From: a virus
Reading direction: 5' to 3' (one strand)
Virus record (IMG/VR): IMGVR_UViG_3300046163_000066
Coordinates: 1 to 64,000 of that record
DNA length: 64,000 nucleotides
Shown here: in pieces, positions 1 to 64,000 of the stretch
Layout: the number at the start of each line of letters is the position of its first letter
How positions within the stretch are numbered: position 1 is the stretch's first letter
The notes under the pieces: generated by a model
Databases searched by the model: none
Told to the model about the DNA's origin: nothing
Seen by the model: only the letters and a program-made list of their open reading frames with translations
Translations under genes and position numbers: made by a program

Positions 1-95
1 TGACGTTGCCCCAAGTCCAAGAGTTTCATAGCCAGACTCGACAAGCACAAGTTGAACTCCAAAAGTTGAGGGAGGATAACCCTGACCACCTCTGA
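1..95 (+). CDS. 3' end of an unknown protein (partial)
   Basis: A reading frame is open from base 3 to a TGA at 93-95 and gives 30 residues rich in Gln, Glu and Arg, which look like the end of a helical or coiled-coil protein. The start lies left of the window. No family can be named from this tail. Confidence 0.5.
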   Translation, partial: TLPQVQEFHSQTRQAQVELQKLREDNPDHL

Positions 96-172
96 ACTGA
101 AAAGTTTAAGAGGGTGGTTGAACACAGGAAAGGTATGGCAGACCTTAAATACTGTCGAAAGGATGTGATGAT

Positions 173-394
173 ATGAACATGGAACAAGCGCAAGAGAAGT
201 TGAAAGAATGGGAAGAAACGATGGAGGATGCTAACGCAGAACTTACGGAGGCACGAGGAACTCGCAACAAGGACAATATCAGAGAAGCACAAGAAGTGTG
301 GCATTGGGCTAAAGCGAAACTTGACGAAGCCTCCAGCATCGTAGTGAAACTTCAGTTGGGTGTCACAGTCTCCGATGCAGAAGAGGAGGAATGA
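173..394 (+). CDS. Small acidic helical protein
   Basis: 73 residues, almost entirely predicted helix (Glu/Lys/Ala rich heptads), ending in an acidic tail. A TATA-like CTTAAATACTG begins about 30 bases before the ATG at 173, which fits a leaderless transcript; an in-frame ATG at 179 is also possible. The stop codon is followed by the ribosome site and start of the next gene, so the two are probably co-transcribed. I do not recognise a family. A short coiled-coil or adaptor role is only inference. Confidence 0.65.
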   Translation: MNMEQAQEKLKEWEETMEDANAELTEARGTRNKDNIREAQEVWHWAKAKLDEASSIVVKLQLGVTVSDAEEEE

Positions 395-397
395 AAC

Positions 398-673
398 TTG
401 ACTCGCAAATACAAGTGGCGTGTTCCACTTGAAGCCCTACGTTCACTTTCGGCAGAGCCAGAACTTGTGGCTCGAAACAAAGGTTGGTTCACGAGTGCAG
501 AGATTTCGGAACGTGCTGAAAGTCTGTGTCGCTGGGATGTGGCTCCACGAGCAGTAACTAATGCGATGAAACTTCACAGTAAGCACAATCGAGTTGAAGG
601 ACGTAGAGTCAAGCAACAAAGTTTCAGTCAGGCCAACGTAGAAGTCTGGACTTGGAAGTTGATGGAGGAATGA
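398..673 (+). CDS. Putative winged-helix protein
   Basis: 91 residues. The start is a TTG at 398, preceded seven bases away by GGAGGA at 385-390; no ATG is better placed. The middle (about residues 27-80) has the spacing of a winged-helix fold: a short helix, a helix-turn-helix-like stretch around DVAPRAVTNAM, then a basic wing (VEGRRVK) and a terminal strand. This suggests DNA binding, but the family is not recognised. It sits in an operon with the genes at 173 and 676. Confidence 0.6.
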   Translation: MTRKYKWRVPLEALRSLSAEPELVARNKGWFTSAEISERAESLCRWDVAPRAVTNAMKLHSKHNRVEGRRVKQQSFSQANVEVWTWKLMEE

Positions 674-675
674 GT

Positions 676-1002
676 ATGTCTTGGAAAATGGATGATGATG
701 TCTTACTTTATGTTCTTAATGAACTTCTGGAAAGTCAGCGCATGGTAGATATTTTCAAAGTTATGATGGAATACGAGGACTTCGAGATGGACTGGTTAGC
801 AGAACAATTTCTTAGTTTGCTCGAAAGACTTGATGAATACGATGGACTTTCGGACAGGTCAGGAGAGTTCGCAGATGCTATTCAGAGGCTTAACTTCCGC
901 AAAATGGAGGCTGCTTCAGGAGACGTAGCAGAACTTTCAGACTCAGATGATGAGGAGCAGAACTTCGACGACGACTTTGATGACTTCACTCCAATGTATT
1001 GA
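676..1002 (+). CDS. Acidic protein of unknown function
   Basis: 108 residues from the ATG at 676, chosen because GGAGGA at 664-669 lies six bases upstream; the ATG at 670 would be too close. The N-terminal two thirds look helical; the C-terminus is a strongly acidic tail of Asp/Glu/Ser. The pI should be very low. It is the last gene of the small operon beginning at 173. No family recognised. Confidence 0.6.
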   Translation: MSWKMDDDVLLYVLNELLESQRMVDIFKVMMEYEDFEMDWLAEQFLSLLERLDEYDGLSDRSGEFADAIQRLNFRKMEAASGDVAELSDSDDEEQNFDDDFDDFTPMY

Positions 1003-1064
1003 TGTCGAAGTTTCTTCGACCCACCTTTAAGTGAGTGGTTTCATCTATTTATGGGGTGTTAGCC

Positions 1065-1607
1065 ATGCCCAAAAAGAGTTCCAGTCAGCCCACCAAGATA
1101 CCAGAGGATGCTCTGGCTGCGGTGTTTTTGGAACTTTGGGAAGCAGAGCAAGAAGACGCTCCGTGGTCAGCAAAGGCTTTGCGTGCAGCAGGTAGAAGTT
1201 ATCGAAGTGAATCCTTTACTGGTAAGAACGACGTGCTGGCGAAGGTTATAGGAACAATGTGTGATGGCTGGTCTTCCAAAGGTTGGTTAAACAAGACTTC
1301 TCGAAATCAATACAGTCCTACTGATGAAGGTTTAGTAGAGATGCGAAAGATGTTACCTGAGTGGATTAGCGAGGCTCTCGAACTGGTGGACAGTTACGGC
1401 GAAAGTTTGATGTCAGAGAGTTACTGGCAAGACGTTATCAAGACAGCAGCACGTTCAGATGTGCAGAAAGTTTGTTTCGACAAAGTGTTTCTCCCGTGGT
1501 TACAACATGACAACTTTTGGTTACTGAAACCTAACGACCCAGAAGGGCGTTCAGTTAATCGACGTGGTAACCTGATGAAGAAGATTCCATGCGAAGGTTA
1601 CGACTGA
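1065..1607 (+). CDS. Winged-helix-like protein
   Basis: 180 residues. A TATA box TTTAAGTGAGTGGTT at about 1026 and a GGTG site at 1054-1057 point to the ATG at 1065 rather than an in-frame upstream start at 1035. Residues about 15-100 carry a helix-turn-helix-like segment followed by a GWxxKGWL strand and a basic loop, in the style of a replication or transcription regulator. Its stop codon is immediately followed by the repeat-rich non-coding region. DNA binding, perhaps to that region, is inference. Confidence 0.6.
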   Translation: MPKKSSSQPTKIPEDALAAVFLELWEAEQEDAPWSAKALRAAGRSYRSESFTGKNDVLAKVIGTMCDGWSSKGWLNKTSRNQYSPTDEGLVEMRKMLPEWISEALELVDSYGESLMSESYWQDVIKTAARSDVQKVCFDKVFLPWLQHDNFWLLKPNDPEGRSVNRRGNLMKKIPCEGYD

Positions 1608-1632
1608 AAGTTTCATCTGACCTCAATCAGTT

Positions 1633-1695
1633 CATCAGGTCCATCATATAAAGTGTATTTAGTTGAACTAAAAACGGGATACTGCGAGCCTATGA
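1633..1695. repeat. Left copy of long direct repeat flanking the 1813 gene
   Basis: About 40 bases starting CATCAGGTCCATCATATAAA are repeated at 2371-2410 with only a few changes, and both copies are followed by GGGATACTGCGAGCCT (1676-1690 here, 2433-2447 there). The copies lie on either side of the Zn-finger/winged-helix gene in the same orientation. They contain an ATATAAAG/ATATAAGG TATA-like core. They may be operators, origin elements or the scar of a cassette duplication. Confidence 0.8.
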
Positions 1696-1782
1696 AACAT
1701 TATTTGTGTAAGTTTCAGAGCATCAGGGAGGACTCCCTGACGTAGAATACCCAGTTCCAGAAACTTGTTGGCGATTGAAATC

Positions 1783-1790
1783 TTTAAGTT
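1783..1790 (+). promoter_or_regulatory. TATA box of the 1813 gene
   Basis: TTTAAGTT lies 30 bases before the ATG at 1813, the same spacing seen at dozens of other leaderless starts in the window. It rejects the longer in-frame start at 1765, which lies upstream of this box. Confidence 0.65.
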
Positions 1791-1812
1791 AATGATTAGA
1801 TATTGTTTCACT

Positions 1813-2328
1813 ATGAAGTGTTTAACTAAAGGGTGTGAACGTAAGTTAGCAGGATACGCTCTGAGAAATAAGATTCACGACTCCTATTGTAGTCTCTACT
1901 GCAAACTTTCATCAGAACGTCCCGGCGGTCGATGTCACCCCAGTCAAAGCATAACTCGAACTTGTTACGTCTGCGATGAAACATTTGACTTGTCGTATCC
2001 ATACAACCGGGCTAATCAAAGAACTTGCAGCAGCAGATGTCAGTTGTCAATTGATAAAATTAAGAAAGGAAGGAGAAACTTTGCTATTCTGACTATTATT
2101 TACGAGTTAGCACAATATGATAGTCCCGGACTTACAGCAGAGGACATCGCCATTAGAATGCAAAGGTATCCTAACAATATCAAGGGAGCATCTGGTATTA
2201 CCCAGATACTGAAACCTTTTGTTAAGCGTGGAATGGTGGTATCCAGATACGAACCGGGAACTAAACTAAAGGTATTTCGATGGTCACCAGACCCACAACT
2301 ACGTCCCGGACATCTTCTGAAACTTTAA
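1813..2328 (+). CDS. Zn-finger + winged-helix DNA-binding protein
   Basis: 171 residues in two parts. Residues 1-75 carry paired cysteine knuckles (GCERK, YCSLYC, CYVCDE, CSSRCQ) that form two treble-clef-like zinc sites. Residues about 85-170 form a winged helix (TAEDIAIRMQRYP, then a Gly-linked wing). The same two-part layout recurs at 20945-21508 and at the N-terminus of 52623-54749, so this is a small paralogous family inside the element. The gene is boxed in by direct repeats (1633-1695 and 2371-2450), which makes an autoregulator or origin-binding protein plausible. That role is inference; the family is not one I can name. Confidence 0.75.
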   Translation: MKCLTKGCERKLAGYALRNKIHDSYCSLYCKLSSERPGGRCHPSQSITRTCYVCDETFDLSYPYNRANQRTCSSRCQLSIDKIKKGRRNFAILTIIYELAQYDSPGLTAEDIAIRMQRYPNNIKGASGITQILKPFVKRGMVVSRYEPGTKLKVFRWSPDPQLRPGHLLKL

Positions 2329-3641
2329 CACAAGTAAAAAGATTCGAATCTTTCTACCAGAGATTCAAATCATCAGGTCCATCATATAAGGTATATTTAG
2401 TGGAACTAAAGTTCAACTTTCGGACTGGAAAAGGGATACTGCGAGCCTGTTTATCTTGTAGACGTGAAAGTTTCACCTGAACGTCACTCAGAAGATGAGA
2501 GTCACTACCGGGATGTCATCGACAGCAGGTGTAGCAAAGTTTCGCCTCCGGACGTGGCGTGCCACACCGGGTTCCGCCAGAAACAGAGCGATACTAAACG
2601 TGTTACTGCGAGCCTAACCGAAACTTGTTTCAGGTCCTAACACCATGTATATGATTTGTTTTGTAACGAAGTTTCACTTGGGCCCTTGGTAGAAGAGGAG
2701 TTTTCTCACCAGCGACTGGAGTTTTCTCCGAAAAGCATTTTTCAGGACCTAAATAGTTCCATTCGAGTTACTGAGAGCCTGTTTCCGAAACTTTTTGACT
2801 GGGCTGGACGTGTAGATGACCACTCTTCGATAGGTATCGACTCTAAGTCCTTCAGAAATGCTGAAAGTTATGACGTTTATCTGGAGGAGATGGAAATTGA
2901 TGTGACATATGTGACATCATTGGATGTAAAAAGTGTATAATGAACAGACTTTTGATTCTAAAAGGCATACTGCGAGCCTGTATAAATCTGGTTTCCGAAA
3001 CATTTGATTTCCCGAAACTTGTTTCGAGATTTGTTGGTCGATTAGTAGTAAGGAAAAAATGGACAAACGTAAGGCTACTTACAGTACTTACAGTTACCGA
3101 AACTTCCACTTACAATTCAACTCTACTGGGCCCTTTCTTGAATAAGACAACTCTGCGGCGCAGGAATAAGGTTCGGAACCCCCCGGAACCCCTTCGGAAC
3201 CCCAACATTTGCGATGAAAAAGGCTTACTGCGTAGAGACTTGCGCCGAAAACCGTGCTACTGCAAGCCTGTCAAAAAGTTCGGAACCCCAAAAACCGTGC
3301 TACTGCTCTATCGAGACACGTCGCAAACGAAAGTTCGGAACCCCAGCCTTTTGAGGCCAAAAGGCATACTGCGAGCCTGTCTGCGCCAAAATGACCGTTT
3401 TCGGAACCCCAATGACCCTTCGCACCCGTCACCACCAGACCGATTTTTTACCTTGCGTTGAGTATCTGTGACTACCTGTGAACATCTGTGGTCATCGTAG
3501 GACATCTGAGGGCAACGGACAGTTTCGGACCTTTCAATACTTGGCTGTCCAACTTTTGTCCTATAATCATGGGTCTTGAAGTCAAACATCATAAAGTGAA
3601 AAAATGTAACCTTTAAGTAGGGTGGTCTGTGTAGGAGTATC
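2329..3641. repeat. Non-coding repeat cluster, candidate replication origin
   Basis: No convincing gene lies in these 1.3 kb. Copies of an iteron-like word TACTGCGAGCCTGT or close variants start near 2437, 2604, 2769, 2968, 3226, 3258, 3300 and 3366, plus one at 1679. TTCGGAACCCC recurs near 3174, 3190, 3279, 3334 and 3400. GAAAC/GTTTC pairs in inverted orientation sit beside many copies, for example GTTTCCGAAAC near 2781 and 2991 and GAAACTTGTTTC near 2620 and 3016. Dense direct and inverted repeats in an otherwise gene-packed element that encodes MCM, primase and a polymerase subunit are what an archaeal origin would look like. Small RNAs or a binding array are alternatives. Confidence 0.6.
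2371..2450. repeat. Right copy of long direct repeat flanking the 1813 gene
   Basis: Matches 1633-1695 in the same orientation: CATCAGGTCCATCATATAAG, a TATTTAGTGGAACTAAA block, and then GGGATACTGCGAGCCTGT. It begins 42 bases after the stop codon of the 1813 gene. A further shared stretch starting TGAAAGTTTCACCTGAACG follows at about 2465 and resembles 1605-1630. Confidence 0.8.
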
Positions 3642-4055
3642 ATGGAAGCAACTCACTTTGGAAGAACTTCGTGGCTGGATGAACAAATCGTAGTGGTGGC
3701 GACACCTCACTTCAAACAGGACTGGGAGAAACCTCGCTACGGTAAGAGTCGAACCAAAACTTTGGCACAGTTGATGGGTTCGTGGCTTTATCCACGACAA
3801 GGATTCTATGAGGATTTGTTGAGTGCGCCTTTGGGTAAGACCATGTATGCAGTAGTGCGTCGAAAGTCTAATTTGAAACCCTGCGCTTTCATCTATTTCC
3901 GAAACATCAAGAACGACAAGCGAGGCGGTCGAAGGGAGATGGAACTTATTTCTGTGACTCCACCAATCAGAGGCCAAACAGAGGGTATCAACTTTGAAAC
4001 ATTTCACGACCATAGAGACACCGAAGAGTGGTGTGGTATCGTGTATTCGTGGTAA
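3642..4055 (+). CDS. Protein of unknown function
   Basis: 137 residues. TTTAAGTAGGGTGGTCT at 3612 is 30 bases before the ATG at 3642, so the transcript is leaderless. The protein is basic in its first half and mixed alpha/beta, with a strand-rich centre (TMYAVVRRKS, AFIYFRN) and a C-terminal strand. No motif I recognise. It opens the run of + strand genes right of the repeat region. Confidence 0.65.
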   Translation: MEATHFGRTSWLDEQIVVVATPHFKQDWEKPRYGKSRTKTLAQLMGSWLYPRQGFYEDLLSAPLGKTMYAVVRRKSNLKPCAFIYFRNIKNDKRGGRREMELISVTPPIRGQTEGINFETFHDHRDTEEWCGIVYSW

Positions 4056-4087
4056 GGTTTAAAGAGGACATACGGTGTGTGAAAAAC

Positions 4088-4339
4088 ATGAAGATTGAAC
4101 AAGACTCGCAAGAATTGGAAACTGTGGCTATTTTGAAGCAAGGACAGTTTCGTTTTGTAGATGATGCTGGCGACGTTGGCTATTTCATAGCCGAAATCAG
4201 GGAATGGCTGTTTGATAGCGAAAGGGAGTTGCTCGATGTCGTGGACATTTGGTGGGAAAGCATGACTCGTGAAGAAAAGTGGCTTCCAAAAGAAGAATGG
4301 ATTAAGGAGTATTGGAACTCTTATTACCATACGGTGTGA
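4088..4339 (+). CDS. Small acidic protein of unknown function
   Basis: 83 residues from the ATG at 4088, 32 bases after a TTTAAAGAGG box at 4056; the longer in-frame start at 4028 overlaps the previous gene and is not supported. It is rich in Trp, Glu and aromatic residues, with two beta-like strands and a helical C-terminus. No family recognised. Confidence 0.6.
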   Translation: MKIEQDSQELETVAILKQGQFRFVDDAGDVGYFIAEIREWLFDSERELLDVVDIWWESMTREEKWLPKEEWIKEYWNSYYHTV

Positions 4340-4482
4340 ATGTAAAGGCGGGTCCTACTTCACTTTGGTTCACTTGGAATCAGCCGAAACCTATCTTTTG
4401 TGTTCCTCATGCAGCAGTTAATCTTAATCCAGACTTTCAACTCTATAAGAAATGGAAATGGCAACGAAACTCTCTAACGTAA
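4336..4482 (+). CDS. Possible small protein (48 aa)
   Basis: A GTG at 4336 overlaps the stop codon of the preceding gene and opens 48 residues rich in Trp, Pro and Lys. The overlap resembles other translationally coupled pairs here, but no clear ribosome site precedes it. From 4483 to the promoter at 4574 I see no gene; a run of CAA triplets lies near 4488-4502. Confidence 0.35.
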   Translation: MNVKAGPTSLWFTWNQPKPIFCVPHAAVNLNPDFQLYKKWKWQRNSLT

Positions 4483-4573
4483 AACTACAACAACAACAAC
4501 AATACGAATCCAGTCCTTTTTCGGAAAAACCCAATTTATGGTTGGTTGCACGACTATTTAAAGTTTCACTATC

Positions 4574-4590
4574 TTTAAGTATCAGAACAA
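4574..4590 (+). promoter_or_regulatory. ATC-class promoter (putative late)
   Basis: TTTAAGTATCAGAACAA, 30 bases before the ATG at 4604. It matches eight other promoters in the window that share TTTAAGTATCARAA and differ from the commoner TTTAARTAGGTGATT class. Confidence 0.7.
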
Positions 4591-4603
4591 TGTTAATTTG
4601 AAT

Positions 4604-5269
4604 ATGGATTGGAACAATCTACCTTACCATGATATTTCAGGTAAGTCGGCGGAGCATGGTCGAACTTTTGGTTCTAATTTTGCGTCAGAATTGACAGAAA
4701 CCAAAGAGCCTGAACGAAAGTCTCTTTCCATCACTCGACTGAAGAAGCCCTTTATGCCCAGTTCTTGGAAGTGGATGAGGACTTCAGGTGATGCCAAAGT
4801 TTTCAATTACCAACCACGAATTGGTGAGACCAGTTCTCTGAAGTTGAACTTGCCGAGTCAGTTTCTACCGTTTCTGGTAGATGAGTCAGGTGAAAGTTTC
4901 AAGGGTATTATCGAGATGGATGACCAGAGTTATCTGGAGATGGGTCGAAGAGTGACTGTGCCAATGCAAGATGCCGAAAGTTCTGCTACGGTCACGACCA
5001 CGTTTCCCAGTTTAGAGTTCAAGTTGAGTCAGGCCAGAGGTGGTCAAACTTTCAAGATGGATTGGCAAGCCTTTGCCCAGCAACGAAAGTTGGCTGCTGG
5101 TGCTTGGGATGAAGATTGGGGATATTCCAAACAAGGTTCTCCGACGTTGGGATTGGCCTCGATGTATGACAAAGAATTGAAACTTTCATGGGACACCAAG
5201 TTCAGTTGGTGGTGGGTTCTGCTGGCCGTGGTCGGATTGTTTGGTTTGCTAAAGTTCGCAAGGTCGTGA
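4604..5269 (+). CDS. Tail-anchored membrane protein, possible virion protein
   Basis: 221 residues from the ATG at 4604, set by the promoter at 4574. The body is soluble and strand-rich with no recognisable motif. The last 20 residues form one hydrophobic segment beginning WWWVLLAVVGLFGLL and ending in a short basic tail, so the protein is probably anchored with its N-terminus in the cytoplasm. Its promoter class is shared with the minus-strand operons. A membrane or virion role is inference. Confidence 0.65.
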   Translation: MDWNNLPYHDISGKSAEHGRTFGSNFASELTETKEPERKSLSITRLKKPFMPSSWKWMRTSGDAKVFNYQPRIGETSSLKLNLPSQFLPFLVDESGESFKGIIEMDDQSYLEMGRRVTVPMQDAESSATVTTTFPSLEFKLSQARGGQTFKMDWQAFAQQRKLAAGAWDEDWGYSKQGSPTLGLASMYDKELKLSWDTKFSWWWVLLAVVGLFGLLKFARS

Positions 5270-5273
5270 AATC

Positions 5274-5537
5274 TTGTTGAAGAAAGTCTATACTGTAATG
5301 GCGTGGATTGAAGGAGAGGATGTGTGTTCTGTTCAATACAATGATGAAATCTCTTGGACTACTCCATCAGGACAAGCAGTTAGAATCTTGATGGATGAAT
5401 ACATTCAAGAAGGCATTGTTGATACTGAAGGCGATTTTGAATTGATTAGTATTCACAGTTACTGGACTTTACTCGGCAAAAGAATCACACCTTACAAGGA
5501 AGTCTTTTACTTCGATGCGTTTCCAGACGAGGACTGA
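5274..5537 (+). CDS. Small protein of unknown function
   Basis: 87 residues from a TTG at 5274 with AAGGTCGTGA just upstream; an ATG at 5298 is an alternative start. It follows the tail-anchored protein by four bases and is probably in the same operon. Mixed alpha/beta, acidic C-terminus. No family recognised. Confidence 0.55.
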   Translation: MLKKVYTVMAWIEGEDVCSVQYNDEISWTTPSGQAVRILMDEYIQEGIVDTEGDFELISIHSYWTLLGKRITPYKEVFYFDAFPDED

Positions 5538-5571
5538 AACTTTAAGTCAGTAGTTGTTCATAGTGACGGGT

Positions 5572-6030
5572 ATGGAATGTGCCATGTGTGAAAAAAACAT
5601 TCGGGGTGGAAGCCCCATAGTGGTTTTTACAGCCAGTTTGTTTCAACCTTCAGGTCGTTGGTCGGAACATTTGACGACGGATACAACTTGTTCAGTTGAT
5701 TGTCTGGCAGAACTTTCAGAGTTCAAAGTCGAAGACGTAGATGCCTCGACGAGTGACGAAGGTGCTGACTGTGACCGTTGTGGTGAAACATTTGATGCAG
5801 GATATACTTTCGGAGTTGGCTGGGCGAAGCCCAAGAGTCAGAAACGAGGTTGGCACAAGATGATTACCACGAAACAATTTTGTTCGCACAGTTGTATTGC
5901 GACAGAGTTGGCCGACAAAAAGTCAGCATTGGTTATGGACATCCCTAAAAAGAAACCAAAGGCCAAAGCCAAGCGAAAGTCTCCCGCTAAAAAGAAGGCT
6001 AAAGCCAAACCTAAGAAGAAAAAGAAGTGA
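5572..6030 (+). CDS. Zn-ribbon protein with lysine-rich tail
   Basis: 152 residues from the ATG at 5572, 31 bases after TTTAAGTCAG at 5541. Residues 1-110 hold two treble-clef-like zinc sites (CAMC, CSVDC, CDRC, FCSHSC). Residues about 125-152 are almost only Lys, Ala and Pro, similar in composition to histone H1 or bacterial Hc1-type tails. The pairing suggests a nucleic-acid-binding or genome-compacting protein. The zinc sites are seen directly; compaction is inference. Confidence 0.65.
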   Translation: MECAMCEKNIRGGSPIVVFTASLFQPSGRWSEHLTTDTTCSVDCLAELSEFKVEDVDASTSDEGADCDRCGETFDAGYTFGVGWAKPKSQKRGWHKMITTKQFCSHSCIATELADKKSALVMDIPKKKPKAKAKRKSPAKKKAKAKPKKKKK

Positions 6031-6035
6031 TTACT

Positions 6036-6302
6036 ATGAGTTTGCGAAAGTTGATTGGAAGAGTTACCAGCCCGTTTTTCGTGCCACTACGAAAGTTTGT
6101 AGTCTGGGGTGACGAACAGTTCGGAACGTGTGACCACAAGTTGTCAGTTGTTCCCAGAGAATACGAATCGAAAGTTGTGGAAGAAGTTGTAGTAGAGAAA
6201 CAGGCTTCAGAATTAGAAAAGAAACTCTCGAAAGACAAAGCCAATCTGGAAGGGTTGGGAAATCCAAAGTCAAACTGCGATGATGACATGGTGGGTTGTT
6301 GA
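6036..6302 (+). CDS. Small protein of unknown function
   Basis: 88 residues from the ATG at 6036; a GTG at 6027 would overlap the previous stop codon and is also possible. The N-terminus is basic with a hydrophobic stretch (TSPFFVPLRKFVVW); the rest is charged and probably helical. It overlaps the next gene at its final base. No family recognised. Confidence 0.5.
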   Translation: MSLRKLIGRVTSPFFVPLRKFVVWGDEQFGTCDHKLSVVPREYESKVVEEVVVEKQASELEKKLSKDKANLEGLGNPKSNCDDDMVGC

Positions 6303-6430
6303 TGGGCTGTGGCAAACTTTTTGCTGGTTGGCAACAATGTAAGAACTGCCCGACTATGTGGCCGAAAGGTGTTTTGGCACAGAAAGGGTTGTGTCCTGAT
6401 TGTTCGGTGGCTTTGGAGATGAAAGAATGA
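6302..6430 (+). CDS. Zinc-ribbon microprotein (42 aa)
   Basis: ATG at 6302 overlaps the stop of the previous gene, and the stop TGA overlaps the start of pth2 as ATGA. The 42 residues contain four cysteines in two pairs (CKNC and CPDC) 18 residues apart, a rubredoxin-like zinc knuckle. It is too short for routine gene calls, but the tight coupling on both sides supports it. Confidence 0.6.
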   Translation: MGCGKLFAGWQQCKNCPTMWPKGVLAQKGLCPDCSVALEMKE

Positions 6431-6750
6431 TTGTGGCTTATGTAGTCAATAGTGATTTGAATATGGGCAAAGGAAAGGTTGCAGCCCAAGTTTCGCATGG
6501 TGCATTTGGTTTGATGAAGTCTCAACCAGAGAAACTTCAGGAGAATCTGGGCAAGGCTGTGGTGATTCGAGCAGACTCTGAAACCTTTGAAAGTTTGATT
6601 GAGGAGGTCTGGTTCGAGAAGTTGCCTCATTACGTTGTTGAGGATGCTGGCAGAACACAAGTTTCGGCAGGGAGTCGAACTGTTTTGGCTATTGGACCCG
6701 CAAGTCGTAAGCGAATTGAACCTTTGATTAAGGGTCTCAAACTGCTTTGA
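6427..6750 (+). CDS. pth2: Peptidyl-tRNA hydrolase 2 (Pth2)
   Basis: 107 residues, close to the usual 115-120 of the family. Pth2 releases tRNA from peptidyl-tRNA that has dropped off the ribosome. The N-terminal signature is present (MGKGKVAAQVSHGAFG), as is the C-terminal signature (DAGRTQVSAGSRTVLAIGP) with the following helix. The start is the ATG at 6427, coupled by ATGA overlap to the zinc microprotein before it. Archaea carry their own Pth2, so a viral copy may support translation late in infection; that purpose is inference. Confidence 0.92.
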   Translation: MIVAYVVNSDLNMGKGKVAAQVSHGAFGLMKSQPEKLQENLGKAVVIRADSETFESLIEEVWFEKLPHYVVEDAGRTQVSAGSRTVLAIGPASRKRIEPLIKGLKLL

Positions 6751-6788
6751 AGAAAGGGTTTAAATACTGTGAGTGTTTAGTAGCAAAC

Positions 6789-7286
6789 ATGGGAACAGAA
6801 GTATGGTTGAAACCACCGACAGAAGCAGGAATAGACATAACTGGAGAGCCGAGGGCTGGCTATCTGGGTTGGTTGTGCAACACAGGAGACCGAGCCTTTG
6901 GAAACTGGGTGTATGTGCGACCACCTAACGGTATGCCGTGGTATGAAGAAGTTGTTGAAAAGAACTGGTGGGGCAAGGTAACTGCTCGATACTGGGTCAT
7001 CAAGAAAGAAACTTTGGATGCCACTCGCAACGCCTTTTACGACGCATGGAACTCCCTTGAGTGTGGAGACCCTCGAACTCTGGATGCTGGGAAGAAGTGG
7101 CTCGTGGAGAGGCCAGATGCACCGGGGATGATGAGTCTGGGATTGGATGAGGCCACAGAACTGGCTGCTTTGATGGCTGGTCTCAAGGATTCTTGCGGCT
7201 ACGACCACATCAATGACCTGTGGGAAATGATGAAAGCCGAGGGTTTAAATACCCTTGACGATACAGACAAATTGAACGGAGAGTGA
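6789..7286 (+). CDS. Protein of unknown function
   Basis: 165 residues from the ATG at 6789, 30 bases after TTTAAATACTG at 6759. Rich in Trp and Gly in the first half (several WxxxxNTGDRAFGNW-type turns), helical and acidic in the second. No family recognised. A further TTTAAATACCC box near its 3' end (7243) probably serves the next gene. Confidence 0.6.
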   Translation: MGTEVWLKPPTEAGIDITGEPRAGYLGWLCNTGDRAFGNWVYVRPPNGMPWYEEVVEKNWWGKVTARYWVIKKETLDATRNAFYDAWNSLECGDPRTLDAGKKWLVERPDAPGMMSLGLDEATELAALMAGLKDSCGYDHINDLWEMMKAEGLNTLDDTDKLNGE

Positions 7287-7290
7287 AAAG

Positions 7291-7632
7291 ATGCAACACC
7301 GACTAACAAATGATGAAGTAATGATGCTGGCAGGATATGTGAACCCTGTGACCTTGTGTGATGCGGTCATGCAGGAATGGGTTCGACCAGAGGCCATGAA
7401 AGAACTTGCAGAACGAATGGACCATGCTTGGGGTGCTAATCAGGGTGTCGTGGACTTCTGCGGTATCTACATCGAGTTTGGTAAGGACAAGGCGAAACTG
7501 TTTTTGGAACACTACGCTCCAACCGACTTCAATGGTGTGCAAGAGGACGTGTATCACTTTGAGAACGAAGAGGAACGCCAATCGTGGCTCGATACAGGCG
7601 GGTCTGAAGAACATTGGGAGGAATGGTCGTGA
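7291..7632 (+). CDS. Protein of unknown function
   Basis: 113 residues. GGAGAGTG precedes the ATG at 7291, and a TTTAAATACCC box lies at 7243, so a short leader is likely. Mainly helical and acidic with a Trp-rich C-terminus. Its stop overlaps the GTG of the next gene. No family recognised. Confidence 0.6.
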   Translation: MQHRLTNDEVMMLAGYVNPVTLCDAVMQEWVRPEAMKELAERMDHAWGANQGVVDFCGIYIEFGKDKAKLFLEHYAPTDFNGVQEDVYHFENEEERQSWLDTGGSEEHWEEWS

Positions 7633-7949
7633 AACATATCGGACTGTGCAATCGGCACGAGATGTATCAAAACAACGGGACCCCAATCACGGGATTCATT
7701 TTTCCAAAAGATGTTGCAGAGCCGTTAAACTTTAAACATCATTACGGTGTGGCTTTCGATTATTTACTTCGGCCCGGTCATGCGAATGAAATTACTTTGT
7801 ATGTTACTGGCTTGACACCCCTCTTGACCGCAACTTTACTGGCTGCAAAAGCAGTTGGTATTGAAACATTGAAAGTTATGCACTTCAACAGAGATACGGA
7901 AAAATGGGTGGCTCAAGACGTGTCGGCATTACTGACTACAAAACTTTAA
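7629..7949 (+). CDS. Small alpha/beta protein of unknown function
   Basis: 106 residues from a GTG at 7629, six bases after GGAGGA and overlapping the previous stop (an ATG at 7623 is possible but too close to the ribosome site). The C-terminal half looks like a small Rossmann-like unit: strand (EITLYVTGLT), helix (PLLTATLLAAKAVGI), strand (TLKVMHFNRDT). It has some resemblance to small proteins I have seen near CRISPR loci, but not enough to name a family. Confidence 0.6.
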   Translation: MKHIGLCNRHEMYQNNGTPITGFIFPKDVAEPLNFKHHYGVAFDYLLRPGHANEITLYVTGLTPLLTATLLAAKAVGIETLKVMHFNRDTEKWVAQDVSALLTTKL

Positions 7950-7974
7950 GAAGGTGCTTCAACAAGGTGATACT

Positions 7975-8139
7975 ATGGAGAACGAAGAGACATGGCAGAT
8001 TGAGGGTCAATCGAGTGGAGATTCAAAGATGTGGAAACTACACAGTATGTTCAAAGGCACATGGTTGGAAGCCAAAGAGAAGGCCGCAACTGTTTTCTGC
8101 AAGACACATTACACGGCTATTCGGGTGGTGAAGAAATAA
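7975..8139 (+). CDS. Small protein (54 aa)
   Basis: ATG at 7975, 31 bases after TTTAAGAAGGTGC at 7944. 54 residues, basic C-terminus, probably one helix between two strands. Its stop TAA overlaps the next start as TAATG. No family recognised. Confidence 0.55.
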   Translation: MENEETWQIEGQSSGDSKMWKLHSMFKGTWLEAKEKAATVFCKTHYTAIRVVKK

Positions 8140-8264
8140 TGTGGTGGAGTGCTAAGAACCGTTTGGAACGCATGAAGGCTAAGTGGCCGAAGGCTCGAAA
8201 CCCTGCGGTGCAAACCAAGATGGAACGACTACAAGCCAAGATTGATGCGGAGGGTTCTCAATGA
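8139..8264 (+). CDS. Basic helical microprotein (41 aa)
   Basis: ATG at 8139 with GGTGGTGA at 8126, overlapping the previous stop by one base. 41 residues beginning MWWSAKNRLERMKAK, strongly basic, probably a single long helix. The ends overlap both neighbours, consistent with a coupled operon. Confidence 0.5.
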   Translation: MWWSAKNRLERMKAKWPKARNPAVQTKMERLQAKIDAEGSQ

Positions 8265-8395
8265 GACCTATGCCTGAAGCGGTGAGTTGTCCTATTTGCT
8301 CAAAGGTCGGTTGGACTGATGAACGTAGCCAAGTGCAAGGCAAATACCCTTGTTTCTCGTGCCGTGATGAGTTTATGCTTTTGGTAAGTGCTTAA
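8261..8395 (+). CDS. Zinc-ribbon microprotein (44 aa)
   Basis: ATG at 8261 overlaps the previous stop as ATGA. Two cysteine pairs, CPIC and CFSC, 18 residues apart, make a rubredoxin-type zinc knuckle filling the whole protein. Part of the run of microproteins at 8139-8572. Confidence 0.6.
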   Translation: MRPMPEAVSCPICSKVGWTDERSQVQGKYPCFSCRDEFMLLVSA

Positions 8396-8408
8396 GGAGT
8401 GATGAAGA

Positions 8409-8486
8409 ATGGAGATTGCTGATTGTCCTGAATGCGGTTTGGTAATGACTCCACACAGTTCGTGTCAATGTTTCGAGGAGGAATGA
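8409..8486 (+). CDS. Cysteine-rich microprotein (25 aa)
   Basis: ATG at 8409 with GGAGTGATGAAG upstream. 25 residues with CPEC and CQC, enough for one zinc site. Supported mainly by spacing, ribosome site and similarity in style to its neighbours; it could be chance. Confidence 0.4.
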   Translation: MEIADCPECGLVMTPHSSCQCFEEE

Positions 8487-8488
8487 GG

Positions 8489-8572
8489 ATGGCAGATGTA
8501 TTGAAGATTAGAATTGAAGATGAAGAAAACGGAACGGTTTATGAAGAATGGATTTTGGAGGCGAAAGTATGA
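8489..8572 (+). CDS. Acidic microprotein (27 aa)
   Basis: ATG at 8489 directly after GGAGGAATGAGG; the stop overlaps the start of the DUF262 gene as ATGA. 27 residues, two acidic strands. It may mainly act as a coupling reading frame for the nuclease gene behind it. Confidence 0.4.
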   Translation: MADVLKIRIEDEENGTVYEEWILEAKV

Positions 8573-9900
8573 GCAGAGTGTTGCCACCGTTGCCAGATGA
8601 AACCACTACAAAGTCAAAGTCGTATGAAATTAACACCCTTTTGGATTGGTTGAACGAAGGAGACCGATTGATTATCAACAACCGCTATCAACGTGGTGAA
8701 GTAGGTCAATACAAACCACAGTTTAGGACCCGCTTGATTGAAAGTATCATTCGAGGATTTCCATTACCAAGTTTGTTGGTGATGCAAAAGAAAGGTCAAG
8801 CCGATGAATTGATTGATGGTCAGCAAAGGCTTCGGACTATTGAAGCATTTATCAATGGAAACTTTGCGATTGAAGGAAAACATTTGTTGATGTTGGATGC
8901 TACATCCTATGATGCTCTCAAGTATTCTGAAATGGATGCAGACCACAAAGACCGCATTAAGCGTGATTATGAAATGAGTGTCAATTACATTGACGATTCT
9001 ATGCCCGATTGGATGGTTTATGTTTTGATTAACGCAGGTCAAAATCCTTTAACGGCTGCCGAACTTCGGAAGGCTATGTTTGCGGAATATGAAAGTTACT
9101 GGCTCATTGATGAGTTCGCTAAAAGTCCTGAATGGACACGATATTTTGCTCAAGGTGCTTTGGCTCGTGAGAAAGGCACAGAAATGTTGTGTCGGGGTTT
9201 GATGAGTATGCTTTATGGAACACAACACGGCCAGATGTCGTCGAAACTTTGGTTGGAGACTAATCTAAAAACCGCTTTTAGCACTCTGAGTGTAAGTGAC
9301 GTTGAATCTTTGGTGTCAGATTTCAAAAAGACTATGAAACTTAGTCGAGAGATTCTGGGCGAAAACCCGTTCCGTCGGAATAACTTGTTCTCAGGAAGGG
9401 TCACGAAAGTTTCTAAGACCATGATTGAACCAGTAGCGTATGTGTTCTCAAACCTTCGCAAGAAATACAGTAATGCAAAGTTGATTGAAAGGCAAACCGA
9501 ATTGGTTTCGGCTTGGGATGAGTTTATGAGTTTTCAAAATGACGGTGCTGAACGATATTTGGGAGGAAACAATCCTGAAAAATGGGTGCAACGGAACGTA
9601 GAATGTTTGGAAATCATGGAAAGCGTCATGTCTGGAAGTCGAAAGCGAAGAGGTTCTGAAAGTTCCATTCCGTTGGAACTTCGGATTCAGGTCTTAGAGC
9701 AACATCGGAAAGAGAATGCAACCATTGATTGTTCCATTTGTGGCAATCAGTTGAAAGATGAAATTACGATTGACCACATTGTTTCGGTTGCAGACGGTGG
9801 CGAAACTATTTTGGAGAATCTTCAGCCAGCACACAGAGCGTGTAATTCATCGAAACATTCACGGTCTGAAGTCAGAGTATTTGCAGCGGAGGAAGAGTGA
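8569..9900 (+). CDS. DUF262-HNH nuclease (GmrSD-like)
   Basis: 443 residues. The N-terminal DUF262 domain (about 1-250) has its hallmark DGQQR at 83-87, preceded by the NRYQRGEV strand; in GmrS-type proteins this ParB-like fold uses NTPs. The C-terminus (about 388-432) is a compact HNH endonuclease with CSIC, DHI and AHRACN, that is two cysteine pairs around the catalytic His. Related proteins are restriction enzymes acting on modified DNA or phage defence proteins. On this element it could exclude rival viruses or attack host DNA. The last residues VFAAEEE resemble the [FM]-x-A-E motif of the polyproteins. The start at 8569 is coupled to the microprotein before it. Confidence 0.85.
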   Translation: MSRVLPPLPDETTTKSKSYEINTLLDWLNEGDRLIINNRYQRGEVGQYKPQFRTRLIESIIRGFPLPSLLVMQKKGQADELIDGQQRLRTIEAFINGNFAIEGKHLLMLDATSYDALKYSEMDADHKDRIKRDYEMSVNYIDDSMPDWMVYVLINAGQNPLTAAELRKAMFAEYESYWLIDEFAKSPEWTRYFAQGALAREKGTEMLCRGLMSMLYGTQHGQMSSKLWLETNLKTAFSTLSVSDVESLVSDFKKTMKLSREILGENPFRRNNLFSGRVTKVSKTMIEPVAYVFSNLRKKYSNAKLIERQTELVSAWDEFMSFQNDGAERYLGGNNPEKWVQRNVECLEIMESVMSGSRKRRGSESSIPLELRIQVLEQHRKENATIDCSICGNQLKDEITIDHIVSVADGGETILENLQPAHRACNSSKHSRSEVRVFAAEEE

Positions 9901-9947
9901 TGAAAAGAGAGTGGGACTGGATGTTGATTCAAGAGGAGGAAGAGTAA
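9900..9947 (+). CDS. Possible 15-residue peptide
   Basis: ATG overlapping the stop of the DUF262 gene opens 15 residues, ending in four Glu, up to a TAA that overlaps the next ATG. The chain of overlaps is the only support. Confidence 0.2.
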   Translation: MKREWDWMLIQEEEE

Positions 9948-10057
9948 TGTCGGATATTCATTTGGAAATGAGAGTTTGGCGTAAGCATCTCCGAGAATCT
10001 CGATTGAAGAGTCAGAAGTGTGAAAATTGTAAGTGTCAAACTGAGGTGAAAGAGTAA
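9947..10057 (+). CDS. Basic microprotein with CxxC pair (36 aa)
   Basis: ATG at 9947 after GAGGAGGAAGA. 36 residues: a basic helix, then CENCKC. It overlaps the next start by one base. Possibly a small RNA- or DNA-binding knuckle. Confidence 0.5.
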   Translation: MSDIHLEMRVWRKHLRESRLKSQKCENCKCQTEVKE

Positions 10058-10167
10058 TGGATTGTATTTCTTGTCATCGAAGTTTTATGAAACCAAATGT
10101 GGAATCTGATGATGGAATCCAGAGTAATCTGTGTTCAGATTGTCGGATGATGGAAGACGGCTGGTGA
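10057..10167 (+). CDS. Zinc-knuckle microprotein (36 aa)
   Basis: ATG at 10057, coupled to the previous stop. 36 residues with CISC and CSDC, 22 residues apart, a treble-clef or zinc-ribbon knuckle. Last member of the operon that started upstream of the DUF262 gene. Confidence 0.55.
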   Translation: MDCISCHRSFMKPNVESDDGIQSNLCSDCRMMEDGW

Positions 10168-10199
10168 AGTTTTAAGTAGGTTGGCAAGGATGTGGTAAT

Positions 10200-10358
10200 A
10201 TGGATGACGCAACGTATCGAAACATGGTGTCGTTCAAGTTCCCGTCGGAAGGACCGGTAATCAACATTAGTGGTCTGGCAGGTGCTTCGGTAGAACAAGC
10301 GAAAAGGTTTCTAACCGTAGTTCAGGAATTGGTTGAGGAAGTGGCAAACCGTGAGTGA
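10200..10358 (+). CDS. Small protein (52 aa)
   Basis: ATG at 10200, 29 bases after TTTAAGTAGG at 10171. 52 residues: an N-terminal hairpin, then one amphipathic helix. The stop overlaps the GTG start of the DUF3846 gene. No family recognised. Confidence 0.55.
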   Translation: MDDATYRNMVSFKFPSEGPVINISGLAGASVEQAKRFLTVVQELVEEVANRE

Positions 10359-10614
10359 AGAGAATCTAAGGTATTACCGAATTACAGACAAGAACATTCA
10401 GTTCTTAGGCAAAGACATTGGACTGGATGCACTACAAAAGGCCGTAGGAGGCTACATTGAAAGTATTCCGAAACCACGTTCAGCAAGTTTCAGAATCGCT
10501 TATGCTAACGAAGAAGGTTTGCTACGCAAACTGGAATTGAATCGGACTGGTTCAGGAATGGTCGGCAGACAAATCGTGGGTCCTTTGGTTATCGGCGTAG
10601 CCGACGATGAGTGA
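10351..10614 (+). CDS. DUF3846 family protein
   Basis: 87 residues from a GTG at 10351 that overlaps the previous stop; GGAAGTGG lies upstream. The sequence follows the DUF3846 pattern: LQKAVGGYIES, then YANEEG, LNR and a final IVGPLVIG strand. This family is common in phages and plasmids and has no known function. The family match is from memory of its conserved residues. Confidence 0.75.
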   Translation: MSEENLRYYRITDKNIQFLGKDIGLDALQKAVGGYIESIPKPRSASFRIAYANEEGLLRKLELNRTGSGMVGRQIVGPLVIGVADDE

Positions 10615-10617
10615 TTC

Positions 10618-10634
10618 TTTAAGTATCAGCACAG
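10618..10634 (+). promoter_or_regulatory. ATC-class promoter (putative late)
   Basis: TTTAAGTATCAGCACAG, 31 bases before the ATG at 10649. It starts right after the stop of the DUF3846 gene and rejects the longer in-frame start at 10607. Confidence 0.7.
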
Positions 10635-10648
10635 AACAAGTTTCGGTG

Positions 10649-11368
10649 ATGGAAGTCAGGTATAATACGAAATTAGATGATATTATCGTCACTAAGCGTG
10701 ACCCTTCTTTGGCAGAGGACCATCAATCTTGGTTGATGTGGTGGTTGGTGGAGAATCGACCGTTTGGAATGATTCAATGGTGGTATGTTGTAGATGAAGA
10801 GTGGGGAAATGAAGTAGAAATCGAGGTGGAGTATTTAGAAGAAGACGGGGAGTCTCTCGGTGGAGGGAATTGGAACAGACTAAGCAGAAACTACAAAACT
10901 TTGGGCGGAAGTTCTGGCAAGGGAAACTATTTCGTGTCGGCACATCAAAACTTGGAGGCTCCCGGAATATCGGACTGGGAAAATGGAAGGGAGTCTGGTT
11001 TCACGGAACGAATGGAAATTATGGCTCGGATGGTGCAAGGTTTCTGGGATGAAACTATTGGTATAGAAGTTGATGAACAATTCTTCATAGAAAATAATGG
11101 TTGGTATCTGGCAGAACAGCCAATGGCTGGCATGGATAACCGAGTCAGATTGTTTTACAGAGGCAGTAATGATAAGACTCACGGACTTGTGGTTGAGGTT
11201 ACGTCTGATTTTATGCCAGTTGGTGTGAAAAATGTTGGTTCGCTGACGTATAATGACATTGAAACATCCACGATTAGATTTTTGGATGAAAATGATTCAT
11301 GGGTTTTGCCAACCCAAGTTTTGGAAGTATTGAATTGGGGCAGATTCCCAACTGTATTTTTAGAATGA
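10649..11368 (+). CDS. Protein of unknown function
   Basis: 239 residues from the ATG at 10649 set by the promoter at 10618. Strand-rich, with many Trp and acidic residues and Gly/Asn turns, and no membrane segment. No family recognised. The promoter class, shared with the minus-strand operons, suggests late expression and perhaps a virion role; this is inference. Confidence 0.6.
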   Translation: MEVRYNTKLDDIIVTKRDPSLAEDHQSWLMWWLVENRPFGMIQWWYVVDEEWGNEVEIEVEYLEEDGESLGGGNWNRLSRNYKTLGGSSGKGNYFVSAHQNLEAPGISDWENGRESGFTERMEIMARMVQGFWDETIGIEVDEQFFIENNGWYLAEQPMAGMDNRVRLFYRGSNDKTHGLVVEVTSDFMPVGVKNVGSLTYNDIETSTIRFLDENDSWVLPTQVLEVLNWGRFPTVFLE

Positions 11369-11401
11369 AACTTTAAGTCGGTGACTGACAGTAGTTCTAC
11401 A

Positions 11402-11755
11402 ATGGCTACTGACTTACCGAGACATTGGTGTATTGTGTGTCGGAGTCCCAAATCAGATTTGATATTGGATTCAAATCTAAGATACAACCACTACGAAGGC
11501 CGATACTGTGAAAGTTGCGCTCCAGATGTTTGGGAGTGTCCAGAGTGTCCTCGAAAGTTTTACATTGGCAAAATGCCAGCCAATACGAAACCTCGTCATT
11601 ATCGAGATGTAGTTCCTGCCGAAGTGGATGCTCGGATGAGAACAGTTCGAGAAGAATGCCCGGGTTGGAAATCCGATAAAAGGTTAGCAGCAGAGCGATA
11701 TTATGGCTTTTCGACCAGAGTTCCGAGTGCTAAAACGCAACCTCGTGCCATTTGA
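11402..11755 (+). CDS. Zinc-finger protein
   Basis: 117 residues from the ATG at 11402, 30 bases after TTTAAGTCGGTGACT. Three cysteine pairs, CIVC, CESC and CPEC followed by a single Cys, suggest two zinc sites in the first 60 residues. The C-terminal half is basic and helical. Probably binds nucleic acid; no family named. Confidence 0.6.
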   Translation: MATDLPRHWCIVCRSPKSDLILDSNLRYNHYEGRYCESCAPDVWECPECPRKFYIGKMPANTKPRHYRDVVPAEVDARMRTVREECPGWKSDKRLAAERYYGFSTRVPSAKTQPRAI

Positions 11756-11798
11756 AAAAAGGCATACAGTTATAAGGGTGATATGTAGTGGATAGGTC

Positions 11799-12701
11799 AT
11801 GGTTCGATTTGGCTACGCTTGTATTAACTCACAATTGAGGGCTGAAGGCATTTACACCAATCGTAAGTTTGGTAGCGTGGCTCGTGCTATTGATGCTGGT
11901 TTGGAAGGTCTAAGCGAGCGTGCCTTGCTGAATGTTTCTGACCTTGAGCGTATCGTGCATTGGAATGCTGACAACGGTGTTGAGGTATTCAGGATTAGTA
12001 GCGAGATGTTCAGTCATATTACACATCCCGAAGCAGGTTATCAGTTGGAGGACTTGCCTGACTACGACGAGATTGCCGACATTATGGCTCGCACAGGTCG
12101 CTTTGCTCAATCAGTCAATCAACGACTCAGTTTTCATCCGGGTCCTTTCAATGTGTTGGGTAGCACTCGTGAGTCAGTAGTAGCCAAGACTATTATTGAA
12201 CTCAACCATCATGGCAAGGTCATGGATATGTTGGCTCAACCCAGAGACCATCGAGCCAAGATTAACATTCATGTTGGCACAGGTCAAGAGGGTGCATTGG
12301 AACGCTTCGCTCGCAACGTGGATATGTTGAATGAGTCGGTGCGTAGTCGTTTGACTGTTGAGAACGATGACCGAGCCAGTTTGCATTCTGTGGCTGACTT
12401 AGCCCCTATGAGTCACGACATTGATGTTCCTGTGGTGTTTGACTATCATCATCACCAGTTCTGTGATGGTGGCTTGAGCGAGCAACAAGCCCTTGAGTTA
12501 GCACTTGATACTTGGTCTGTTCGCCCTTGCACACACTATTCCGAGAGTGCAGGTCTTGAAGTCAATAATCCAAAGTTTTCGGGCAAGCCTACGCCAGCAC
12601 ACAGTATTCTGGTTGCAGGTCCTGTCGAAACTTACGGCCATGACTTTGATTGTGTTATCGAGGCTAAGGGCAAGGAACTGGCTATGGCTCAGTTATTGTG
12701 A
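11799..12701 (+). CDS. uvsE: UV damage endonuclease UvsE/UVDE
   Basis: 300 residues, the normal length. The enzyme is a metal-dependent TIM barrel that nicks DNA 5' of UV lesions. Visible family features are the start (VRFGYACIN), the FRISSEMF strand, SFHPGPF, NIHVGTGQEG, LTVENDD, and FDYHHHQFCDG with the metal-binding His cluster, then the C-terminal Lys/His region. The promoter TTATAAGGGTGATA lies 29 bases before the ATG. Codon choice (frequent GCT, CGT, GGT; few GAAAGT words) differs from its neighbours, hinting at a separate acquisition. Viruses of sunlit waters often carry such repair genes. Confidence 0.9.
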   Translation: MVRFGYACINSQLRAEGIYTNRKFGSVARAIDAGLEGLSERALLNVSDLERIVHWNADNGVEVFRISSEMFSHITHPEAGYQLEDLPDYDEIADIMARTGRFAQSVNQRLSFHPGPFNVLGSTRESVVAKTIIELNHHGKVMDMLAQPRDHRAKINIHVGTGQEGALERFARNVDMLNESVRSRLTVENDDRASLHSVADLAPMSHDIDVPVVFDYHHHQFCDGGLSEQQALELALDTWSVRPCTHYSESAGLEVNNPKFSGKPTPAHSILVAGPVETYGHDFDCVIEAKGKELAMAQLL

Positions 12702-12749
12702 GGGTTTAAATACCCTGACGTTATCGTAGTGTTTGAGAGGCGAAGAAAA

Positions 12750-13106
12750 ATGATGCCAAGTGAATATGATATTGGAGATTTGATGGGAATGACTGACGAT
12801 GAATACCGTCGAGGCTACGAAGTCCGACAGGGACTTTCTGTGAGTATGCCCTGTGAAGACGACGACGGCAACCAAGTTTGGGTAACAGCAGGGCGTGGAA
12901 GCGTCAATATGCGTCGAATGACTGGTCAAGACACCTGTTGGTGGGTCAGCCTGTGTGAGAAGGACCCTGCCGGTGGATGGGGAGAAGAATTGATTCGTAT
13001 GACGGATGATGTGGATGAACCCAATGACCTCCATGACTTGTTGGAAGATATGGGAGTTTCAGATTATCAAGTGCATCGAGCCATCAGAATGTGGCTGTGG
13101 GGTTGA
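12750..13106 (+). CDS. Acidic protein of unknown function
   Basis: 118 residues from the ATG at 12750 (GTG at 12729 is possible). The palindromic box GGGTTTAAATACCC at 12703 is the promoter. Acidic, with two Met/Asp-rich helices and a Trp-rich strand. No family recognised. Confidence 0.55.
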   Translation: MMPSEYDIGDLMGMTDDEYRRGYEVRQGLSVSMPCEDDDGNQVWVTAGRGSVNMRRMTGQDTCWWVSLCEKDPAGGWGEELIRMTDDVDEPNDLHDLLEDMGVSDYQVHRAIRMWLWG

Positions 13107-13139
13107 AGGGTTTAAATACTGTGGAGTGGAGGAACTGAT

Positions 13140-13325
13140 ATGAGTAAGATGTGTAGCGAGATACATAACGGACCAGAGGCGCAGCCAGACCCCGGGTTCT
13201 GTGCATGGGAGTTTGACTGGAGTTCGTCAGGTTTGACGGCTTGTTGTTCCGAATGTGGAGCAGAGATTGATGGAGATTGGGGCGGAAGCCTCAATTGGTG
13301 GTCTAACGACGACGAGGAGGAATGA
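13140..13325 (+). CDS. Small zinc-binding protein (61 aa)
   Basis: ATG at 13140, 28 bases after TTTAAATACTG at 13112. Cysteines at the N-terminus and CCSECGAEI in the middle can form one zinc site; the tail is acidic. The stop overlaps the next gene. No family recognised. Confidence 0.55.
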   Translation: MSKMCSEIHNGPEAQPDPGFCAWEFDWSSSGLTACCSECGAEIDGDWGGSLNWWSNDDEEE

Positions 13326-13327
13326 AC

Positions 13328-13690
13328 ATGGAGAACAGATATTGGATTGGAGACCCTTGCTACGTTGTTTCAGACGACGATTGGGATTTGTTTTGTTCTG
13401 GAACCAATAGTGACGACCTCGGTGAGTTTGTGGATTATCACGGTCAAAGGATTTACTTTCATAGTGCTGGCGGAGATGGTGAGTGGAGTTTCTACTGTGG
13501 CCGTTTCTGCGTGGATTCAGGAATCTTTGCGGTCATTGACTTGAGTTTGATGCCACCGACGATGGATGAAAGTGGCTTGGCTCATGGAATCCTGTTCGAC
13601 AGCAAACCTGACCTCGATACAGATGATTACACCGTGATTATCAACGGCGAGAAGGATTTTAATTCAGAGAGAGATGAACGAGGGTGGTGA
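13328..13690 (+). CDS. Conserved phage-type protein of unknown function
   Basis: 120 residues from the ATG at 13328, six bases after GAGGAGGA (an ATG at 13322 is too close). It begins YWIGDPCYVV and contains GRFCVDSGIFAVIDLSLM. This IGDPCY / VDSG pattern recurs in small phage proteins of unknown role. Probably a beta-sandwich. The family resemblance is from memory and is moderate. Confidence 0.6.
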   Translation: MENRYWIGDPCYVVSDDDWDLFCSGTNSDDLGEFVDYHGQRIYFHSAGGDGEWSFYCGRFCVDSGIFAVIDLSLMPPTMDESGLAHGILFDSKPDLDTDDYTVIINGEKDFNSERDERGW

Positions 13691-13694
13691 CGGC

Positions 13695-14069
13695 GTGAAA
13701 GTTCGATTTCATCTCGGTGCGGGTCCAAACAAAGGACACTTTCAAGTGCGAGATGGCAACGATGTTCGATATTATGACCCAGCGAAGTTTCAACTTCGTA
13801 TGAGGGATGGTCGTTTGCACAATCGTCAAACTACGGCAAAGAGAATCAACTGCGGAGAGATTAACAAAACGGTGTGTTCGTGGATTGATTGCGAAAGTTT
13901 GGAGATTGCACCTGCTGGTTCTTGGGATATGCACCCATCTAATCTGATTGAAGTTTCGTATAATCCCAAAGTGGCACCATATTGGCGAGACCCTGATGGC
14001 GGTTGCATTGACGGCGAAGTAGTGCCTGTTCTGCAAACTGTCGGTAAGAAAGTTTATAGGGTTCGTTAG
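13695..14069 (+). CDS. Conserved hypothetical protein
   Basis: 124 residues from a GTG at 13695 with GGTGGTGA four bases upstream; an ATG at 13674 inside the previous gene is the alternative. It begins KVRFHLGAGPNKGHFQV and continues with an RDG/YYDP strand pattern, then CGEINKTVCSWIDC. It looks like a small all-beta protein. No function known to me. Confidence 0.6.
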   Translation: MKVRFHLGAGPNKGHFQVRDGNDVRYYDPAKFQLRMRDGRLHNRQTTAKRINCGEINKTVCSWIDCESLEIAPAGSWDMHPSNLIEVSYNPKVAPYWRDPDGGCIDGEVVPVLQTVGKKVYRVR

Positions 14070-14096
14070 ATTGGAAAGGATGAGAACGGAGGAATA

Positions 14097-14255
14097 ATGA
14101 TGACGAAGAGGTATGAAATGAAAGCAACGGTGCTGATGTATGTCACCGGTGAAAACAAAGATGAAGCCATTGAAAAGTTCGAGGAGCGTATGCGTCAAGC
14201 GTATGCTTACTTGATAGCGGATAAGAACATGAAACTCAAGGAAGTGCCACGATGA
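14097..14255 (+). CDS. Small protein (52 aa)
   Basis: ATG at 14097 after GGAGGA. A short strand followed by a helix with DEAIEKFEERM and a basic end, like a small ferredoxin-fold half. The stop overlaps the next start as ATGA. No family recognised. Confidence 0.6.
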   Translation: MMTKRYEMKATVLMYVTGENKDEAIEKFEERMRQAYAYLIADKNMKLKEVPR

Positions 14256-14410
14256 AGCCCATGAATGTTAAGCAAGCGAAAGACGTGATGGCTGCCCACT
14301 TGATGACGGTGGCTTTCAGTTCGGCTCATGCAGACCCTGAAGTAGTCATGGCATGGAACATGATTAGTGAAATCCTCAATCGAGAAATCGCCAAGAAGAA
14401 GCGTAGGTGA
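14252..14410 (+). CDS. Small helical protein (52 aa)
   Basis: ATG at 14252 coupled to the previous stop. Helical, Met/Ala-rich, ending in the basic tail AKKKRR. No family recognised. Confidence 0.55.
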   Translation: MKPMNVKQAKDVMAAHLMTVAFSSAHADPEVVMAWNMISEILNREIAKKKRR

Positions 14411-14415
14411 GATTG

Positions 14416-14775
14416 ATGCCGTGGGGAGTTCCGAATTGTTTTCAAGTAGAACATGATGAAGTGGACGTTGGCGAAGGCATTAACCTTCGGTTGGTGGAAA
14501 CCCGTTCTGGCAGTAGCAGAGGCCAAGCCTTGTGGTTGTTGGCTGACAACGGCCATGTGGAACAGTATTTTGTGAATCAAGACCAATGGATTCAATACAA
14601 CGGCTTGTGGTGTGAAAGTTTGGGGTATCCTCGAACTGGACCTGCGATGCCAAATACACAATGGTTCACTAACAACCGACCACCGAGCAATTACGCAACT
14701 CTTAGAAAGGGTGGCAAAACTCACAAGAAAACGCTACATTCGGATTTGGATTTGAGAGCCAAACCGGAACTTTAA
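14416..14775 (+). CDS. Protein of unknown function
   Basis: 119 residues from the ATG at 14416, preceded by GGTGA at 14406; a GTG at 14407 is also in frame. Strand-rich first half (NLRLVETRSGS, ALWLLADNGH), basic loop-rich C-terminus. Last gene of the operon that begins at 13140. No family recognised. Confidence 0.55.
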   Translation: MPWGVPNCFQVEHDEVDVGEGINLRLVETRSGSSRGQALWLLADNGHVEQYFVNQDQWIQYNGLWCESLGYPRTGPAMPNTQWFTNNRPPSNYATLRKGGKTHKKTLHSDLDLRAKPEL

Positions 14776-14813
14776 ATAGGTGATTTCACTTATTACGAAT
14801 ACAGGTGAACCAA

Positions 14814-15245
14814 ATGGAAGCACGAATATACAAAACCAAAGTAGAAGCAATCGAAGCAGCATCCGACATGATTGAGAGCAACGAATTGACTGGTGTGCTA
14901 CGCCCGTCAGCCATTGTTCAAACCATTACATTGAATCAGATTCACGATACTATGATTGTTGATGAGGACCGTCGTGCTTACATGGTCATTTGGCCTAACA
15001 ATGCAGATTTGGCTTCATATCATCAAGAAGCAAACGACAAGCGAATGGAAATTGATGGTCGTTACGCCTCACTTAAGCAAAAGATTGCTGAGATGGAAGC
15101 CGACAACACATGGCTTCTGAAGGCTCCGACAGAATCTGCTGACAAAGTTTTGGTCGCAGAAGCACCCGCAGACAGTTTTGAAGTAGCAAAATCAGCAACA
15201 GGCCACTTTGAAGTGAAGCCTTTGCCCAACACCGGCTGGAACTGA
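14814..15245 (+). CDS. Protein with central coiled coil, unknown function
   Basis: 143 residues from the ATG at 14814, after AGGTGA at 14803; TTTAAATAGGTGATT lies at 14771. An N-terminal alpha/beta part is followed by a helix with coiled-coil character (KRMEIDGRYASLKQKIAEME) and an extended Ala/Pro-rich tail. No family recognised. Confidence 0.6.
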   Translation: MEARIYKTKVEAIEAASDMIESNELTGVLRPSAIVQTITLNQIHDTMIVDEDRRAYMVIWPNNADLASYHQEANDKRMEIDGRYASLKQKIAEMEADNTWLLKAPTESADKVLVAEAPADSFEVAKSATGHFEVKPLPNTGWN

Positions 15246-15250
15246 GGTTC

Positions 15251-15325
15251 ATGTCAGCGTGGACTTGGTTAATCCTTATTTTGTTCGGGTTAGCAATTAG
15301 CCCGTGGGAGTGGGAACATGAATGA
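15251..15325 (+). CDS. Membrane micropeptide (24 aa)
   Basis: ATG at 15251, five bases after the previous stop. One hydrophobic segment (WTWLILILFGLAI) and an acidic end. It overlaps the next start. Support is positional only. Confidence 0.4.
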   Translation: MSAWTWLILILFGLAISPWEWEHE

Positions 15326-15476
15326 TTTTCTTTACGGGGTCTCTTACGTTCCCGAACCTGTTTGTTGCCCCAAAGTTGATTGTGGCAATACTAACTTGTA
15401 TGAATTAACGGCGACCAGTCATTACTTGTGTATCGAGTGTGGCTACCAGTTCCCGATTGAGGAACCTGTAAAGTAG
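15318..15476 (+). CDS. Zinc-ribbon protein (52 aa)
   Basis: ATG at 15318 with GGGAGTGGGAAC upstream. Cysteines CCPKVDC and CIEC, about 20 residues apart, form a ribbon of the transcription-factor type. Its last 72 bases overlap, on the other strand, the end of the gene at 15405-15755. Confidence 0.55.
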   Translation: MNDFLYGVSYVPEPVCCPKVDCGNTNLYELTATSHYLCIECGYQFPIEEPVK

Positions 15477-15755
15477 AGCCTTCGGAAACTTATTCCAATT
15501 CATTACTTGTTGAAAGTCTGTGGCATATTTCAGAAACTGAACCGAACCGTTCAGGTATTGGGTTCGACATTCGTGATGCGAGATGACCGACAACGGAACT
15601 TTCGTGCCACGCAGGTCTTTGAGATTATCAAAATCTTGGAGATACATCAGTTCTTGAGTAGTCAGAGTTTCACCTGCCATCAGCATTTGCATGAGGCATC
15701 CTTCGGAGGGTTCTCCACAGATAGGACAATTTTCGGACCACCAAACAGTTGTCAT
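15405..15755 (-). CDS. Zn-binding protein on the minus strand
   Basis: 116 residues from the ATG at 15755. Read on the minus strand, CATAAAGGTGGTTC begins about 30 bases upstream, so this gene has its own promoter divergent from primase. The N-terminus CPICGEPSEGC plus HHEC gives one zinc site (about residues 10-65), followed by a helical C-terminus. It is one of few minus-strand genes outside the ATC-class operons. No family recognised. Confidence 0.6.
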   Translation of the reverse strand: MTTVWWSENCPICGEPSEGCLMQMLMAGETLTTQELMYLQDFDNLKDLRGTKVPLSVISHHECRTQYLNGSVQFLKYATDFQQVMNWNKFPKALLYRFLNRELVATLDTQVMTGRR

Positions 15756-15808
15756 TAGTCAAGATAAGTAGAACCACCTTTATGAAGGTGATTTACCGTA
15801 TGCAGTTC
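15756..15808. promoter_or_regulatory. Bidirectional promoter, palindromic
   Basis: ACCACCTTTATGAAGGTGAT reads as a GGTG-class TATA element on both strands: TTTATGAAGGTGATT rightward (start 15779, 30 bases before the primase ATG) and CATAAAGGTGGTTC leftward (30 bases before the ATG at 15755). One palindrome thus serves two divergent leaderless genes. Confidence 0.7.
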
Positions 15809-16768
15809 ATGTGGTTACGAGACAAAGCAGTTCTCAGCGAGATTGCGAAGTTTGCACAAGACCGAGAAGTGAAGTTCACGGTGCATCAGGATTTGTCAGA
15901 CCGTAGCCGAGACTTTGGGTATCGAAAGCAAAGGTTTCAGTATTCGCAAAGCGTAGTTGATACATTGGAAACTCTCGGTTATCCAGAACGTGCGGTCAGT
16001 TTGTTTATCGGCACGAACCGAGTGAATTGGAATCTGATGCGATTACCACCACCGTTGCGAAAGCGAGGTCGTTCAGGCTTTAACAAAGAAGAGTTGAAAG
16101 AGTATTCAGGATTCTGGAAGCAAGCCTTGTTGCGAACAGGTTGTCGAGACATGGAAGTTGATTTTGACGGCTTGTGGAAAGGTCAAGACTTGGTTTGGGA
16201 TGTTGATATGCAAGAACACATCGGCGCAGCCTTTGATATTGCTGACACTATCGCAAAGTTTCTGGAAACCAAGCACGGCTTATCACCACAAATTGTGTTT
16301 TCAGGGTCCAAAGGGTTTCACGTTTGGTTACATCATTCTGAAGCCGAAACTTTGGTATCAAAGATTAGTCCCCATTGGCGTAAAACATACGGAAACCGTG
16401 ACGACCCGATTCGTTATCGGAGCAAATTGTATCGAACTGTGGTAGAACAAGTTTCGGAAGAAGCAGAGTTTAGCATTGGATATTTGGACTTAGCACCGAT
16501 TCAGCGTAGCGGTATTATCCGTTGCCCGTATGCGATTCATCCGAAAACAGGACAAATTGTGTGGCCGTTGTCTCAGCAGGAAAGGCAAAGTCTCCGAAAG
16601 TTAGTAGATACTAACTACGAAGTTTCGCTGTGGGAAGTTGTGACGACGATTCACCCGTGGACCACAGAGAATCAAACCGAAGGAACAGAATACGAACAAA
16701 TGGCTATCCATCCGTTTTCAAAAGTATTTCAAAGAGGCTTTCCAGCGTGGTCGGAACTGAATCTTTAA
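15809..16768 (+). CDS. priS: DNA primase small subunit (PriS, AEP fold)
   Basis: 319 residues from the ATG at 15809, chosen by the 30-base distance to the box at 15779 (ATGs at 15782 and 15800 fall at or before the expected transcription start). The catalytic Asp pair is VWDVDM with D131 and D133. The nucleotide-binding motif SGSKGFHVWL follows at about 165-174, and the third signature RCPYAIHPKTG at about 237. PriS makes RNA or DNA primers; the partner PriL is not seen in this window. It would serve the DP2/MCM replication set encoded further right. Confidence 0.92.
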   Translation: MWLRDKAVLSEIAKFAQDREVKFTVHQDLSDRSRDFGYRKQRFQYSQSVVDTLETLGYPERAVSLFIGTNRVNWNLMRLPPPLRKRGRSGFNKEELKEYSGFWKQALLRTGCRDMEVDFDGLWKGQDLVWDVDMQEHIGAAFDIADTIAKFLETKHGLSPQIVFSGSKGFHVWLHHSEAETLVSKISPHWRKTYGNRDDPIRYRSKLYRTVVEQVSEEAEFSIGYLDLAPIQRSGIIRCPYAIHPKTGQIVWPLSQQERQSLRKLVDTNYEVSLWEVVTTIHPWTTENQTEGTEYEQMAIHPFSKVFQRGFPAWSELNL

Positions 16769-16793
16769 GTAGTCTGAACACATCAGAAATGTT

Positions 16794-17564
16794 ATGGCTC
16801 TTAATCCTGTGTTACAAGATTTGTATGAAGCCGTCAAGATTTGGACAAATGCTTGGAAGAAAGGCCAGTTTGGAGAGAAACTGGATGATACTCCATTAGG
16901 CAAAGTTTTAGATTACGGTCTCATTCCTTACACTTCACCGTTTGGTATCAATTGGCAAGACCCTGCTGAAGAAGTTGAAGATGGCGAAGTGTGGCCGGAA
17001 CATTTTGAGACTCAACAGACTCTGCTACAATTCTTGGCCGATTCAGTAAAGAGTGACATCTTTCTTAATGCCGACAACATGGTTCTTCTGGTTGATTTAT
17101 ACTACCACGAAGATGGAGACGATGCAACCGTGATATTTCCGAGCAAGCACGGTAAGTTTTTTTATGCCTCGCACTTGGAAACTCTGTCACGTTTCGATAA
17201 AAGTAGCAAGAATGTGGGAGCCACCAGAACTTTTTACAACTCACTAAAACGGGCGACGTTGCTGGACACCTTTCCGACCAGAGATTACAGCGATGTTTAT
17301 TCAGAGTGGGATGGGTGGTTAGATGATTCAGGAGATTTTTATGGCAACTACTCGGACATAATCAGAGATTTTTTGTCATTTCAGTTTGATGCTGACAACC
17401 CAGAGCAGAATCCAACTTTCAAAGGAACAAGTTTGGATTTGGATTCCAATGTTAGCGAGTTCTCGAAAGTTTGGATAGTAGTGAAGAAGTCAGAACTGCT
17501 TCCAATGTTCCTAAATTGGAACAAACAGTCAGCGCAAGAATTATGGAATCTTTTAAGTCGGTGA
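16794..17564 (+). CDS. Protein of unknown function next to primase
   Basis: 256 residues, ATG at 16794, 30 bases after TTTAAGTAG at 16764. Mixed alpha/beta and acidic, with no cysteine cluster, so it is not an evident PriL. Position suggests a replication accessory role, but nothing in the sequence proves it. Confidence 0.6.
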   Translation: MALNPVLQDLYEAVKIWTNAWKKGQFGEKLDDTPLGKVLDYGLIPYTSPFGINWQDPAEEVEDGEVWPEHFETQQTLLQFLADSVKSDIFLNADNMVLLVDLYYHEDGDDATVIFPSKHGKFFYASHLETLSRFDKSSKNVGATRTFYNSLKRATLLDTFPTRDYSDVYSEWDGWLDDSGDFYGNYSDIIRDFLSFQFDADNPEQNPTFKGTSLDLDSNVSEFSKVWIVVKKSELLPMFLNWNKQSAQELWNLLSR

Positions 17565-17581
17565 TTCAACATACGCAAAGC

Positions 17582-17746
17582 ATGGGTAAAGTTTCACTTA
17601 AAATGTATTCAGAGCGATTGGCTTTGTGTCAGGCTTGCCCAGAGTTGGCTAATCGGCTGACTGGTCGGTATTGTAAGTTGTGTGGTTGCTTTGTAAAAGC
17701 CAAAGCCATGCGTGAAGGAGATTCTTGTCCGATTGGAAAGTGGTGA
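17582..17746 (+). CDS. Phage-type zinc-ribbon protein (54 aa)
   Basis: ATG at 17582, about 32 bases after TTTTAAGTCGGTGATT. The pattern CQACPE, CKLCGCFVKAKA and a final CPIGKW matches a short zinc protein family seen in many tailed phages of marine bacteria. The function of that family is unknown to me. Confidence 0.7.
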   Translation: MGKVSLKMYSERLALCQACPELANRLTGRYCKLCGCFVKAKAMREGDSCPIGKW

Positions 17747-17751
17747 TTGTT

Positions 17752-18369
17752 ATGACTGAAGGTTTGGTTCAAGTAGAGGTCGGTGAAGCCGTGAGTGGTG
17801 ATGAGTTCTATGAGATTCAATACGAAAGTCCCGGTTATACACAACAGCGAGGGCGTAACAAAACTTTCGTGCCAACTTCGGCTTACTGCGTGGCTTGTAG
17901 CACTTTGACGGAACACGATGCCCGAACTGGAACGGTGAGAGAAAAGTGGGTCACGACTCAAGATGATTATAGTTGGAACGTGCAATACCACAGAGAGTTA
18001 GGTGAAACTTTCGCTGTATGTCAGAACTGTCACCACCGTCTGGCAGAAACTACGGCAACTCAATTGGTTCTTAGAGATGAAAGTTCTCAATCGAAACGTG
18101 CAAGTGGTGAAGACCACGAGTTGGAATACGAATGGATTGGTGAAGCCGAATATGATGGAGGCTACTTTTGGATGACCACAGATGACCGAAAAGAATTGTT
18201 CCGAACCATTACACGGATTCGCAAGGAAAATCTGAAACTTGCTCCCGCAGTATTGGTAGCGGGCGGTGGTTATGCTTTGGATATTACAGCCTTTATCCGA
18301 GTTATCAAAGAGTGTCCCGAAAAAGAAGGGTTGCACGGCGTTCCTCGTCAATGTTGGCGTAGTCTTTAA
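17752..18369 (+). CDS. Protein with two CxxC pairs, unknown function
   Basis: 205 residues from the ATG at 17752, with GGTGATT upstream; it follows the zinc-ribbon gene by five bases. CVAC (about 45) and CQNC (about 93) may form one zinc site. The C-terminal third is alpha/beta with a Gly-rich turn (VLVAGGGYAL). No family recognised. Confidence 0.6.
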   Translation: MTEGLVQVEVGEAVSGDEFYEIQYESPGYTQQRGRNKTFVPTSAYCVACSTLTEHDARTGTVREKWVTTQDDYSWNVQYHRELGETFAVCQNCHHRLAETTATQLVLRDESSQSKRASGEDHELEYEWIGEAEYDGGYFWMTTDDRKELFRTITRIRKENLKLAPAVLVAGGGYALDITAFIRVIKECPEKEGLHGVPRQCWRSL

Positions 18370-18381
18370 GTATCAAAACAA
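18365..18381 (+). promoter_or_regulatory. ATC-class promoter (putative late)
   Basis: TTTAAGTATCAAAACAA begins 31 bases before the ATG at 18396 and overlaps the stop of the previous gene. Confidence 0.7.
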
Positions 18382-18395
18382 CAGAATGTTTAGGT

Positions 18396-18563
18396 ATGCA
18401 AGGCAAAACATTTGGAATCCCTAATGAAATCGCAACCATTTTGGTTATTGATGCGGTTATTATTGCAGCCTATGGTCTTGGCATTTTGGCTCAGAAAAAG
18501 CACTTGGTTGGAGCCAAAGTTTTGGGAACTTCAGCATTGGTTGGCTTGGCTTTAGCAGCATGA
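18396..18563 (+). CDS. Small membrane protein (55 aa)
   Basis: ATG at 18396 set by the ATC-class promoter. 55 residues with two hydrophobic stretches (ATILVIDAVIIAAYGLGIL and a second at the C-terminus) separated by QKKH, so probably a two-helix hairpin. Such small membrane proteins can be virion envelope, holin-like or host-membrane proteins; none is shown. The next gene starts ten bases on. Confidence 0.7.
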   Translation: MQGKTFGIPNEIATILVIDAVIIAAYGLGILAQKKHLVGAKVLGTSALVGLALAA

Positions 18564-18573
18564 GGTGAAAGTT

Positions 18574-19491
18574 ATGGTATCAAAAGAAGAACAAGAACTC
18601 ATTGATTTGCGAATGAAATGGGCAGATATGCCTATTCTAAACTTTTGGCACGATACCAATGATGCTCCAGATACATTCTTTGACGAACTTTTGGATGAAA
18701 GTCGTGGAGACGTAACTACTGAAACTAAAGCCAAGAGAACTACTACTCGAAGCAAAAGTTCCGGTGACGAAGAAAAGGCAACCAGTTCTTACACGGGTGG
18801 CGGTTCTGGAGGTGCAAAAACCAAATATAAAATCACCAACAAAGGTTGGGGTAAGTTTTGGAAGTATGTGGACTCGAAAGGTAAGACCAAACTTTCAGAA
18901 GGGAGGGCAGGTCAGTTCCCTAACCCTATTGATAGAAAGGCTGGTTTGGAATGCGAGAACATGGTGATTACCAAAGGATTAGATTTGAAGATGGGGATGA
19001 AGAAGAAAGGAACTACGGCTTTTGAGAGGGGTCCTGTTCGTGGAACTTCCGAATACATGAAGATTGACCGCAAGTGCAACAATTGTGGTAACCTCTGGCC
19101 TGTCAATGCAGATTTTAAAGATAAGGATAGCCAAAAGAAGTGTCCTAAATGCCGAAAGTCTGATGATTTCAAAGATGTGAAAGGTCCGTATAAACAATCT
19201 GGAGAAGTGCTGGTGATTCCAGTTGGTATGGTCGGTGACGGTCAAACCGTAGCGTTTATGTTGCTGACAGGTGCAGAAGCCAAAAAAATGAGTTTCCTCA
19301 AGCCGGGTGACCGTGTTTGTGTTCGTGGTTGGATTAAAGGTCAAGGCTATGACCCTAATGCAGCCTCTGGTCTGGGATTTTCAGGAAGTGGTTTGAGACA
19401 CTACGGTTACAAGTTCGGCAAAACAAGTCAAGCGGTGCCGTTGATTACTCTGGGAAGTAAGGCTTTCGACGGTTACATCAAAAAGGTTTGA
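18574..19491 (+). CDS. Zn-ribbon protein with Ser/Thr/Gly-rich linker
   Basis: 305 residues from the ATG at 18574 after GAGGTGA (GTG at 18565 possible). Order: a helical acidic start, a low-complexity linker of Thr, Ser, Lys and Gly (about 45-85), a basic domain, a four-cysteine ribbon (CNNC and CPKC, about 170-195), then a beta-rich C-terminus with GDRVCVRGWIKG that looks like an OB or similar barrel. It shares the ATC-class promoter with the membrane protein before it. Nucleic-acid binding is likely; the role is unknown. Confidence 0.65.
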   Translation: MVSKEEQELIDLRMKWADMPILNFWHDTNDAPDTFFDELLDESRGDVTTETKAKRTTTRSKSSGDEEKATSSYTGGGSGGAKTKYKITNKGWGKFWKYVDSKGKTKLSEGRAGQFPNPIDRKAGLECENMVITKGLDLKMGMKKKGTTAFERGPVRGTSEYMKIDRKCNNCGNLWPVNADFKDKDSQKKCPKCRKSDDFKDVKGPYKQSGEVLVIPVGMVGDGQTVAFMLLTGAEAKKMSFLKPGDRVCVRGWIKGQGYDPNAASGLGFSGSGLRHYGYKFGKTSQAVPLITLGSKAFDGYIKKV

Positions 19492-19529
19492 ACTGAACCT
19501 TTAAGTGGATGAAAAGTCCTATACAGTAT

Positions 19530-20087
19530 ATGGAATCCTTTACAGAGCGTTTGTATGAGGTCGAATTGAAAGTTCGAGAATCCGCACAAGGTCAAATCAA
19601 AGACTGGGAAACTGCCGAGATATACCCTGTAATTGGTTATCATCCAGAGTATCTTTCAGAACCTGAATTGATTGGTGCTGCATTAGTTGGCACACCGAGA
19701 GTTTCGGGAGGTTCTTGCTTGAGCCTTTACTCATTAGAAGATGATATTTCAGATGAACTGTGTGAGTTTCTGGACATGGTTATGGATTTGGGCGACGGCT
19801 TGGACTCAGCGTGTGAAATTATGTTGTCGTATCACCGAGCCATTATTCCAGTTCGAGGCGAAAGTCTCGGCAACTGGCAACGTGTGTTTGAACAAGTAGC
19901 AGAAGGCAAGCGTTCTTCCAATTACCGAAAGTTGATGAGTTGGCAACCTGTCAAAACCGAAATTAAAGTTCAACAAGTTTCAATTCAAGAGTTCTTGAAA
20001 GAGTTGCTCAACGAAGTTGGAACTGAGTTAGCAAACAAGTTGATGAATACAGAGTTCGATGAAAGTTTCAAGGAGGAGTGGGCATGA
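19530..20087 (+). CDS. Protein of unknown function
   Basis: 185 residues from the ATG at 19530, 30 bases after TTTAAGTGG at 19500; the in-frame ATG at 19509 would lie before the transcription start. Helical in the second half with coiled-coil tendency. The last bases overlap the next start as ATGA. No family recognised. Confidence 0.6.
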   Translation: MESFTERLYEVELKVRESAQGQIKDWETAEIYPVIGYHPEYLSEPELIGAALVGTPRVSGGSCLSLYSLEDDISDELCEFLDMVMDLGDGLDSACEIMLSYHRAIIPVRGESLGNWQRVFEQVAEGKRSSNYRKLMSWQPVKTEIKVQQVSIQEFLKELLNEVGTELANKLMNTEFDESFKEEWA

Positions 20088-20215
20088 GTTGGGAGTATCA
20101 AGTTTCATCAGAAAGTTTGGTTGAAAAAGAGGTTTCAACAGGATATTCACGAGTCGTTTTGTTGCTTGGATTCATTTTAGTTGCGTTAGCAGTAGGCGGG
20201 TTTTTCGGAGCCTAA
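20084..20215 (+). CDS. Membrane microprotein (43 aa)
   Basis: ATG at 20084 overlaps the previous stop; AGGAGGAG lies upstream. A polar N-terminus is followed by a single membrane helix (VVLLLGFILVALAVGGFFG) reaching the C-terminus. Probably a tail-anchored partner of the protein encoded before it. Confidence 0.65.
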   Translation: MSWEYQVSSESLVEKEVSTGYSRVVLLLGFILVALAVGGFFGA

Positions 20216-20252
20216 GTGAAACTTTAAATAGGTGGTTGAACCTATGAGATAC

Positions 20253-20486
20253 ATGGTCGGAGAAAGAGATGCAAAGGCATGGACAATGATTGTGAACAAC
20301 TATGTTCAGAGGTCGGGTAGCGATACTTGGTCGGTTAAAAGTAGCAAGGGCGACAAGGTTTATACCGTGATTCGCTGGTCAGATAATGACCTTCGTTGTG
20401 ATTGTCGAGGCTTTGCTCATTACCGTCGCTGTAAGCATTCCGATGCGGTCTCAAAAGTTATTGAAATTGCTCGGAGGAACTTCTGA
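20253..20486 (+). CDS. SWIM zinc-finger protein
   Basis: 77 residues. TTTAAATAGGTGG at 20223 sets the ATG at 20253 as leaderless start (ATG at 20244 is closer than usual). The C-terminal half has the SWIM pattern C-x-C followed by H-x-x-C-x-H: LRCDCRGFAHYRRCKHSDAV. SWIM fingers bind DNA or proteins and occur in recombination cofactors and transposases. The stop overlaps the next start. Confidence 0.8.
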   Translation: MVGERDAKAWTMIVNNYVQRSGSDTWSVKSSKGDKVYTVIRWSDNDLRCDCRGFAHYRRCKHSDAVSKVIEIARRNF

Positions 20487-20755
20487 TGAGTTCCAAGAAG
20501 TGGGTCGAAACAGTCGTGGGTTGGTTGAATCAACGAGCCTTGAGTTCGGTGGAGATGGAGCGTCGGCTTAAGCCAATGTTCCGTCATGCGCCTAATGCCC
20601 GAATCATTTCGGCTACGTTGGGTTCGGATGGTCGGTTTCAAAGAATTGACCAAACCGTTGCCAGCAGTTTGTATCGAACTCGGAGTCACAAAGTTAATGT
20701 ATGGGGTCTGCGTGGTTGTTCTTATCAAGGAGTCGAACCGTATGACCGAACATAA
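20486..20755 (+). CDS. Small basic protein, unknown function
   Basis: 89 residues, ATG at 20486 coupled to the SWIM gene. Basic, N-terminal helix, C-terminal strands (KVNVWGLRGC). It overlaps the next gene by 14 bases. No family recognised. Confidence 0.55.
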   Translation: MSSKKWVETVVGWLNQRALSSVEMERRLKPMFRHAPNARIISATLGSDGRFQRIDQTVASSLYRTRSHKVNVWGLRGCSYQGVEPYDRT

Positions 20756-20939
20756 GAAAATCTGGATTGTAGCCATGTATGCTACGGGATGGCAAGACGA
20801 CCCATCATTCTCGGAATTGGCATTCGCAAGGGAAGAGAATGCTCAGGCTTACTTAGAACATTATCTGGAACACGACGAAGAACGCTTCGGTGCGGTTTTG
20901 GGTCCGTTCTATTTGGAATCTTCAGACATCAATCGGTGA
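20742..20939 (+). CDS. Small protein (65 aa)
   Basis: ATG at 20742 within the end of the previous gene. 65 residues: strand (IWIVAMYATG), then a helix rich in Glu and His. The longer in-frame start at 20586 is an overlap artefact. No family recognised. Confidence 0.55.
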   Translation: MTEHKKIWIVAMYATGWQDDPSFSELAFAREENAQAYLEHYLEHDEERFGAVLGPFYLESSDINR

Positions 20940-20944
20940 TTCAA

Positions 20945-21508
20945 ATGCCGAAGCCAGAGAACTTCTGCGGCAACAAAGAATGCAACAGATGGGTGCAGTT
21001 GGGAACAGGAAGTCATACGCTGAATAGCACGCAAACCGATTACTGTTCAATTTACTGTCGGTTATACACCGAACAAGGATTAAAGAAAATTGCTGTGCCT
21101 GATAAGTTAGGTCGAAACAACATGAGATTCCCACCGATTGAACGATGCTGTGATTCGTGCGGAGAAACTATCTATCTCAAATGGAACGACCATTTTTCAA
21201 ACCGATGTTTCTGTAATCAAGAATGTCATTTCAAAATGCGACGGGATAAATCGGTTCGCAAACCAGAACTTCGATACCAAATCCTTCGATTGATGAGGGA
21301 TAATCCGCAAAAAGTTTGGAACGTGCATGAGATTGCAGATATGTTGGACAAAAGTAATGCTCGATACCGAGTGAACTGGAGAGTCATAAGTCAAATCTTG
21401 AGAATACTAAGTTCGGCGGTGAATTGCATTGAACCCAGCGTTTATGAATTGAAACCCGAAGCCTACGAGGGTCCGTTGTTGCGATTTGTGACCAAAAATG
21501 GGGCTTGA
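20945..21508 (+). CDS. Zn-finger + winged-helix protein, paralogue of 1813
   Basis: 187 residues from the ATG at 20945 after GGTGATTC. Same plan as the product of 1813-2328: an N-terminal pair of cysteine knuckles (CGNKEC, YCSIYC, CCDSCG, CNQEC, residues about 8-100), then a winged helix (ELRYQILRLM, NVHEIADMLDK, and a wing up to about 175). The shared YCS-x-YCRL/YCSLYCKL and the same order argue for common ancestry. Likely a sequence-specific DNA-binding protein. Confidence 0.75.
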   Translation: MPKPENFCGNKECNRWVQLGTGSHTLNSTQTDYCSIYCRLYTEQGLKKIAVPDKLGRNNMRFPPIERCCDSCGETIYLKWNDHFSNRCFCNQECHFKMRRDKSVRKPELRYQILRLMRDNPQKVWNVHEIADMLDKSNARYRVNWRVISQILRILSSAVNCIEPSVYELKPEAYEGPLLRFVTKNGA

Positions 21509-21559
21509 AACCCCAATCTTTAAATAGTCTGGGCGTTTAGAAAGGGTGGAGGCAGACAA

Positions 21560-21865
21560 ATGGTCAAGGAAACTTACAATAGAGACTACTGGAAGTTCTG
21601 GAGACTTTACAAAACACGTCGAGGCGCACGAGCCTATGCCAAGAAACATTCAGGCGGTTGGGTAGTTATCAAAATGAATCCTGATTTGCTGACGGCAAAG
21701 GAAAAGAAACACGGCTTGGGAACTTGGTTGGTGGGTTCAACGACAGAGTATCTGTATTACAAAGCCCGACATAGCAAGACTATGGACTTTGAAGCCAATT
21801 ACGAAGCGGTTGAATTGTGGGAAGATGGAGAATTGTTAGCGGTCTTCGATGAAGAGGGTGCGTGA
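21560..21865 (+). CDS. Protein of unknown function
   Basis: 101 residues, ATG at 21560 after GGTGGAGG; promoter TTTAAATAGTCTGG at 21521 gives a short leader. A basic N-terminus (RDYWKFWRLYKTRRGARAY) and strand-rich remainder with acidic tail. No family recognised. Confidence 0.6.
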   Translation: MVKETYNRDYWKFWRLYKTRRGARAYAKKHSGGWVVIKMNPDLLTAKEKKHGLGTWLVGSTTEYLYYKARHSKTMDFEANYEAVELWEDGELLAVFDEEGA

Positions 21866-21891
21866 ACACTCACTTAAAGACAATGCCCAAC

Positions 21892-21906
21892 TTTATATGG
21901 GTGTTG
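21892..21906 (+). promoter_or_regulatory. GGTG-class promoter of tfb
   Basis: TTTATATGGGTGTTG, a variant shared with the boxes at 24842, 42665 and 49772. The expected transcription start, about 21922, lies after the ATG at 21914 and favours the ATG at 21938. Confidence 0.65.
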
Positions 21907-21937
21907 TGTATGTATGACAAATAGCGGAAGTGACAAC

Positions 21938-22903
21938 ATGAGAGATGAAAATTGGAAAGAAGAACAACTTGATGATGACCGACCCTGCGAAGATTGCGGG
22001 TCGAAGAACTGGGAACTCAATGATGCCAGAGGGGAACGCTCTTGTGGTGATTGTGGCTTGGTTCGCCATGAATACGAAATTGATATGGGCAAGGATTGGC
22101 GAGTCTTTTCTGACGGAGAAGGCACAGGCAACGAGCGAGCAGGTATGCCTCAAACTAACTTGTTGCACGACAAAGGTTTGACTACGGACATGGGATGGCA
22201 AAACAAAGACTATTCGGGTGCTGCAATTTCTGGTGACGCTGCCAAGCGTATGAATCGGCTACGTCGTCAGCACGCTCGAACTCGTGTCCGAAACTCTACG
22301 GAACGAAACCTTGTGTTGGCTTTGGGTGAACTTGACCGATTGGCAGGTAACATGGGATTGCCAACTTCAATTCGTGAAGAAGCCGCTTACATTTACCGCA
22401 AGGCTGTGGAAGCCAAGTTGGTTCGTGGTCGCAGTATTGAAGGCATGGTAGCCGCCGCTATTTACACGGCTTGCCGATTGGGTGCTAATGCTCGCACACT
22501 TGATGAAATCGGAAGTTTCTCAAAGACAGGTCGCAAAGAGATTGGTCGAACCAGTCGAGCATTGGTCAAGGAACTTCGACTTCGTGTGCCTCCCGCTATG
22601 CCGAGAGAATACATTCCTCGGTTCTGCACCGATTTGAGTTTGCCTGTTAAGGTGCAAAGTCGTGCGCTTCAATTGTTGGCCGATACCGAAGACCACGATG
22701 CTTTGGCTGGTCGTGGACCCACAGGAATTGCCGCAGCCAGTATTTACTTGGCAGGTATTCTGGAAGATAACCGTCGCACTCAACGAGAAGTTGCTGATGT
22801 GGCTGGTGTGACCGAAGTTACCATCCGTAATCGTTTCAAAGAAATGTGTGGTGTCTTGGGATTGAACCCTGAAAGCCCTGCGGATTCTAAAACTTCCGAG
22901 TGA
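21938..22903 (+). CDS. tfb: Transcription initiation factor B (TFB)
   Basis: 321 residues from the ATG at 21938 (GGAAGTGA six bases upstream); 21914 is an alternative. TFB bridges TBP-bound TATA DNA and RNA polymerase. The N-terminal zinc ribbon is complete (C17, C20, C36, C39), followed by the B-reader segment with DWRVFSDGE, and then two cyclin-like repeats (about 115-205 and 210-310) with GRSIEGMVAAAIYTACR and GRGPTGIAAASIYLAG. Both repeats end in a helix-turn-helix (second: TQREVADVAGVTEVTIRNRF). Nothing is missing, so it should work as a real TFB and could redirect host polymerase to the element's own promoters. Confidence 0.95.
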   Translation: MRDENWKEEQLDDDRPCEDCGSKNWELNDARGERSCGDCGLVRHEYEIDMGKDWRVFSDGEGTGNERAGMPQTNLLHDKGLTTDMGWQNKDYSGAAISGDAAKRMNRLRRQHARTRVRNSTERNLVLALGELDRLAGNMGLPTSIREEAAYIYRKAVEAKLVRGRSIEGMVAAAIYTACRLGANARTLDEIGSFSKTGRKEIGRTSRALVKELRLRVPPAMPREYIPRFCTDLSLPVKVQSRALQLLADTEDHDALAGRGPTGIAAASIYLAGILEDNRRTQREVADVAGVTEVTIRNRFKEMCGVLGLNPESPADSKTSE

Positions 22904-22906
22904 GTC

Positions 22907-22923
22907 TTTAAGTATCAAAGCAA
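22907..22923 (+). promoter_or_regulatory. ATC-class promoter (putative late)
   Basis: TTTAAGTATCAAAGCAA, 30 bases before the ATG at 22937, immediately behind the tfb stop codon. Confidence 0.7.
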
Positions 22924-22936
22924 AGAAGGTTAAATC

Positions 22937-23542
22937 ATGTTGCCATTGGCGATGAATTGGACTTTTGATAGTTTTCACAGCCTCAATCTTACGGAGGTTT
23001 GGGTTTTCTTTGATGTTACGGGAGACAAGGATTACTTATTCATACCGCATACCGATGAGGAAATGAAAGAGTTGATTGACGGTTTATCTGGTGATGCTGA
23101 CTTAGACGATGAGACCAGACTTATCATTGAACTTTCAATGCTGGCTCGAAGCGACCCGTTATTTGTAGTCGAGGCTTTGAACGGTGACGTGGCTGATTAC
23201 ACCGCCGAGAAAGTTTTGAGTATGGAGTTCTATGTTGATAGACCCAAATTGAGTGATGAGCAATACTTTGCTACCAAAATGTCTATGGATATTCGTAAGG
23301 CTCGTGGTTGGAATGGGGCTGTGATTTCCAAACTATACTTGCCACCGGAACATTTCTTGTTGATGATGGGCAAACTTCCTTCTACCTTTGGGCGTGGTTC
23401 CATCGCCGCTTGGGATGCCAGAAAATATGGTTTTCCGATAGCATGGAGTGGTGTGCAAAAGGCTAAGGTCTTAGAGTTTTCAAAGTTAATCATGTCAGCC
23501 ATAACAACATTAAGAGAAGAAGCCACGGAGAGTTCAGCATGA
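22937..23542 (+). CDS. Protein of unknown function, ATC-class
   Basis: 201 residues from the ATG at 22937. The first half is acidic and strand-rich, the second helical. No membrane segment and no motif I recognise. It is the first gene behind tfb but has its own ATC-class promoter. The stop overlaps the next start as ATGA. Confidence 0.6.
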   Translation: MLPLAMNWTFDSFHSLNLTEVWVFFDVTGDKDYLFIPHTDEEMKELIDGLSGDADLDDETRLIIELSMLARSDPLFVVEALNGDVADYTAEKVLSMEFYVDRPKLSDEQYFATKMSMDIRKARGWNGAVISKLYLPPEHFLLMMGKLPSTFGRGSIAAWDARKYGFPIAWSGVQKAKVLEFSKLIMSAITTLREEATESSA

Positions 23543-23748
23543 GACCCTGCGAAGTTTGTGGGGCGGCGGAAACGCAGAAAAGTCATTTGAGTCCTTTGGG
23601 TTTTATCAAAATGAATCGTAGCAAAGGTTTTTCTGAATACGAAGTGTTCTGGTATTGTCGAGAACATTACGTGGACAATGTTTCGGGATTCTGGAAGAAA
23701 CTCAAGAATAAGATACCCGACGGTAGCGGGGCTTACATGAACGATTAG
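23539..23748 (+). CDS. HNH-like zinc protein (69 aa)
   Basis: ATG at 23539 coupled to the previous gene. CEVCGAAETQKSHL at the start and CREHY about 25 residues later give a zinc-knuckle plus His arrangement close to the small HNH-like proteins of phages that recognise and hold a single zinc. Whether it is a nuclease cannot be told; the catalytic Asn/His set is not clear. Confidence 0.55.
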   Translation: MRPCEVCGAAETQKSHLSPLGFIKMNRSKGFSEYEVFWYCREHYVDNVSGFWKKLKNKIPDGSGAYMND

Positions 23749-23782
23749 ATGTTTTAAGTAAGTGATACGCCTTAGTTTCAAC

Positions 23783-24388
23783 ATGGTTTGGCCGTATTTA
23801 CTGATAGTTTTACTGCTGGGTTTAGTGCTGTGGCAATTTTATCGAAACCTGAACTTGATAAATCAAACCATTACGGCCACAGTCAGTTATGAAAATGTTT
23901 CAGAGCAACTGGAATCGTTGAAACAAGAAAACATTCTGATTTTGGAATCTGTTTCAGATGATGACCAACTAATCGGAAAACTTTCGGAATCGGTTCGTAA
24001 CTTGGAATCTCAAATCTATAAACAAGAGCAGGACATCGAAGTTCTGTCAGAAAGCCTAAAAGTTTCACAAGCAGAAGCCAAACACCAGAAGGGTCGAGCC
24101 GCATCTGCACACACGTCGAAAGGTCAGATTTTAGAAAAGTGGACTCCGTTTTTGACGCATCCTGAAATTGATGAACATTGGACCCCACAAGATTGGAGTT
24201 TCATGGGCAACCCGTTGGATTACATCGTGTGGGACTGGCATCAAGACCGAGACCTGAATGTGGAAACAGGCAAAGTAGTTTTCTTAGATGTGAAAGCCGC
24301 CAAATCACAACTTTCAACCAAGCAACGCCGTATTCGAGACTTGATTAAAGCGGGTCGTGTGGAGTGGCGTGAAATCCGTTTAGACTGA
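23783..24388 (+). CDS. Membrane-anchored Holliday-junction-resolvase-like nuclease
   Basis: 201 residues from the ATG at 23783, 30 bases after TTTAAGTAAGTGAT. Order: one N-terminal membrane helix (YLLIVLLLGLVLWQF, about 5-19), a coiled coil (about 40-105), then a PD-(D/E)xK domain (about 115-200). The domain follows the archaeal resolvase-related endonuclease family: FMGNPLDYIVWD, then VVFLDVKAAKSQLS and a final KAGRVEWREI. The active-site Glu of the E-x-K motif is Asp here (D-V-K), an allowed but less usual choice. A membrane-tethered structure-specific nuclease is the likely product. Confidence 0.8.
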   Translation: MVWPYLLIVLLLGLVLWQFYRNLNLINQTITATVSYENVSEQLESLKQENILILESVSDDDQLIGKLSESVRNLESQIYKQEQDIEVLSESLKVSQAEAKHQKGRAASAHTSKGQILEKWTPFLTHPEIDEHWTPQDWSFMGNPLDYIVWDWHQDRDLNVETGKVVFLDVKAAKSQLSTKQRRIRDLIKAGRVEWREIRLD

Positions 24389-24446
24389 TTCTCTCATAGT
24401 TTAAATGGGTGGTATAACTTATCTCAGTTAATCCTCGGTGATTAGA

Positions 24447-24839
24447 ATGGAAGCAGAACGAATGTGGAACGGATACATCTCCCGTGAAAGTTGGATGCAA
24501 CGCAATCTTGATAACGCTCAAGAACTTTTGAACGATATGCACAGGATTCTTTTGGATAATGCCGAGCATAGCGATGTTTTGAATCTCCGAAACTCAGAAG
24601 TGATTCGCACACCGACGAAAGCATATTTGTCGTATCGAATGGATATGCCTGAAGCGGGTGAAGTTTGGGGCATCGGGTTTGATGCTCTGGCGGATTGTTG
24701 GTTTATGCAACAAGAAGGAGAAACTCAACGACTACAAGGAGAGCGTGAGGACTTGTGGGACAATTTCTTTCACCAATCCTTTGTGATGAACCAAACGGAT
24801 TTGCAGGGCAAGTCTTTGGCAGAACGCTTGAACGAGTGA
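24447..24839 (+). CDS. Protein of unknown function
   Basis: 130 residues from the ATG at 24447 with CGGTGATT upstream; promoter TTTAAATGGGTGG at 24400. Helical N-terminal half, then a beta segment with many Met and Trp residues, and a helical acidic end. No family recognised. Confidence 0.6.
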   Translation: MEAERMWNGYISRESWMQRNLDNAQELLNDMHRILLDNAEHSDVLNLRNSEVIRTPTKAYLSYRMDMPEAGEVWGIGFDALADCWFMQQEGETQRLQGEREDLWDNFFHQSFVMNQTDLQGKSLAERLNE

Positions 24840-24896
24840 TTGTTTATATGGGTGATTGACCTTAGTGGAATTACAGAACAACTGGAGTTGAAAAAT

Positions 24897-25363
24897 ATGG
24901 TAGCAATTAAGATTGAAGCAGATGACGGAATTACACACAAAGTTTGGGAAAAGGAAGGCAACGCTTTCAACGATGACCCCGGAGTTCTCGATACTACTTT
25001 TACGGACCGGGTGGCAACCCCAGCAAGCGCAACGAACTCGGATGTTTCGACCTCAAAGGACGTTATGCAGGTAAGTTCAAGGCCAACGACGGTGCTAAGA
25101 CCAACCTCAATGTTGTGAACGATGCGAAAGAAGCGGTGATTACGCTGATTGCTCCATCTGGCGACAAAGTGTATATCGGTAAGGTTCGTGGACCAATGAC
25201 GACTCAAGACCGCATTACTCTCGGTATGTGCATCAACAACGCTACGGCTATGATTGCAGCACGACCTGAAAACGAGGTTTCCAACAACGAGACTTTGGTG
25301 CAAGAGGTCTATAACCTTGCAGATGCGCTTCACGCCGAATACCAAAAGCGATACGACGTTTGA
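24897..25363 (+). pseudogene. Frameshifted gene of unknown function
   Basis: ATG at 24897 after GGAGTTGA; promoter TTTATATGGGTGATT at 24842. The frame breaks at the T run 24998-25001. Adding one T would restore a continuous protein of about 155 residues that reads through YGPGGNPSKRNELGCFDLK into the downstream frame ending at 25363. Both halves have normal composition, so this is either a base missed in a homopolymer or a true lesion; a -1 slip on UUUU is a weaker option. The start of the shifted frame at 25115 is not a real gene start. Family not recognised. Confidence 0.65.
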
Positions 25364-25374
25364 GGGTATGGTCT

Positions 25375-25545
25375 ATGATAGGACATCCGAATCCAAATGG
25401 TCGGGGTCCTTGGTGTCCATACTGCAAAGAAGTTCGATTGACTATGGTGGGGCATCCCATGTGGGGTGTAACTCGGTGGTTGTGTCGAAACTGCGGTTGG
25501 GAAAGTGACGGAAACGAAGGTGGTGGCGTGTATCTCGAAGGTTAA
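25375..25545 (+). CDS. Zinc-ribbon protein (56 aa)
   Basis: ATG at 25375 after GAGGGT, 12 bases behind the previous stop. Two cysteine pairs, CPYC and CRNC, about 24 residues apart, form a ribbon; the tail is acidic and Gly-rich. No family recognised. Confidence 0.6.
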   Translation: MIGHPNPNGRGPWCPYCKEVRLTMVGHPMWGVTRWLCRNCGWESDGNEGGGVYLEG

Positions 25546-25576
25546 TCCTTTTGCCAGAGTTTCTATTCGTATCAGT

Positions 25577-25954
25577 ATGCCGATGGACTCCTGTATGTTT
25601 TGTTTAGCAGAAGCCAATCCTGACAAGGATTTTGTGTTAATCGGTAATGATGTTTGCGGACCCAAACATACTTGTGAACCACATCGAGAACGTGGACAAA
25701 GCCGTTTGTGTAACTTTTGCGGGTGGCAATCTATTGACCAAGATGCGGGCGTAGGTTTTGAGTATCTAAACTGCAAGGACTGTGGAGCAGGTTACGAAAC
25801 AACTTACAATCCTGAACAAGCCAAACTGTTAGGATTAGAACCCAAACCAGACATTGATATTCTTTACGATGACCCCCGATATTCCAAATGTTGGATAACT
25901 TCAATTTCTAATCGAAGGAAAAAGGGTTGGGGAGAACTTTTAAGTAGTCGGTAA
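25577..25954 (+). CDS. Zinc protein with several CxxC pairs
   Basis: 125 residues counted from the ATG at 25577; the frame is open back to a GTG at 25505, and neither has a clear ribosome site, so the start is uncertain. Cysteine pairs CMFC, CNFC and CKDC plus a Cys/His group around PKHTCEPH allow two zinc sites. The C-terminal third lacks cysteine pairs. No family recognised. Confidence 0.55.
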   Translation: MPMDSCMFCLAEANPDKDFVLIGNDVCGPKHTCEPHRERGQSRLCNFCGWQSIDQDAGVGFEYLNCKDCGAGYETTYNPEQAKLLGLEPKPDIDILYDDPRYSKCWITSISNRRKKGWGELLSSR

Positions 25955-25971
25955 TTTATAACTAAGGGTTG

Positions 25972-26211
25972 ATGATGGAGTTAATGTTGAAGTCATGGTG
26001 CAATTTGCACGGGCTAAAACTCAATCACGGGCTGATTCAGAACGATGTAGCCATTAGTTTGTCCACAGCCAAGCAACAGCAACCTGTGTGTTATGCTTTG
26101 AGATGGCGATACCGAGAATGTCGAGAATGTCAAGAAGAGTTTGATATTCAAAACGGTGGTTTCCTTTACACTTGTCATGGGTGCGCTCCATTGGTTTCAG
26201 ACTCTGAGTAA
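25972..26211 (+). CDS. Small zinc-finger protein (79 aa)
   Basis: ATG at 25972, about 33 bases after TTTTAAGTAGTCGG. The C-terminal half has CRECQEEF and CHGC, one zinc ribbon; the N-terminus is strand-rich. No family recognised. Confidence 0.55.
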   Translation: MMELMLKSWCNLHGLKLNHGLIQNDVAISLSTAKQQQPVCYALRWRYRECRECQEEFDIQNGGFLYTCHGCAPLVSDSE

Positions 26212-26223
26212 GGGGATGGTTCC

Positions 26224-27044
26224 ATGAAAGTGTCTTTGCACTATTTTGATGACGAGCCTAATTTTGGTGATTTGATTAGTCCTGTAATTGTGGATGCTTT
26301 GTTGGATGACTCGGTGGAACGGGTTTCGGAAGCAGAACAAAAACTGAGTGCGGTGGGTTCAGTTATCACCAGTTTAGCAGACGGAACTCAAGTTTGGGGT
26401 TCAGGTGTAATGACCAAAGAAATGCCGTCGGACAAATTGAGTTTCATGCGGTGCGAGGACCCAAGACTCGAAAGTTTCTACTGGAGTGTGGATACAGCGA
26501 AGACCAAGTGCCAGAGATTTACGGTGACCCTGCTTTGTTGTTTCCAGAAGTTTATACTCCGAAAGTATTGCCGTGGACTCGTGATATGTGGGTGGTAATT
26601 CCACACCACAGTTGCTTCGTGTTGTCACACCGTCGGAACTTTTGGGGCAATTTGACACCTCAAGATTTTGAAGACTGGGAAATGTTTGGTTATCGAGTGA
26701 TATTCCCGAATGAACCGTGGCAAGACGTAGTGGATGCAATTGCGAATGCCAAAGGAGTTATTTCTGAAAGTTTGCATGGTCTGATACTGGCTGATGCTTA
26801 CGGTGTGCCTAATGTTTGGTGGAAGGAAAACGGAGACGAAGGTTTAGCAGGTCATACAGGCAACTTCAAGTTTGAAGATTACTTTGAATCCGTCGGTCAA
26901 ATCAATCGAAAGTTTGTGACCCATTTTGAGGAAGTCACCGAAGACAACTGGCAAGATTTGATGTCGGTCGAAACCGAAACTTCCTTAGTTGATATTGAAG
27001 TTCTACGAGAAGCATTCCCTTTTGGTTCTGAGTCTAATGTTTAA
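26224..27044 (+). pseudogene. Polysaccharide pyruvyltransferase-like, frameshifted
   Basis: ATG at 26224 after GGGGATGG. The two frames together give about 273 residues of the pyruvyltransferase fold: HYFDDEPNFGDLISPVIVDALL at the start, VWGSGVM, then after the shift HAVRGPKTRKFL, GDPALLFPE, VIPHHSC and ISESLHGLILADAYGVP. The break is at the A run 26434-26436; one extra A restores the frame. These enzymes add ketal-pyruvyl groups to surface glycans, so the gene may modify host or virion glycans. Whether it is truly broken or mis-sequenced cannot be told here. Confidence 0.75.
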
Positions 27045-27076
27045 GTCGGTGATACCAGTTAGGAAACTTGGCTATC

Positions 27077-27988
27077 ATGTCTTTTGCGATGTATCAAAAT
27101 GTGCCATTTCCTTCGTTGCCTAAAGAACAACGAGTTCGGAAAGGCGACATGGCGGCTTGTCAGGGCGGTTGTTATCAATACACCCAGATGACCAATACTG
27201 AATACCAACTGTGTAGTTCATGCAGTTATCGCTGGCGATACAACGGTCATTGTTGTGACGTGCCTTCGTGTGAAACGAAAGCCGATGGCACAGAAAGGTT
27301 TCGGAATAAAGATAACAAGATGCTGTGCGGTAAGTGTTATGCCAGTTGGAAACATCTCAAATGGTGCGATTGGGACAAGTTTTGTGAAGAAAGATTTCTA
27401 TGGCAACTCAGACCAGAAACTTATCAGAGGGCCTTGGCAGAGGGTGTCATCACGAAAGTTTCAACTGAAGTTTCCAAAATCAAACAAAACGAAGTCGGTG
27501 AGTGTCAAGGTTGTGGTCGAAATGCTCGAATCATCAATGCCGAGTATCAATTATGCAATCTGTGTCGCAACAAATATCAGTATTACGGCGAAACTTGTAG
27601 CATCAGAGGAGCAGAGCCTTGTGAAAATGCAGCGGTAGGCTTTGATACCAACGAATCTCGATTGGTTTGTGAAAGTTGTAAAACGGTGAAAGCCAAATAC
27701 AACCTGACATCTTATCGGATTTATGAAACTCAGATTCGCACGGTGACCAACTGCACGATTTGTCATAAAAAAGTTTCACACAATGCCAATGAAGGAGAAC
27801 GTGGATGTTCGGCTTACATTGACCATGACCACGAAACAGGTGTAGTTAGAGGAGTTTTGTGTCGAGCCTGTAATTGCGCCGAAGGTTTCATCAAAAGCAC
27901 AGGGTTGTGTCCCGAAGAATGGGGTCGAAGATTGATTGACTACTATGAAGCACCGCCACTTGCACAAAGTTGGACTCAAAATACTTAG
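27077..27988 (+). CDS. Endonuclease VII-type HNH nuclease with zinc repeats
   Basis: 303 residues from the ATG at 27077; TTTAAGTCGG at 27040 would also allow a TTG at 27068. Residues about 20-170 hold two related zinc modules (CQGGCYQYTQMTNTEYQLC and CQGCGRNARIINAEYQLC, each followed by a Cys-rich loop). The C-terminal part (about 215-290) is the recombination endonuclease VII domain: CTICHKKV, IDHDHETGVVRGVLC, CNCAEG. T4 endonuclease VII cuts DNA branches before packaging. The repeated N-terminal modules are an addition I do not recognise. Confidence 0.85.
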   Translation: MSFAMYQNVPFPSLPKEQRVRKGDMAACQGGCYQYTQMTNTEYQLCSSCSYRWRYNGHCCDVPSCETKADGTERFRNKDNKMLCGKCYASWKHLKWCDWDKFCEERFLWQLRPETYQRALAEGVITKVSTEVSKIKQNEVGECQGCGRNARIINAEYQLCNLCRNKYQYYGETCSIRGAEPCENAAVGFDTNESRLVCESCKTVKAKYNLTSYRIYETQIRTVTNCTICHKKVSHNANEGERGCSAYIDHDHETGVVRGVLCRACNCAEGFIKSTGLCPEEWGRRLIDYYEAPPLAQSWTQNT

Positions 27989-27994
27989 CCAATA

Positions 27995-28105
27995 AGTTGA
28001 GACCGTCGGTCTCTCGGACAGCCTTTCCGAACCTATCCGGGGTGAGAGTGTCGCCCAAGGCTCCCTTCAAACCGCAACGGCGGTTGATGCGTTCAAACTC
28101 CGAGT
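27995..28105 (+). ncRNA. Candidate structured RNA or element
   Basis: No gene fits between the endonuclease VII stop and the next promoter. The stretch is GC-richer than its surroundings and contains GAGACC-GTC-GGTCTC (27999-28013), CGGA/TCCG (28015-28029) and ACCGC-AACG-GCGGT (28071-28084), three separate perfect stems. No tRNA shape fits. It could be a trailing structured RNA, a terminator region or a regulatory leader. Confidence 0.4.
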
Positions 28106-28140
28106 GAATCTTTAAATACTTGATAACCTTATGTAATAAC

Positions 28141-28605
28141 ATGGGAACTCATCACGATTGTCCTCCGTGTGAAATGTGTGATAGTGGGAACACCTACTCC
28201 AGTTTTGAAAGTCGAAGCGGTCATTATGAGGTGGAATGTTTCGATTGTGGCTACGCTATGCGAGATTCACCCAGAGATAAAACTTACGAAATCACGATGA
28301 TTACGACACGTCATTGTGATTGTGGTCACGGTATCAATTACTTTACGGTGGTGGATGAAGGCTACTTATTTGAATGTAGTGAATGTCACACAGAGGAGGT
28401 TCGCCCCAGTATTGAAATGTTTCGAGGTGTGAAGCCCGCAGACAGATGGGATATGCTAAGTGACGAAGTGGATTGGCAACCGTGTTCTAACGGATGCGAT
28501 GATTATTGGTATGACCAATCTTCTGATGCCGAAAAGTGTTGTCACCAATGTTTGAAACTATTGGAAACGAACCAGATTTGGGAAGATTACGGACTGAACC
28601 TTTAA
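28141..28605 (+). CDS. Cysteine-rich zinc protein
   Basis: 154 residues, ATG at 28141 exactly 30 bases after TTTAAATACTTG. At least four cysteine pairs (CPPCEMC, CFDC, CDC, CSEC, CCHQC) point to three zinc sites in series. Acidic overall. Possibly a scaffold or transcription-related zinc protein; no family recognised. Confidence 0.6.
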   Translation: MGTHHDCPPCEMCDSGNTYSSFESRSGHYEVECFDCGYAMRDSPRDKTYEITMITTRHCDCGHGINYFTVVDEGYLFECSECHTEEVRPSIEMFRGVKPADRWDMLSDEVDWQPCSNGCDDYWYDQSSDAEKCCHQCLKLLETNQIWEDYGLNL

Positions 28606-28630
28606 GTAGGTCGTTTGACATAAGCAACGC

Positions 28631-29206
28631 ATGGATAGAATTAACTCAGTTAAACTGGGCTTAAACAATGACATGGAAGTGGTTGTCACCGCCGACATTC
28701 AAATGAAATCGGAACAAGACACCGATGACGTGTATTTCGTTATGTTCAACATTCTGGATGCACCGCTTCGTTTTGTAGTGGCTACGGCTTCTAACTTTGA
28801 AGACTTTTTGTTGAAGAAAGGTGTGCCACAGGCTACCATTTCTACTTGGTTGTTGGAAACTCCAGATTTGTTTATGGCAGAAATCGTCAATCATCAAATG
28901 GAAGTTATGGGTTCAGCAGTAGAGCGTGTCAAAGTTTCGCTGGATAGTGGACCCAATGCAGACATGGCTCGAACTGTGATTCTAAGCATGATTGACAAAG
29001 GTTATTTCTTGAACATTAGCAATTATCATGTTCCGGGGAAAAGCCAACCGATTCAAAGAACTCAAAAAGTAGAAACGGCTGCGCTGTTGCCAGATTTCCA
29101 AATGATGCTGGAAGTTGTCAAGAACTGGGAAGGTTTCGATTTCGCTGATTATTTGCGAGGCAAAGGTGTTTCCGAAGAAGACATTAAACAAATGGTGGGT
29201 GCTTGA
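28631..29206 (+). CDS. Protein of unknown function
   Basis: 191 residues, ATG at 28631, 30 bases after TTTAAGTAGGTCGTT. Alternating strands and helices, with a repeated helix style (LLKKGVPQATISTWL near 60 and YLRGKGVSEEDIKQMV at the end) that suggests two similar subdomains. Followed at once by the next gene. No family recognised. Confidence 0.6.
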   Translation: MDRINSVKLGLNNDMEVVVTADIQMKSEQDTDDVYFVMFNILDAPLRFVVATASNFEDFLLKKGVPQATISTWLLETPDLFMAEIVNHQMEVMGSAVERVKVSLDSGPNADMARTVILSMIDKGYFLNISNYHVPGKSQPIQRTQKVETAALLPDFQMMLEVVKNWEGFDFADYLRGKGVSEEDIKQMVGA

Positions 29207-29207
29207 A

Positions 29208-29657
29208 ATGATTGACCCAGAAGAAGGAACGCAAGTTGATTTGCGAGAAGTCATGCGTCAGTATGATGAGATGGGTATGCGACCACAAGGTTTCGTTTTC
29301 ATGTATTCATTAGTGGACAAAAGTGAAGTCGCTGATGACGGCACACTTAGCAATTTCTTTCGCATGATGTCTATGCGATATGAAATGGAACATCACAAGC
29401 GGGTATTCATTTCTAAGAAAGATTCAGAAGACGTAGCCCTGATTCGATTTGAAATGGGTTGGTTTGGTGATTGGGATGGTATGGCAAACTTGATTGAAAC
29501 GATTGAAGAAGACATCCGAACTACGCTGGAAACTTTCATTCGGGCTGGCAGTTTGGAACAAATGCCACACATGGAGTTTATGTTTGCTAATCGAGAAGCG
29601 GTGGAAGATATTGCTTTAGAAGGTGAAATTGCTTCGGAAGATGAAGAACTATTTTGA
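29208..29657 (+). CDS. Acidic protein of unknown function
   Basis: 149 residues from the ATG at 29208, one base behind the previous stop, with GGTGGGTG upstream. Met-rich and acidic, probably mixed alpha/beta with a long helix around residue 100. In an operon with the genes at 28631 and 29668. Confidence 0.55.
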   Translation: MIDPEEGTQVDLREVMRQYDEMGMRPQGFVFMYSLVDKSEVADDGTLSNFFRMMSMRYEMEHHKRVFISKKDSEDVALIRFEMGWFGDWDGMANLIETIEEDIRTTLETFIRAGSLEQMPHMEFMFANREAVEDIALEGEIASEDEELF

Positions 29658-29667
29658 GGTGTCAAGT

Positions 29668-29832
29668 ATGCAAGTTCGATTGGATATTGGTGAAGGCAAA
29701 TGGTTGGTCTTTGAAGACTACGGAGAAAAGCGAAAGCATCTCAAAGTTTCCGTTGAAGATGATGATGGAGCCAGAATTGTATTGGGTGTTTGTCTCAAGG
29801 GTGAGTTCAAACGTGCAGGTCGCTCGGCTTGA
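29668..29832 (+). CDS. Small beta protein (54 aa)
   Basis: ATG at 29668 after GAGGTGT. Four short strands and a basic end; perhaps a minimal beta-barrel. Last gene of the 28631 operon. No family recognised. Confidence 0.55.
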   Translation: MQVRLDIGEGKWLVFEDYGEKRKHLKVSVEDDDGARIVLGVCLKGEFKRAGRSA

Positions 29833-29841
29833 TGTGGCTTC

Positions 29842-29915
29842 AACTTTAAGTAGGTGATACGCCTATGGAATCTTGTGATGGGCAATAACCAGCCCTTCTT
29901 GAAAGGTGATTAAGA
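29842..29915 (+). promoter_or_regulatory. Promoter and 5' leader of the Cas4-like gene
   Basis: TTTAAGTAGGTGATACG at 29842, then about 45 bases of leader before the ATG at 29916, with AAAGGTGATTAAGA as ribosome site. Unlike most first genes here this one is not leaderless. An ATG at 29864 opens only seven codons. Confidence 0.6.
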
Positions 29916-31004
29916 ATGACAGACGTATTGAGACCAGTATTTAACAGCATGAGACACGGTTCGTTCCGAACAAGTTTAGGTGGTATGAACCCAACGGGTG
30001 CAAGTTGTTGGATTACAGATGAAAAAGGAAACGAAAAGTTGGTGGGCAAGTGCCACCGTCAAGTTTGGTATTCCAAGACTAAGACTCCTCGAACCAATTT
30101 ACCAAATGACCAGACTTTCATTAAGTTTGCAGTAGGTCATGCGATGGAAGAAAACTTCCAACAGAACTGGGCAAGGGCTGGAGTTTATCTGGATGGAAAC
30201 GTCAAAGTGCGTCAGGATATTAGTCACGGCGACCCCAGAGGCGAACTCATCATGTCTGGTGAAGTGGACGTGCTACTGAGAGATTTCGACCTTGATGAAG
30301 AGGGTCAAATTGAAGAGATTCACACCGACCTCGGTATCGGTATTGAAATGAAAACCAATCGAGGGTATTTTTCTAAGAAAGAAATCTACGGCTTCGGCAA
30401 CAAAATCTATGTCAATGGAAGTCCGAAGATTGAACACGTTATGCAAACTGCAATTTACCTGCACATGAGGAAGCCTTTGGAGGAATACTACGGTGTGCGA
30501 ATTGAATCCTTCCGCATTGTTTATTGTCAAGTTGATGATGGACACACCACTTGGTTTGACATTAGCCTTTCAGACGGCTATGACGGTGAAATCATTGTTA
30601 AAGACCGTTTCGGTAATGAATTAGAACCCGATGCTTTGGCAAGTTTGGAAGCAGGTGTGCCGATGCAGAAGATTTCTGGTTTGACGATGGATGCTATCAA
30701 AGACCGTTATTACAAAGTTTTGGACCATCTGAAAGACACCGAGAACCCACCTCCTCGTGAGTTCCAACTTCGATACGATGCTGAAACTTTTGAACTCAAA
30801 ATGGAACGTGGCGAACTGAGCAAGACCGCTATCGGTAATTGGGAAAAGAAGCCTAATATGGAAGTCGGTGATTGGAACTGTCGGTATTGCGATTGGAAGG
30901 ACACCTGTTATCCGTATGGGATTCACAGTCAAGCCGTTGATGACGGCGAACTGACACCTGACAAGGCTATGAAAATGCTGGGCATCTCTGGTTTCGGTGC
31001 GTGA
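29916..31004 (+). CDS. Cas4/RecB-like PD-(D/E)xK nuclease
   Basis: 362 residues. The core motifs are GEVDVLL (Asp, about 105-110) and GIEMKTN (E143-x-K145), followed by HVMQTAIYLHMR, the QhxxY helix typical of RecB-family nucleases. A first cysteine sits in GKCHRQVWY (about 48) and two or three more in NCRYCDWKDTC near 330-340, the layout of a Cas4-type 4Fe-4S site. Such enzymes resect DNA ends or process replication and recombination intermediates. There are no CRISPR genes nearby, so a recombination role is more likely. It ends in GISGFGA, close to the polyprotein motif. Confidence 0.82.
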   Translation: MTDVLRPVFNSMRHGSFRTSLGGMNPTGASCWITDEKGNEKLVGKCHRQVWYSKTKTPRTNLPNDQTFIKFAVGHAMEENFQQNWARAGVYLDGNVKVRQDISHGDPRGELIMSGEVDVLLRDFDLDEEGQIEEIHTDLGIGIEMKTNRGYFSKKEIYGFGNKIYVNGSPKIEHVMQTAIYLHMRKPLEEYYGVRIESFRIVYCQVDDGHTTWFDISLSDGYDGEIIVKDRFGNELEPDALASLEAGVPMQKISGLTMDAIKDRYYKVLDHLKDTENPPPREFQLRYDAETFELKMERGELSKTAIGNWEKKPNMEVGDWNCRYCDWKDTCYPYGIHSQAVDDGELTPDKAMKMLGISGFGA

Positions 31005-31273
31005 TTGCGTTGGAGCCGTTAGGATTCTGGACTCAAGTTCTTTTGGTAATGGCTTTACTCAATTTTGCACTTAACTTTCGGACCATTCTGGAAAGCCGAT
31101 GGATTCGCAACCATGTTCGACACATTGAGTTTCATGTGTGTCCTGACCATGAACAATACGAAGAAGTGCAAGCCAGACTTCAAGAAGCGTTTGAACAACA
31201 CTTGAGGGGCTATGTCCATGAGGAAGAAGTTAAGACGAATGCACAGGCTATTGAAGAATGGGATAACCAATGA
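31001..31273 (+). CDS. Small membrane protein with helical tail
   Basis: 90 residues from a GTG at 31001 overlapping the nuclease stop as GTGA. One membrane helix (about 8-27, FWTQVLLVMALLNFALNF), then an Arg-rich turn and a charged helix. It ends two bases from the convergent PP2C gene. No family recognised. Confidence 0.6.
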   Translation: MIALEPLGFWTQVLLVMALLNFALNFRTILESRWIRNHVRHIEFHVCPDHEQYEEVQARLQEAFEQHLRGYVHEEEVKTNAQAIEEWDNQ

Positions 31274-31275
31274 GG

Positions 31276-32061
31276 TTAAACCAACACCTGACACACAATC
31301 ACAGTAATGTCGTCGGGCTTACCGCCTAAGTGTTCTTCAAAGTTTTGCCGACGGATTTCTCCTTGTTCATAGGCTCGTTGAGCAAACGGTGACCAAATGT
31401 CTGGGTCCTGTGAAGCAGCGTAAGCCGCCGAAGCAATTAGGTTGGCTAAAGTGTTGGGACTAACACCTTCAGGAGCATCGGCAAGGATTTGGGCTACTTG
31501 CGAAGCGTAAAGGTTGTCCCAGAGACCGTCTGTGCCAAGCACGATGTAATCAGCAGGTTGCACACTAACGCTGTAATTTTGTGCGTCATCGGCACTATCG
31601 GCCTCACGAGGTCCTACTTGAAACGGTTGATTATGACGGTGCTGTTGAGGTAAAGTTTGAAACACCACATAGTTTTGACGATACACCACAAGGTCTGAGT
31701 CTCCGATTTGGGCAACTTCTAAAATTGGTAAATCTGTGTCCTCCGAAAGTTTGGCTATCAATACGGTGGTGCTACCTTCAGCACGCAAACGTGGAATCAC
31801 CGTTTCTAAACAAGTTTGAGGAAGCGAACCGAAGTTATAAGAATCGCCGTAGTATTCTCGACACAAACTCATTAGTTCACGAGAGCAATCGCCAGCGTTG
31901 ATTCCTTTAGAACGCCATGCTCCGACACCATCTGCTACACCGACAGCATTGAAAACCGAGTTGGTTAAAAACCACGCATCGTCACCTCCATCCGAAAGTT
32001 TGTCATCACGAGGTTGATTGGCAACACCCATTGTAAGATACGCTTCTCCAGAAGTAGTCAT
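31276..32061 (-). CDS. PP2C-family protein phosphatase
   Basis: 261 residues, a full catalytic domain. Metal-binding motifs in order: GVADGVGAW (D44), GSTTVLIA (about 117), GDSDLVV, GTDGLWDN (about 179-186) and the terminal KPDDITVIV. This arrangement is nearest the PTC7-like branch. The enzyme removes phosphate from Ser/Thr. The ATG at 32061 overlaps the stop of the upstream gene, so both are made from the ATC-class promoter at 32905. Its natural counterpart could be the kinase-like protein at 36729-38228, which shares this promoter class; that pairing is inference. Confidence 0.9.
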   Translation of the reverse strand: MTTSGEAYLTMGVANQPRDDKLSDGGDDAWFLTNSVFNAVGVADGVGAWRSKGINAGDCSRELMSLCREYYGDSYNFGSLPQTCLETVIPRLRAEGSTTVLIAKLSEDTDLPILEVAQIGDSDLVVYRQNYVVFQTLPQQHRHNQPFQVGPREADSADDAQNYSVSVQPADYIVLGTDGLWDNLYASQVAQILADAPEGVSPNTLANLIASAAYAASQDPDIWSPFAQRAYEQGEIRRQNFEEHLGGKPDDITVIVCQVLV

Positions 32062-32873
32062 TCTAACAGACCTCCTACGAAAGTTTCGGAATCTTGTAGA
32101 GACCAGTTAAGAATGTTGCCGAACCTATCGGCATCAGTTAAGAAGGCAGCATGAACATTATTTTTCTCCTCGTGTCCGTCTTCTTGTTCTGTGTGTCTAA
32201 GTTTCCAAGAAGGGTATAATGGTGGTTTTCCCAGCACCATGGACCATTCAAGATTGAACATAACGGGTGCAACCATGTCTTGCATATTATCCCAGTAATC
32301 GGGAGGGGTGACGAATCCCCATTCTTGCGAAACCTGTGCGTCTATGACTTTAAAACAAACCCATTTGTTTTTTGTCTCAACTAAGGGAGGGTCTGCATAT
32401 TTGCCATCTACTATTTTCTTACGCTTTTGGTCAATCAACTTAAATTGTTGGTATCGCAAAAGTAATCGAAAGGCAATTTGGGAAGTAACATCGAAAACAT
32501 GGAGAAAAATGTCCTTATGTTCCTTGTTCATACCATACCGGGCTGGGAACAGTCTTGTTGATGATTCAATAGAGGAGTTATAGACCAAGAATCGTGGTAT
32601 TACAGAAATGTATTCCTGACGAGAATCTTTAGGTTTGAAGGGATAATCAACGTCTCGGTGGTCTGGTATAATGACTTCATCGTTGGTATCACAAATCCAG
32701 ATGTCTTTATTTTCAAACTGTTCAATTCCGCCAGCGTTGAGAGGGTGACCACGATAACGGATTGAATCTACGCCTATGTTAGACTGATATTTTTCGGCGG
32801 GAAGCCCAGATTGTTGTATGGAGTTGGGTGTGTATTCGGATTCACCTAAACCATCAGGATTTATCCAGAACAT
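32058..32873 (-). CDS. Protein of unknown function, operon with PP2C
   Basis: 271 residues from the ATG at 32873. Begins with a loop-rich segment, then strands and a helical middle (VTSQIAFRLLLRYQQFKLID) with basic residues, and an extended C-terminus. No membrane segment or zinc site. It may be the partner or substrate of the phosphatase, with which it is translationally coupled. No family recognised. Confidence 0.6.
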   Translation of the reverse strand: MFWINPDGLGESEYTPNSIQQSGLPAEKYQSNIGVDSIRYRGHPLNAGGIEQFENKDIWICDTNDEVIIPDHRDVDYPFKPKDSRQEYISVIPRFLVYNSSIESSTRLFPARYGMNKEHKDIFLHVFDVTSQIAFRLLLRYQQFKLIDQKRKKIVDGKYADPPLVETKNKWVCFKVIDAQVSQEWGFVTPPDYWDNMQDMVAPVMFNLEWSMVLGKPPLYPSWKLRHTEQEDGHEEKNNVHAAFLTDADRFGNILNWSLQDSETFVGGLLE

Positions 32874-32888
32874 AGATAGTCATAGTTG

Positions 32889-32905
32889 CTTCTGATACTT
32901 AATTT
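32889..32905 (-). promoter_or_regulatory. ATC-class promoter (putative late), minus strand
   Basis: Reads ATTAAGTATCAGAAGCA on the minus strand, 32 bases before the ATG at 32873. It lies back to back with the GGTG-class promoter TTTAAGAGGGTGGTT (32915) of the helicase. Confidence 0.7.
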
Positions 32906-32944
32906 TACGCCTTGTTTAAGAGGGTGGTTTCACATAGAATAATC

Positions 32945-35212
32945 ATGGTTTCTGTTCAAGTTCGTGGTAGCACACGTCGGTATCGAGATGTTCTGCGTAA
33001 TACTTACGACCTTCGATGGAATACTGACCAAAGTTGTTATGCTGGCGAAATGGAATTGTCGGAACGACGACTTAAGAATCTGGTCAAGTTTTGTGAACGA
33101 TTTGGGCTGGAAGTTTGGGTGGCTGGAACACGGTATCAAACTGCGAAATCTGAAGAAGATGATGATGACCCTGACAATTATCGTGTAGAAATCAAGCCCA
33201 CTCAGAAAAAAGTTTCAGAGTTGGGAGAAACCGGTCGAGAAGTTCTACCTCCTGTGGACAAGTCTGAGACAGAATGGACTGAAGTAATTTTGGAAGCCGA
33301 TTCAGAAGTGCCTTTTGGCGGTTATCAACGATGGTTTGATGGCACGTTGTTTGAAGAACCCAGACCTGAACAACAACAAGTAGTTCCCACCGTAGCCAAA
33401 CTTTTGAGACAAGGCTATGAGAACATTATTTTGGAAATGCCAACTGGAGCAGGTAAATCGGCTTTGGCGATGACTATTCCGAAAATGTTTCGAGACTCTA
33501 AGAAACCAGCAGAAGAAGGACCCAACTCTTACTTGCTAACTCATCTGAAAGGTCTGCAAGCGCAATATCTTTCGGAAATGCCGTTTATGAAATCGGTTAT
33601 GGGTCGTGGAAACTACGGCTGTAAGTTGCCTGTGGAAGCAGGTGAACGGGATGCTGAAGTAGTGGAAGCGGCTCTGCAACAAGTTCGAGCAGGTATCTCT
33701 GTTAAGTCTAAAGGATGCACCGCCGATGTAGCACCTTGCGTGACTATCAAAGATTTCAAGTGTCCGTATAAAAATCCTCAAAAGAGAACGGGTGATGGTT
33801 TGGATTGGTCAGTAGCCCCTGAAAGTCTGTGTGATTATTACGGTTCTTTGACGGAAGCCCAGAACTCAGATTACTTCGTGGCTAACATGGCTTATGCAGC
33901 CGCTTTGGGTTGGACACCGATGATGCCACAACGAGAGTTTTTGGTGGTAGATGAGGCACATAATCTGCCCGATGTTTTGGTGGGTGCGTTTTCGTTGGAC
34001 TTGAGTGAGCGTATGTTGGAACGATTGTTGGGTGTGATGAGTATGCCCCAGATTTTGGAACTCAAGGGAGTAGAACAAACCGTTGAAATGGAACGACGTA
34101 ATGTCAAAATGGCTGGCTGGAGACCCAAGACAGGAAGTTTCGGTTTGCCCGGTGTGCCAACCATGACAATGGATATGAGCGAAGATATTGTGGGCAAGTG
34201 TGCCGCCGTCTGGATAGCCTATTTGGAAGAACTGTATGGAATGCTACAAGGCAAATTGAAACACAATGAGTATGAAGAAACCAAAGATTTGAAACTGGCT
34301 ATGCGAGTGGCACATCGAATTGAAACTATTGTGGAAGGTCTTAGAAATGACCGTGACAACTGGATTTGGCAAGTAAGTCCAGAGAAAACTTTCGTGAGTT
34401 TCAAGTGCGTAGAAATCAAGGACTTTGCTGAAGAACTATTGTTGAACATTGGCCGTCGTCGAATCTTTATGAGTGCGACAATTGGTAATCCCAAAATGTT
34501 TGCTGAGGAATTAGGATTGAAGCCTGAGAAAACTGCTTTCGTGAGAGTGGCTTACAGCAGTTTCCCTCTTAAGAACCGACCCATTTACACCAGAGAAACG
34601 GGAGGATTGCTGACTCGCAAAGGACAAAGTGAATCTGATTGGAACAAAACGGTGCAACAAATTGCCGAAATCATGGAACGGTATCCCAATCAACAAGGTA
34701 TTATTTTGCCTTACACCGATAGAATCGAGCGAGAACTTTCACAACGATTGAGTGAACTTAATCGAAAACAAATGCAACGAGTGATTCAACACGACAAATC
34801 GGCACACGGCAGGGATGCGGCTATTGATGAATGGCGAACCAGTCGAGGTGGTGTTATTATGTCCACTTATCTGAATCAAGGTTTCGACGGTAAAGAAGCC
34901 GCTTTCTGTATTGTGGTGAAACTTCCGTATCTAAGTTTGGGAGACGTGCGAACCGCTAAGAAAATGAAAGCCAATCCTGAATGGTATGTGCAACAAACAG
35001 GAATTGAGTTGGCTCAAATGTGTGGTCGAGCAGTTCGTTCTCGCACAGACCGTGGTGATACTTACATTCTGGACCCAAGTTTCTGGTTTCAATACGAGAA
35101 AGGTATCGGCAGGGCTTTGAAGAATTATCTACCGAATCATTTGTGTGAAAGCATTGAAAAGCACGAAGGCAAAACCCCGTTAGGTATGCAACAGAAGTTT
35201 GAAGTAGTCTGA
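32945..35212 (+). CDS. XPD/DinG-type Fe-S helicase
   Basis: 755 residues from the ATG at 32945, 30 bases after TTTAAGAGGGTGGTT. A superfamily 2 5'-3' helicase: Walker A MPTGAGKSAL (about 165-174), the Fe-S domain with four Cys (GNYGC, GC, CPYKN, LCDYY, about 225-305), DEAH in VVDEAHN (about 335-341), motif III MSATIG, and motif VI near QMCGRAVRSRTDRGD. About 130 extra N-terminal residues precede the helicase core, with no match I recognise. Likely works in repair or replication restart of the element. Confidence 0.9.
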   Translation: MVSVQVRGSTRRYRDVLRNTYDLRWNTDQSCYAGEMELSERRLKNLVKFCERFGLEVWVAGTRYQTAKSEEDDDDPDNYRVEIKPTQKKVSELGETGREVLPPVDKSETEWTEVILEADSEVPFGGYQRWFDGTLFEEPRPEQQQVVPTVAKLLRQGYENIILEMPTGAGKSALAMTIPKMFRDSKKPAEEGPNSYLLTHLKGLQAQYLSEMPFMKSVMGRGNYGCKLPVEAGERDAEVVEAALQQVRAGISVKSKGCTADVAPCVTIKDFKCPYKNPQKRTGDGLDWSVAPESLCDYYGSLTEAQNSDYFVANMAYAAALGWTPMMPQREFLVVDEAHNLPDVLVGAFSLDLSERMLERLLGVMSMPQILELKGVEQTVEMERRNVKMAGWRPKTGSFGLPGVPTMTMDMSEDIVGKCAAVWIAYLEELYGMLQGKLKHNEYEETKDLKLAMRVAHRIETIVEGLRNDRDNWIWQVSPEKTFVSFKCVEIKDFAEELLLNIGRRRIFMSATIGNPKMFAEELGLKPEKTAFVRVAYSSFPLKNRPIYTRETGGLLTRKGQSESDWNKTVQQIAEIMERYPNQQGIILPYTDRIERELSQRLSELNRKQMQRVIQHDKSAHGRDAAIDEWRTSRGGVIMSTYLNQGFDGKEAAFCIVVKLPYLSLGDVRTAKKMKANPEWYVQQTGIELAQMCGRAVRSRTDRGDTYILDPSFWFQYEKGIGRALKNYLPNHLCESIEKHEGKTPLGMQQKFEVV

Positions 35213-35234
35213 TGACTTAGCAAAGGTGAGCAAC

Positions 35235-35741
35235 ATGAAGATAGCAATTGCAGGAAGAATGGCTTCGGGAAAAACGACGTTGGCAAAGGCTTTGGCGAAA
35301 CATTGGGAAGGTGAGATTTTGTCGTTGGGAGGCAAAGTCAAAGAAGTCGGCAAGGATTTGTTTGGTATGGTTGAAAAGGACAGGCCGTTGCTGCAACAAA
35401 TTGGAATGAAGATGCGAGAAATCCGACCTGATGTTTGGATTGAGTATCTGGATAGAGAAGCCACCAAGAGAACTTGCGTCGTAGTTGATGATTGTAGGTT
35501 TGTAAATGAAGCCCGATGGTTCAAAGATAATGGTTGGCTGTTGGTAAGACTCAACATTGAGGAAGATGTTCAAAAGATTCGTCTGCAAAAAACATATCCT
35601 GACGATTGGGAACAACATTGGAACAATCGAAACGACCCATCTGAAACCGAAGTTTCGGAGATTCCTTCGGAGTGGATTCATTATGAGTTGTCAGGAGATG
35701 CGGGTATTGAGTCCCTCATGCAAACTTTAGCGAGCCTTTAA
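35235..35741 (+). CDS. Phage-type deoxynucleoside monophosphate kinase
   Basis: 168 residues from the ATG at 35235 after AAAGGTGAGC (GTG at 35226 possible). P-loop GRMASGKTT at 7-15, a lid and core with VVVDDCRFVNEARW, and the C-terminal YELSGDAGIESL strand-helix. This pattern fits the T4 gp1-like dNMP kinases and related phage P-loop kinases, which raise dNDP supply for viral DNA synthesis. Substrate choice cannot be read from sequence. Confidence 0.8.
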   Translation: MKIAIAGRMASGKTTLAKALAKHWEGEILSLGGKVKEVGKDLFGMVEKDRPLLQQIGMKMREIRPDVWIEYLDREATKRTCVVVDDCRFVNEARWFKDNGWLLVRLNIEEDVQKIRLQKTYPDDWEQHWNNRNDPSETEVSEIPSEWIHYELSGDAGIESLMQTLASL

Positions 35742-35766
35742 ATAGTCTAACCGTATCAATGACACT

Positions 35767-36738
35767 ATGAACAACCTTAGAGACTTCCCGTTTCCTAAAC
35801 CTGACCTTGCGAAACCAGACTTGCAGAAAAGAGTAGGCGATGTGCCGGGTATGTATTTGGGGAAGCCTTCAATTATCTTTAAGAATCCAGATGATTTCGT
35901 TATCCAAATGAAATATGACGGTATTCGTGGACTCTTGGGATTCGACTCATCAGGAAAGTATGTGATGGTTAGTCGTAATAACAACGTTTTGGGGTCTCCG
36001 AATATCAAACACATTGTTGATTTCAGAGGTTCGGCGGGAGATAAGTTTCCCAAAGGTGTCGTTTTAGACGGTGAAGTTTATTCAGATGAGGTGGGTAAAG
36101 GAAAAGCGTTTGCAGATTTTAACGAAATGGGTGGCGTGGTGCGTCGAGAGTCGTCGTATGACCCTCGTGCCGAGTTGATGTATTTCGTCATTTTTGATGC
36201 TTACTTCCCTGATGAACCTGATTTGGTTTATAGCGAGCGTATGAATCGTATTCTGAAGTATCACAGTCGAATGACTCCTGCTAATCGCAAGTTGTTCCGA
36301 GTGGTTGAACCCGTAGCATCCAGCAAACTAAAACTTCCTCGTGGTTCAAGTGTGGTAAATACTTTGGAATCCGCCCTTGAATACGCAGAAAATGAAGGCT
36401 TTGAAGGAATTATGCTTCGTAACCTACGTTTGCCTTACATGGTTGGTAAAGCGGGCAATAGCCTTTACAAATTGAAGTCCTTTTTCGATGATGAGTTTGA
36501 GGTTGTCGGTTGGGAAGAGGCTCAAAAGAAAGATGCTGGCACTCCAGTTTGGATTTGTATTACACCCGAAGGTAAAACTTTCAAAGCAAGACCTCTCGGA
36601 ACTTTGGAAGCACGAAAAAAGTTGTGGAAAAATCGACATGATTATTTGGGCAAGGATTTGACGGTCAGGTATCAAGAACTCGATAAAGACGGCACACCCC
36701 GATTCGGAACAGGTGTAGCCTTCCGTGATTACGAATGA
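35767..36738 (+). CDS. lig: ATP-dependent DNA ligase
   Basis: 323 residues, ATG at 35767 exactly 30 bases after TTTAAATAG. The AMP-accepting lysine is K49 in MKYDGIRG. Further motifs: DGEVY (III), VIFDAYF (IIIa), EGIMLRN (IV) and YKLKSF (V). The C-terminal 90 residues form the OB domain. It lacks the N-terminal DNA-binding domain of cellular archaeal ligases, so it is the compact viral type. It seals nicks left in replication and repair. The 3' end overlaps the convergent kinase gene by ten bases. Confidence 0.92.
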   Translation: MNNLRDFPFPKPDLAKPDLQKRVGDVPGMYLGKPSIIFKNPDDFVIQMKYDGIRGLLGFDSSGKYVMVSRNNNVLGSPNIKHIVDFRGSAGDKFPKGVVLDGEVYSDEVGKGKAFADFNEMGGVVRRESSYDPRAELMYFVIFDAYFPDEPDLVYSERMNRILKYHSRMTPANRKLFRVVEPVASSKLKLPRGSSVVNTLESALEYAENEGFEGIMLRNLRLPYMVGKAGNSLYKLKSFFDDEFEVVGWEEAQKKDAGTPVWICITPEGKTFKARPLGTLEARKKLWKNRHDYLGKDLTVRYQELDKDGTPRFGTGVAFRDYE

Positions 36739-38228
36739 CCTTCATCTAAGTAAATGCTCCAAGTCATCTCGAAGTCATCAAGTCCGTAGCCTTCTCTAAG
36801 AATGGCATTGACTTCATCACGGCTTCGACCATCATACAGAGCCTCATAGTGTATCAGACTTGTAGGTGGGTTGAACTCAGGAAGATAACGCCTTCCGGTT
36901 CGAGCGTGGATTCGATGTGGTGTTCCTCTTTCGGCAGCACGGTTCAATTTGGTATGTTTTCGCACCCATTTGTAACAGGCTTGTGTAGCCATCTTAATGT
37001 TGCCTTTGCCTGAGTTCAAAATAAGGTCTCTAATCAACTCTTGCTCAACATAAGCAAGTTCAATCATGTCGTATTGAAGGTCGTTGTCAATCATTTCTTT
37101 CCGAGCCGCAGGGTCATTGATTGCCCGAAACAAAGTCGTCGTCATAGGCACGATAACTTCCTGTAAAGTGAAATCCTTTTCAACAAGGTCAAAAATTGGA
37201 GAGATGGGTCCAGCGTTGTAAGGGCGATAACCTGTTTCGCCAAACCAAAGTTCACTAAACTCATAGTCCCAGAAATCTACAAAGTTTTTCCAAACTTGTT
37301 TAAGAACTTTGGAACAAGCCTCATTCATTTGATTAACGAGTTCTTCTTGGTTTTCTATCCAATTGAGGGCAGCAACATATTGAGGATATTTGGTAATATC
37401 TACACCGGGCAATTCCCATTCGATTAACTGTTCTAAGTTTTCGTGTTCATCAAACGATTCACCAAGAACTTCCTGAAGTTCTGCGAAAGTTGTAATTTTC
37501 TGAGGGAGTGTCTCTTCTTCGGATTGCATAATGGCTTGTCCGTGATACCAGTTGAAATAATCTCCAGATTCTAAAGCACGTTCTACGGTGACCAAATCAT
37601 TACCGAAAGTTCCGGTAAAAGCGTCTAAAAGTTGCTGATTAGAATTGTCCACAGGCCACGGAGCCACAACTGGGTCGAAGAAAACTTGAGAGCCATCGGA
37701 ACGGAAACCAAAGTTTTCAGGATTGCGAATGTCTCGAACCACGAAACCTTGTGACAACAAGTATCTAAGTAAATCTTGGTAATCAGAGTTCTCTAAGGGC
37801 GAAAGTTTGGACCCGTCGTATTTCTCACAGTAGTCGTTAGCGTCGGTGCAAGGAATGGCTTCCATTTCCCAGATAGCATACGGTTGTCCGGTTCGGAACT
37901 CACGCAGTAAGTCATCTATCTCATCATCCCAATCGAAATCTTCAGAACTGGTAATCAACTGTCGGCGTAGGCTGGGGTCAATAGTTCCTTGAACAAATGA
38001 ATAAACTTTCGGTAACGAGGCAGGTTGGTTTCCTGATAAGGCCAATCGTTCAAACAATTCGGCTTGCATCAAATTGACAGCGTATAACTTTCGGTTAAGG
38101 CTTCTAACTGGATACTCTGACAAGTTTCGCTTGGGTAAAGCCACTAACTTGTAGTAATGTTTCGGATTGTCCATGTTTTGAAAGACATATCCTGCTTGTC
38201 CAGCACCGATGAGCCTACCGAATCTCAT
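36729..38228 (-). CDS. Protein kinase-like protein
   Basis: 499 residues. The N-terminal 200 follow the eukaryotic-like kinase plan: Gly-rich loop GAGQAGYV (8-15), K27, a hinge at YAIWEMEAI (about 117-125), catalytic loop VVRDIRNPENFG with D166 and N169, and FFDP with D185 in place of DFG. The remaining 300 residues are mostly helical with an Arg-rich patch near the end (AERGTPHRIHARTGRRYLPE) and no known domain. Key catalytic residues are kept, so activity is plausible. The gene sits two bases behind the JAMM-like gene in one operon. Substrate unknown. Confidence 0.8.
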   Translation of the reverse strand: MRFGRLIGAGQAGYVFQNMDNPKHYYKLVALPKRNLSEYPVRSLNRKLYAVNLMQAELFERLALSGNQPASLPKVYSFVQGTIDPSLRRQLITSSEDFDWDDEIDDLLREFRTGQPYAIWEMEAIPCTDANDYCEKYDGSKLSPLENSDYQDLLRYLLSQGFVVRDIRNPENFGFRSDGSQVFFDPVVAPWPVDNSNQQLLDAFTGTFGNDLVTVERALESGDYFNWYHGQAIMQSEEETLPQKITTFAELQEVLGESFDEHENLEQLIEWELPGVDITKYPQYVAALNWIENQEELVNQMNEACSKVLKQVWKNFVDFWDYEFSELWFGETGYRPYNAGPISPIFDLVEKDFTLQEVIVPMTTTLFRAINDPAARKEMIDNDLQYDMIELAYVEQELIRDLILNSGKGNIKMATQACYKWVRKHTKLNRAAERGTPHRIHARTGRRYLPEFNPPTSLIHYEALYDGRSRDEVNAILREGYGLDDFEMTWSIYLDEGHS

Positions 38229-38230
38229 GT

Positions 38231-39040
38231 TTAATACTTCCAGAACTTGTCTCGGTCATCAATTACTTCTACTTCTGCACCGAAAGTTCCTTCTGAGCGT
38301 TGGCTGTTCCACCACACTAATCCAACTAATCCAACCGTAATCAAACCAGCACTTGCCAGATTACGGATTAGTAAGTTTTCAGATTTGAAAGCAACGGCTC
38401 CAGATGAGGGTCCTTCTAAATCCACGATGCCCATGTATCCCATTTCTCCGAGTGCATCTTGTAAAGCAAACCAATCTACACCTGCTTGATTGACTAAACT
38501 TCCGTCGGCAGCGTTGGTGTTTTGACCTGTTTCACGAGTAATTGCCATAACATCCACACCGGGGTTGCTACGAGACATGGCTTCAATCAATCCTTGTCGG
38601 TTAGGGAAAATCAAAGTTCTAACTCGATTGTGGATAACTTTGCGACCTGTTTTGGTGTCCAACTGTTGATGAGGATAAACCAAAAATTGCACCACTCGTT
38701 CATCGGTGTCTCGGCTGTTGATAAACTCGCCACAAATGTCGGTGGATGAAAAGTATTGACGACCTGTGTAAATCTTGCCGTCTTTGAGTGGGTGGCTGTG
38801 AATAGTCCACTTACGGTTGGTTAAACCATTTTTGACAGCATCTTGAGCCGCTTTAGTAGTAGGATTGACTTCGATACGAGATTCACTACCGAAACTGGGT
38901 TCACCGAGTTCATACTGTCCATCTTTTTCATAAACGTAGCACATCCATTCTCGTTCTTCGTGCGTGTTATCTGAATAAGTTTTCATGTCTTCTAAAGCAT
39001 CGGTAGAAAACATATTGAACTCTTTTTGCCATTCGCTCAC
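38231..39040 (-). CDS. JAMM/MPN-like protein with C-terminal membrane anchor
   Basis: 269 residues from a GTG at 39040 (GGTG site six bases upstream). Residues about 25-200 have a JAMM metalloprotease pattern: H81-S-H83-P and then SSTD at 98-101, with an acidic residue group near 28-32; the gap between HxH and SxxD is longer than usual. One membrane helix (about 225-243, SAGLITVGLVGLVWW) follows, then TFGAEVEV at about 252-259. JAMM enzymes cut isopeptide or peptide bonds, often of ubiquitin-like tags. Activity is uncertain because of the long gap. Coupled with the kinase-like gene. Confidence 0.65.
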   Translation of the reverse strand: MSEWQKEFNMFSTDALEDMKTYSDNTHEEREWMCYVYEKDGQYELGEPSFGSESRIEVNPTTKAAQDAVKNGLTNRKWTIHSHPLKDGKIYTGRQYFSSTDICGEFINSRDTDERVVQFLVYPHQQLDTKTGRKVIHNRVRTLIFPNRQGLIEAMSRSNPGVDVMAITRETGQNTNAADGSLVNQAGVDWFALQDALGEMGYMGIVDLEGPSSGAVAFKSENLLIRNLASAGLITVGLVGLVWWNSQRSEGTFGAEVEVIDDRDKFWKY

Positions 39041-39063
39041 AATAACACCTGAGTAGTCATGGT

Positions 39064-39080
39064 TGTTTCTGATACTTAAA
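39064..39080 (-). promoter_or_regulatory. ATC-class promoter (putative late), minus strand
   Basis: Reads TTTAAGTATCAGAAACA on the minus strand, 40 bases before the GTG at 39040, leaving room for a short leader with a ribosome site. Back to back with TTTAAATAGTCTGG (39107) of the gene at 39137. Confidence 0.7.
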
Positions 39081-39136
39081 GACTTTTCTACAAACTTGAG
39101 CGAACCTTTAAATAGTCTGGTCGGATAGGCACTAAC

Positions 39137-41131
39137 ATGGCAACAGTTCGATGGTTGAATACAGATACTGGAGAAACCAAATGGGGTGCTGACGATTTGT
39201 ATCGTGAAGGAGATTCTTCATGGGTGCCAGTCTGTCGCATTAAGATGCCAAACGGTGGTGTTCGAGAAAACACTATGGAAAGTTTTTACACTTGGATTGA
39301 CAGCAATTTTGCTATGATTAGGCTGGATAGCACCAAAAGCGTGGGCATGGTCACCATGAACGGTGTAACTATGGACGTGGCTCAGAAAGAGTTGTTTTAC
39401 AATGTTTTGTCTCGGTATGAGTATTTGATGGCTGAACCGTCATTCCCTGTAATCAATGTATTTTACAAACCATCTCCGATTCAGGAATGGCCTGAACGAG
39501 AAATGTGGTTGGAAGCCAAGAAAACTGATGATGATACTACTGACGAAACCTCCGAAGGTGGAGAAGGCAACAATCCTAAGCCCAGTAATCGAAAGCCTCG
39601 CATCAATCCATTCAAGAAACCTAAGAAGGGGAAGGGAAAACCTGTTCCCGGCCCGGGACCCATGCCTGATGACCCTCCACCATTCCCCGGCCCAGAGCCA
39701 TTTTTGGATGACATTTCTGATGACACACCCATTAGTGAATACATGGACACTCAACCATCACCCGATGGAATCCCAATGCCCGACTCCGATGGAAAACTGC
39801 CCGGTCAAGGCAAAGGAACACCTCAAGAACAAGCCGCTAAACAAAAGGGCATGGAAGATGCTATGAAAGCAAAGGCTGAACAGAAAGCCAAGATGGAACA
39901 AGGAGCGCAGAAAGCCAAAGAAGGCAAAGATGCGGCTCAAGATGCGGCTGGAACAGGTGGTGAATCTGGTGGTCAGCCCGGTGAAGGAGCAGGTGGAGAA
40001 CCCGGTGACGGTGCCGATGGTGGCGAAAGTGGTGAGGGCGGAGAATCTGGTGAACCCGGAGAGTCTGGAACAGGAGATAGCGACGGAGACGACGGTAGTG
40101 GGGGAGAAAGTTCCTCAGAGAAATCTGACGACTTGGGAGAATGTGCTGAAGCAGCGAGAGATGCCGTAGATGGCGCACGTCAATGCTGTGAAAATGCAGA
40201 CTCAGAGTCTCAAAAGGATTGTGATATGGCGGAACAAGCCAAGCAAGATGCTCAAGATGCTCTCGATGCTTACAAAGAGGCGGTCTCGCAAGCCGAGCAA
40301 AACGATGAGTTGAGTTCTGGTGAAGCCGAGGCACAGAAAACAAAGGCCGATGCTTTGAAGGATGCGGTGGATGCTATGCAACCCGGTGAACCTACGTCGG
40401 CCACAGGTATGGCAGCCCAAGAAGCCGAAGCCCATAATGAAGCAGCCCAAGAATCTGCTAACGAAGGTGAAACTTTAGAATCTGTGGATGAAGCGATGGC
40501 TGCTAAAGAAGCCGCCGACCGTTGCGATGAAAAAGCCAACCCTCGTGATTCTCAAGACCAAGCCAATGCACGTCGAGCCGATGAAGCCGCTGCTGAGGCT
40601 TTGGAAACTGCTTTAGAAGAAGTTCAAGATTCAGAAGATTATGATGGCGGTTTAGAAAGTATTCTACAAGAAAACTTAGAGGAAGTGGAACAACGGATGT
40701 CTGACCGAGACAAATGTATGGAAACCGCAGAAGAAAGCAAGAAATCATCTGAACAGTCGAAAGCCAACGAATCAGAAGGTGAAAATGCAAAACAAGATGC
40801 TCTGGAGGCCGCTAATTTGGCAGAACAAGCCTTTGAGGAACAGAATCCTTCGGATGATGCTCACAGAGAAGCAGTAAGTGAGGCCATTGAAGAGGCTTTG
40901 GAAGCCATAGAAAACCTTCCGTATGAAGATGAAGAAACTGAGGATGCCAAAGACCGTTTAGAACGATTGCAGCAAAAGCAAGAAGTGAACGACACAATGG
41001 CTAATGAAAAGTGGGGTATCTGGAATCTGGATGAACGCAGTTGGGTCGAAGTCGTCGGTGGTAAGCCATTACAGTTTGATGACGCTCAAGAAGCCAGAGA
41101 TTGGCTAAATGCTCGTGGAGGGATGATTTGA
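39137..41131 (+). CDS. Large acidic low-complexity protein
   Basis: 664 residues, ATG at 39137, 30 bases after TTTAAATAGTCTGG. Three parts: a folded N-terminal domain (1-130), a long middle (about 135-615), and a small C-terminal domain (about 622-664, WGIWNLDERSWVEVVGG then a helix). The middle starts Pro/Gly/Lys-rich, passes through a Gly/Glu/Ser-rich stretch, and ends as a long Ala/Glu/Gln helix, probably coiled coil with a few Cys. It could be a scaffold, spacer or tether. No family recognised. Confidence 0.65.
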   Translation: MATVRWLNTDTGETKWGADDLYREGDSSWVPVCRIKMPNGGVRENTMESFYTWIDSNFAMIRLDSTKSVGMVTMNGVTMDVAQKELFYNVLSRYEYLMAEPSFPVINVFYKPSPIQEWPEREMWLEAKKTDDDTTDETSEGGEGNNPKPSNRKPRINPFKKPKKGKGKPVPGPGPMPDDPPPFPGPEPFLDDISDDTPISEYMDTQPSPDGIPMPDSDGKLPGQGKGTPQEQAAKQKGMEDAMKAKAEQKAKMEQGAQKAKEGKDAAQDAAGTGGESGGQPGEGAGGEPGDGADGGESGEGGESGEPGESGTGDSDGDDGSGGESSSEKSDDLGECAEAARDAVDGARQCCENADSESQKDCDMAEQAKQDAQDALDAYKEAVSQAEQNDELSSGEAEAQKTKADALKDAVDAMQPGEPTSATGMAAQEAEAHNEAAQESANEGETLESVDEAMAAKEAADRCDEKANPRDSQDQANARRADEAAAEALETALEEVQDSEDYDGGLESILQENLEEVEQRMSDRDKCMETAEESKKSSEQSKANESEGENAKQDALEAANLAEQAFEEQNPSDDAHREAVSEAIEEALEAIENLPYEDEETEDAKDRLERLQQKQEVNDTMANEKWGIWNLDERSWVEVVGGKPLQFDDAQEARDWLNARGGMI

Positions 41132-42024
41132 TGAGTCGTGGTGAAGTTAGAGTCTATAAAGATGATAAAGAAGAAAGTTTCGAGAACTCAGGCTTGCCTG
41201 ATGAGATGCAAGATGCTTACGATGAAGGTTGGGACCAAGGCATGAGCCAAGAACAACAACTGGCAAGTATGACGGAAGAAGATTACGAGCGAAAGTTAGG
41301 CGAAGCCACAAGGATTGTGAACTTTAACGGTCTAATGACGCTGTTTGAAAAGAAAGATTACAACGGTAAAATGACTGAATACGTGATTTCTCAGATTCAA
41401 TACGGATACGCCCCACCGACTTTGGGAATTGGCTATGAGGTCAATCTCATTGACTGGGTTCAAAATCCTAATCCTGAACAGTATGTAGTGGTGTCCTCGA
41501 AAGAGTTAGTGCCTGAGTTTATGGCGGCTCCGAGTATTGCGGCTGCACAGTTTCATTGGACTTTGTTTCTTCGCAAAGAAAACCTTGAAATGTTTCAACC
41601 AGACCCTGCGATGGCCGAAGCACAATTGGAATTAGCCAAAGATTTTGAAATGCTGGGTGAGATTGCCGAACTGGACCTTGGAATAATTGACCCTGAAACT
41701 TTGAGACAGTATTTGGGTCGAGAGGTTCTAATCAAAGGTCGTGGAGAATTGTATGTTCGACCGGATACTGGAGAACTAATGAAAATGGAAAGTCCAGAAG
41801 TTGGTTGGAAGAAAGTAGAACGTATGAAAGTTATGGGTCAAAAGATGTCGGCCACACTATCTAATCTGGTTTTGTTGGCTAACGAAAGTCCCAAAGTTTC
41901 ACTTGTATCAGAAAGTGCAACCCAAGTTGTGCTGGAATCCTCAGATTCTAAGAAACTTTCAAAAGCATTAGGCAAGGTTTTCTCAGTAGAAGTTTCAGGC
42001 GACACAATCACAGTTGAGTATTGA
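41131..42024 (+). CDS. Protein of unknown function
   Basis: 297 residues from the ATG at 41131, overlapping the previous stop as TGATG, with GGAGGG upstream. Acidic N-terminus, helical middle around LAKDFEMLGEIAELDLG, strand-rich C-terminal 60 residues. In an operon with the low-complexity protein. No family recognised. Confidence 0.6.
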   Translation: MSRGEVRVYKDDKEESFENSGLPDEMQDAYDEGWDQGMSQEQQLASMTEEDYERKLGEATRIVNFNGLMTLFEKKDYNGKMTEYVISQIQYGYAPPTLGIGYEVNLIDWVQNPNPEQYVVVSSKELVPEFMAAPSIAAAQFHWTLFLRKENLEMFQPDPAMAEAQLELAKDFEMLGEIAELDLGIIDPETLRQYLGREVLIKGRGELYVRPDTGELMKMESPEVGWKKVERMKVMGQKMSATLSNLVLLANESPKVSLVSESATQVVLESSDSKKLSKALGKVFSVEVSGDTITVEY

Positions 42025-42025
42025 G

Positions 42026-42640
42026 GTGGCAGAATTGCCCGTTGATGCACAAAAATTGTTGAACTGGATAGTAGAAAGTGACAACCTAAATGATTTTGAA
42101 ATGATGGGAATGACCATAATGGGTGGCCGTGAGAATCCCGCAGGGAAGTTTCCTCAACAACAAATGGCCGTATATCCTAAAGATGTCTCTCGTCGAAGCA
42201 TTCTGAGTAAAGGGATTTCTGGTTTAATCAAACAGATTGCTGATGGCAAACTTGGGGTTCCAATACTTCCGGAACGTTTGCCAACCCTAATCGTGTGCAA
42301 AACTGATGCAAGCCAAAAGATAATCGAAGTAGCAAAATGGGAAGATACCGAGGATTGGAGTTTTAAGATTGACAATTATTGGATTGTAGCAGAATGGGAT
42401 ACTTCTCAAGAACCAGAAAACAAGTTTCAATGGGTAGTGGTGTTACCACGAAGGGGCATGAAAAACGCCAACTCTGTAAGATACATACAACCTGTATCGG
42501 CTGGAGAACTCAGCATGGATACAGAGATAGAAACGGCACTTAACGGAATGATGGCCTATCTAAACGGTGGAACTTCTCATGGCAGTATTACTTATCATCT
42601 GGCTAAAATCAACTTTGCGGCTCTGAAAACCCTCTCGTGA
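42026..42640 (+). CDS. Protein of unknown function
   Basis: 204 residues counted from a GTG at 42026, one base after the previous stop; a TTG at 42014 or 42035 is also possible. Alpha/beta, with a hydrophobic strand pattern (NYWIVAEWDT, KFQWVVVLPRRG) in the second half. Third gene of the operon that starts at 39137. No family recognised. Confidence 0.55.
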   Translation: MAELPVDAQKLLNWIVESDNLNDFEMMGMTIMGGRENPAGKFPQQQMAVYPKDVSRRSILSKGISGLIKQIADGKLGVPILPERLPTLIVCKTDASQKIIEVAKWEDTEDWSFKIDNYWIVAEWDTSQEPENKFQWVVVLPRRGMKNANSVRYIQPVSAGELSMDTEIETALNGMMAYLNGGTSHGSITYHLAKINFAALKTLS

Positions 42641-42663
42641 CCGAAAATTGTCCTGTGGTTCAA

Positions 42664-42845
42664 CTTTATATGGGTGATTCGCCTATGGTGAATTACGCTC
42701 CCAGCGAGGTGATGTAGCAAACGAACATGACAACCATCGAAAATCGAGTCAAATGCGATTCTTTAAGTAGGTGATTGCCCATACTAAGTTTGCCCACAAC
42801 ACAAAACTTGGGGTCTAAAAAAACTGAAAACAAATGGTGAAAAAT
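42664..42845 (+). promoter_or_regulatory. Tandem promoters before the 42846 gene
   Basis: Two GGTG-class boxes follow each other: TTTATATGGGTGATTCG at 42665 and TTTAAGTAGGTGATTGC at 42761. The second leaves about 55 bases of A-rich leader and a GGTGA site before the ATG at 42846. Between the boxes only very short frames occur (10 and 15 codons). Double promoters plus a leader suggest strong expression. Confidence 0.6.
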
Positions 42846-43379
42846 ATGAGTGACGTAGAAGCATTTTTGAATGAACTTGAGACAATTAACGATGAACGAA
42901 AAGCCGAGCGTGCCGCATCCCGTGGCCCTCGCACAGTCTATGAGGTAATCAAGCCCGAAATGGGTAAGGTTTATCAAGGCTACACGCTGGTTTCCTTTAA
43001 CGAGACTACCAGCCCTCTTGGTTCTGAATCAATTTGTCTCCGCCTTGTTGCCCCCGGTAACGATGGAGAAGCAGAAGCAGGTCGTCGTGTCAAGTTCTAT
43101 GTGAACGGATACGAGAAGCAAGACTTTGAACGATTTATCGGTCAAAACAACCTTGTGACCAAGAACGACGAAGACGATGGTAGCACATACCACCTTCCAA
43201 TCAAGTTGGACTTCCTTCGCAAGATGAACGACTCCCAGAAGAACGCTGGTCGAACCTTCAAGAGTTTCCACGGTATCATCCGTGATGCTGACTCTGCTGC
43301 GCTTCGTGAAGCACTTCCTGAAGTCCCAGAGGACCAGACAACTTCTGAGCCATACGTTGCTCCTGTTGTCGAAGAGTGA
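42846..43379 (+). CDS. Possible highly expressed protein next to MCM
   Basis: 177 residues from the ATG at 42846 with GGTGA nine bases upstream. An acidic helical start, then a strand-rich middle (VYQGYTLVSFNETTS, ICLRLVAP, RRVKFYVNG) that could be an OB or beta-sandwich, and a flexible acidic C-terminus. Codon use differs from its neighbours: C-ending codons (AAC, GAC, CTT/CGC) dominate and GAAAGT-type words are almost absent, as in highly expressed genes. A single-strand DNA-binding or virion protein would fit; neither is shown. Confidence 0.65.
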   Translation: MSDVEAFLNELETINDERKAERAASRGPRTVYEVIKPEMGKVYQGYTLVSFNETTSPLGSESICLRLVAPGNDGEAEAGRRVKFYVNGYEKQDFERFIGQNNLVTKNDEDDGSTYHLPIKLDFLRKMNDSQKNAGRTFKSFHGIIRDADSAALREALPEVPEDQTTSEPYVAPVVEE

Positions 43380-43715
43380 ACCGATTCAGGCTTGTCCTGA
43401 GTCTTTGATTCGCCCCTGTTCCACTACGGCGTGCGTAGCATTTAGGTCCCTTCAAGGTTCCTCGTTGCGCCAAGCCGGTGAGTCGGGCTTCGGCTTCGAT
43501 TCGTAAAACTTGCGACTACGGTATCTCTTTGGTATTGCTCCCTCTGTGGGTGGTATCGAGGTGGATGCGTCATGGGTGGCAAGGTAATGGGTTCAACCAA
43601 CTGGCGACTTACTCACATCGGTTGCCGGCGTGAGCGTGTCTCTTTGAACTCGGCGGAACTCCCTTCTGGGGATTGCTGACGACCAATTATGTGTTGTAGC
43701 AAGACGGTGCGATGG
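43380..43715. other. GC-rich non-coding stretch before MCM
   Basis: About 335 bases without a credible gene on either strand. Local stems include TCAGG-CTTGT-CCTGA (43386-43400), right behind the stop codon and able to act as a terminator or mRNA stabiliser, and CTACG...CGTAG (43423-43438). The composition is clearly GC-richer than nearby genes. It may be a long 3' untranslated region, a non-coding RNA, or a replication element. Confidence 0.45.
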
Positions 43716-43770
43716 TTTATGAAGGTGATTGGACATAGTTTGAACATGAGTTTCTGGAGGTGCAACAAGA
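43716..43770 (+). promoter_or_regulatory. Promoter and leader of the MCM-like gene
   Basis: TTTATGAAGGTGATTGG begins at 43716 and is nearly the same as the primase box at 15779 (TTTATGAAGGTGATTTA). Expected transcription start is near 43746. GGAGGTG at 43756 is the ribosome site for the ATG at 43771. Confidence 0.7.
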
Positions 43771-45492
43771 ATGTTGCCGATTCCTAATGAAATAGTGGAG
43801 TTTGTCTCCGATACTGTGAAAGGTTATCGAAACATCAACGCTGACATCGGTAAGATTTACGCCGCCAAAATTGCGAATCCAACTCTGTTGAGTGGTTCGG
43901 GCGTTTGTCTCAAGATGGAAGAGGGTCCTTTGAATCCTAAGAAACCTGTGGCTAACGAATCAGTAATTCGATTCACGCTAAGTGACGGACAGTATTCTGT
44001 TGAATGCTTGGCTCACAACGGTCCTGAATTGGGTCGGTTAATGGGTTTGCATAGGATTGGTTGGAACGTGGATGGTTCTGATTGGTTGGGCGACGTGTTG
44101 ATGTTGCTAACTGAAAGTGTTCGTGACGGCAAGCAAGTGGAAGTCTCTGGTTACTATGAGATGTTCGGTCGAGACAAAGTTTTCGTAGTCAAAACGGTAA
44201 GACCTGCTGAAGCACGAACTGACAGTCAGATGACTGATGAACAGTTTGAAAGTTTCATTGAGTTGTGTCGTGACGCAGGACCCGGATACCGACCTTTGGA
44301 ATTGATGATTCGTGATGATACTCTGTGGTCTAAACTGTATGCCGACTTACCGATTAAGTATGCTACTATGCTATTCTGTCTCAGCCCACAATCGAAACAG
44401 GACATGATGCACATTGGCATTGTAAGTAGCATGGGTGAAGGTAAAGACCACTTGTTGGAAACCGTCATTGAACCGTTAGTGCCTTGTGGCGTAGCCTCAA
44501 CAGGAAAACTTTGCACGATTCCGGGGTTATTCGGAGCCATGAATGGTGAAGACTTGAACTCTATTGAACTCGGTCTGATTCCCAAGATGGATAACGAGCG
44601 TATTGCTGTTTCCGAGTTTCAAACATGGAGTCAAGAAGTATTCGGTGAACTGATGAATGTTTTGGCTAACGGCAGTTTCACGATGCAGAAAGGTCAAGTT
44701 GATACCAAACGAACTGCTCGAACCAATTTCTTGTTCTTAGGTAACCCGCCGAGAGACTGGAAGAAGGGTGATGAAAAGTTAGGTATGTTGGGTGCATTCG
44801 GTGAATACACGTATCAATTGATGAGCCGATTGACTTTGATTTTCGCCAGAATGTCGCTGACCGATGGTGATGATACTGATTATCTGATTGAAGACAAAAT
44901 CATGGACTCTATGAACGGAGTGTATAAAAAAGAAGACTTCAACGAAAACCTCAATATGTGGAGAATCTTTTTCCGTGAATACTTGCGATATGTTTCGGCT
45001 TTAGACCCTAACTACGACGGTTTGCGAAAACAGATTCGTGATACCATGAATCAAATTAAGGGCGACCCAGTATTCAAAGCGGCTTTCTTGGGTGGAGGTC
45101 GTGCAACTCGTGACTTCCGAAAGTTCCAAGAGTTTGTGAATCTGTGCAAAGGCTTTGCTCGATTGAATGGTGAACGAGAAGTTTCAGAAACAAGTTTGTG
45201 GCACTCTCACAAAATCTTCATGGAAAGCATGGCAACGCTGGAAGGTGATGCGGGATGGAAACACATTATCAACGGTGCAAATGAAAGAATCGCTATGCTG
45301 TATGGCAAGTTGTGGAATGAGAAGAAAGATGGTATTTACGAGTCATTGAAAGAGATGATGGACGTAGTGACGTTTAGTGAAAAAGAATGGGATGAGTTAG
45401 TCAATCTAAACTACATCAATCCGAATGGAAACAAGTTCAAAGGCAAATGGTCTTCGTGGGTTGAAATTATTGACCTTGATGCACAGCCTTAA
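43771..45492 (+). CDS. mcm: Divergent MCM-like replicative ATPase
   Basis: 573 residues. An N-terminal OB-like domain (about 1-150) is followed by an AAA+ domain (about 190-400) and a C-terminal winged-helix region. The Walker A is SSMGEGKDHLL (about 219-229), without the usual GDPGxAKS. Walker B is RIAVSEFQTW, with Ser where MCMs have Asp. The next helix, LMNVLANGSFTMQKGQ, and sensor 1 FLFLGNPP keep the MCM pattern, as does the arginine finger SRLTLIF. It would be the hexameric helicase of the element, but the altered Walker B makes ATP hydrolysis uncertain. It shares its promoter type with primase. Confidence 0.82.
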   Translation: MLPIPNEIVEFVSDTVKGYRNINADIGKIYAAKIANPTLLSGSGVCLKMEEGPLNPKKPVANESVIRFTLSDGQYSVECLAHNGPELGRLMGLHRIGWNVDGSDWLGDVLMLLTESVRDGKQVEVSGYYEMFGRDKVFVVKTVRPAEARTDSQMTDEQFESFIELCRDAGPGYRPLELMIRDDTLWSKLYADLPIKYATMLFCLSPQSKQDMMHIGIVSSMGEGKDHLLETVIEPLVPCGVASTGKLCTIPGLFGAMNGEDLNSIELGLIPKMDNERIAVSEFQTWSQEVFGELMNVLANGSFTMQKGQVDTKRTARTNFLFLGNPPRDWKKGDEKLGMLGAFGEYTYQLMSRLTLIFARMSLTDGDDTDYLIEDKIMDSMNGVYKKEDFNENLNMWRIFFREYLRYVSALDPNYDGLRKQIRDTMNQIKGDPVFKAAFLGGGRATRDFRKFQEFVNLCKGFARLNGEREVSETSLWHSHKIFMESMATLEGDAGWKHIINGANERIAMLYGKLWNEKKDGIYESLKEMMDVVTFSEKEWDELVNLNYINPNGNKFKGKWSSWVEIIDLDAQP

Positions 45493-45517
45493 GTAGTTGA
45501 TAGGAGCATGAGGAAAC

Positions 45518-46459
45518 ATGGATGTAGCCACGACACAACGGGCATTAACAGCACTTCAATTGTTGCTGACTCGTAGTGTATCTATGACGGCAGCGACTCG
45601 ATTGGCTCGCACAACTCCGAAAACACTCAAAAGTTATTTGGCCTTGAAAGGTATCAAATGGAGTATCAAAAGAGGTCGTTTCCGAATTGACAAAACGGCG
45701 GCACAGAAAAGGTTTGAGTTTTTGAATCTAATGTTGTCAGGCAAGTCAGCCACAGGCGCAGCCAAAGAATTAGAAACCACCGTCAAAACCATGAGTCGTC
45801 AAACTTTGCCAGATTCATCAGGTGGAGAGCAACCGATTATTGTTAAAGACGGCGGTTCTTGGATTCCTAACTTTTTGAAGATTGAAAACTATTCATTGGT
45901 GTTTTACGGAGGCATCACAGGTTTCGAGGGAAAGACTCTCGGAAGAAATGTTCAGAAAGGACCCGCAGCCAGCATTGAAGAAGGTGAAGAAGATTACATG
46001 GACATCTGGTGGCAAGTAGATTTTGAAACTTGGAGAAGCACGTTGCCCGCTAATCAAGCGGCTGAGTTTTGGAAACCACAAGTGATGCAACAAGTTCGCA
46101 GACAACTTGAAAGTTTAGTCGTCTCGGACCCGACGTTGGCAGGGAAGTTTCTGGGTAATGCCAAAGTTTCAACCCATGCTGCCAGCACAGGTCGAGCAGG
46201 TGCAACTGGAATGCCAGTCAGTAGATTGGAACAGATTTTGGAACGCTATGAAGTCAAAATAATGAGTGATGTCAGTTCAGGCGTGGATGACAATTTGGTG
46301 TTTCGACCTCCTGAGTATGTGTTTCGCACAGAGTTGCCTACCGATGACAGTTCTGGAAACTTTCAAGTGATGTTTCTCAATAAAGATGAAATCGTCAGTT
46401 ATCCTGTGCGCCCAGAAATAATCTCTGTGAAACACAACCTTAACGATGAAGTAGTTTAG
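45518..46459 (+). CDS. HTH DNA-binding protein, unknown role
   Basis: 313 residues, ATG at 45518, about 30 bases after CTTAAGTAGTTG. Two helix-turn-helix units lie in the first 90 residues (SMTAATRLARTTPKTLKSYLA and KSATGAAKELETTVKTMSRQ), like tandem resolvase- or sigma-type HTHs. The rest is a mixed alpha/beta domain with a basic helix near 190 and strands at the end. Directly behind the MCM-like gene, so origin recognition or regulation is possible. No family recognised. Confidence 0.65.
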   Translation: MDVATTQRALTALQLLLTRSVSMTAATRLARTTPKTLKSYLALKGIKWSIKRGRFRIDKTAAQKRFEFLNLMLSGKSATGAAKELETTVKTMSRQTLPDSSGGEQPIIVKDGGSWIPNFLKIENYSLVFYGGITGFEGKTLGRNVQKGPAASIEEGEEDYMDIWWQVDFETWRSTLPANQAAEFWKPQVMQQVRRQLESLVVSDPTLAGKFLGNAKVSTHAASTGRAGATGMPVSRLEQILERYEVKIMSDVSSGVDDNLVFRPPEYVFRTELPTDDSSGNFQVMFLNKDEIVSYPVRPEIISVKHNLNDEVV

Positions 46460-47111
46460 AGGGGAAGTTGAAAGTCCAATTCAGGACTGGCACAGCAAAA
46501 GTGGAAACCAAAAGGCTGTCCTTGACAAAATACTTGAGCGATTCTTGGATTTCAGGTTTGCCTAAAACATACACATCTTGATTTTGTATCAGCAAGAAAA
46601 CATTACCGTTGGTGTAAATGAACGAAGGCTGATTGGATTTAGCCGATAAACCCACCGAAAGTGTAGCCTTACCACGAATGTAATCGAACCAATCTTCTGG
46701 AGAAAGAATCTTTTCGTTAGATGAAGTTTCAATACGATAAGTCATAGCAGGGTTAAGCACCGAAACTTTCCAATTGACATCTGCAACTGTCCAGTAATCT
46801 GGAGTGTAATACAATTCTTCTCTGATTTCTTTTTCCCGTTGGCGTGGGTCGATGACTTTTCCCTCACGAGCGTCGTCAAGCCATTCATAGTAATTTTTAG
46901 CGTCAGGGTTTGAGTGCCAAAAAGTAACTCCCACGTTTTCCATGTAATCAAACTCTCGATTTTGAAGGTCCACCGCACCGGGATATTCTTGGTCAAGTTG
47001 TTGCCAAACTTTCACTTCAGCAAACGGATATTCTGGAATCAAAGGAGGAGGGTCAGTTGAAAAAACTTCTTGGAAAAAGATGTCCAAATCTTCGTAAAAC
47101 TCATCCCTCAT
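46440..47111 (-). CDS. Protein of unknown function, ATC-class
   Basis: 223 residues from the ATG at 47111, 31 bases after the ATC-class box at 47142. Acidic N-terminus, Trp- and Tyr-rich centre, strand-rich C-terminus. The end overlaps the convergent HTH gene by 20 bases. No family recognised. Confidence 0.6.
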   Translation of the reverse strand: MRDEFYEDLDIFFQEVFSTDPPPLIPEYPFAEVKVWQQLDQEYPGAVDLQNREFDYMENVGVTFWHSNPDAKNYYEWLDDAREGKVIDPRQREKEIREELYYTPDYWTVADVNWKVSVLNPAMTYRIETSSNEKILSPEDWFDYIRGKATLSVGLSAKSNQPSFIYTNGNVFLLIQNQDVYVLGKPEIQESLKYFVKDSLLVSTFAVPVLNWTFNFPSKLLHR

Positions 47112-47125
47112 AATAAAAAATGTAG

Positions 47126-47142
47126 TTACTCTGATACTTAAA
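47126..47142 (-). promoter_or_regulatory. ATC-class promoter (putative late), minus strand
   Basis: Reads TTTAAGTATCAGAGTAA on the minus strand. It stands back to back with TTTAAATAGGTGCTT (47159) of the methyltransferase operon. Confidence 0.7.
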
Positions 47143-47188
47143 GATTCAGGCCCACAACTTTAAATAGGTGCTTGACTGTAATCAAAAC

Positions 47189-47989
47189 ATGAGGCTTCGT
47201 AACGTAATCGGATTGTTTGACGGGATTTCATGTGGACAAATGGCTTTGAAGAAGGCTGGAATCGAGTATGACCAGTATTATGCTTCCGAAATTGACAAGT
47301 ATGCGATGAAAGTTACGCAACAACAGTTTCCCAACACAATTCAATTAGGGTCCGTAACTGATTGGGAATCATGGGAATCACCCTTCTTCCATATTGATAA
47401 TGTTGATTTGGTGATGGGTGGAAGCCCGTGTCAAGGATTTTCGTTGGCAGGTAAGCAATTAAACTTTGATGACCCACGAAGCAGTTTGTTCTTTGAGTTC
47501 TTAGCCATTGTTAAACATTTCAAACCTAAGTATTTCCTATTGGAAAATGTAAAAATGAGGCAAGATATTCAAGATGCTATCTCGAAAGAACTGGGTGTTG
47601 AACCTATTCTTATCAATTCTAATTTGGTGTCGGCTCAGAACCGACGAAGGCTTTATTGGACTAACATCCCTAATGTGAAACTTCCCGATGACCGAGGTAT
47701 TACTTTGGAATCAATTCTGGAAATCCCTGCGGAAAAGGGTATTACCGTTAGACCCAAGAGTAAATGTCTTCGAGTAGGTGGCCGTCAAAGTTATGACCGA
47801 CATGAATGGGACAGTATTGATAACACGCACTCACGAAAACTAACGGTGTTGGAGTGTGAACGCCTTCAAACATTACCTGATGGCTACACCGAAGGTATTT
47901 CCAATACTCAACGATACAAAACTCTCGGAAACGGGTGGACTGTGGACGTTATTGCACACATCTTTGAACACATGGAGGACTCACCTTGA
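47189..47989 (+). CDS. DNA (cytosine-5) methyltransferase 1 of 3
   Basis: 266 residues, ATG at 47189, 30 bases after TTTAAATAGG. SAM-binding motif I is GLFDGISCGQ (7-16); the catalytic Cys is in GGSPCQGFS (about 77-85); motif VI is LLENVK, motif VIII AQNRRRLYW, motif X GNGWTVDVI. The target-recognition region between VIII and IX is short. It methylates C5 of cytosine in a defined sequence. First of three tandem paralogues, with no matching restriction gene beside them, so the set probably protects the element's DNA or alters its binding properties. Confidence 0.93.
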   Translation: MRLRNVIGLFDGISCGQMALKKAGIEYDQYYASEIDKYAMKVTQQQFPNTIQLGSVTDWESWESPFFHIDNVDLVMGGSPCQGFSLAGKQLNFDDPRSSLFFEFLAIVKHFKPKYFLLENVKMRQDIQDAISKELGVEPILINSNLVSAQNRRRLYWTNIPNVKLPDDRGITLESILEIPAEKGITVRPKSKCLRVGGRQSYDRHEWDSIDNTHSRKLTVLECERLQTLPDGYTEGISNTQRYKTLGNGWTVDVIAHIFEHMEDSP

Positions 47990-48882
47990 GACTTAGAAAT
48001 GTTCTGGGATTATTCGATGGAATAAGTTGTGGACAACTGGCCTTGCACCGAGCAGGTATTAAGTTCGATAACTACTACGCCAGCGAAATTGACAAATATC
48101 CGATTAGCGTTACTCAAAGGAACTTTCCCGAAACTATTCAATTGGGCAACATTCTCGATTGGGAATCATGGGATTTAGAAAACATTGATTTGATTATGGG
48201 CGGAAGTCCGTGTCAAGGATTTTCATTAGCAGGTCAAAGATTGAACTTTGATGATGACCGCAGTAAGTTGTTTTTTGAGTTTGTGAAAATCATTAAACAT
48301 TACAAACCAAAATACTGGCTACTCGAAAATGTCAAAATGCGAAAAGATGTTGAGGAAGCAATCAGTTCGGAACTCGGTGTTGAACCCATTCTTATCAATT
48401 CTGGGTTGGTTTCGGCTCAAAGCAGAGACCGCTTGTATTGGACTAACATCCCCGACATAACTTTGCCAGAGGACAAAAAGATTTACCTGAACAGTATTTT
48501 GGAAACTTTGCCTGAGTCTGAAATCAGAGGTGGAAACTTGACAGAATACTTCAAACACAAAGAAGGGAAACTTTCACCCAGAGGGCTGTGCCACATTGGA
48601 ACTGCTGACTTGAAAGGTATTGACTCTTTGAAAAGGGTGTATCATCCCGACGGCAAATCTCCAACATTGACAACCAGCATGGGTGGGCATCGTGAATCGA
48701 AAGTTTCAACGAGTGAAACCACTTGGAGAAAGGTTACTCCGTTAGAATGTGAACGATTACAAACTTTGCCTGATGGCTACACCGATAATCTCAGTAATAC
48801 TCAAAGATACAAAGCCATAGGTAATGGCTGGACTGTGGACATTATCGCCCACATCTTTGAACACATGGAGGACTCAGAATGA
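47986..48882 (+). CDS. DNA (cytosine-5) methyltransferase 2 of 3
   Basis: 298 residues from a TTG at 47986 that overlaps the stop of the first enzyme as TTGA; GGAGG lies 11 bases upstream. Same motifs (GLFDGISCGQ, GGSPCQGFS, LLENVK, AQSRDRLYW, GNGWTVDII). About 30 residues longer than its neighbour in the target-recognition region (SEIRGGNLTEYF to HRESKVST), so a different recognition sequence is likely. Motif VIII has Ser for the usual Asn (QSR). Confidence 0.93.
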   Translation: MRLRNVLGLFDGISCGQLALHRAGIKFDNYYASEIDKYPISVTQRNFPETIQLGNILDWESWDLENIDLIMGGSPCQGFSLAGQRLNFDDDRSKLFFEFVKIIKHYKPKYWLLENVKMRKDVEEAISSELGVEPILINSGLVSAQSRDRLYWTNIPDITLPEDKKIYLNSILETLPESEIRGGNLTEYFKHKEGKLSPRGLCHIGTADLKGIDSLKRVYHPDGKSPTLTTSMGGHRESKVSTSETTWRKVTPLECERLQTLPDGYTDNLSNTQRYKAIGNGWTVDIIAHIFEHMEDSE

Positions 48883-49769
48883 AAATTAGAAATGTTTTAG
48901 GATTGTTTGATGGAATAAGTTGCGGGCAAGTGGCTTTACAGCGTGCTGGTATTGAACACGACCAGTATTATGCTTCCGAGATTGATAAGAATCCGATTAA
49001 AGTAACTCAAAAGAATTGGCCTAAAACCGTGCAACTGGGAGACATTACCAAGTGGCGTGATTGGGACTTAGAAAACATTGATTTGATTATTGGTGGTAGT
49101 CCGTGTCAAGGATTTTCAACCGCAGGTCGGCAACTTAACTTTGATGACCCACGCAGTAAATTGTTCTTTGAGTTTTTGGATATTGTAAATCATTACAAAC
49201 CGAAGTATTGGTTGTTGGAAAATGTGGTAATGAGTGAGGATGTGCGAGATGCTATCTCGGCAGCATTGGGTGTGGACCCTGTGTTTATCAACTCCAATCT
49301 GGTATCGGCTCAAAATCGAAAGCGATATTACTGGACTAACATTCCTGATGTAGAACTTCCAGCAGACCGTGGTATCAAACTTTCAGACATTCTGGAATCG
49401 GATGATTATCCAAATGCAGCCAATGTAGTTGGCCGAAGATTGAATGCCGACGGAGTTCGTAAAGACTATGACAAGTCTGTGCCAATTACTCAATGCCTAC
49501 AAGTGCGAAAGGATTCGACGAAAGTTCCTTGCTTGACCACAGTTTCAAAGGATGCAGTAGTTAGTCGTTTGCCACATGGTCGGTATCGAGATGCTTACGA
49601 AAGTCCTGTTAAAGATGATTGGAGAGATTTCACTAATCTGGAATGTGAACGACTTCAAACCTTGCCAGACGGATACACGGAAGGTATTGCTGAAACTCAA
49701 CGTCGTCGAGCCATCGGAAATGGTTGGACTGTGGATGTGATTGCTCACATCTTTGGATTTATGAAGTAA
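48879..49769 (+). CDS. DNA (cytosine-5) methyltransferase 3 of 3
   Basis: 296 residues, ATG at 48879 overlapping the second stop as ATGA; GGAGGACTCAGA upstream. All motifs intact (GLFDGISCGQ, GGSPCQGFS, LLENVV, AQNRKRYYW, GNGWTVDVI). Its target-recognition region (about 185-245, VVGRRLNADGVRKDY to VSRLPHGRYRD) has no obvious likeness to the other two. The three genes clearly arose by duplication, with the N-terminal thirds most alike. Confidence 0.93.
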   Translation: MKIRNVLGLFDGISCGQVALQRAGIEHDQYYASEIDKNPIKVTQKNWPKTVQLGDITKWRDWDLENIDLIIGGSPCQGFSTAGRQLNFDDPRSKLFFEFLDIVNHYKPKYWLLENVVMSEDVRDAISAALGVDPVFINSNLVSAQNRKRYYWTNIPDVELPADRGIKLSDILESDDYPNAANVVGRRLNADGVRKDYDKSVPITQCLQVRKDSTKVPCLTTVSKDAVVSRLPHGRYRDAYESPVKDDWRDFTNLECERLQTLPDGYTEGIAETQRRRAIGNGWTVDVIAHIFGFMK

Positions 49770-49821
49770 TTGTTTATATGGGTGCTACGGAATAGAGTAG
49801 TTACACAACAGGTGATACAGA

Positions 49822-50292
49822 ATGGATGAACAAACACAGATTTTAATTGGACTCGGCGGATTGGCTATTACAGCGATTGGTGGCTGGTGGCTCAAGAACC
49901 GTGGTAACGCAGTTACCAAGATTGCAGACAAACTTGAAGATGTGGTCGAAGATTTGACAGGCAAAGACATTGAACTTGATGATGTGGTCTCGGATGTTAT
50001 GGATTCTGTGGAAGATGTAGTCGAAGAGGCTTCGGAAGAAGTCATGGAGGCTCTGGAAGAAGGAGAAAGCGTTTCGGAAGCACTTGAAGAAGTGGCCGAC
50101 GACGTGGTTGCCGATGTAGCCGATGCTGTGGATGACCTACAAGACCGCCTTTCTGGTCTCAAGGTTGCAGAACTCAAAGAACTACTCAAGTCAGCAGGGT
50201 TGCCTGTGTCTGGAAACAAGTTGCAGTTGATTGACCGACTCACAAAGGGTCTCGACAACAAGCATCTGTTGGATGTTCTAAAAGGAAATTGA
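49822..50292 (+). CDS. Membrane-anchored acidic protein with SAP domain
   Basis: 156 residues, ATG at 49822 after CAGGTGATACAGA; promoter TTTATATGGGTGCTA at 49772. One N-terminal membrane helix (IGLGGLAITAIGGWWL, 8-23), a long acidic coiled stretch (about 35-110), then a SAP motif (LKVAELKELLKSAGLPVSGN and the second helix, about 112-145). SAP domains bind DNA. The protein could tie DNA to the membrane. The acidic middle may form a stalk. Confidence 0.75.
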   Translation: MDEQTQILIGLGGLAITAIGGWWLKNRGNAVTKIADKLEDVVEDLTGKDIELDDVVSDVMDSVEDVVEEASEEVMEALEEGESVSEALEEVADDVVADVADAVDDLQDRLSGLKVAELKELLKSAGLPVSGNKLQLIDRLTKGLDNKHLLDVLKGN

Positions 50293-50305
50293 AACGGGAG
50301 GTGAA

Positions 50306-50467
50306 ATGATGGATTGGAAAAAGATTGGATTTGGTGCAAGTCTCGCTTCTATTTTGGGAAGTATCGCTATTTACTTTGCTCACGATGAGAACCTCGGTAT
50401 CTTTGTCGGCCTTTGGGCTTCGGCATTGTTGCTTCTAAGCGACCGACTCTCAGAAATGACTGAGTGA
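50306..50467 (+). CDS. Small two-helix membrane protein (53 aa)
   Basis: ATG at 50306 after GGGAGGTGAA, in one operon with the SAP protein. Two membrane helices (FGASLASILGSIAIYF and GIFVGLWASALLLLS) joined by a short acidic loop, the size and layout of a holin or small pore former; this function is not shown. Confidence 0.7.
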   Translation: MMDWKKIGFGASLASILGSIAIYFAHDENLGIFVGLWASALLLLSDRLSEMTE

Positions 50468-50612
50468 ACGCAAGTAGCACGTTGGTAACATTGTTGAGTA
50501 GCCGTCAGGCTACACACCCTCCGGATAGGGGAGAACAAACCGTAGGTTTGGTCGGGGAAAGGTTGTCCCCGTTGCCCAGCAACAAGTGATTCGGCTGAGA
50601 ATCGCAAGTGAG
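50468..50612 (+). ncRNA. Candidate structured non-coding RNA
   Basis: Four perfect stems follow each other within 86 bases: GTAGCC-GTCA-GGCTAC (50498-50513), CAAACC-GTA-GGTTTG (50536-50550), GGGGA...TCCCC (50554-50570) and GTTGC-CCA-GCAAC (50571-50583). There is no gene in the stretch. It lies between the two-helix membrane protein and the polyprotein promoter at 50615. No tRNA or known riboswitch pattern was recognised. It may be a stable RNA, a 3' processing unit or a transcription stop. Confidence 0.5.
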
Positions 50613-50644
50613 GCTTTAAGTAGTTGAACCGCCAAATGAAACCT

Positions 50645-52618
50645 ATGGCTGGTTATGTTGCTATTTCTGAATCAGAAATGTCTGATTTTATGAATGCTAT
50701 CGGCTTTACCGAATTGTCGGTGGAACAACGAGGCAGTTTTGGGCGCAGACCTATCAAGGAACGTGTGTATGAAACGCCTGTTGGGGCTGGCAGAATCCGT
50801 GTTTATTCCAGCGTGGTTGGACCTACTACCAGAGACCGTGGCAAAGATGCTATTCGGGTTCAGTATTGGGTCGGAGACCAGAAAGTTTATGGTGCCAAAA
50901 GAGTGCATCGAACACAAAACTGGCGTAAGAACCTGTTGCAGCGAACCGAAGAGATTCGAGAAAGTGCGGAGTCAGGACCCTTGAGTCGGATTCCAAAAGA
51001 CAGTCGTGGTGACTTAATGACCGCCCGAAGGGGTCGGTTAGCCCATGAACGATTCTGGGGTAGTGTGAACTATCCAGAACTTCGTGAATCCAGACGTTTT
51101 GAAGCCGTTTCTGTGTTACCACGAGGACTCAAGACTGACAAGATTACTGACAGAGTGATGGCAATTCAATACATGATGGATGACAGCGAAAAGCAACAGA
51201 AACTTTTGAAGTTGCAGACGGCTCTCAAAATGGGTTTGATTACTGAAGATGAGATTTTGGAGTCATTAGAACGAGCCATGAGTATGAACGCTGAATCCAA
51301 TGTGGAACGCAAGACTGAAAAGGAAGAACTCATTTTAGAACATTTGAACAATAATCGACAAACCAGCAAATACGATGGAAAGTTAGAGAACACCGAAGGT
51401 GGCATTGTCGAATTACTGGGAATTACTCGTTCAGGAGTTTCAAGAACTCTCAGAAACATGGAGTCTAAAGGTTTGATTTACGCTCGAAACTTACACGTCC
51501 CCGGCGGTCGTAGAAAGGTTCAATGTTGGTATGTGGTTGGTTCAGGAACTGACCGTGGATTTGGTGCTGAAGGCGAAGAACTTGTTTCTTGTCCCAAATG
51601 TGGTTATGAACCATCTATTGAGTATGAGTTAGGTGATGCTTACTGCTACACTTGCGAAGTCAAAGTTTATGGACAAGATGTTTCGGAACACAATGATTGT
51701 GATTTAAAAATCATGGATGAAGACGCAATTAACGAAGAGTATGACTTTTGGTTATACGAAAATCACCCAGATTTTTGTCCTGCTGGTTGGAATCCAGACG
51801 AAGATTTTGAAGCCGAAAGTTTCAAACCTCCTGCTTCAGCAATTGCGGCTGCCAAAAAAGGATTAGCCCAACGTAAGAAATGGGGTCGTGGTGGGCTGAG
51901 TCCTGCCGAAGCCAAATCACAGGGTATTGATTCTGGAGTAACTCGTGCCAGAAAAATTGCTTCTGGAAAAGTTTCAAAGCATGATGTTCGTCGAATGTCT
52001 GCTTTCAACCGACATCGAAAGAATAACCGACCTGAAAAGAAAATGCCAGATGGTGGACCCACAGCCGGAACTATTGCTTGGAATCTTTGGGGCGGAACTT
52101 CTGGTGTGAACTGGGCTAAGAAAAAGTCAGCAAACATGAATGCTGAAGAACAAGGATGTGGATGCAAAAATTACACACCCGATTTCAACCGTGAAAGACC
52201 AATGCTAACAGATGATGACGAACAAGCCGTTATCGTTCCGATTACTTGTGATGATTGCGGAAATAAAGGAGAAACGGTGTATCTTCATGGCTACAACGAA
52301 TATGACGATTCTAATCTAAAATGGTTTGATGCTGAAGCCTCTGATTCTTACGACAACTTGGCACATCAAGATGAGATGGCACAAGAGGCTTACGAAGAGT
52401 ATGTTGAAGAGTTAGACCCTGAAACAGATTACCCACCGATGTCTTTTGAAGAATGGTATGAACAAACAATGGCTATTTATGACACTCCAGAATACGACCA
52501 GTATTTAGAACAACAATACCTTCAGATGCAAGAAGATGCAAAAGAACTGGCTCGATTGGAAGCATTAGAAAAGAATGCTGAGTCTGAAGATTACGGCGTA
52601 GAACCACGTTGGATGTGA
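50645..52618 (+). CDS. Polyprotein-like protein with [FM]-x-A-E spaced domains
   Basis: 657 residues; TTTAAGTAGTTG at 50615 sets the ATG at 50645. Unlike modules are joined by a short motif: MNAES, FGAEG, FEAES, MNAEE, FDAEA and KNAES (at 51284, 51560, 51806, 52136, 52325 and 52571). Modules in order: an N-terminal domain (1-213), a winged helix (about 220-300), a zinc ribbon (CPKCG to CYTCE), a Lys/Arg-rich helical module with VRRMSAFNRHRKN and AGTIAWNLWGG that resembles a domain of phage head or protease proteins, a second zinc module (CGCK, CDDCG), and an acidic helical end. The motif may mark cleavage sites. Only the resemblance of the fourth module gives a structural hint. Confidence 0.7.
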   Translation: MAGYVAISESEMSDFMNAIGFTELSVEQRGSFGRRPIKERVYETPVGAGRIRVYSSVVGPTTRDRGKDAIRVQYWVGDQKVYGAKRVHRTQNWRKNLLQRTEEIRESAESGPLSRIPKDSRGDLMTARRGRLAHERFWGSVNYPELRESRRFEAVSVLPRGLKTDKITDRVMAIQYMMDDSEKQQKLLKLQTALKMGLITEDEILESLERAMSMNAESNVERKTEKEELILEHLNNNRQTSKYDGKLENTEGGIVELLGITRSGVSRTLRNMESKGLIYARNLHVPGGRRKVQCWYVVGSGTDRGFGAEGEELVSCPKCGYEPSIEYELGDAYCYTCEVKVYGQDVSEHNDCDLKIMDEDAINEEYDFWLYENHPDFCPAGWNPDEDFEAESFKPPASAIAAAKKGLAQRKKWGRGGLSPAEAKSQGIDSGVTRARKIASGKVSKHDVRRMSAFNRHRKNNRPEKKMPDGGPTAGTIAWNLWGGTSGVNWAKKKSANMNAEEQGCGCKNYTPDFNRERPMLTDDDEQAVIVPITCDDCGNKGETVYLHGYNEYDDSNLKWFDAEASDSYDNLAHQDEMAQEAYEEYVEELDPETDYPPMSFEEWYEQTMAIYDTPEYDQYLEQQYLQMQEDAKELARLEALEKNAESEDYGVEPRWM

Positions 52619-52622
52619 GGCT

Positions 52623-54749
52623 ATGAGGGCTTTTGAGAATTGTTTAGTTTGCGGTGCTTCAACCGAAAATACTCATTCGGCACGTCGAGGTGCTGATGCT
52701 TTGGTTTGTGGTAGTCAATGTTACAGACAGGCTTCTCGAAACTTTAAGCGAAATATGAGTGGATACAAAGTGGCTCGTCTTGTTGATTTGTTGGCTCAGA
52801 TGGGCGAACCAGTAACCGCAGCAGAATTGTTAGGCCGTTATCGTGAAACTTACGGTCGTTCTGGTCAATTGACTATTGGAAATAGTGTGGCTCTTACTTC
52901 ACAATTGGTGCCGATTGTTAATCCTGAAACTATTCGGGTTGATAAAAGCAAGAAACCATTTACGTTTGAGTATGTGGGTGGAACAACCATTGGTGAATGG
53001 CTGAAACCCAGTATGCGTGCTAAATATGAATCCGTAAGTTTTAGGTCTGAAGCCTCCTACAAAAATCTTGGTGAATATGCACCCACCGAAAGGATTATCC
53101 AACGGTTAAAGGATTCAGGCGTTTGGGAACTTGGGAACACATACGAAGATGACGGTCTGCAATACATTTGGTGGGCGACTGTTAAAATTGAGGATGGAAC
53201 ATTGGTTCCTGCGTCTTTACCGGATGACTTCTTAGCAGAGGACTTGATTAAGTTAGTTCTGCTTATAGATGACCGAAGAGACCACCCAAAGTTGGGTAGA
53301 TTGGCTGTGTCCTATGACTTGGATGAATGGGAGGATGAAGACCTGACCCAACTTGGTAAAGAACTCACCATCATATTTGAAAATAATGGAATGTTTCAAT
53401 CGGATGACTTTTTGGAGTATGGAGGTATGGGTGATTATTTTGATGTGCATTGGGGTGATTTGGTTAATCACTCTTGCGCCGATAACGCAAAGTTTGACAT
53501 CTACGAAGAGGATGAAGGTCAAGGTCTCATCACTATGGAGTGTATGGAGTGTGGAAGAACGGCAACTTTCAGACAAGAAACTCCATACGAAGGACCCAGA
53601 AATGCTGAAACTTTTGGAGCAGAATCAGATTCTTATGAATGGGAATGGGACATGATTGAGTATGCACCCACCGAATTGATTAAGAAACGATTGAAGGATG
53701 CTGGATTTAGCATGACAAGCGTTGGAACAACATACAAGGACCAAATCGTCGAGTTTTACGAGCCACAACTGATAGCCCCAAACGGGGTTGTGTTGGAGGT
53801 CTGTTTGAGTCAAAACGAAGAGTTCAAGGGATTTTCAAGATTGACATTTTTTGAAGACGACCACTCTGGGGACGTGGGTAAGGTTCCTGACATAGACTGG
53901 AACAATTGGCATTGGAATGGACTGTTGAAGGGAGAAGATTGGGTGGAAAGCCCTCAAGGGGACTACTATCAGGTTTATTGGGAGGGATTATACGACGAAT
54001 GGAAACACGGACACAACTGCGCTGATAACGCAAAGTTTGACATCTACGAGGATAATCTCATCGTGATGGAATGTGTGGAGTGCGGAAGAACTGCAACCTT
54101 TGAACAAAAAACTCCATACGAAGGACCCAGAAATGCCGAAACTTTTGATGCTGAAGATGAACTTGATGTTTCAGTTGGTGACCGTGTTCGCAGTTATGAT
54201 TTTGTTCTTCCCGACGGAACTTTGATTCGAGATGATTGTTACATGGAAGGTCGAGTGACCAAGATTGCACCTGTGGATTGGTGTGGTGCAGAATGCGACC
54301 ATTATTACATTTTAGTGGACAAAATCGTTAGAAATGGAGAAGAACTTTCGGAACGTCTGCCCGGAGTAGATATGGTTTATCCTCCAGTTAGTGAAAGTTA
54401 CTTAGAGATTATTTCAAAACCAAGAAGTGGTAACATGGAAGAGATGGATGCTGAAACTGATGAATACAAAGGCCCTTTTGAAGTCGAAATCCGAAGGCCG
54501 AATGGTAGTAAAGCCAGTTGGAGGAAATATGAAAATTACCGACAACTGATTGATGCTTTGGAAGCGATTGTATCAAACCGTTACACGCCTTATGCCATTG
54601 ATGTTTTTGCGACAAATGTTCCTTACATTAGTGGTTTCACAGCGATGGGTCCTGTGACGGATTATCGAAAGTTTCATTTGGCGACATGGAAATATGGTAA
54701 TTGGGAATCTGGTCCTTGGGCTGAATACTTACCGAGTGGCGCAGAGTGA
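52623..54749 (+). CDS. Polyprotein-like protein with repeated domains
   Basis: 708 residues, ATG at 52623, four bases behind the previous gene. Residues 1-120 are a Zn-finger plus winged helix related to the products of 1813 and 20945 (CLVCG, CGSQCYRQ, then AAELLGRY). Then two copies of a roughly 170-residue domain (about 150-335 and 345-510), each starting EYAPTE and ending in a zinc-like CMECGRTATF segment and NAETFGAE or NAETFDAE. Two further modules end at MDAET and at the C-terminus, SGAE. So all junctions carry the same motif as the preceding protein. Function unknown; a virion or pre-head precursor is possible. Confidence 0.7.
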   Translation: MRAFENCLVCGASTENTHSARRGADALVCGSQCYRQASRNFKRNMSGYKVARLVDLLAQMGEPVTAAELLGRYRETYGRSGQLTIGNSVALTSQLVPIVNPETIRVDKSKKPFTFEYVGGTTIGEWLKPSMRAKYESVSFRSEASYKNLGEYAPTERIIQRLKDSGVWELGNTYEDDGLQYIWWATVKIEDGTLVPASLPDDFLAEDLIKLVLLIDDRRDHPKLGRLAVSYDLDEWEDEDLTQLGKELTIIFENNGMFQSDDFLEYGGMGDYFDVHWGDLVNHSCADNAKFDIYEEDEGQGLITMECMECGRTATFRQETPYEGPRNAETFGAESDSYEWEWDMIEYAPTELIKKRLKDAGFSMTSVGTTYKDQIVEFYEPQLIAPNGVVLEVCLSQNEEFKGFSRLTFFEDDHSGDVGKVPDIDWNNWHWNGLLKGEDWVESPQGDYYQVYWEGLYDEWKHGHNCADNAKFDIYEDNLIVMECVECGRTATFEQKTPYEGPRNAETFDAEDELDVSVGDRVRSYDFVLPDGTLIRDDCYMEGRVTKIAPVDWCGAECDHYYILVDKIVRNGEELSERLPGVDMVYPPVSESYLEIISKPRSGNMEEMDAETDEYKGPFEVEIRRPNGSKASWRKYENYRQLIDALEAIVSNRYTPYAIDVFATNVPYISGFTAMGPVTDYRKFHLATWKYGNWESGPWAEYLPSGAE
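53475..53624 (+). repeat. Intragenic duplication, copy 1
   Basis: This stretch and 54018-54155 are nearly identical at the DNA level over GATAACGCAAAGTTTGACAT, the CMECG/CVECG part and CCATACGAAGGACCCAGAAA. Copy 2 lacks about 12 bases. The high DNA identity, compared with the weaker protein likeness of the domain fronts, points to recent duplication or gene conversion. Confidence 0.8.
54018..54155 (+). repeat. Intragenic duplication, copy 2
   Basis: Second copy of 53475-53624, in frame and in the same orientation. It ends in the codons for TFDAE, where copy 1 encodes TFGAE. Confidence 0.8.
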
Positions 54750-54781
54750 AGTTTAAGTAAGTGCTTGTCCATATCCTAAAC

Positions 54782-57700
54782 ATGGACTACGAAGCGTATA
54801 TTGCTCGTTTAGAGGCGGAGTGTGCGGAAGCCTACGCTATTGTAGAACAAGCCAAAGCCAAAGGCTTAGACCCACGACTTTCCGTAGAGATTCCATTGGC
54901 TTCTGACCTTGCTGACCGAACTCAGAAACTTTTAGAGTTCTTACATCCTCGAAACACGGCTGCACAGATTCGAGAACTTACTCAAGAAAACGATGGCAAC
55001 CGTGAAATGGTAGCCATTCAGATTGCTCGTATTGTAGCGGCTGAAAGTTTAATTTACGGTGAGAACCAAAAATGCCCTGCGTGTAAGGGTTCAGGCAAGA
55101 ATGCTCAAGTATCTTGGAAAGAAGTGCCGTGTGAAAATTGTGAAGGCACAGGAAAAGTCATTGGCTTTGATTCAGAGGTCGTTGGTAAGGCAGACTGGAG
55201 AGATACTCTCAAGACGTATGAAACAGAGGCTCTAAAGGGGTCTATGGCGATTGGAGCCAGTCGGATGGCAACTTGTATGTATCATGGCATTTGCGCTGGT
55301 CTGGCGGTGCTTACAGAAGGTATTCTGGTGGCTCCGTTGGATGGAGTGGTTTCATGTCGAATTATTACGAATGCTGACGGTAGCGAATCGTTGGCGGTCA
55401 ATTATGCTGGTCCAATTCGGAGTGCGGGTGGAACTGGTCAAGCGTTGAGTGTTTTGATTGCAGATGTGCTACGTCGTGATTTCGGATTAAAGCCACCACA
55501 AGTGACGTTTAATGAAGTGGAACGCTACAAAGAAGAAGTTTCTAAATACAGTCGTGGATTACAATACCGACCCTCTAATCCTCAGTTAGAAGTTATTGCG
55601 GGCAATTGTCCTGTTTATGTTGATGGAGAAGGTGTAGGTGGAGAAGTGACAGGTCAGCGAGACCTTGAACGTGTGCCGACCAACAAAGTGCGAGAAGGAA
55701 TGTTGTTGGTTATGTGCGAAGGTTTGGTGTTGAAAGCCCCTAAGATTCTGAAGTATGTGGAACAATTGGAAATGGATGGTTGGGACTGGCTTCGAGATTT
55801 CGTCAAGACTGGTGGTAAATCGAAAACCATTGAACCCAGCGAAAAATACATGGCCGATGTTTTGGCTGGTCGCCCTATTTTTGGATTGCCGATGAAAGTT
55901 GGTGGTTTGAGACTACGATACGGGCGTAGCCGATTAGCAGGTCTGGCGACCACAGCGATGCACCCTGTTTCTATGATGGCTATTGGAGGTTTCGTTATTT
56001 GTGGCACACAAATGAAGTATGAACGGCCGGGTAAGGCAACGGTGGCTACGCCTTGTGATACCATACAAGGTCCGTATTTACAATTCAAAGATGGTTCTGG
56101 TAAGCGAATCAATTCAGAATCTGAAATGAAACTACGAGCAGGTCTTTCGGAAACAGATGGATGGTCGGTGTTGCCGACTGAACCTGATTGGCCGATTGAA
56201 AAGGTGTGGGACATTGGTGAACTGTTAGTGCCTGTGGGTGAGTTCTTAGAAAACAACCATCCGTTACCTCCGAGTCCTTATGTTCCAGAGTGGCATGACC
56301 AAGTTGTTCAAGAAGCAGGTTTGAAACCTGCCGAGAGTTTTGAAGAAGCATGGCGTATGTCGGAAACATACAAAGTGCCATTGGATGCACGTTATGTGCC
56401 TGTGGGTATTGATGATGTGCTAATGTCTGAAATCGGACCGATGCTGGCAAATATGGCTTTGACTCTGGGAAATAGTGTTCCAGTAGAGTATCGAGAATTG
56501 ATTTATCGTTTGAATGTGGACATTGATTCTGAAGGAGTCTTGCTGGGTGCTGAAGCCGGCTTAATTCTGAAAGTTCTGGAGAAAGTTTCCAGATGGGGTG
56601 GGGACAAATTGAATACTTTAAATACCCTCGACCAAAAATCTGCCAGAGAGTGGATTACCGAAACTTTTGGTGTGCAAGTTCGACCACGAACCACTCTTAG
56701 AATTGGAGCCAGAATGGGCAAGCCAGAAGGTTCAAAACATCGGGAAATGAATCCCAGCACACACGGGATTTGGCCGGTGGGAAGTAATGTCGGCACTAAG
56801 CGATTGATTTCAGATGCAGTTCGTAAGTCGGAAAAGTATTACACGGGTATTCGAGTGTGTCCAGAATGCAACCAGCAAACATGGCGAGGCGTTTGTGTGG
56901 GCGAAGAAAGTTCGCACCCACCGACGGAAACTAACTTTGTAGGGATGGTTAAACAAACGCTGGATGCTGAAGAATTATGGAAAGAAGCGATGGAGATTAC
57001 GCATCAAGCCGTAGAACCGAAAGTTAAGGGCAACAAAAGTCTTGGCTCTGGTGAAAAGATTCCAGAACATTTGCTCAAGGCCGTGCTGAGACAACGCAAC
57101 GGCACAAGTGCGTTTCGTGATGGCACGATTCGGTTTGACATGGTGGACATTACCATGACACATTTCAGACCTGATGAAATTGGTATCACCGCCGAACAAG
57201 CCAGAGAATTAGGCTACGATGTGGATTATCAAGGTCAGCCAGTTGTGGCCGATGACCAAGTTATTGAATTGATGCCTCAAGATGTGGTGGTAGCCGAAAA
57301 CTGCGTAGCACCGTTGCTGGCAGCCATGCGTTTTACCGATGATGCTTTGGTGACAATGTATGAGTTAGAGCCGTTTTATCGCTTAAAAGACGATGCTGGG
57401 GCTGAAGCCCTTGTAGGTCAGTTAATCATGGGGTTGGCACCTCACACCTCTGGTGCAGTTTTAGCAAGGATTATCGGCACAGCACCTGTTAAGGGTCATT
57501 ACGGGCATCCGTTTTATCACGCTGCTAAACGACGTAACTGTGACGGAGATATTGATTGTATTATGTTGCTAACCGAAGGACTACTCAATTTTAGTCGAAT
57601 GTTTTTGCCTAAAAATCGTGGTGGAAGAATGGATGCTCCGCTAACGCTAACGACACGCATCGTGGCTACGGAGATTGACAAGGAAGCCTTGAACACCGAT

Positions 57701-58351
57701 ATTTTGAATCAATACCCGTTGGATTTTTATGAGTTTCTGCGAACCGCCGAACAACCACCGGGACCCAAAGAAGCCTTGAAGCATGGGATTCGTATTGTCG
57801 AAACTTTGATTGATGAAGGCGTATTGCCTGTGGGTCAGATTGGATTTACACATGATACCACAGATTGTGGAGCAGGACCCCGTGATAACCCGTATAACAC
57901 ATTGGATTCAATGCGTCGGAAAACGATGGAACAGTTTGCACTTGGAGAAATCCTTGAATCAGTTGATAACATTGAGCAAGCCAGTAAGTTAATTGACAGA
58001 CACCTGATTCGAGACATGAGAGGTAATCTGAGGGCTTACGGACAACAGAAAGTTCGTTGCACCAAATGTGGAGAATCATACCGACGTGTGCCAGTTTCAG
58101 GAAAGTGTCGAACTCGATTAGATACCAGAAAAGACCGATTTACAGGCGAAACGGTGGACATTTACTGCCCCGGCAACTTGATTTTGACGGTCACGGAAGG
58201 CTCGGTGGCTAAATACGATGATTTGATGGCTACGTTGATTGAACGCTACGGTTGTAATGAATACATTTCAGGATTGTATAGCCAAGTCTCCAAGTGGGTT
58301 GGAGAAACTTTTGAATCACAAGAGTTGGGCAAACAGCAAAGTCTGTGGTGA
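54782..58351 (+). CDS. dp2: DNA polymerase D large subunit (DP2)
   Basis: 1189 residues, full length for the family; ATG at 54782, 30 bases after TTTAAGTAAGTG. DP2 is the catalytic subunit of the archaeal family D polymerase. Seen: the N-terminal family block with VEIPLASDLADR, a zinc motif (CPACKGSG, CENCEGTG, about 98-130), NYAGPIRSAGGTGQALSV, the KYSRGLQYRP block, the catalytic NCDGDID (two Asp, about 920) and NRGGRMDAPL, and a C-terminal Cys-rich region (CTKCGESY). No inserted intein is seen. The small subunit DP1 is not in the window. The gene would replicate the element, alone or with host DP1. Confidence 0.95.
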   Translation: MDYEAYIARLEAECAEAYAIVEQAKAKGLDPRLSVEIPLASDLADRTQKLLEFLHPRNTAAQIRELTQENDGNREMVAIQIARIVAAESLIYGENQKCPACKGSGKNAQVSWKEVPCENCEGTGKVIGFDSEVVGKADWRDTLKTYETEALKGSMAIGASRMATCMYHGICAGLAVLTEGILVAPLDGVVSCRIITNADGSESLAVNYAGPIRSAGGTGQALSVLIADVLRRDFGLKPPQVTFNEVERYKEEVSKYSRGLQYRPSNPQLEVIAGNCPVYVDGEGVGGEVTGQRDLERVPTNKVREGMLLVMCEGLVLKAPKILKYVEQLEMDGWDWLRDFVKTGGKSKTIEPSEKYMADVLAGRPIFGLPMKVGGLRLRYGRSRLAGLATTAMHPVSMMAIGGFVICGTQMKYERPGKATVATPCDTIQGPYLQFKDGSGKRINSESEMKLRAGLSETDGWSVLPTEPDWPIEKVWDIGELLVPVGEFLENNHPLPPSPYVPEWHDQVVQEAGLKPAESFEEAWRMSETYKVPLDARYVPVGIDDVLMSEIGPMLANMALTLGNSVPVEYRELIYRLNVDIDSEGVLLGAEAGLILKVLEKVSRWGGDKLNTLNTLDQKSAREWITETFGVQVRPRTTLRIGARMGKPEGSKHREMNPSTHGIWPVGSNVGTKRLISDAVRKSEKYYTGIRVCPECNQQTWRGVCVGEESSHPPTETNFVGMVKQTLDAEELWKEAMEITHQAVEPKVKGNKSLGSGEKIPEHLLKAVLRQRNGTSAFRDGTIRFDMVDITMTHFRPDEIGITAEQARELGYDVDYQGQPVVADDQVIELMPQDVVVAENCVAPLLAAMRFTDDALVTMYELEPFYRLKDDAGAEALVGQLIMGLAPHTSGAVLARIIGTAPVKGHYGHPFYHAAKRRNCDGDIDCIMLLTEGLLNFSRMFLPKNRGGRMDAPLTLTTRIVATEIDKEALNTDILNQYPLDFYEFLRTAEQPPGPKEALKHGIRIVETLIDEGVLPVGQIGFTHDTTDCGAGPRDNPYNTLDSMRRKTMEQFALGEILESVDNIEQASKLIDRHLIRDMRGNLRAYGQQKVRCTKCGESYRRVPVSGKCRTRLDTRKDRFTGETVDIYCPGNLILTVTEGSVAKYDDLMATLIERYGCNEYISGLYSQVSKWVGETFESQELGKQQSLW

Positions 58352-58357
58352 AACAAT

Positions 58358-58591
58358 TCAACCATACATGGTGAAATCTGATTCTGGACTTTCAGAAGTC
58401 TCGGATTTCTTTTCTACTGCCAAAGTTGATTTGATAATTTCTTTTTGGATTTCGACCAAAGACTTGATGGCCGATTTGATTTCTAAAACATCGTTGTGAA
58501 GCACATCCATAACTTCAGTTAAGTCGTCTATTTTATGACCCAATTTGGTGACAGTCATACGAATTGATTTAGGCTTTTCTGATTCACTCAA
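58358..58591 (-). CDS. Coiled-coil protein (77 aa)
   Basis: Starts with a TTG at 58591 that overlaps the upstream stop as TTGA. Almost all helix with heptad spacing (KLGHKIDDLTEVMDVLHNDV), then a charged Ser/Glu end. Last gene of the minus-strand tail operon region; it converges on DP2 with six bases between. Confidence 0.6.
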   Translation of the reverse strand: MSESEKPKSIRMTVTKLGHKIDDLTEVMDVLHNDVLEIKSAIKSLVEIQKEIIKSTLAVEKKSETSESPESDFTMYG

Positions 58592-58749
58592 GCAGATGCC
58601 CCCAAACCACGCATAGAGTCTAAGGTTTCCTCTGAAGGCGTTTCATCGAGGTAATCTGGGTATTCAGCAGCCTTTTCGGTTGAGATGGCTGCAAATGAGG
58701 CAAACATAGCCAAAGTCGCAAAACCAAGACTCCAATAATTCCAGTTCAT
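58588..58749 (-). CDS. Small membrane protein (53 aa)
   Basis: ATG at 58749, exactly 30 bases after the ATC-class box at 58779; the longer frame to 58800 is not used. One membrane helix (WSLGFATLAMFASFAAIST) near the N-terminus and an acidic C-terminus. Near the fibre genes, so a small virion or holin-like protein is possible. Confidence 0.65.
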   Translation of the reverse strand: MNWNYWSLGFATLAMFASFAAISTEKAAEYPDYLDETPSEETLDSMRGLGASA

Positions 58750-58762
58750 ATTTAGAATACGT

Positions 58763-58779
58763 TGGTTCTGATACTTAAG
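58763..58779 (-). promoter_or_regulatory. ATC-class promoter (putative late), minus strand
   Basis: Reads CTTAAGTATCAGAACCA on the minus strand, 30 bases before the ATG at 58749; it overlaps the end of the gene at 58775. Confidence 0.7.
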
Positions 58780-58939
58780 CATTTGTAGTGTCTGATTCAA
58801 CAGGAAGCAACGCCGTGAGTTTGTCGGCTACGGCTAAAACCACTCTGACATTTTCAATGCCTTGCACGCTGGCTTGATTAAGAAGATTCAACAGAAGACT
58901 AAGTTCAGGGTGTGTTAGTTTAACTGGTTTGAGGGTCAT
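58775..58939 (-). CDS. Small helical protein (54 aa)
   Basis: ATG at 58939, exactly 30 bases after the minus-strand box TTTAAATCGGTGATT at 58969. The box lies within the last bases of the gene ahead and next to its stop. 54 residues, two helices (ELSLLLNLLNQAS, VRVVLAVADKLTALL). One of few GGTG-class genes on the minus strand. No family recognised. Confidence 0.6.
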   Translation of the reverse strand: MTLKPVKLTHPELSLLLNLLNQASVQGIENVRVVLAVADKLTALLPVESDTTNA

Positions 58940-58970
58940 GGTCGTGATAAGCCGAATCACCGATTTAAAC

Positions 58971-61256
58971 TCATTGGAAAACAGGAACAAACATAGGTCC
59001 CAATCCTACATCAATTTGTAACCAACCTGTGGGATTCAAAGGACCACCCGTAGGCGAATCAGGAAGTGCGACAGTAGTTGGTGGAGCCGCAGGTGGGGCA
59101 AAGTTACCAATTTGTGTAGCGTTGATGTATCCTGCATCGTTGGTCAATAAGGAAACATTGTCACCGGGTTGTAGGCCACCACCACCGCCACCAGTAGCCA
59201 CCAATGGATTACCTGTTGTGCCGTCACCACTAAGACCTGAACCAATGGCTACGGTTTGGAGATAGGCTACGTCAGATAAGTTGGAGGCAATTTGTAGCGC
59301 ACCGTTGGAATCTGCGACCAACACACCGTTTTTAGCAAAGGCTTGAGTTACTTGTCCGTTAGTAGCATCTACTCTGAAAGTTTCGGTTGTTGAACCGGGC
59401 GATAAGATTTGGAATCTGCTGGAAGAAGCACTTGAATTAGCAGTTCTAAACATTCTGATGGTTTGCGCTCCTGTGCCAGTTGATTCGGCTGACAAATCCA
59501 TAATGGTGGATTCATCCGTAGTTGAGTTAATGATTTTGAAAGCACCGTAGGAATCAGCAAACGCCGTAATTTCAGTATAACCGTTTTGACCCGATTCGGT
59601 AATTCTAATTTTGGGGTCGCTTGAACCTACAATGTGCAATTCTTCAGCAGGTGATGTTGTTCCAATGCCGACAAAACCGTTTTCGTGAATTGTCATACGG
59701 GTGGTGGGTCCGCCATTAGCACCTCCACCATCAGGGAAAGTTAAGAAATCCAGAGCCATACCTCCTGTGGTATCGCTGGAATACGTTTCACCTGCTCGAC
59801 CTACGATACCAGCCAACCATTTTGGACTATCCGTAGTGAATGCGCTGTCCGTAGAACCGAACTTGAGTGCAGGGGTGTATTTAGAAGTTGTATTCATCCC
59901 CGCCGAAGTCAGCCACCATCCCGCATTAGCATTGGTAATAGAACTTTCACCGATACTCGAAGAAAATAAACCACCTGAGACTGTGGAGGCACTCTTGGAA
60001 GCCGATATTGAATAATCTGTTTCTGTGGGTCCTGATGTAAAACCTACTCTGATGTTGTCATCAACGCCTAAAAGAGTTCCGCTTTCAACGGTGAACCTGT
60101 TGGAAGTATCACTTAAAGTCACTCTGGTAGTCGGACTTGAAGAAGCACCCGTTCTAATAAGAATGGAGTTGTCACCAGCGGCTGAACCGCCTCCACTATG
60201 AAGTGATTGTAAGTAAAGTGGTTTTTTATTACTTTCAGTAGAATGAGAAGAAATGAAAGCACCTGAAGCATCTTCGTTTTGTATCGAAAGATACTGAGAG
60301 GTGACTCCTTCTCGACTGATGCGAAGTTCTGGATTATCGTCATCAACACCTACTAAGTGTAAAAGTGAAGAAGGTGCAGAAGTTCCAATTCCTACTCTTC
60401 CGTTAGAAGCATTGTGAGCGATACCGTAGCCACCGGGACCTCCGCCACTTGTGCCGAGATTCAAGGTTCTAAAATTGACTTTTTTGGCGTTGTAATTGGT
60501 GACTACTTGCCCCGTTCCGCCTGTTGTGTAACCTTCTAAGAAAAGCATGGTTCTAAGCGTTCCTTCAATATCGGATTGGAGGAACATAGCACCTGATTCA
60601 ACACCGTCGGAAGGGTCGTCTAAAATTACTCCTATTCTGGCGTAGGCTTCGGCGTTTCCGCCATCATCGTTGCCATACCACCAAAGCGACCCAAGATAAT
60701 CGTTAGCGGTCTGTTTAGGGCTTTTAATGACTACATCTGGAGCAGAGTTAGAACCTGCCGTCGCATCTGTGGATTCAATTCGCAGTATTTCATCCAGCGA
60801 GTTCTCTTGAATGTGAAGTAAAACGGAAGGATTATTTGTTCCTACACCTAATCGGTTGGTGCTATCATCGAAGAATAAATTAGCATTGTCTTGAGCAAGA
60901 ACACCCGATGAACCCGCAAATAATACCGAACCTTGTGTGGCTCCTGTGACGGTATCTCCGATAGAAATACCTTGTGAGGCTGCTACTAAAGGGTTGCCTC
61001 CTGTTCCATTACCTGTGATGGTGACACCATCTACGGCTACGACTTGTAAAGCCGAGTCTGCTTTGACTCCTTGTGCTGCCGTAGCAAAATCTCCTGTGTT
61101 GGCTTGGGCGGCTGTGCCGAGAGTTACACCATCAAGTTGATTTAAGTCTGCTGCCGAACTGGTAACTGCCACGTTGTTGATGAAAAGTTTGTTGCTGGAA
61201 ACTTTCACTTCGTCTGAAGCGGTTACATCCTTCACTCGAAAAGGAACTTCAGCCAT
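58971..61256 (-). CDS. Tail-fibre-type protein
   Basis: 761 residues from the ATG at 61256, 29 bases after a minus-strand TTTTAAGTAGTCGTG box. It has the phage fibre signature VGIGTxxPxxxLHI three times (GVGTNNPSVLLHI, VGIGTSAPSSLLHL and VGIGTTSPAEELHI, near 137, 295 and 527), Gly/Ser/Thr-rich beta-repeat sequence between them and a Gly/Pro-rich end. The N-terminus AEVPFRVKDVTAS matches that of the next fibre gene. It should be a trimeric adhesin that contacts the host surface. Confidence 0.85.
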   Translation of the reverse strand: MAEVPFRVKDVTASDEVKVSSNKLFINNVAVTSSAADLNQLDGVTLGTAAQANTGDFATAAQGVKADSALQVVAVDGVTITGNGTGGNPLVAASQGISIGDTVTGATQGSVLFAGSSGVLAQDNANLFFDDSTNRLGVGTNNPSVLLHIQENSLDEILRIESTDATAGSNSAPDVVIKSPKQTANDYLGSLWWYGNDDGGNAEAYARIGVILDDPSDGVESGAMFLQSDIEGTLRTMLFLEGYTTGGTGQVVTNYNAKKVNFRTLNLGTSGGGPGGYGIAHNASNGRVGIGTSAPSSLLHLVGVDDDNPELRISREGVTSQYLSIQNEDASGAFISSHSTESNKKPLYLQSLHSGGGSAAGDNSILIRTGASSSPTTRVTLSDTSNRFTVESGTLLGVDDNIRVGFTSGPTETDYSISASKSASTVSGGLFSSSIGESSITNANAGWWLTSAGMNTTSKYTPALKFGSTDSAFTTDSPKWLAGIVGRAGETYSSDTTGGMALDFLTFPDGGGANGGPTTRMTIHENGFVGIGTTSPAEELHIVGSSDPKIRITESGQNGYTEITAFADSYGAFKIINSTTDESTIMDLSAESTGTGAQTIRMFRTANSSASSSRFQILSPGSTTETFRVDATNGQVTQAFAKNGVLVADSNGALQIASNLSDVAYLQTVAIGSGLSGDGTTGNPLVATGGGGGGLQPGDNVSLLTNDAGYINATQIGNFAPPAAPPTTVALPDSPTGGPLNPTGWLQIDVGLGPMFVPVFQ

Positions 61257-61295
61257 GACAAGAATAAAGTTTCACGACTACTTAAAACTCTCTGC

Positions 61296-62297
61296 TTAAG
61301 CAAGTGTGGTTCGCATAAATTGGACGTTGATAGCGTTGCCACCATCTAAGTTGGTAACATCAATCGAAATAGTTCCAGTTCCTGATACGGCAACTGAAAA
61401 CAAGGGTGCGCCCCCAGTAAAGACATCAGCGAAAGGCACGAAATTGGTAACGCTACCATCTGCTGAAACCAAAAGTTCCATTGTGTGAACTTCGTTGCTA
61501 CTGGTATTTTCTGCGGTAATCAAGTATTTAGCAGCCACATAAGCGGTTTGAGCGAAAGTATCAATGGCTGTGGAAGCACCACCCGCAACGGCTTGAGTGT
61601 TGCTGGCAAGACCAGCATAAGCAGTTCCACCGTTTCCGAGTTCAAGAACATCATTGGTTGAATCCCAGTTCAAAGAGGCTTCTCCACCGAAACCACCTGC
61701 TCCGTCGTTAAATTGAATGTTTCCTGATGCTCCACCGGGACCCGTAGCACCGCCGTCGTCTTGGAAAGTTAGATTACCAGAACCATCAATCTTCAAGATT
61801 TGATTAGCAGTTCCACGAGCCGTAGGGAAAGCGTAAGTTGTGCCACCACTTCCAATGGTCAGAACCGAGGACATATTCAAAGTAGTTACGCCGGTGATGG
61901 CACCACCAGTAACGTTGAAAGCACCATCCGTGAGAGTTGTAGCGGTAACTGAGCCACCTGTGATAGTAGAACCTGCACCGTCGGTGAGCGTGACAGAAGA
62001 AACAGTAGTAGCACCTGTAAGGTTTCCACCAGTTATGGTTAAAGCAGTTCCGTCAGTAAGTGTGCCACCAGTAATTGCTCCAGAAGCATTGATGGTAGTA
62101 GCACCAGCAATTGCACCTGCATTGGTGATTCCACCCGAACTGGCGTTAAGACTGGTCACCGTGGTTGCACCGAAACTTCCAGTTCCAGTTGTAGCGATGT
62201 TACCATTAGAAGCCGTGACAGTTAATTGTCCAGAAGCACCAAATGTGACATCGCCCGTGGCGGTCAAGGCTGCAACTCGAAACGGTGCTTGTGCCAT
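61296..62297 (-). CDS. Fibre-type protein with beta-helix repeats
   Basis: 333 residues from the ATG at 62297 with AGGAGTTGAT upstream; ATC-class box at 62342. Residues about 20-160 are short Thr/Gly/Ala repeats (for example TGGTLTDGTALTITGGNLTG), as expected for a beta-helix shaft. The C-terminal 105 residues (YVAAKYLITAEN to FMRTTLA) resemble the end of the gene at 62349-62957, so the two share a tip or assembly domain. The start AQAPFRVAALTATG resembles that of the 61256 gene. Confidence 0.8.
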   Translation of the reverse strand: MAQAPFRVAALTATGDVTFGASGQLTVTASNGNIATTGTGSFGATTVTSLNASSGGITNAGAIAGATTINASGAITGGTLTDGTALTITGGNLTGATTVSSVTLTDGAGSTITGGSVTATTLTDGAFNVTGGAITGVTTLNMSSVLTIGSGGTTYAFPTARGTANQILKIDGSGNLTFQDDGGATGPGGASGNIQFNDGAGGFGGEASLNWDSTNDVLELGNGGTAYAGLASNTQAVAGGASTAIDTFAQTAYVAAKYLITAENTSSNEVHTMELLVSADGSVTNFVPFADVFTGGAPLFSVAVSGTGTISIDVTNLDGGNAINVQFMRTTLA

Positions 62298-62325
62298 AAA
62301 ATCAACTCCTGTATAACACTTGATA

Positions 62326-62342
62326 GTTCTTGATACTTAAAG
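62326..62342 (-). promoter_or_regulatory. ATC-class promoter (putative late), minus strand
   Basis: Reads TTTAAGTATCAAGAACT on the minus strand, 45 bases before the ATG at 62297, leaving a short leader with a ribosome site. Confidence 0.65.
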
Positions 62343-62348
62343 ATGTTG

Positions 62349-62957
62349 TTAGACCTCTAACAAGGTTCGAGTTACCTTGATGTTCATGGCGTTAGCATTG
62401 GTGGGATTAAAAATCAGTCGAGCAGAACCTGAAGAAATGTTGCCAGCGAAAGTTCCAAGAGGGTTGCTTCCCGAAAATAAAACACCGTATTCATTAAAAA
62501 TAACTGTGGACCCATCGTGAAGTTCTGCAATCTCGGAAGTTTGATATTCAGAAGTAACTGTATCGGTGATTTGAACTGAGTATTTGGCGGAACGATAGGT
62601 CGTGATAGGCCATGAATCAATAATAGTTGCTATCCCCGGCACAGCCGTTGCTGCCGTTCCTATGGCAGAATCGCCCAAATTAAGTCGGTCATTGGTGCTA
62701 TCGTAATCTAAATCAGTATCATTGGTAAAACCACCGCCACCGTCTGAAAGTTGAACTGCACCTGTGGGTCCTGAAGACGTGCCTCCGCCACCACCGCCAC
62801 CGCCTGTCTGCAAAGAGACTACGCCATTACCATCATCGGTTAAAGTGCCGTTGGTAACTCGAATCTCAGTTACAGGGGCAACATTGGGATTACCGTCTTG
62901 GTCTCGCATTCGGAGACCTTCAACACCTTCATTTGAACCGGTGTATTTGGTAGCCAC
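62349..62957 (-). CDS. Fibre-type protein, paralogue of 61296 gene
   Basis: 202 residues from a GTG at 62957, after GGAGATGAAGACTT and 24 bases behind the upstream stop. Order: a short N-terminal domain, a Gly-rich hinge (about 72-80), a DGGGGFTNDTDLDYDSTND fibre unit, and a C-terminal domain (YRSAKYSVQIT to VTRTLLEV) homologous to that of the 61296 gene. Probably a fibre or fibre-tip subunit. Confidence 0.75.
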   Translation of the reverse strand: MATKYTGSNEGVEGLRMRDQDGNPNVAPVTEIRVTNGTLTDDGNGVVSLQTGGGGGGGGTSSGPTGAVQLSDGGGGFTNDTDLDYDSTNDRLNLGDSAIGTAATAVPGIATIIDSWPITTYRSAKYSVQITDTVTSEYQTSEIAELHDGSTVIFNEYGVLFSGSNPLGTFAGNISSGSARLIFNPTNANAMNIKVTRTLLEV

Positions 62958-62981
62958 AAGTCTTCATCTCCATCATTAGTT

Positions 62982-64000
62982 TCATTGTAGTAAGCCATAC
63001 GCTTGAAGTGCTTGAGTTATCTCTGATAATGTTTGTGCAATATCTTGAAGATTCAGGTCAGTCGTGCCGGCTAAACTTCCCACATTGGTTGGGTCAAGAG
63101 CCGAAGGTGAGTATGGTGTGGCTACAACTTGTTGAATCACAGGTGTAGCCCCATAAAATCCTACTGTGCTGGTAGGGTCCACTCCGACTGATAAATTGCC
63201 TGTGACTGTGAGAAGTGTGCCGTCAAAAGTTAAATTGGCTTCTCCTTGTAGGGCGTTAGCACCTGTAACTGTGGAAATGGTATTGTTGGTGCTTCCTGAA
63301 AGGGTTACACCGCCACCAGTAGGGGTTGTAAATGAGAGGTCGCCGTTTCCATCGGTCGTGAGGACATCGCCGTTGGAACCATCAGCCGTTGGGATGGCGA
63401 AATCAATTCCGTTAGAAGTCAAGGTCATTCGGTTGGAAGTGGACTTGATGAACACGCTTGAGCCTGTTGCCTCAATCTCAACTATGCCTGTGGTTTGATT
63501 GGTCTGGAATCTGGCGATATTACTGCCGTTATTATTGAATGCCTGAAGGGTATAACTGCTTCCACCAATGGTTTTTCCGACTCCTAATTGACCGCTTCCA
63601 CTTGTGCCGTAGTAAAGTGCCGCAGTATCCCAACCTCCGCTTCCATCGGAAACATTTAATTGGTTAGCAGAACCGACAGAGGGTGCCGCTAATCCTGAAA
63701 CTCCTGTGATGGTTCCGCCCGTAATCGCAACAGCGTTAGCATCTTGAGTAGCCATTGTGCCGAGTCCCAAACTGTTTCTGACGGTAACACCAGTTTCATA
63801 AGCAAAAGCACCTGCACCTGTGGCGACAATAAACTCTCCGTCGGCAGTAGGCGCACCCAGCGTATTCAAATCTTCAAGAACGCCTGTGGTTTGAACTGTT
63901 AAGGTATCTACGGCTGAAGCCACAGTAGTAAGACCTCCACCTCCTGAAAATGTCACGTTGTCAGCATCGCTAATGGTTTGATTAGAGCCAGAATTACCTC
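62982..64000 (-). CDS. Tail-fibre-type protein (5' end outside the window)
   Basis: The frame is open to the right edge, so the gene starts beyond 64000; a GTG at 63956 is only an internal codon. The visible 338 residues carry SDADNVTFSGGGGLTTVAS, Thr/Gly/Asn-rich fibre repeats (GDVLTTDGNGDLSFTTP, a phage fibre unit) and an alpha-helical end (DLNLQDIAQTLSEITQALQA) that may form a coiled coil. First visible gene of the minus-strand fibre cluster. Confidence 0.8.
   Translation of the reverse strand, partial: GNSGSNQTISDADNVTFSGGGGLTTVASAVDTLTVQTTGVLEDLNTLGAPTADGEFIVATGAGAFAYETGVTVRNSLGLGTMATQDANAVAITGGTITGVSGLAAPSVGSANQLNVSDGSGGWDTAALYYGTSGSGQLGVGKTIGGSSYTLQAFNNNGSNIARFQTNQTTGIVEIEATGSSVFIKSTSNRMTLTSNGIDFAIPTADGSNGDVLTTDGNGDLSFTTPTGGGVTLSGSTNNTISTVTGANALQGEANLTFDGTLLTVTGNLSVGVDPTSTVGFYGATPVIQQVVATPYSPSALDPTNVGSLAGTTDLNLQDIAQTLSEITQALQAYGLLQ

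Follow-up and report, generated by a model that had tools for sequence, protein, structure and literature searches.

Interchangeable domains joined at a short glutamate-ended motif in predicted polyproteins of large archaeal viruses

Tailed phages are already known for maturation directed by glutamate, and large eukaryotic viruses for core polyproteins. The cleavage motif of T4 gp21 is L/I-x-E, and the polyproteins of ASFV are cut at GG-x by a Ulp1-type cysteine protease. In SPN3US, gp245 cleaves after AXE (PMC10052503). The locus described here resembles T4 and the SPN3US/phiKZ-like phages, in which many head and ejection substrates are cut after Glu, in having a short Glu-ended motif. It differs from them in carrying Ala before the Glu and F/M/Y at P4, and in having multi-cassette chains with swapped domains where those phages have mainly one N-terminal propeptide. 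Its likeness to ASFV pp220/pp62 lies in a large DNA virus with a membrane (here predicted only) and core proteins made as precursors; in contrast to ASFV, the motif ends in Glu, the chains are shorter and numerous, and the cassettes are mobile between genes. If large archaeal viruses of tailless appearance use a cassette system, this would be a third setting for virion polyprotein processing. A literature search found no account of the present virus group.

The window, a 64 kb stretch of viral DNA, is the first part of a virus record 166,176 bp long. Given that this record encodes PolD, MCM, TFB, and TBP, we conclude that the host is archaeal. Four relatives (records of 160, 150, 123, and 61 kb) were found with the packaging ATPase and the capsid candidates as queries. 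The two polyproteins, used whole as queries against IMG/VR and phage records, gave no match because conservation is limited to single cassettes. In these undescribed viruses, many late proteins appear to be made as chains of small, exchangeable domains linked through the motif.

Table 1. Positions of the polyprotein genes, their cassettes, and two further genes carrying the motif within the window.
Feature	Position	Strand	Description
Cassette polyprotein 1	50645..52618	+	657 aa from ATG 50645; five [FM]xAE plus KNAE
Cassette 1a	50645..51295	+	C-end MNAE (51284-51295)
Cassette 1b	51296..51571	+	winged helix; C-end FGAE (51560-51571)
Cassette 1c	51572..51817	+	CxxC zinc-ribbon-like; C-end FEAE (51806-51817)
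Cassette 1d	51818..52147	+	head-protein-like module; C-end MNAE (52136-52147)
Cassette 1e	52148..52336	+	Cys-rich; C-end FDAE (52325-52336)
Cassette 1f	52337..52615	+	acidic tail; contains KNAE (52571-52582)
Cassette polyprotein 2	52623..54749	+	708 aa; last four residues SGAE (54735-54746)
Cassette 2a	52623..53051	+	C-end FRSE (53040-53051)
Cassette 2b	53052..53624	+	duplicated unit, copy 1; C-end FGAE (53613-53624)
Cassette 2c	53625..54155	+	duplicated unit, copy 2; C-end FDAE (54144-54155)
Cassette 2d	54156..54455	+	C-end MDAE (54444-54455)
Cassette 2e	54456..54746	+	C-end SGAE, the protein's C-terminus
Neighbouring two-part protein	36729..38228	-	first 237 residues end at MQSE (37518-37529)
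JAMM-like metalloprotease candidate	38231..39040	-	hydrophobic segment; FGAE (38273-38284)

Both polyprotein genes proposed in the initial annotation are present where it placed them (Table 1). ORF 1 runs from a TTG start (50624-52618), and the ATG at 50645 agrees with the start of a relative's homologue. All ten motif junctions listed in that annotation exist, although two of them, KNAE and the terminal SGAE, begin with neither F nor M, and one junction had been left out (FRSE, at the start of the first duplicated unit). The second protein does end on the motif. The modules are indeed of differing kind, comprising a MarR-like winged helix (cassette 1b; Pfam MarR_2, E 1e-4, short of the curated cut-off), Cys-rich ribbons, a head-protein-like module, and a tandem duplication. 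Cassettes 2b and 2c form a true duplication of ~180 residues, with a pairwise alignment score of 309 against a shuffle maximum of 64. In the tandem duplications, which were recovered by pairwise alignment and did not appear in a BLAST self-comparison, each unit spans motif to motif.

The motif is real and is concentrated in these two genes and in the late genes. The two genes hold nine copies of [FM]xAE where 0.5 are expected (maximum of 4 in 200 residue shuffles). In the late genes of the window's virus, 36 copies were counted against 10.7 expected; its early genes showed no excess (8 against 5.4). Across the five independent records, observed and expected counts were 54/17.3, 47/17.8, 27/7.6, 51/16.3, and 46/14.5, giving a pooled 225 against 71 (ratio 3.18). 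Ratios for control patterns were mostly flat (reversed EA.[FM] 0.98, [FM].EA 1.15, [FM].GE 0.81, [FM].AD 1.3). On the basis of shuffles and control patterns, we rejected chance composition as the cause of the excess. A literal match within a domain, FLAE at 53229, is probably a chance copy.

Domains are reshuffled among the proteins of the five related viruses, the movable modules being a Cu/Zn SOD, a DUF5872 module, zinc ribbons, and the head-protein-like module. One virus has the SOD as a cassette behind LRAE, and another encodes it as a gene of its own. Several matches fall in a single relative, G001: residues 11-183 of cassette 1a are 47% identical to the N-end of another protein, cassette 1c is 35% identical to a portion of a 179 aa protein, and cassette 1d is 86% identical to the N-end of another polyprotein, with similarity stopping precisely at the Glu. 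Cassette 2d shares 33 of 87 residues with a G001 module lying between YTAE and MNAE, and the next module is unrelated. The homology of the neighbouring two-part protein with G001 likewise ends exactly at its MEAE.

The motif Glu is the exact border of swapped and duplicated domains. Counting a break as exact if it fell within 1 residue of the motif Glu, we found that C-terminal homology broke there in both proteins at 12 of 240 internal breaks, compared to 0.26 expected; three control patterns gave 0 at the same breaks. The signal on the N side was weaker (7 against 1.15 expected) and was obtained after the window of the test had been adjusted in light of a first result of 0, which arose because alignments continue through the shared motif. 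A looser test of breaks near the motif gave only about a two-fold elevation above expectation. Conservation of the motif between homologues, a check proposed in the initial annotation, was incomplete: among 113 comparisons it was strict in 25, loose in 24, and absent in 64, with chance intradomain copies included in these counts.

We consider it likely (roughly 75%) that the two genes encode precursor polyproteins that a maturation protease cuts after the motif Glu. The precursor reading was already offered in the initial annotation and is strongly favoured by cassette exchange and by the spread of the motif in late genes; from these we infer cleavage itself. The four-residue motif is probably the cutting signal for a viral protease. 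The recognition sequence at the C-end of each cassette would be [FMY]-x-[A/S]-E, weaker copies having L; cleavage C-terminal to the Glu by a protease, presumably encoded by the virus, would probably take place during particle assembly. A few genes could yield many small proteins, including zinc ribbons, likely DNA-binding modules, SOD, and membrane-anchored pieces, which may be virion or entry proteins. Sequence constraint is confined to the upstream side of the motif, with residues after Glu near background apart from a mild preference for T and F, a pattern that fits a site recognized through P4-P1. Against this reading, no evident leader ending in the motif was found in the capsid candidates, many aligned homologues lack the motif, and the looser border test gave a modest signal. 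Because the motif predicts mature products, long genes that could not be read become an inventory of small proteins for the virion or for entry, and the protease hypothesis it provides is clear and testable.

The motif could instead remain uncut and serve at domain ends as a binding or packaging tag that anchors the chain to a protein of the capsid, membrane, or scaffold. In its favour, the motif works as a protein-level signal restricted to late genes, and hydrophobic segments are commoner in motif proteins, clearly so in two of five records (10/28 versus 14/95 and 13/20 versus 8/49). However, one tag per chain would be enough, yet proteins carry up to seven strict copies, and cutting therefore fits better than a single address tag. 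Nor would a tag need homology to stop exactly at the Glu, and copies one residue apart (MNAETFEAE) are better explained as cut sites. We regard an uncut tag as unlikely.

Since domain shuffling at the motif is indeed seen, the motif might be a mere joint of a shuffling hotspot, a short DNA repeat that recombines and has no function in the protein. Codon use led us to reject a DNA-level repeat as the cause. Ala codons at the motif are near background (GCT 21, GCC 16, GCA 8, GCG 1), both Phe codons are in use, and F, M, and Y interchange among homologues; GAA for Glu is slightly commoner than background. Synonymous variation is thus seen at the junctions. Codons at background indicate a protein signal and no DNA joint, making this the least probable of the alternatives.

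The initial annotation had placed the motif in the frame of T4 head proteases. A T4/HK97-type prohead protease cutting core and ejection proteins would have precedents in the AXE and L/I-x-E cleavages described above. In addition, the cassette 1d module occurs in other viral contigs, of tailed phages, fused as the N-end of HK97-type prohead protease lookalikes (judged by eye). In contrast to SPN3US and T4, the virus is apparently untailed: the Peptidase_S78 profile gave no match in the window's record and Terminase_6N none in four records, with controls positive in both cases, although diverged forms may escape a profile search. The same searches set this group apart from the magroviruses (order Magrovirales), which are head-tailed. 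Magroviruses are marine archaeal viruses rich in replication genes (PMC10768690), and in this they resemble the present group.

The packaging ATPase also argues against a tailed-virus head system. All of its matches in the phage collection are Sphaerolipoviridae (SH1, HHIV-2, and HCIV-1), tailless viruses, with a weak similarity of 26% over 44% (E 4e-4). The capsid candidates comprise four related copies, and several related candidate capsid copies would be a further likeness to this family; in a low-confidence model (pLDDT 59), the best fold matches were mostly viral jelly-rolls, SPV1 first (E 9e-3). The sequences of these candidates showed no similarity to SH1 VP4 or VP7. Sphaerolipoviridae differ further in their ~31 kb genomes, and SH1 has no motif excess (0 against 2.1 expected). 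Taken together, the packaging ATPase and the modelled capsid candidates suggest a tailless virus, and a tailed-virus head system is highly improbable.

The initial annotation proposed looking for a protease outside the window; the best candidate, still unproven, is the membrane-anchored JAMM-like protein within it. This protein is conserved in all four long records, with Glu57, HxH 81/83, Ser98, and Asp101 invariant across four viruses. The catalytic Glu, HxH, and Ser-x-x-Asp of JAMM/MPN+ are present at a spacing longer than in the usual motif. Its model (pLDDT 72, core near 90) gave weak fold matches to BRCC36, CSN5, and a JAB protein from a phage (prob 0.99, best E 2e-3), and the Prok-JAB profile gave no match to it, controls being positive. 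We know of no JAMM enzyme that cuts after Ala-Glu, and of no role for this class in maturing any virus. A fuller picture is possible as a whole but doubtful: a lineage of tailless archaeal viruses, at least 166 kb in size and enclosing an internal membrane, would load its particles with interchangeable cassettes of polyprotein cargo, cut after Glu by this membrane-anchored protease.

Outside the window, four records share a conserved HExxH protein (99224-100564 of the record). We ranked it below the JAMM-like protein because it was undetected in the fifth, G004, the record with the strongest F-type motif excess. A C-terminal HELGH domain (151891-154662 of the record) was set aside, being seen in the window's virus only. 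The JAMM-like protein itself carries TFGAE after its hydrophobic segment, as the initial annotation had observed, and FGAEVEV is retained in one relative.

All ten motif copies that the initial annotation placed at domain junctions of the two polyprotein genes are present. Eight are strict [FM]xAE; the other two, KNAE and the SGAE at the terminus, depart from it. Residue shuffling predicts 0.5 strict copies in these genes, and 9 were observed. Counts in early genes (1–50 kb) were 8 against 5.4 expected, whereas genes beyond 64 kb held 36 against 10.7 (maximum of 21 in 200 shuffles). Because the excess lies beyond 64 kb and is nearly absent from early genes, the motif characterises late genes across the genome, with the two window genes as a dense case.

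Searches of viral collections with the two proteins returned no matches. The packaging ATPase retrieved G001 (IMGVR_UViG_3300025132_000021; 160,342 bp; 69% identity) and PBOB01000001.1 (61,477 bp; 51%), and the capsid candidates retrieved G003 (IMGVR_UViG_3300027845_000169; 150,353 bp) and G004 (IMGVR_UViG_3300038530_004289; 123,396 bp). PBOB01000001.1, a viral contig placed in an Acidiferrobacteraceae bacterial MAG, is probably misbinned, since it carries the end of a PolD gene of archaeal type. The motif excess extends to all four relatives (observed/expected: G001, 47/17.8; PBOB01000001.1, 27/7.6; G003, 51/16.3; G004, 46/14.5), with 225 copies against 70.8 in the five pooled records. Pooled counts of Y.AE (2.1-fold), L.AE (1.8-fold) and [FM].SE (1.3-fold) were also raised, suggesting that the consensus is tolerant, [FMYL]x[AS]E. 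Most control patterns, whether reversed or altered, stayed flat in the same pool; AE.[FM] rose 2.3-fold, an increase that we attribute to tandem copies of the kind AETFxAE.

Motif Ala codons match genome usage, both Phe codons are used, and F, M and Y interchange in homologues. This background codon use and residue replacement indicate selection at the protein level. Constraint lies upstream of the Glu border; beyond it, composition is near background, with a mild preference for T and F.

Cross-genome BLAST places the domains of the two window proteins in different G001 genes. Residues 399–508 of protein 1, bounded exactly by FEAE and MNAE, share 86% identity with residues 10–119 of a 675 aa G001 protein (MNAE at 116–119), and the N-terminal 180 residues have their counterpart in another G001 gene. 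Across the five records, homology ended at the motif Glu (±1) in both partners at 12 of 240 internal C-terminal ends, against 0.26 expected; none of 2000 randomisations was as high, and three control patterns gave 0. Example pairs (slash, border) are SQSTSHNFTPFHAE/VAYA and SQSTSHNYTPMHAE/DVGD, SDDIRAVVKQYRAE/TFED and PSGIAKKVAQYRAE/IESK, and CGCGQDPCKTYGAE/TFEA and CGCGKDPCITYGAE/PEYD. The N-side test was weaker (7 against 1.15 expected, with a position range picked after an initial null result). Module 512–611 of protein 2 is flanked by FDAE and MDAE here and by YTAE and MNAE in G001 (33 of 87 residues identical); the module that follows is unrelated. Tandem duplications occur in protein 2 (units FRSE to FGAE and FGAE to FDAE) and gene 72424–73863 (YGAE to MKAE and MKAE to MKAE). 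Here the SOD domain comes after LRAE in a chain of 923 aa, whereas G004 has SOD as a gene of its own.

The C-end position, repeats, upstream constraint and exact swap and duplication borders best support a protease site with Glu at P1, where the chain would be cut (probability about 0.75). The borders thus favour the earlier proposal of precursors cut at A-E, although the cutting itself we infer from sequence. Chains carry up to seven strict copies. One cassette module is fused, on other contigs, to likely HK97-type head proteases; together with DUF5872, zinc fingers and SOD among the cassettes and hydrophobic anchors in some chains, this suggests that cassettes may be particle or entry proteins. 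A close functional parallel to the predicted cutting is SPN3US gp245, with identified cleavages C-terminal to AXE (PMC10052503). The mechanism would be akin to known kinds; novelty would lie in the setting and perhaps in the protease.

The initial annotation had proposed to look for a protease outside the window. A HExxH protein kept in four of five records lies there, but ranks second to the JAMM-like candidate maturation protease inside it. The latter is kept in G001, G003 and G004 (69, 52 and 57% identity), with Glu57, His81, His83, Ser98 and Asp101 invariant and WTIHxHPLKDGKIYTGRQYFSSTDI most conserved. Core blocks of its AF2 model are near pLDDT 90; the top solved matches (JAMM enzymes BRCC36 and CSN5, and cytidine deaminases) and the top named viral match, a phage JAB protein, all fall short of E 1e-3, and the Prok-JAB profile did not match it. 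Self-processing proteases often contain their own cut site, and in three of the four viruses this protein bears the motif, as FGAE close to its hydrophobic segment.

The tailed-virus frame of the initial annotation was not supported: Peptidase_S78 was not found in the 166,176 bp record (G000) whose bases 1–64,000 form the window, nor Terminase_6N in four records, and the packaging ATPase is related to those of tailless SH1-type viruses, matching only SH1, HHIV-2 and HCIV-1 among phage records. At 166 kb, G000 has roughly five times the length of the SH1 genome (30.9 kb). Most fold matches of a low-confidence capsid candidate model (pLDDT 59) were viral jelly-rolls, with SPV1 at the top (E 9e-3); by sequence, the candidates align with neither VP4 nor VP7 of SH1. 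A tailless, membrane-containing virion is likely, if unproven.

Coordinates of features in G000
Feature	Position	Remarks
Polyprotein genes 1 and 2	50645-52618; 52623-54749	
JAMM-like protein	38231-39040	minus strand
HExxH protein	99224-100564	
HerA-like packaging ATPase	93944-95233	minus strand
Four related short capsid candidates	78260-79673; 65187-66646	invariant C-terminal DGPDxLI..LLE....WYKR
Weaker relatives of capsid candidates	114983-118334	
PolD large subunit	54761-58351	directly downstream of polyprotein genes; identity by our own reading
TFIIB	21914-22903	virus-encoded
MCM	43771-45492	virus-encoded
TBP	148369-148935	virus-encoded
923 aa chain	151891-154662	Cu/Zn SOD, C2H2 finger, zinc ribbon, DUF5872, C-terminal HELGH metalloprotease-like domain

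The host is most likely an archaeon, judging from the PolD, MCM, TFIIB and TBP genes, among others. The PolD large subunit gene is kept in all relatives, and G000 also encodes the small subunit, ribonucleotide reductase and Cu/Zn SOD. Just upstream of the polyprotein genes, 49822–50292 encodes a small acidic protein with an N-terminal hydrophobic segment and a SAP domain. Two adjoining genes at 47168–48882 appear to be duplicates: both match one G001 gene (55% and 85%). Two overlapping ORFs at 100600–104464 correspond to a single G001 gene (1325 aa); the split may be a frameshift, a sequencing error or a programmed shift. A GmrSD-like nuclease with an HNH domain (8548–9900) is possibly used against other mobile elements.
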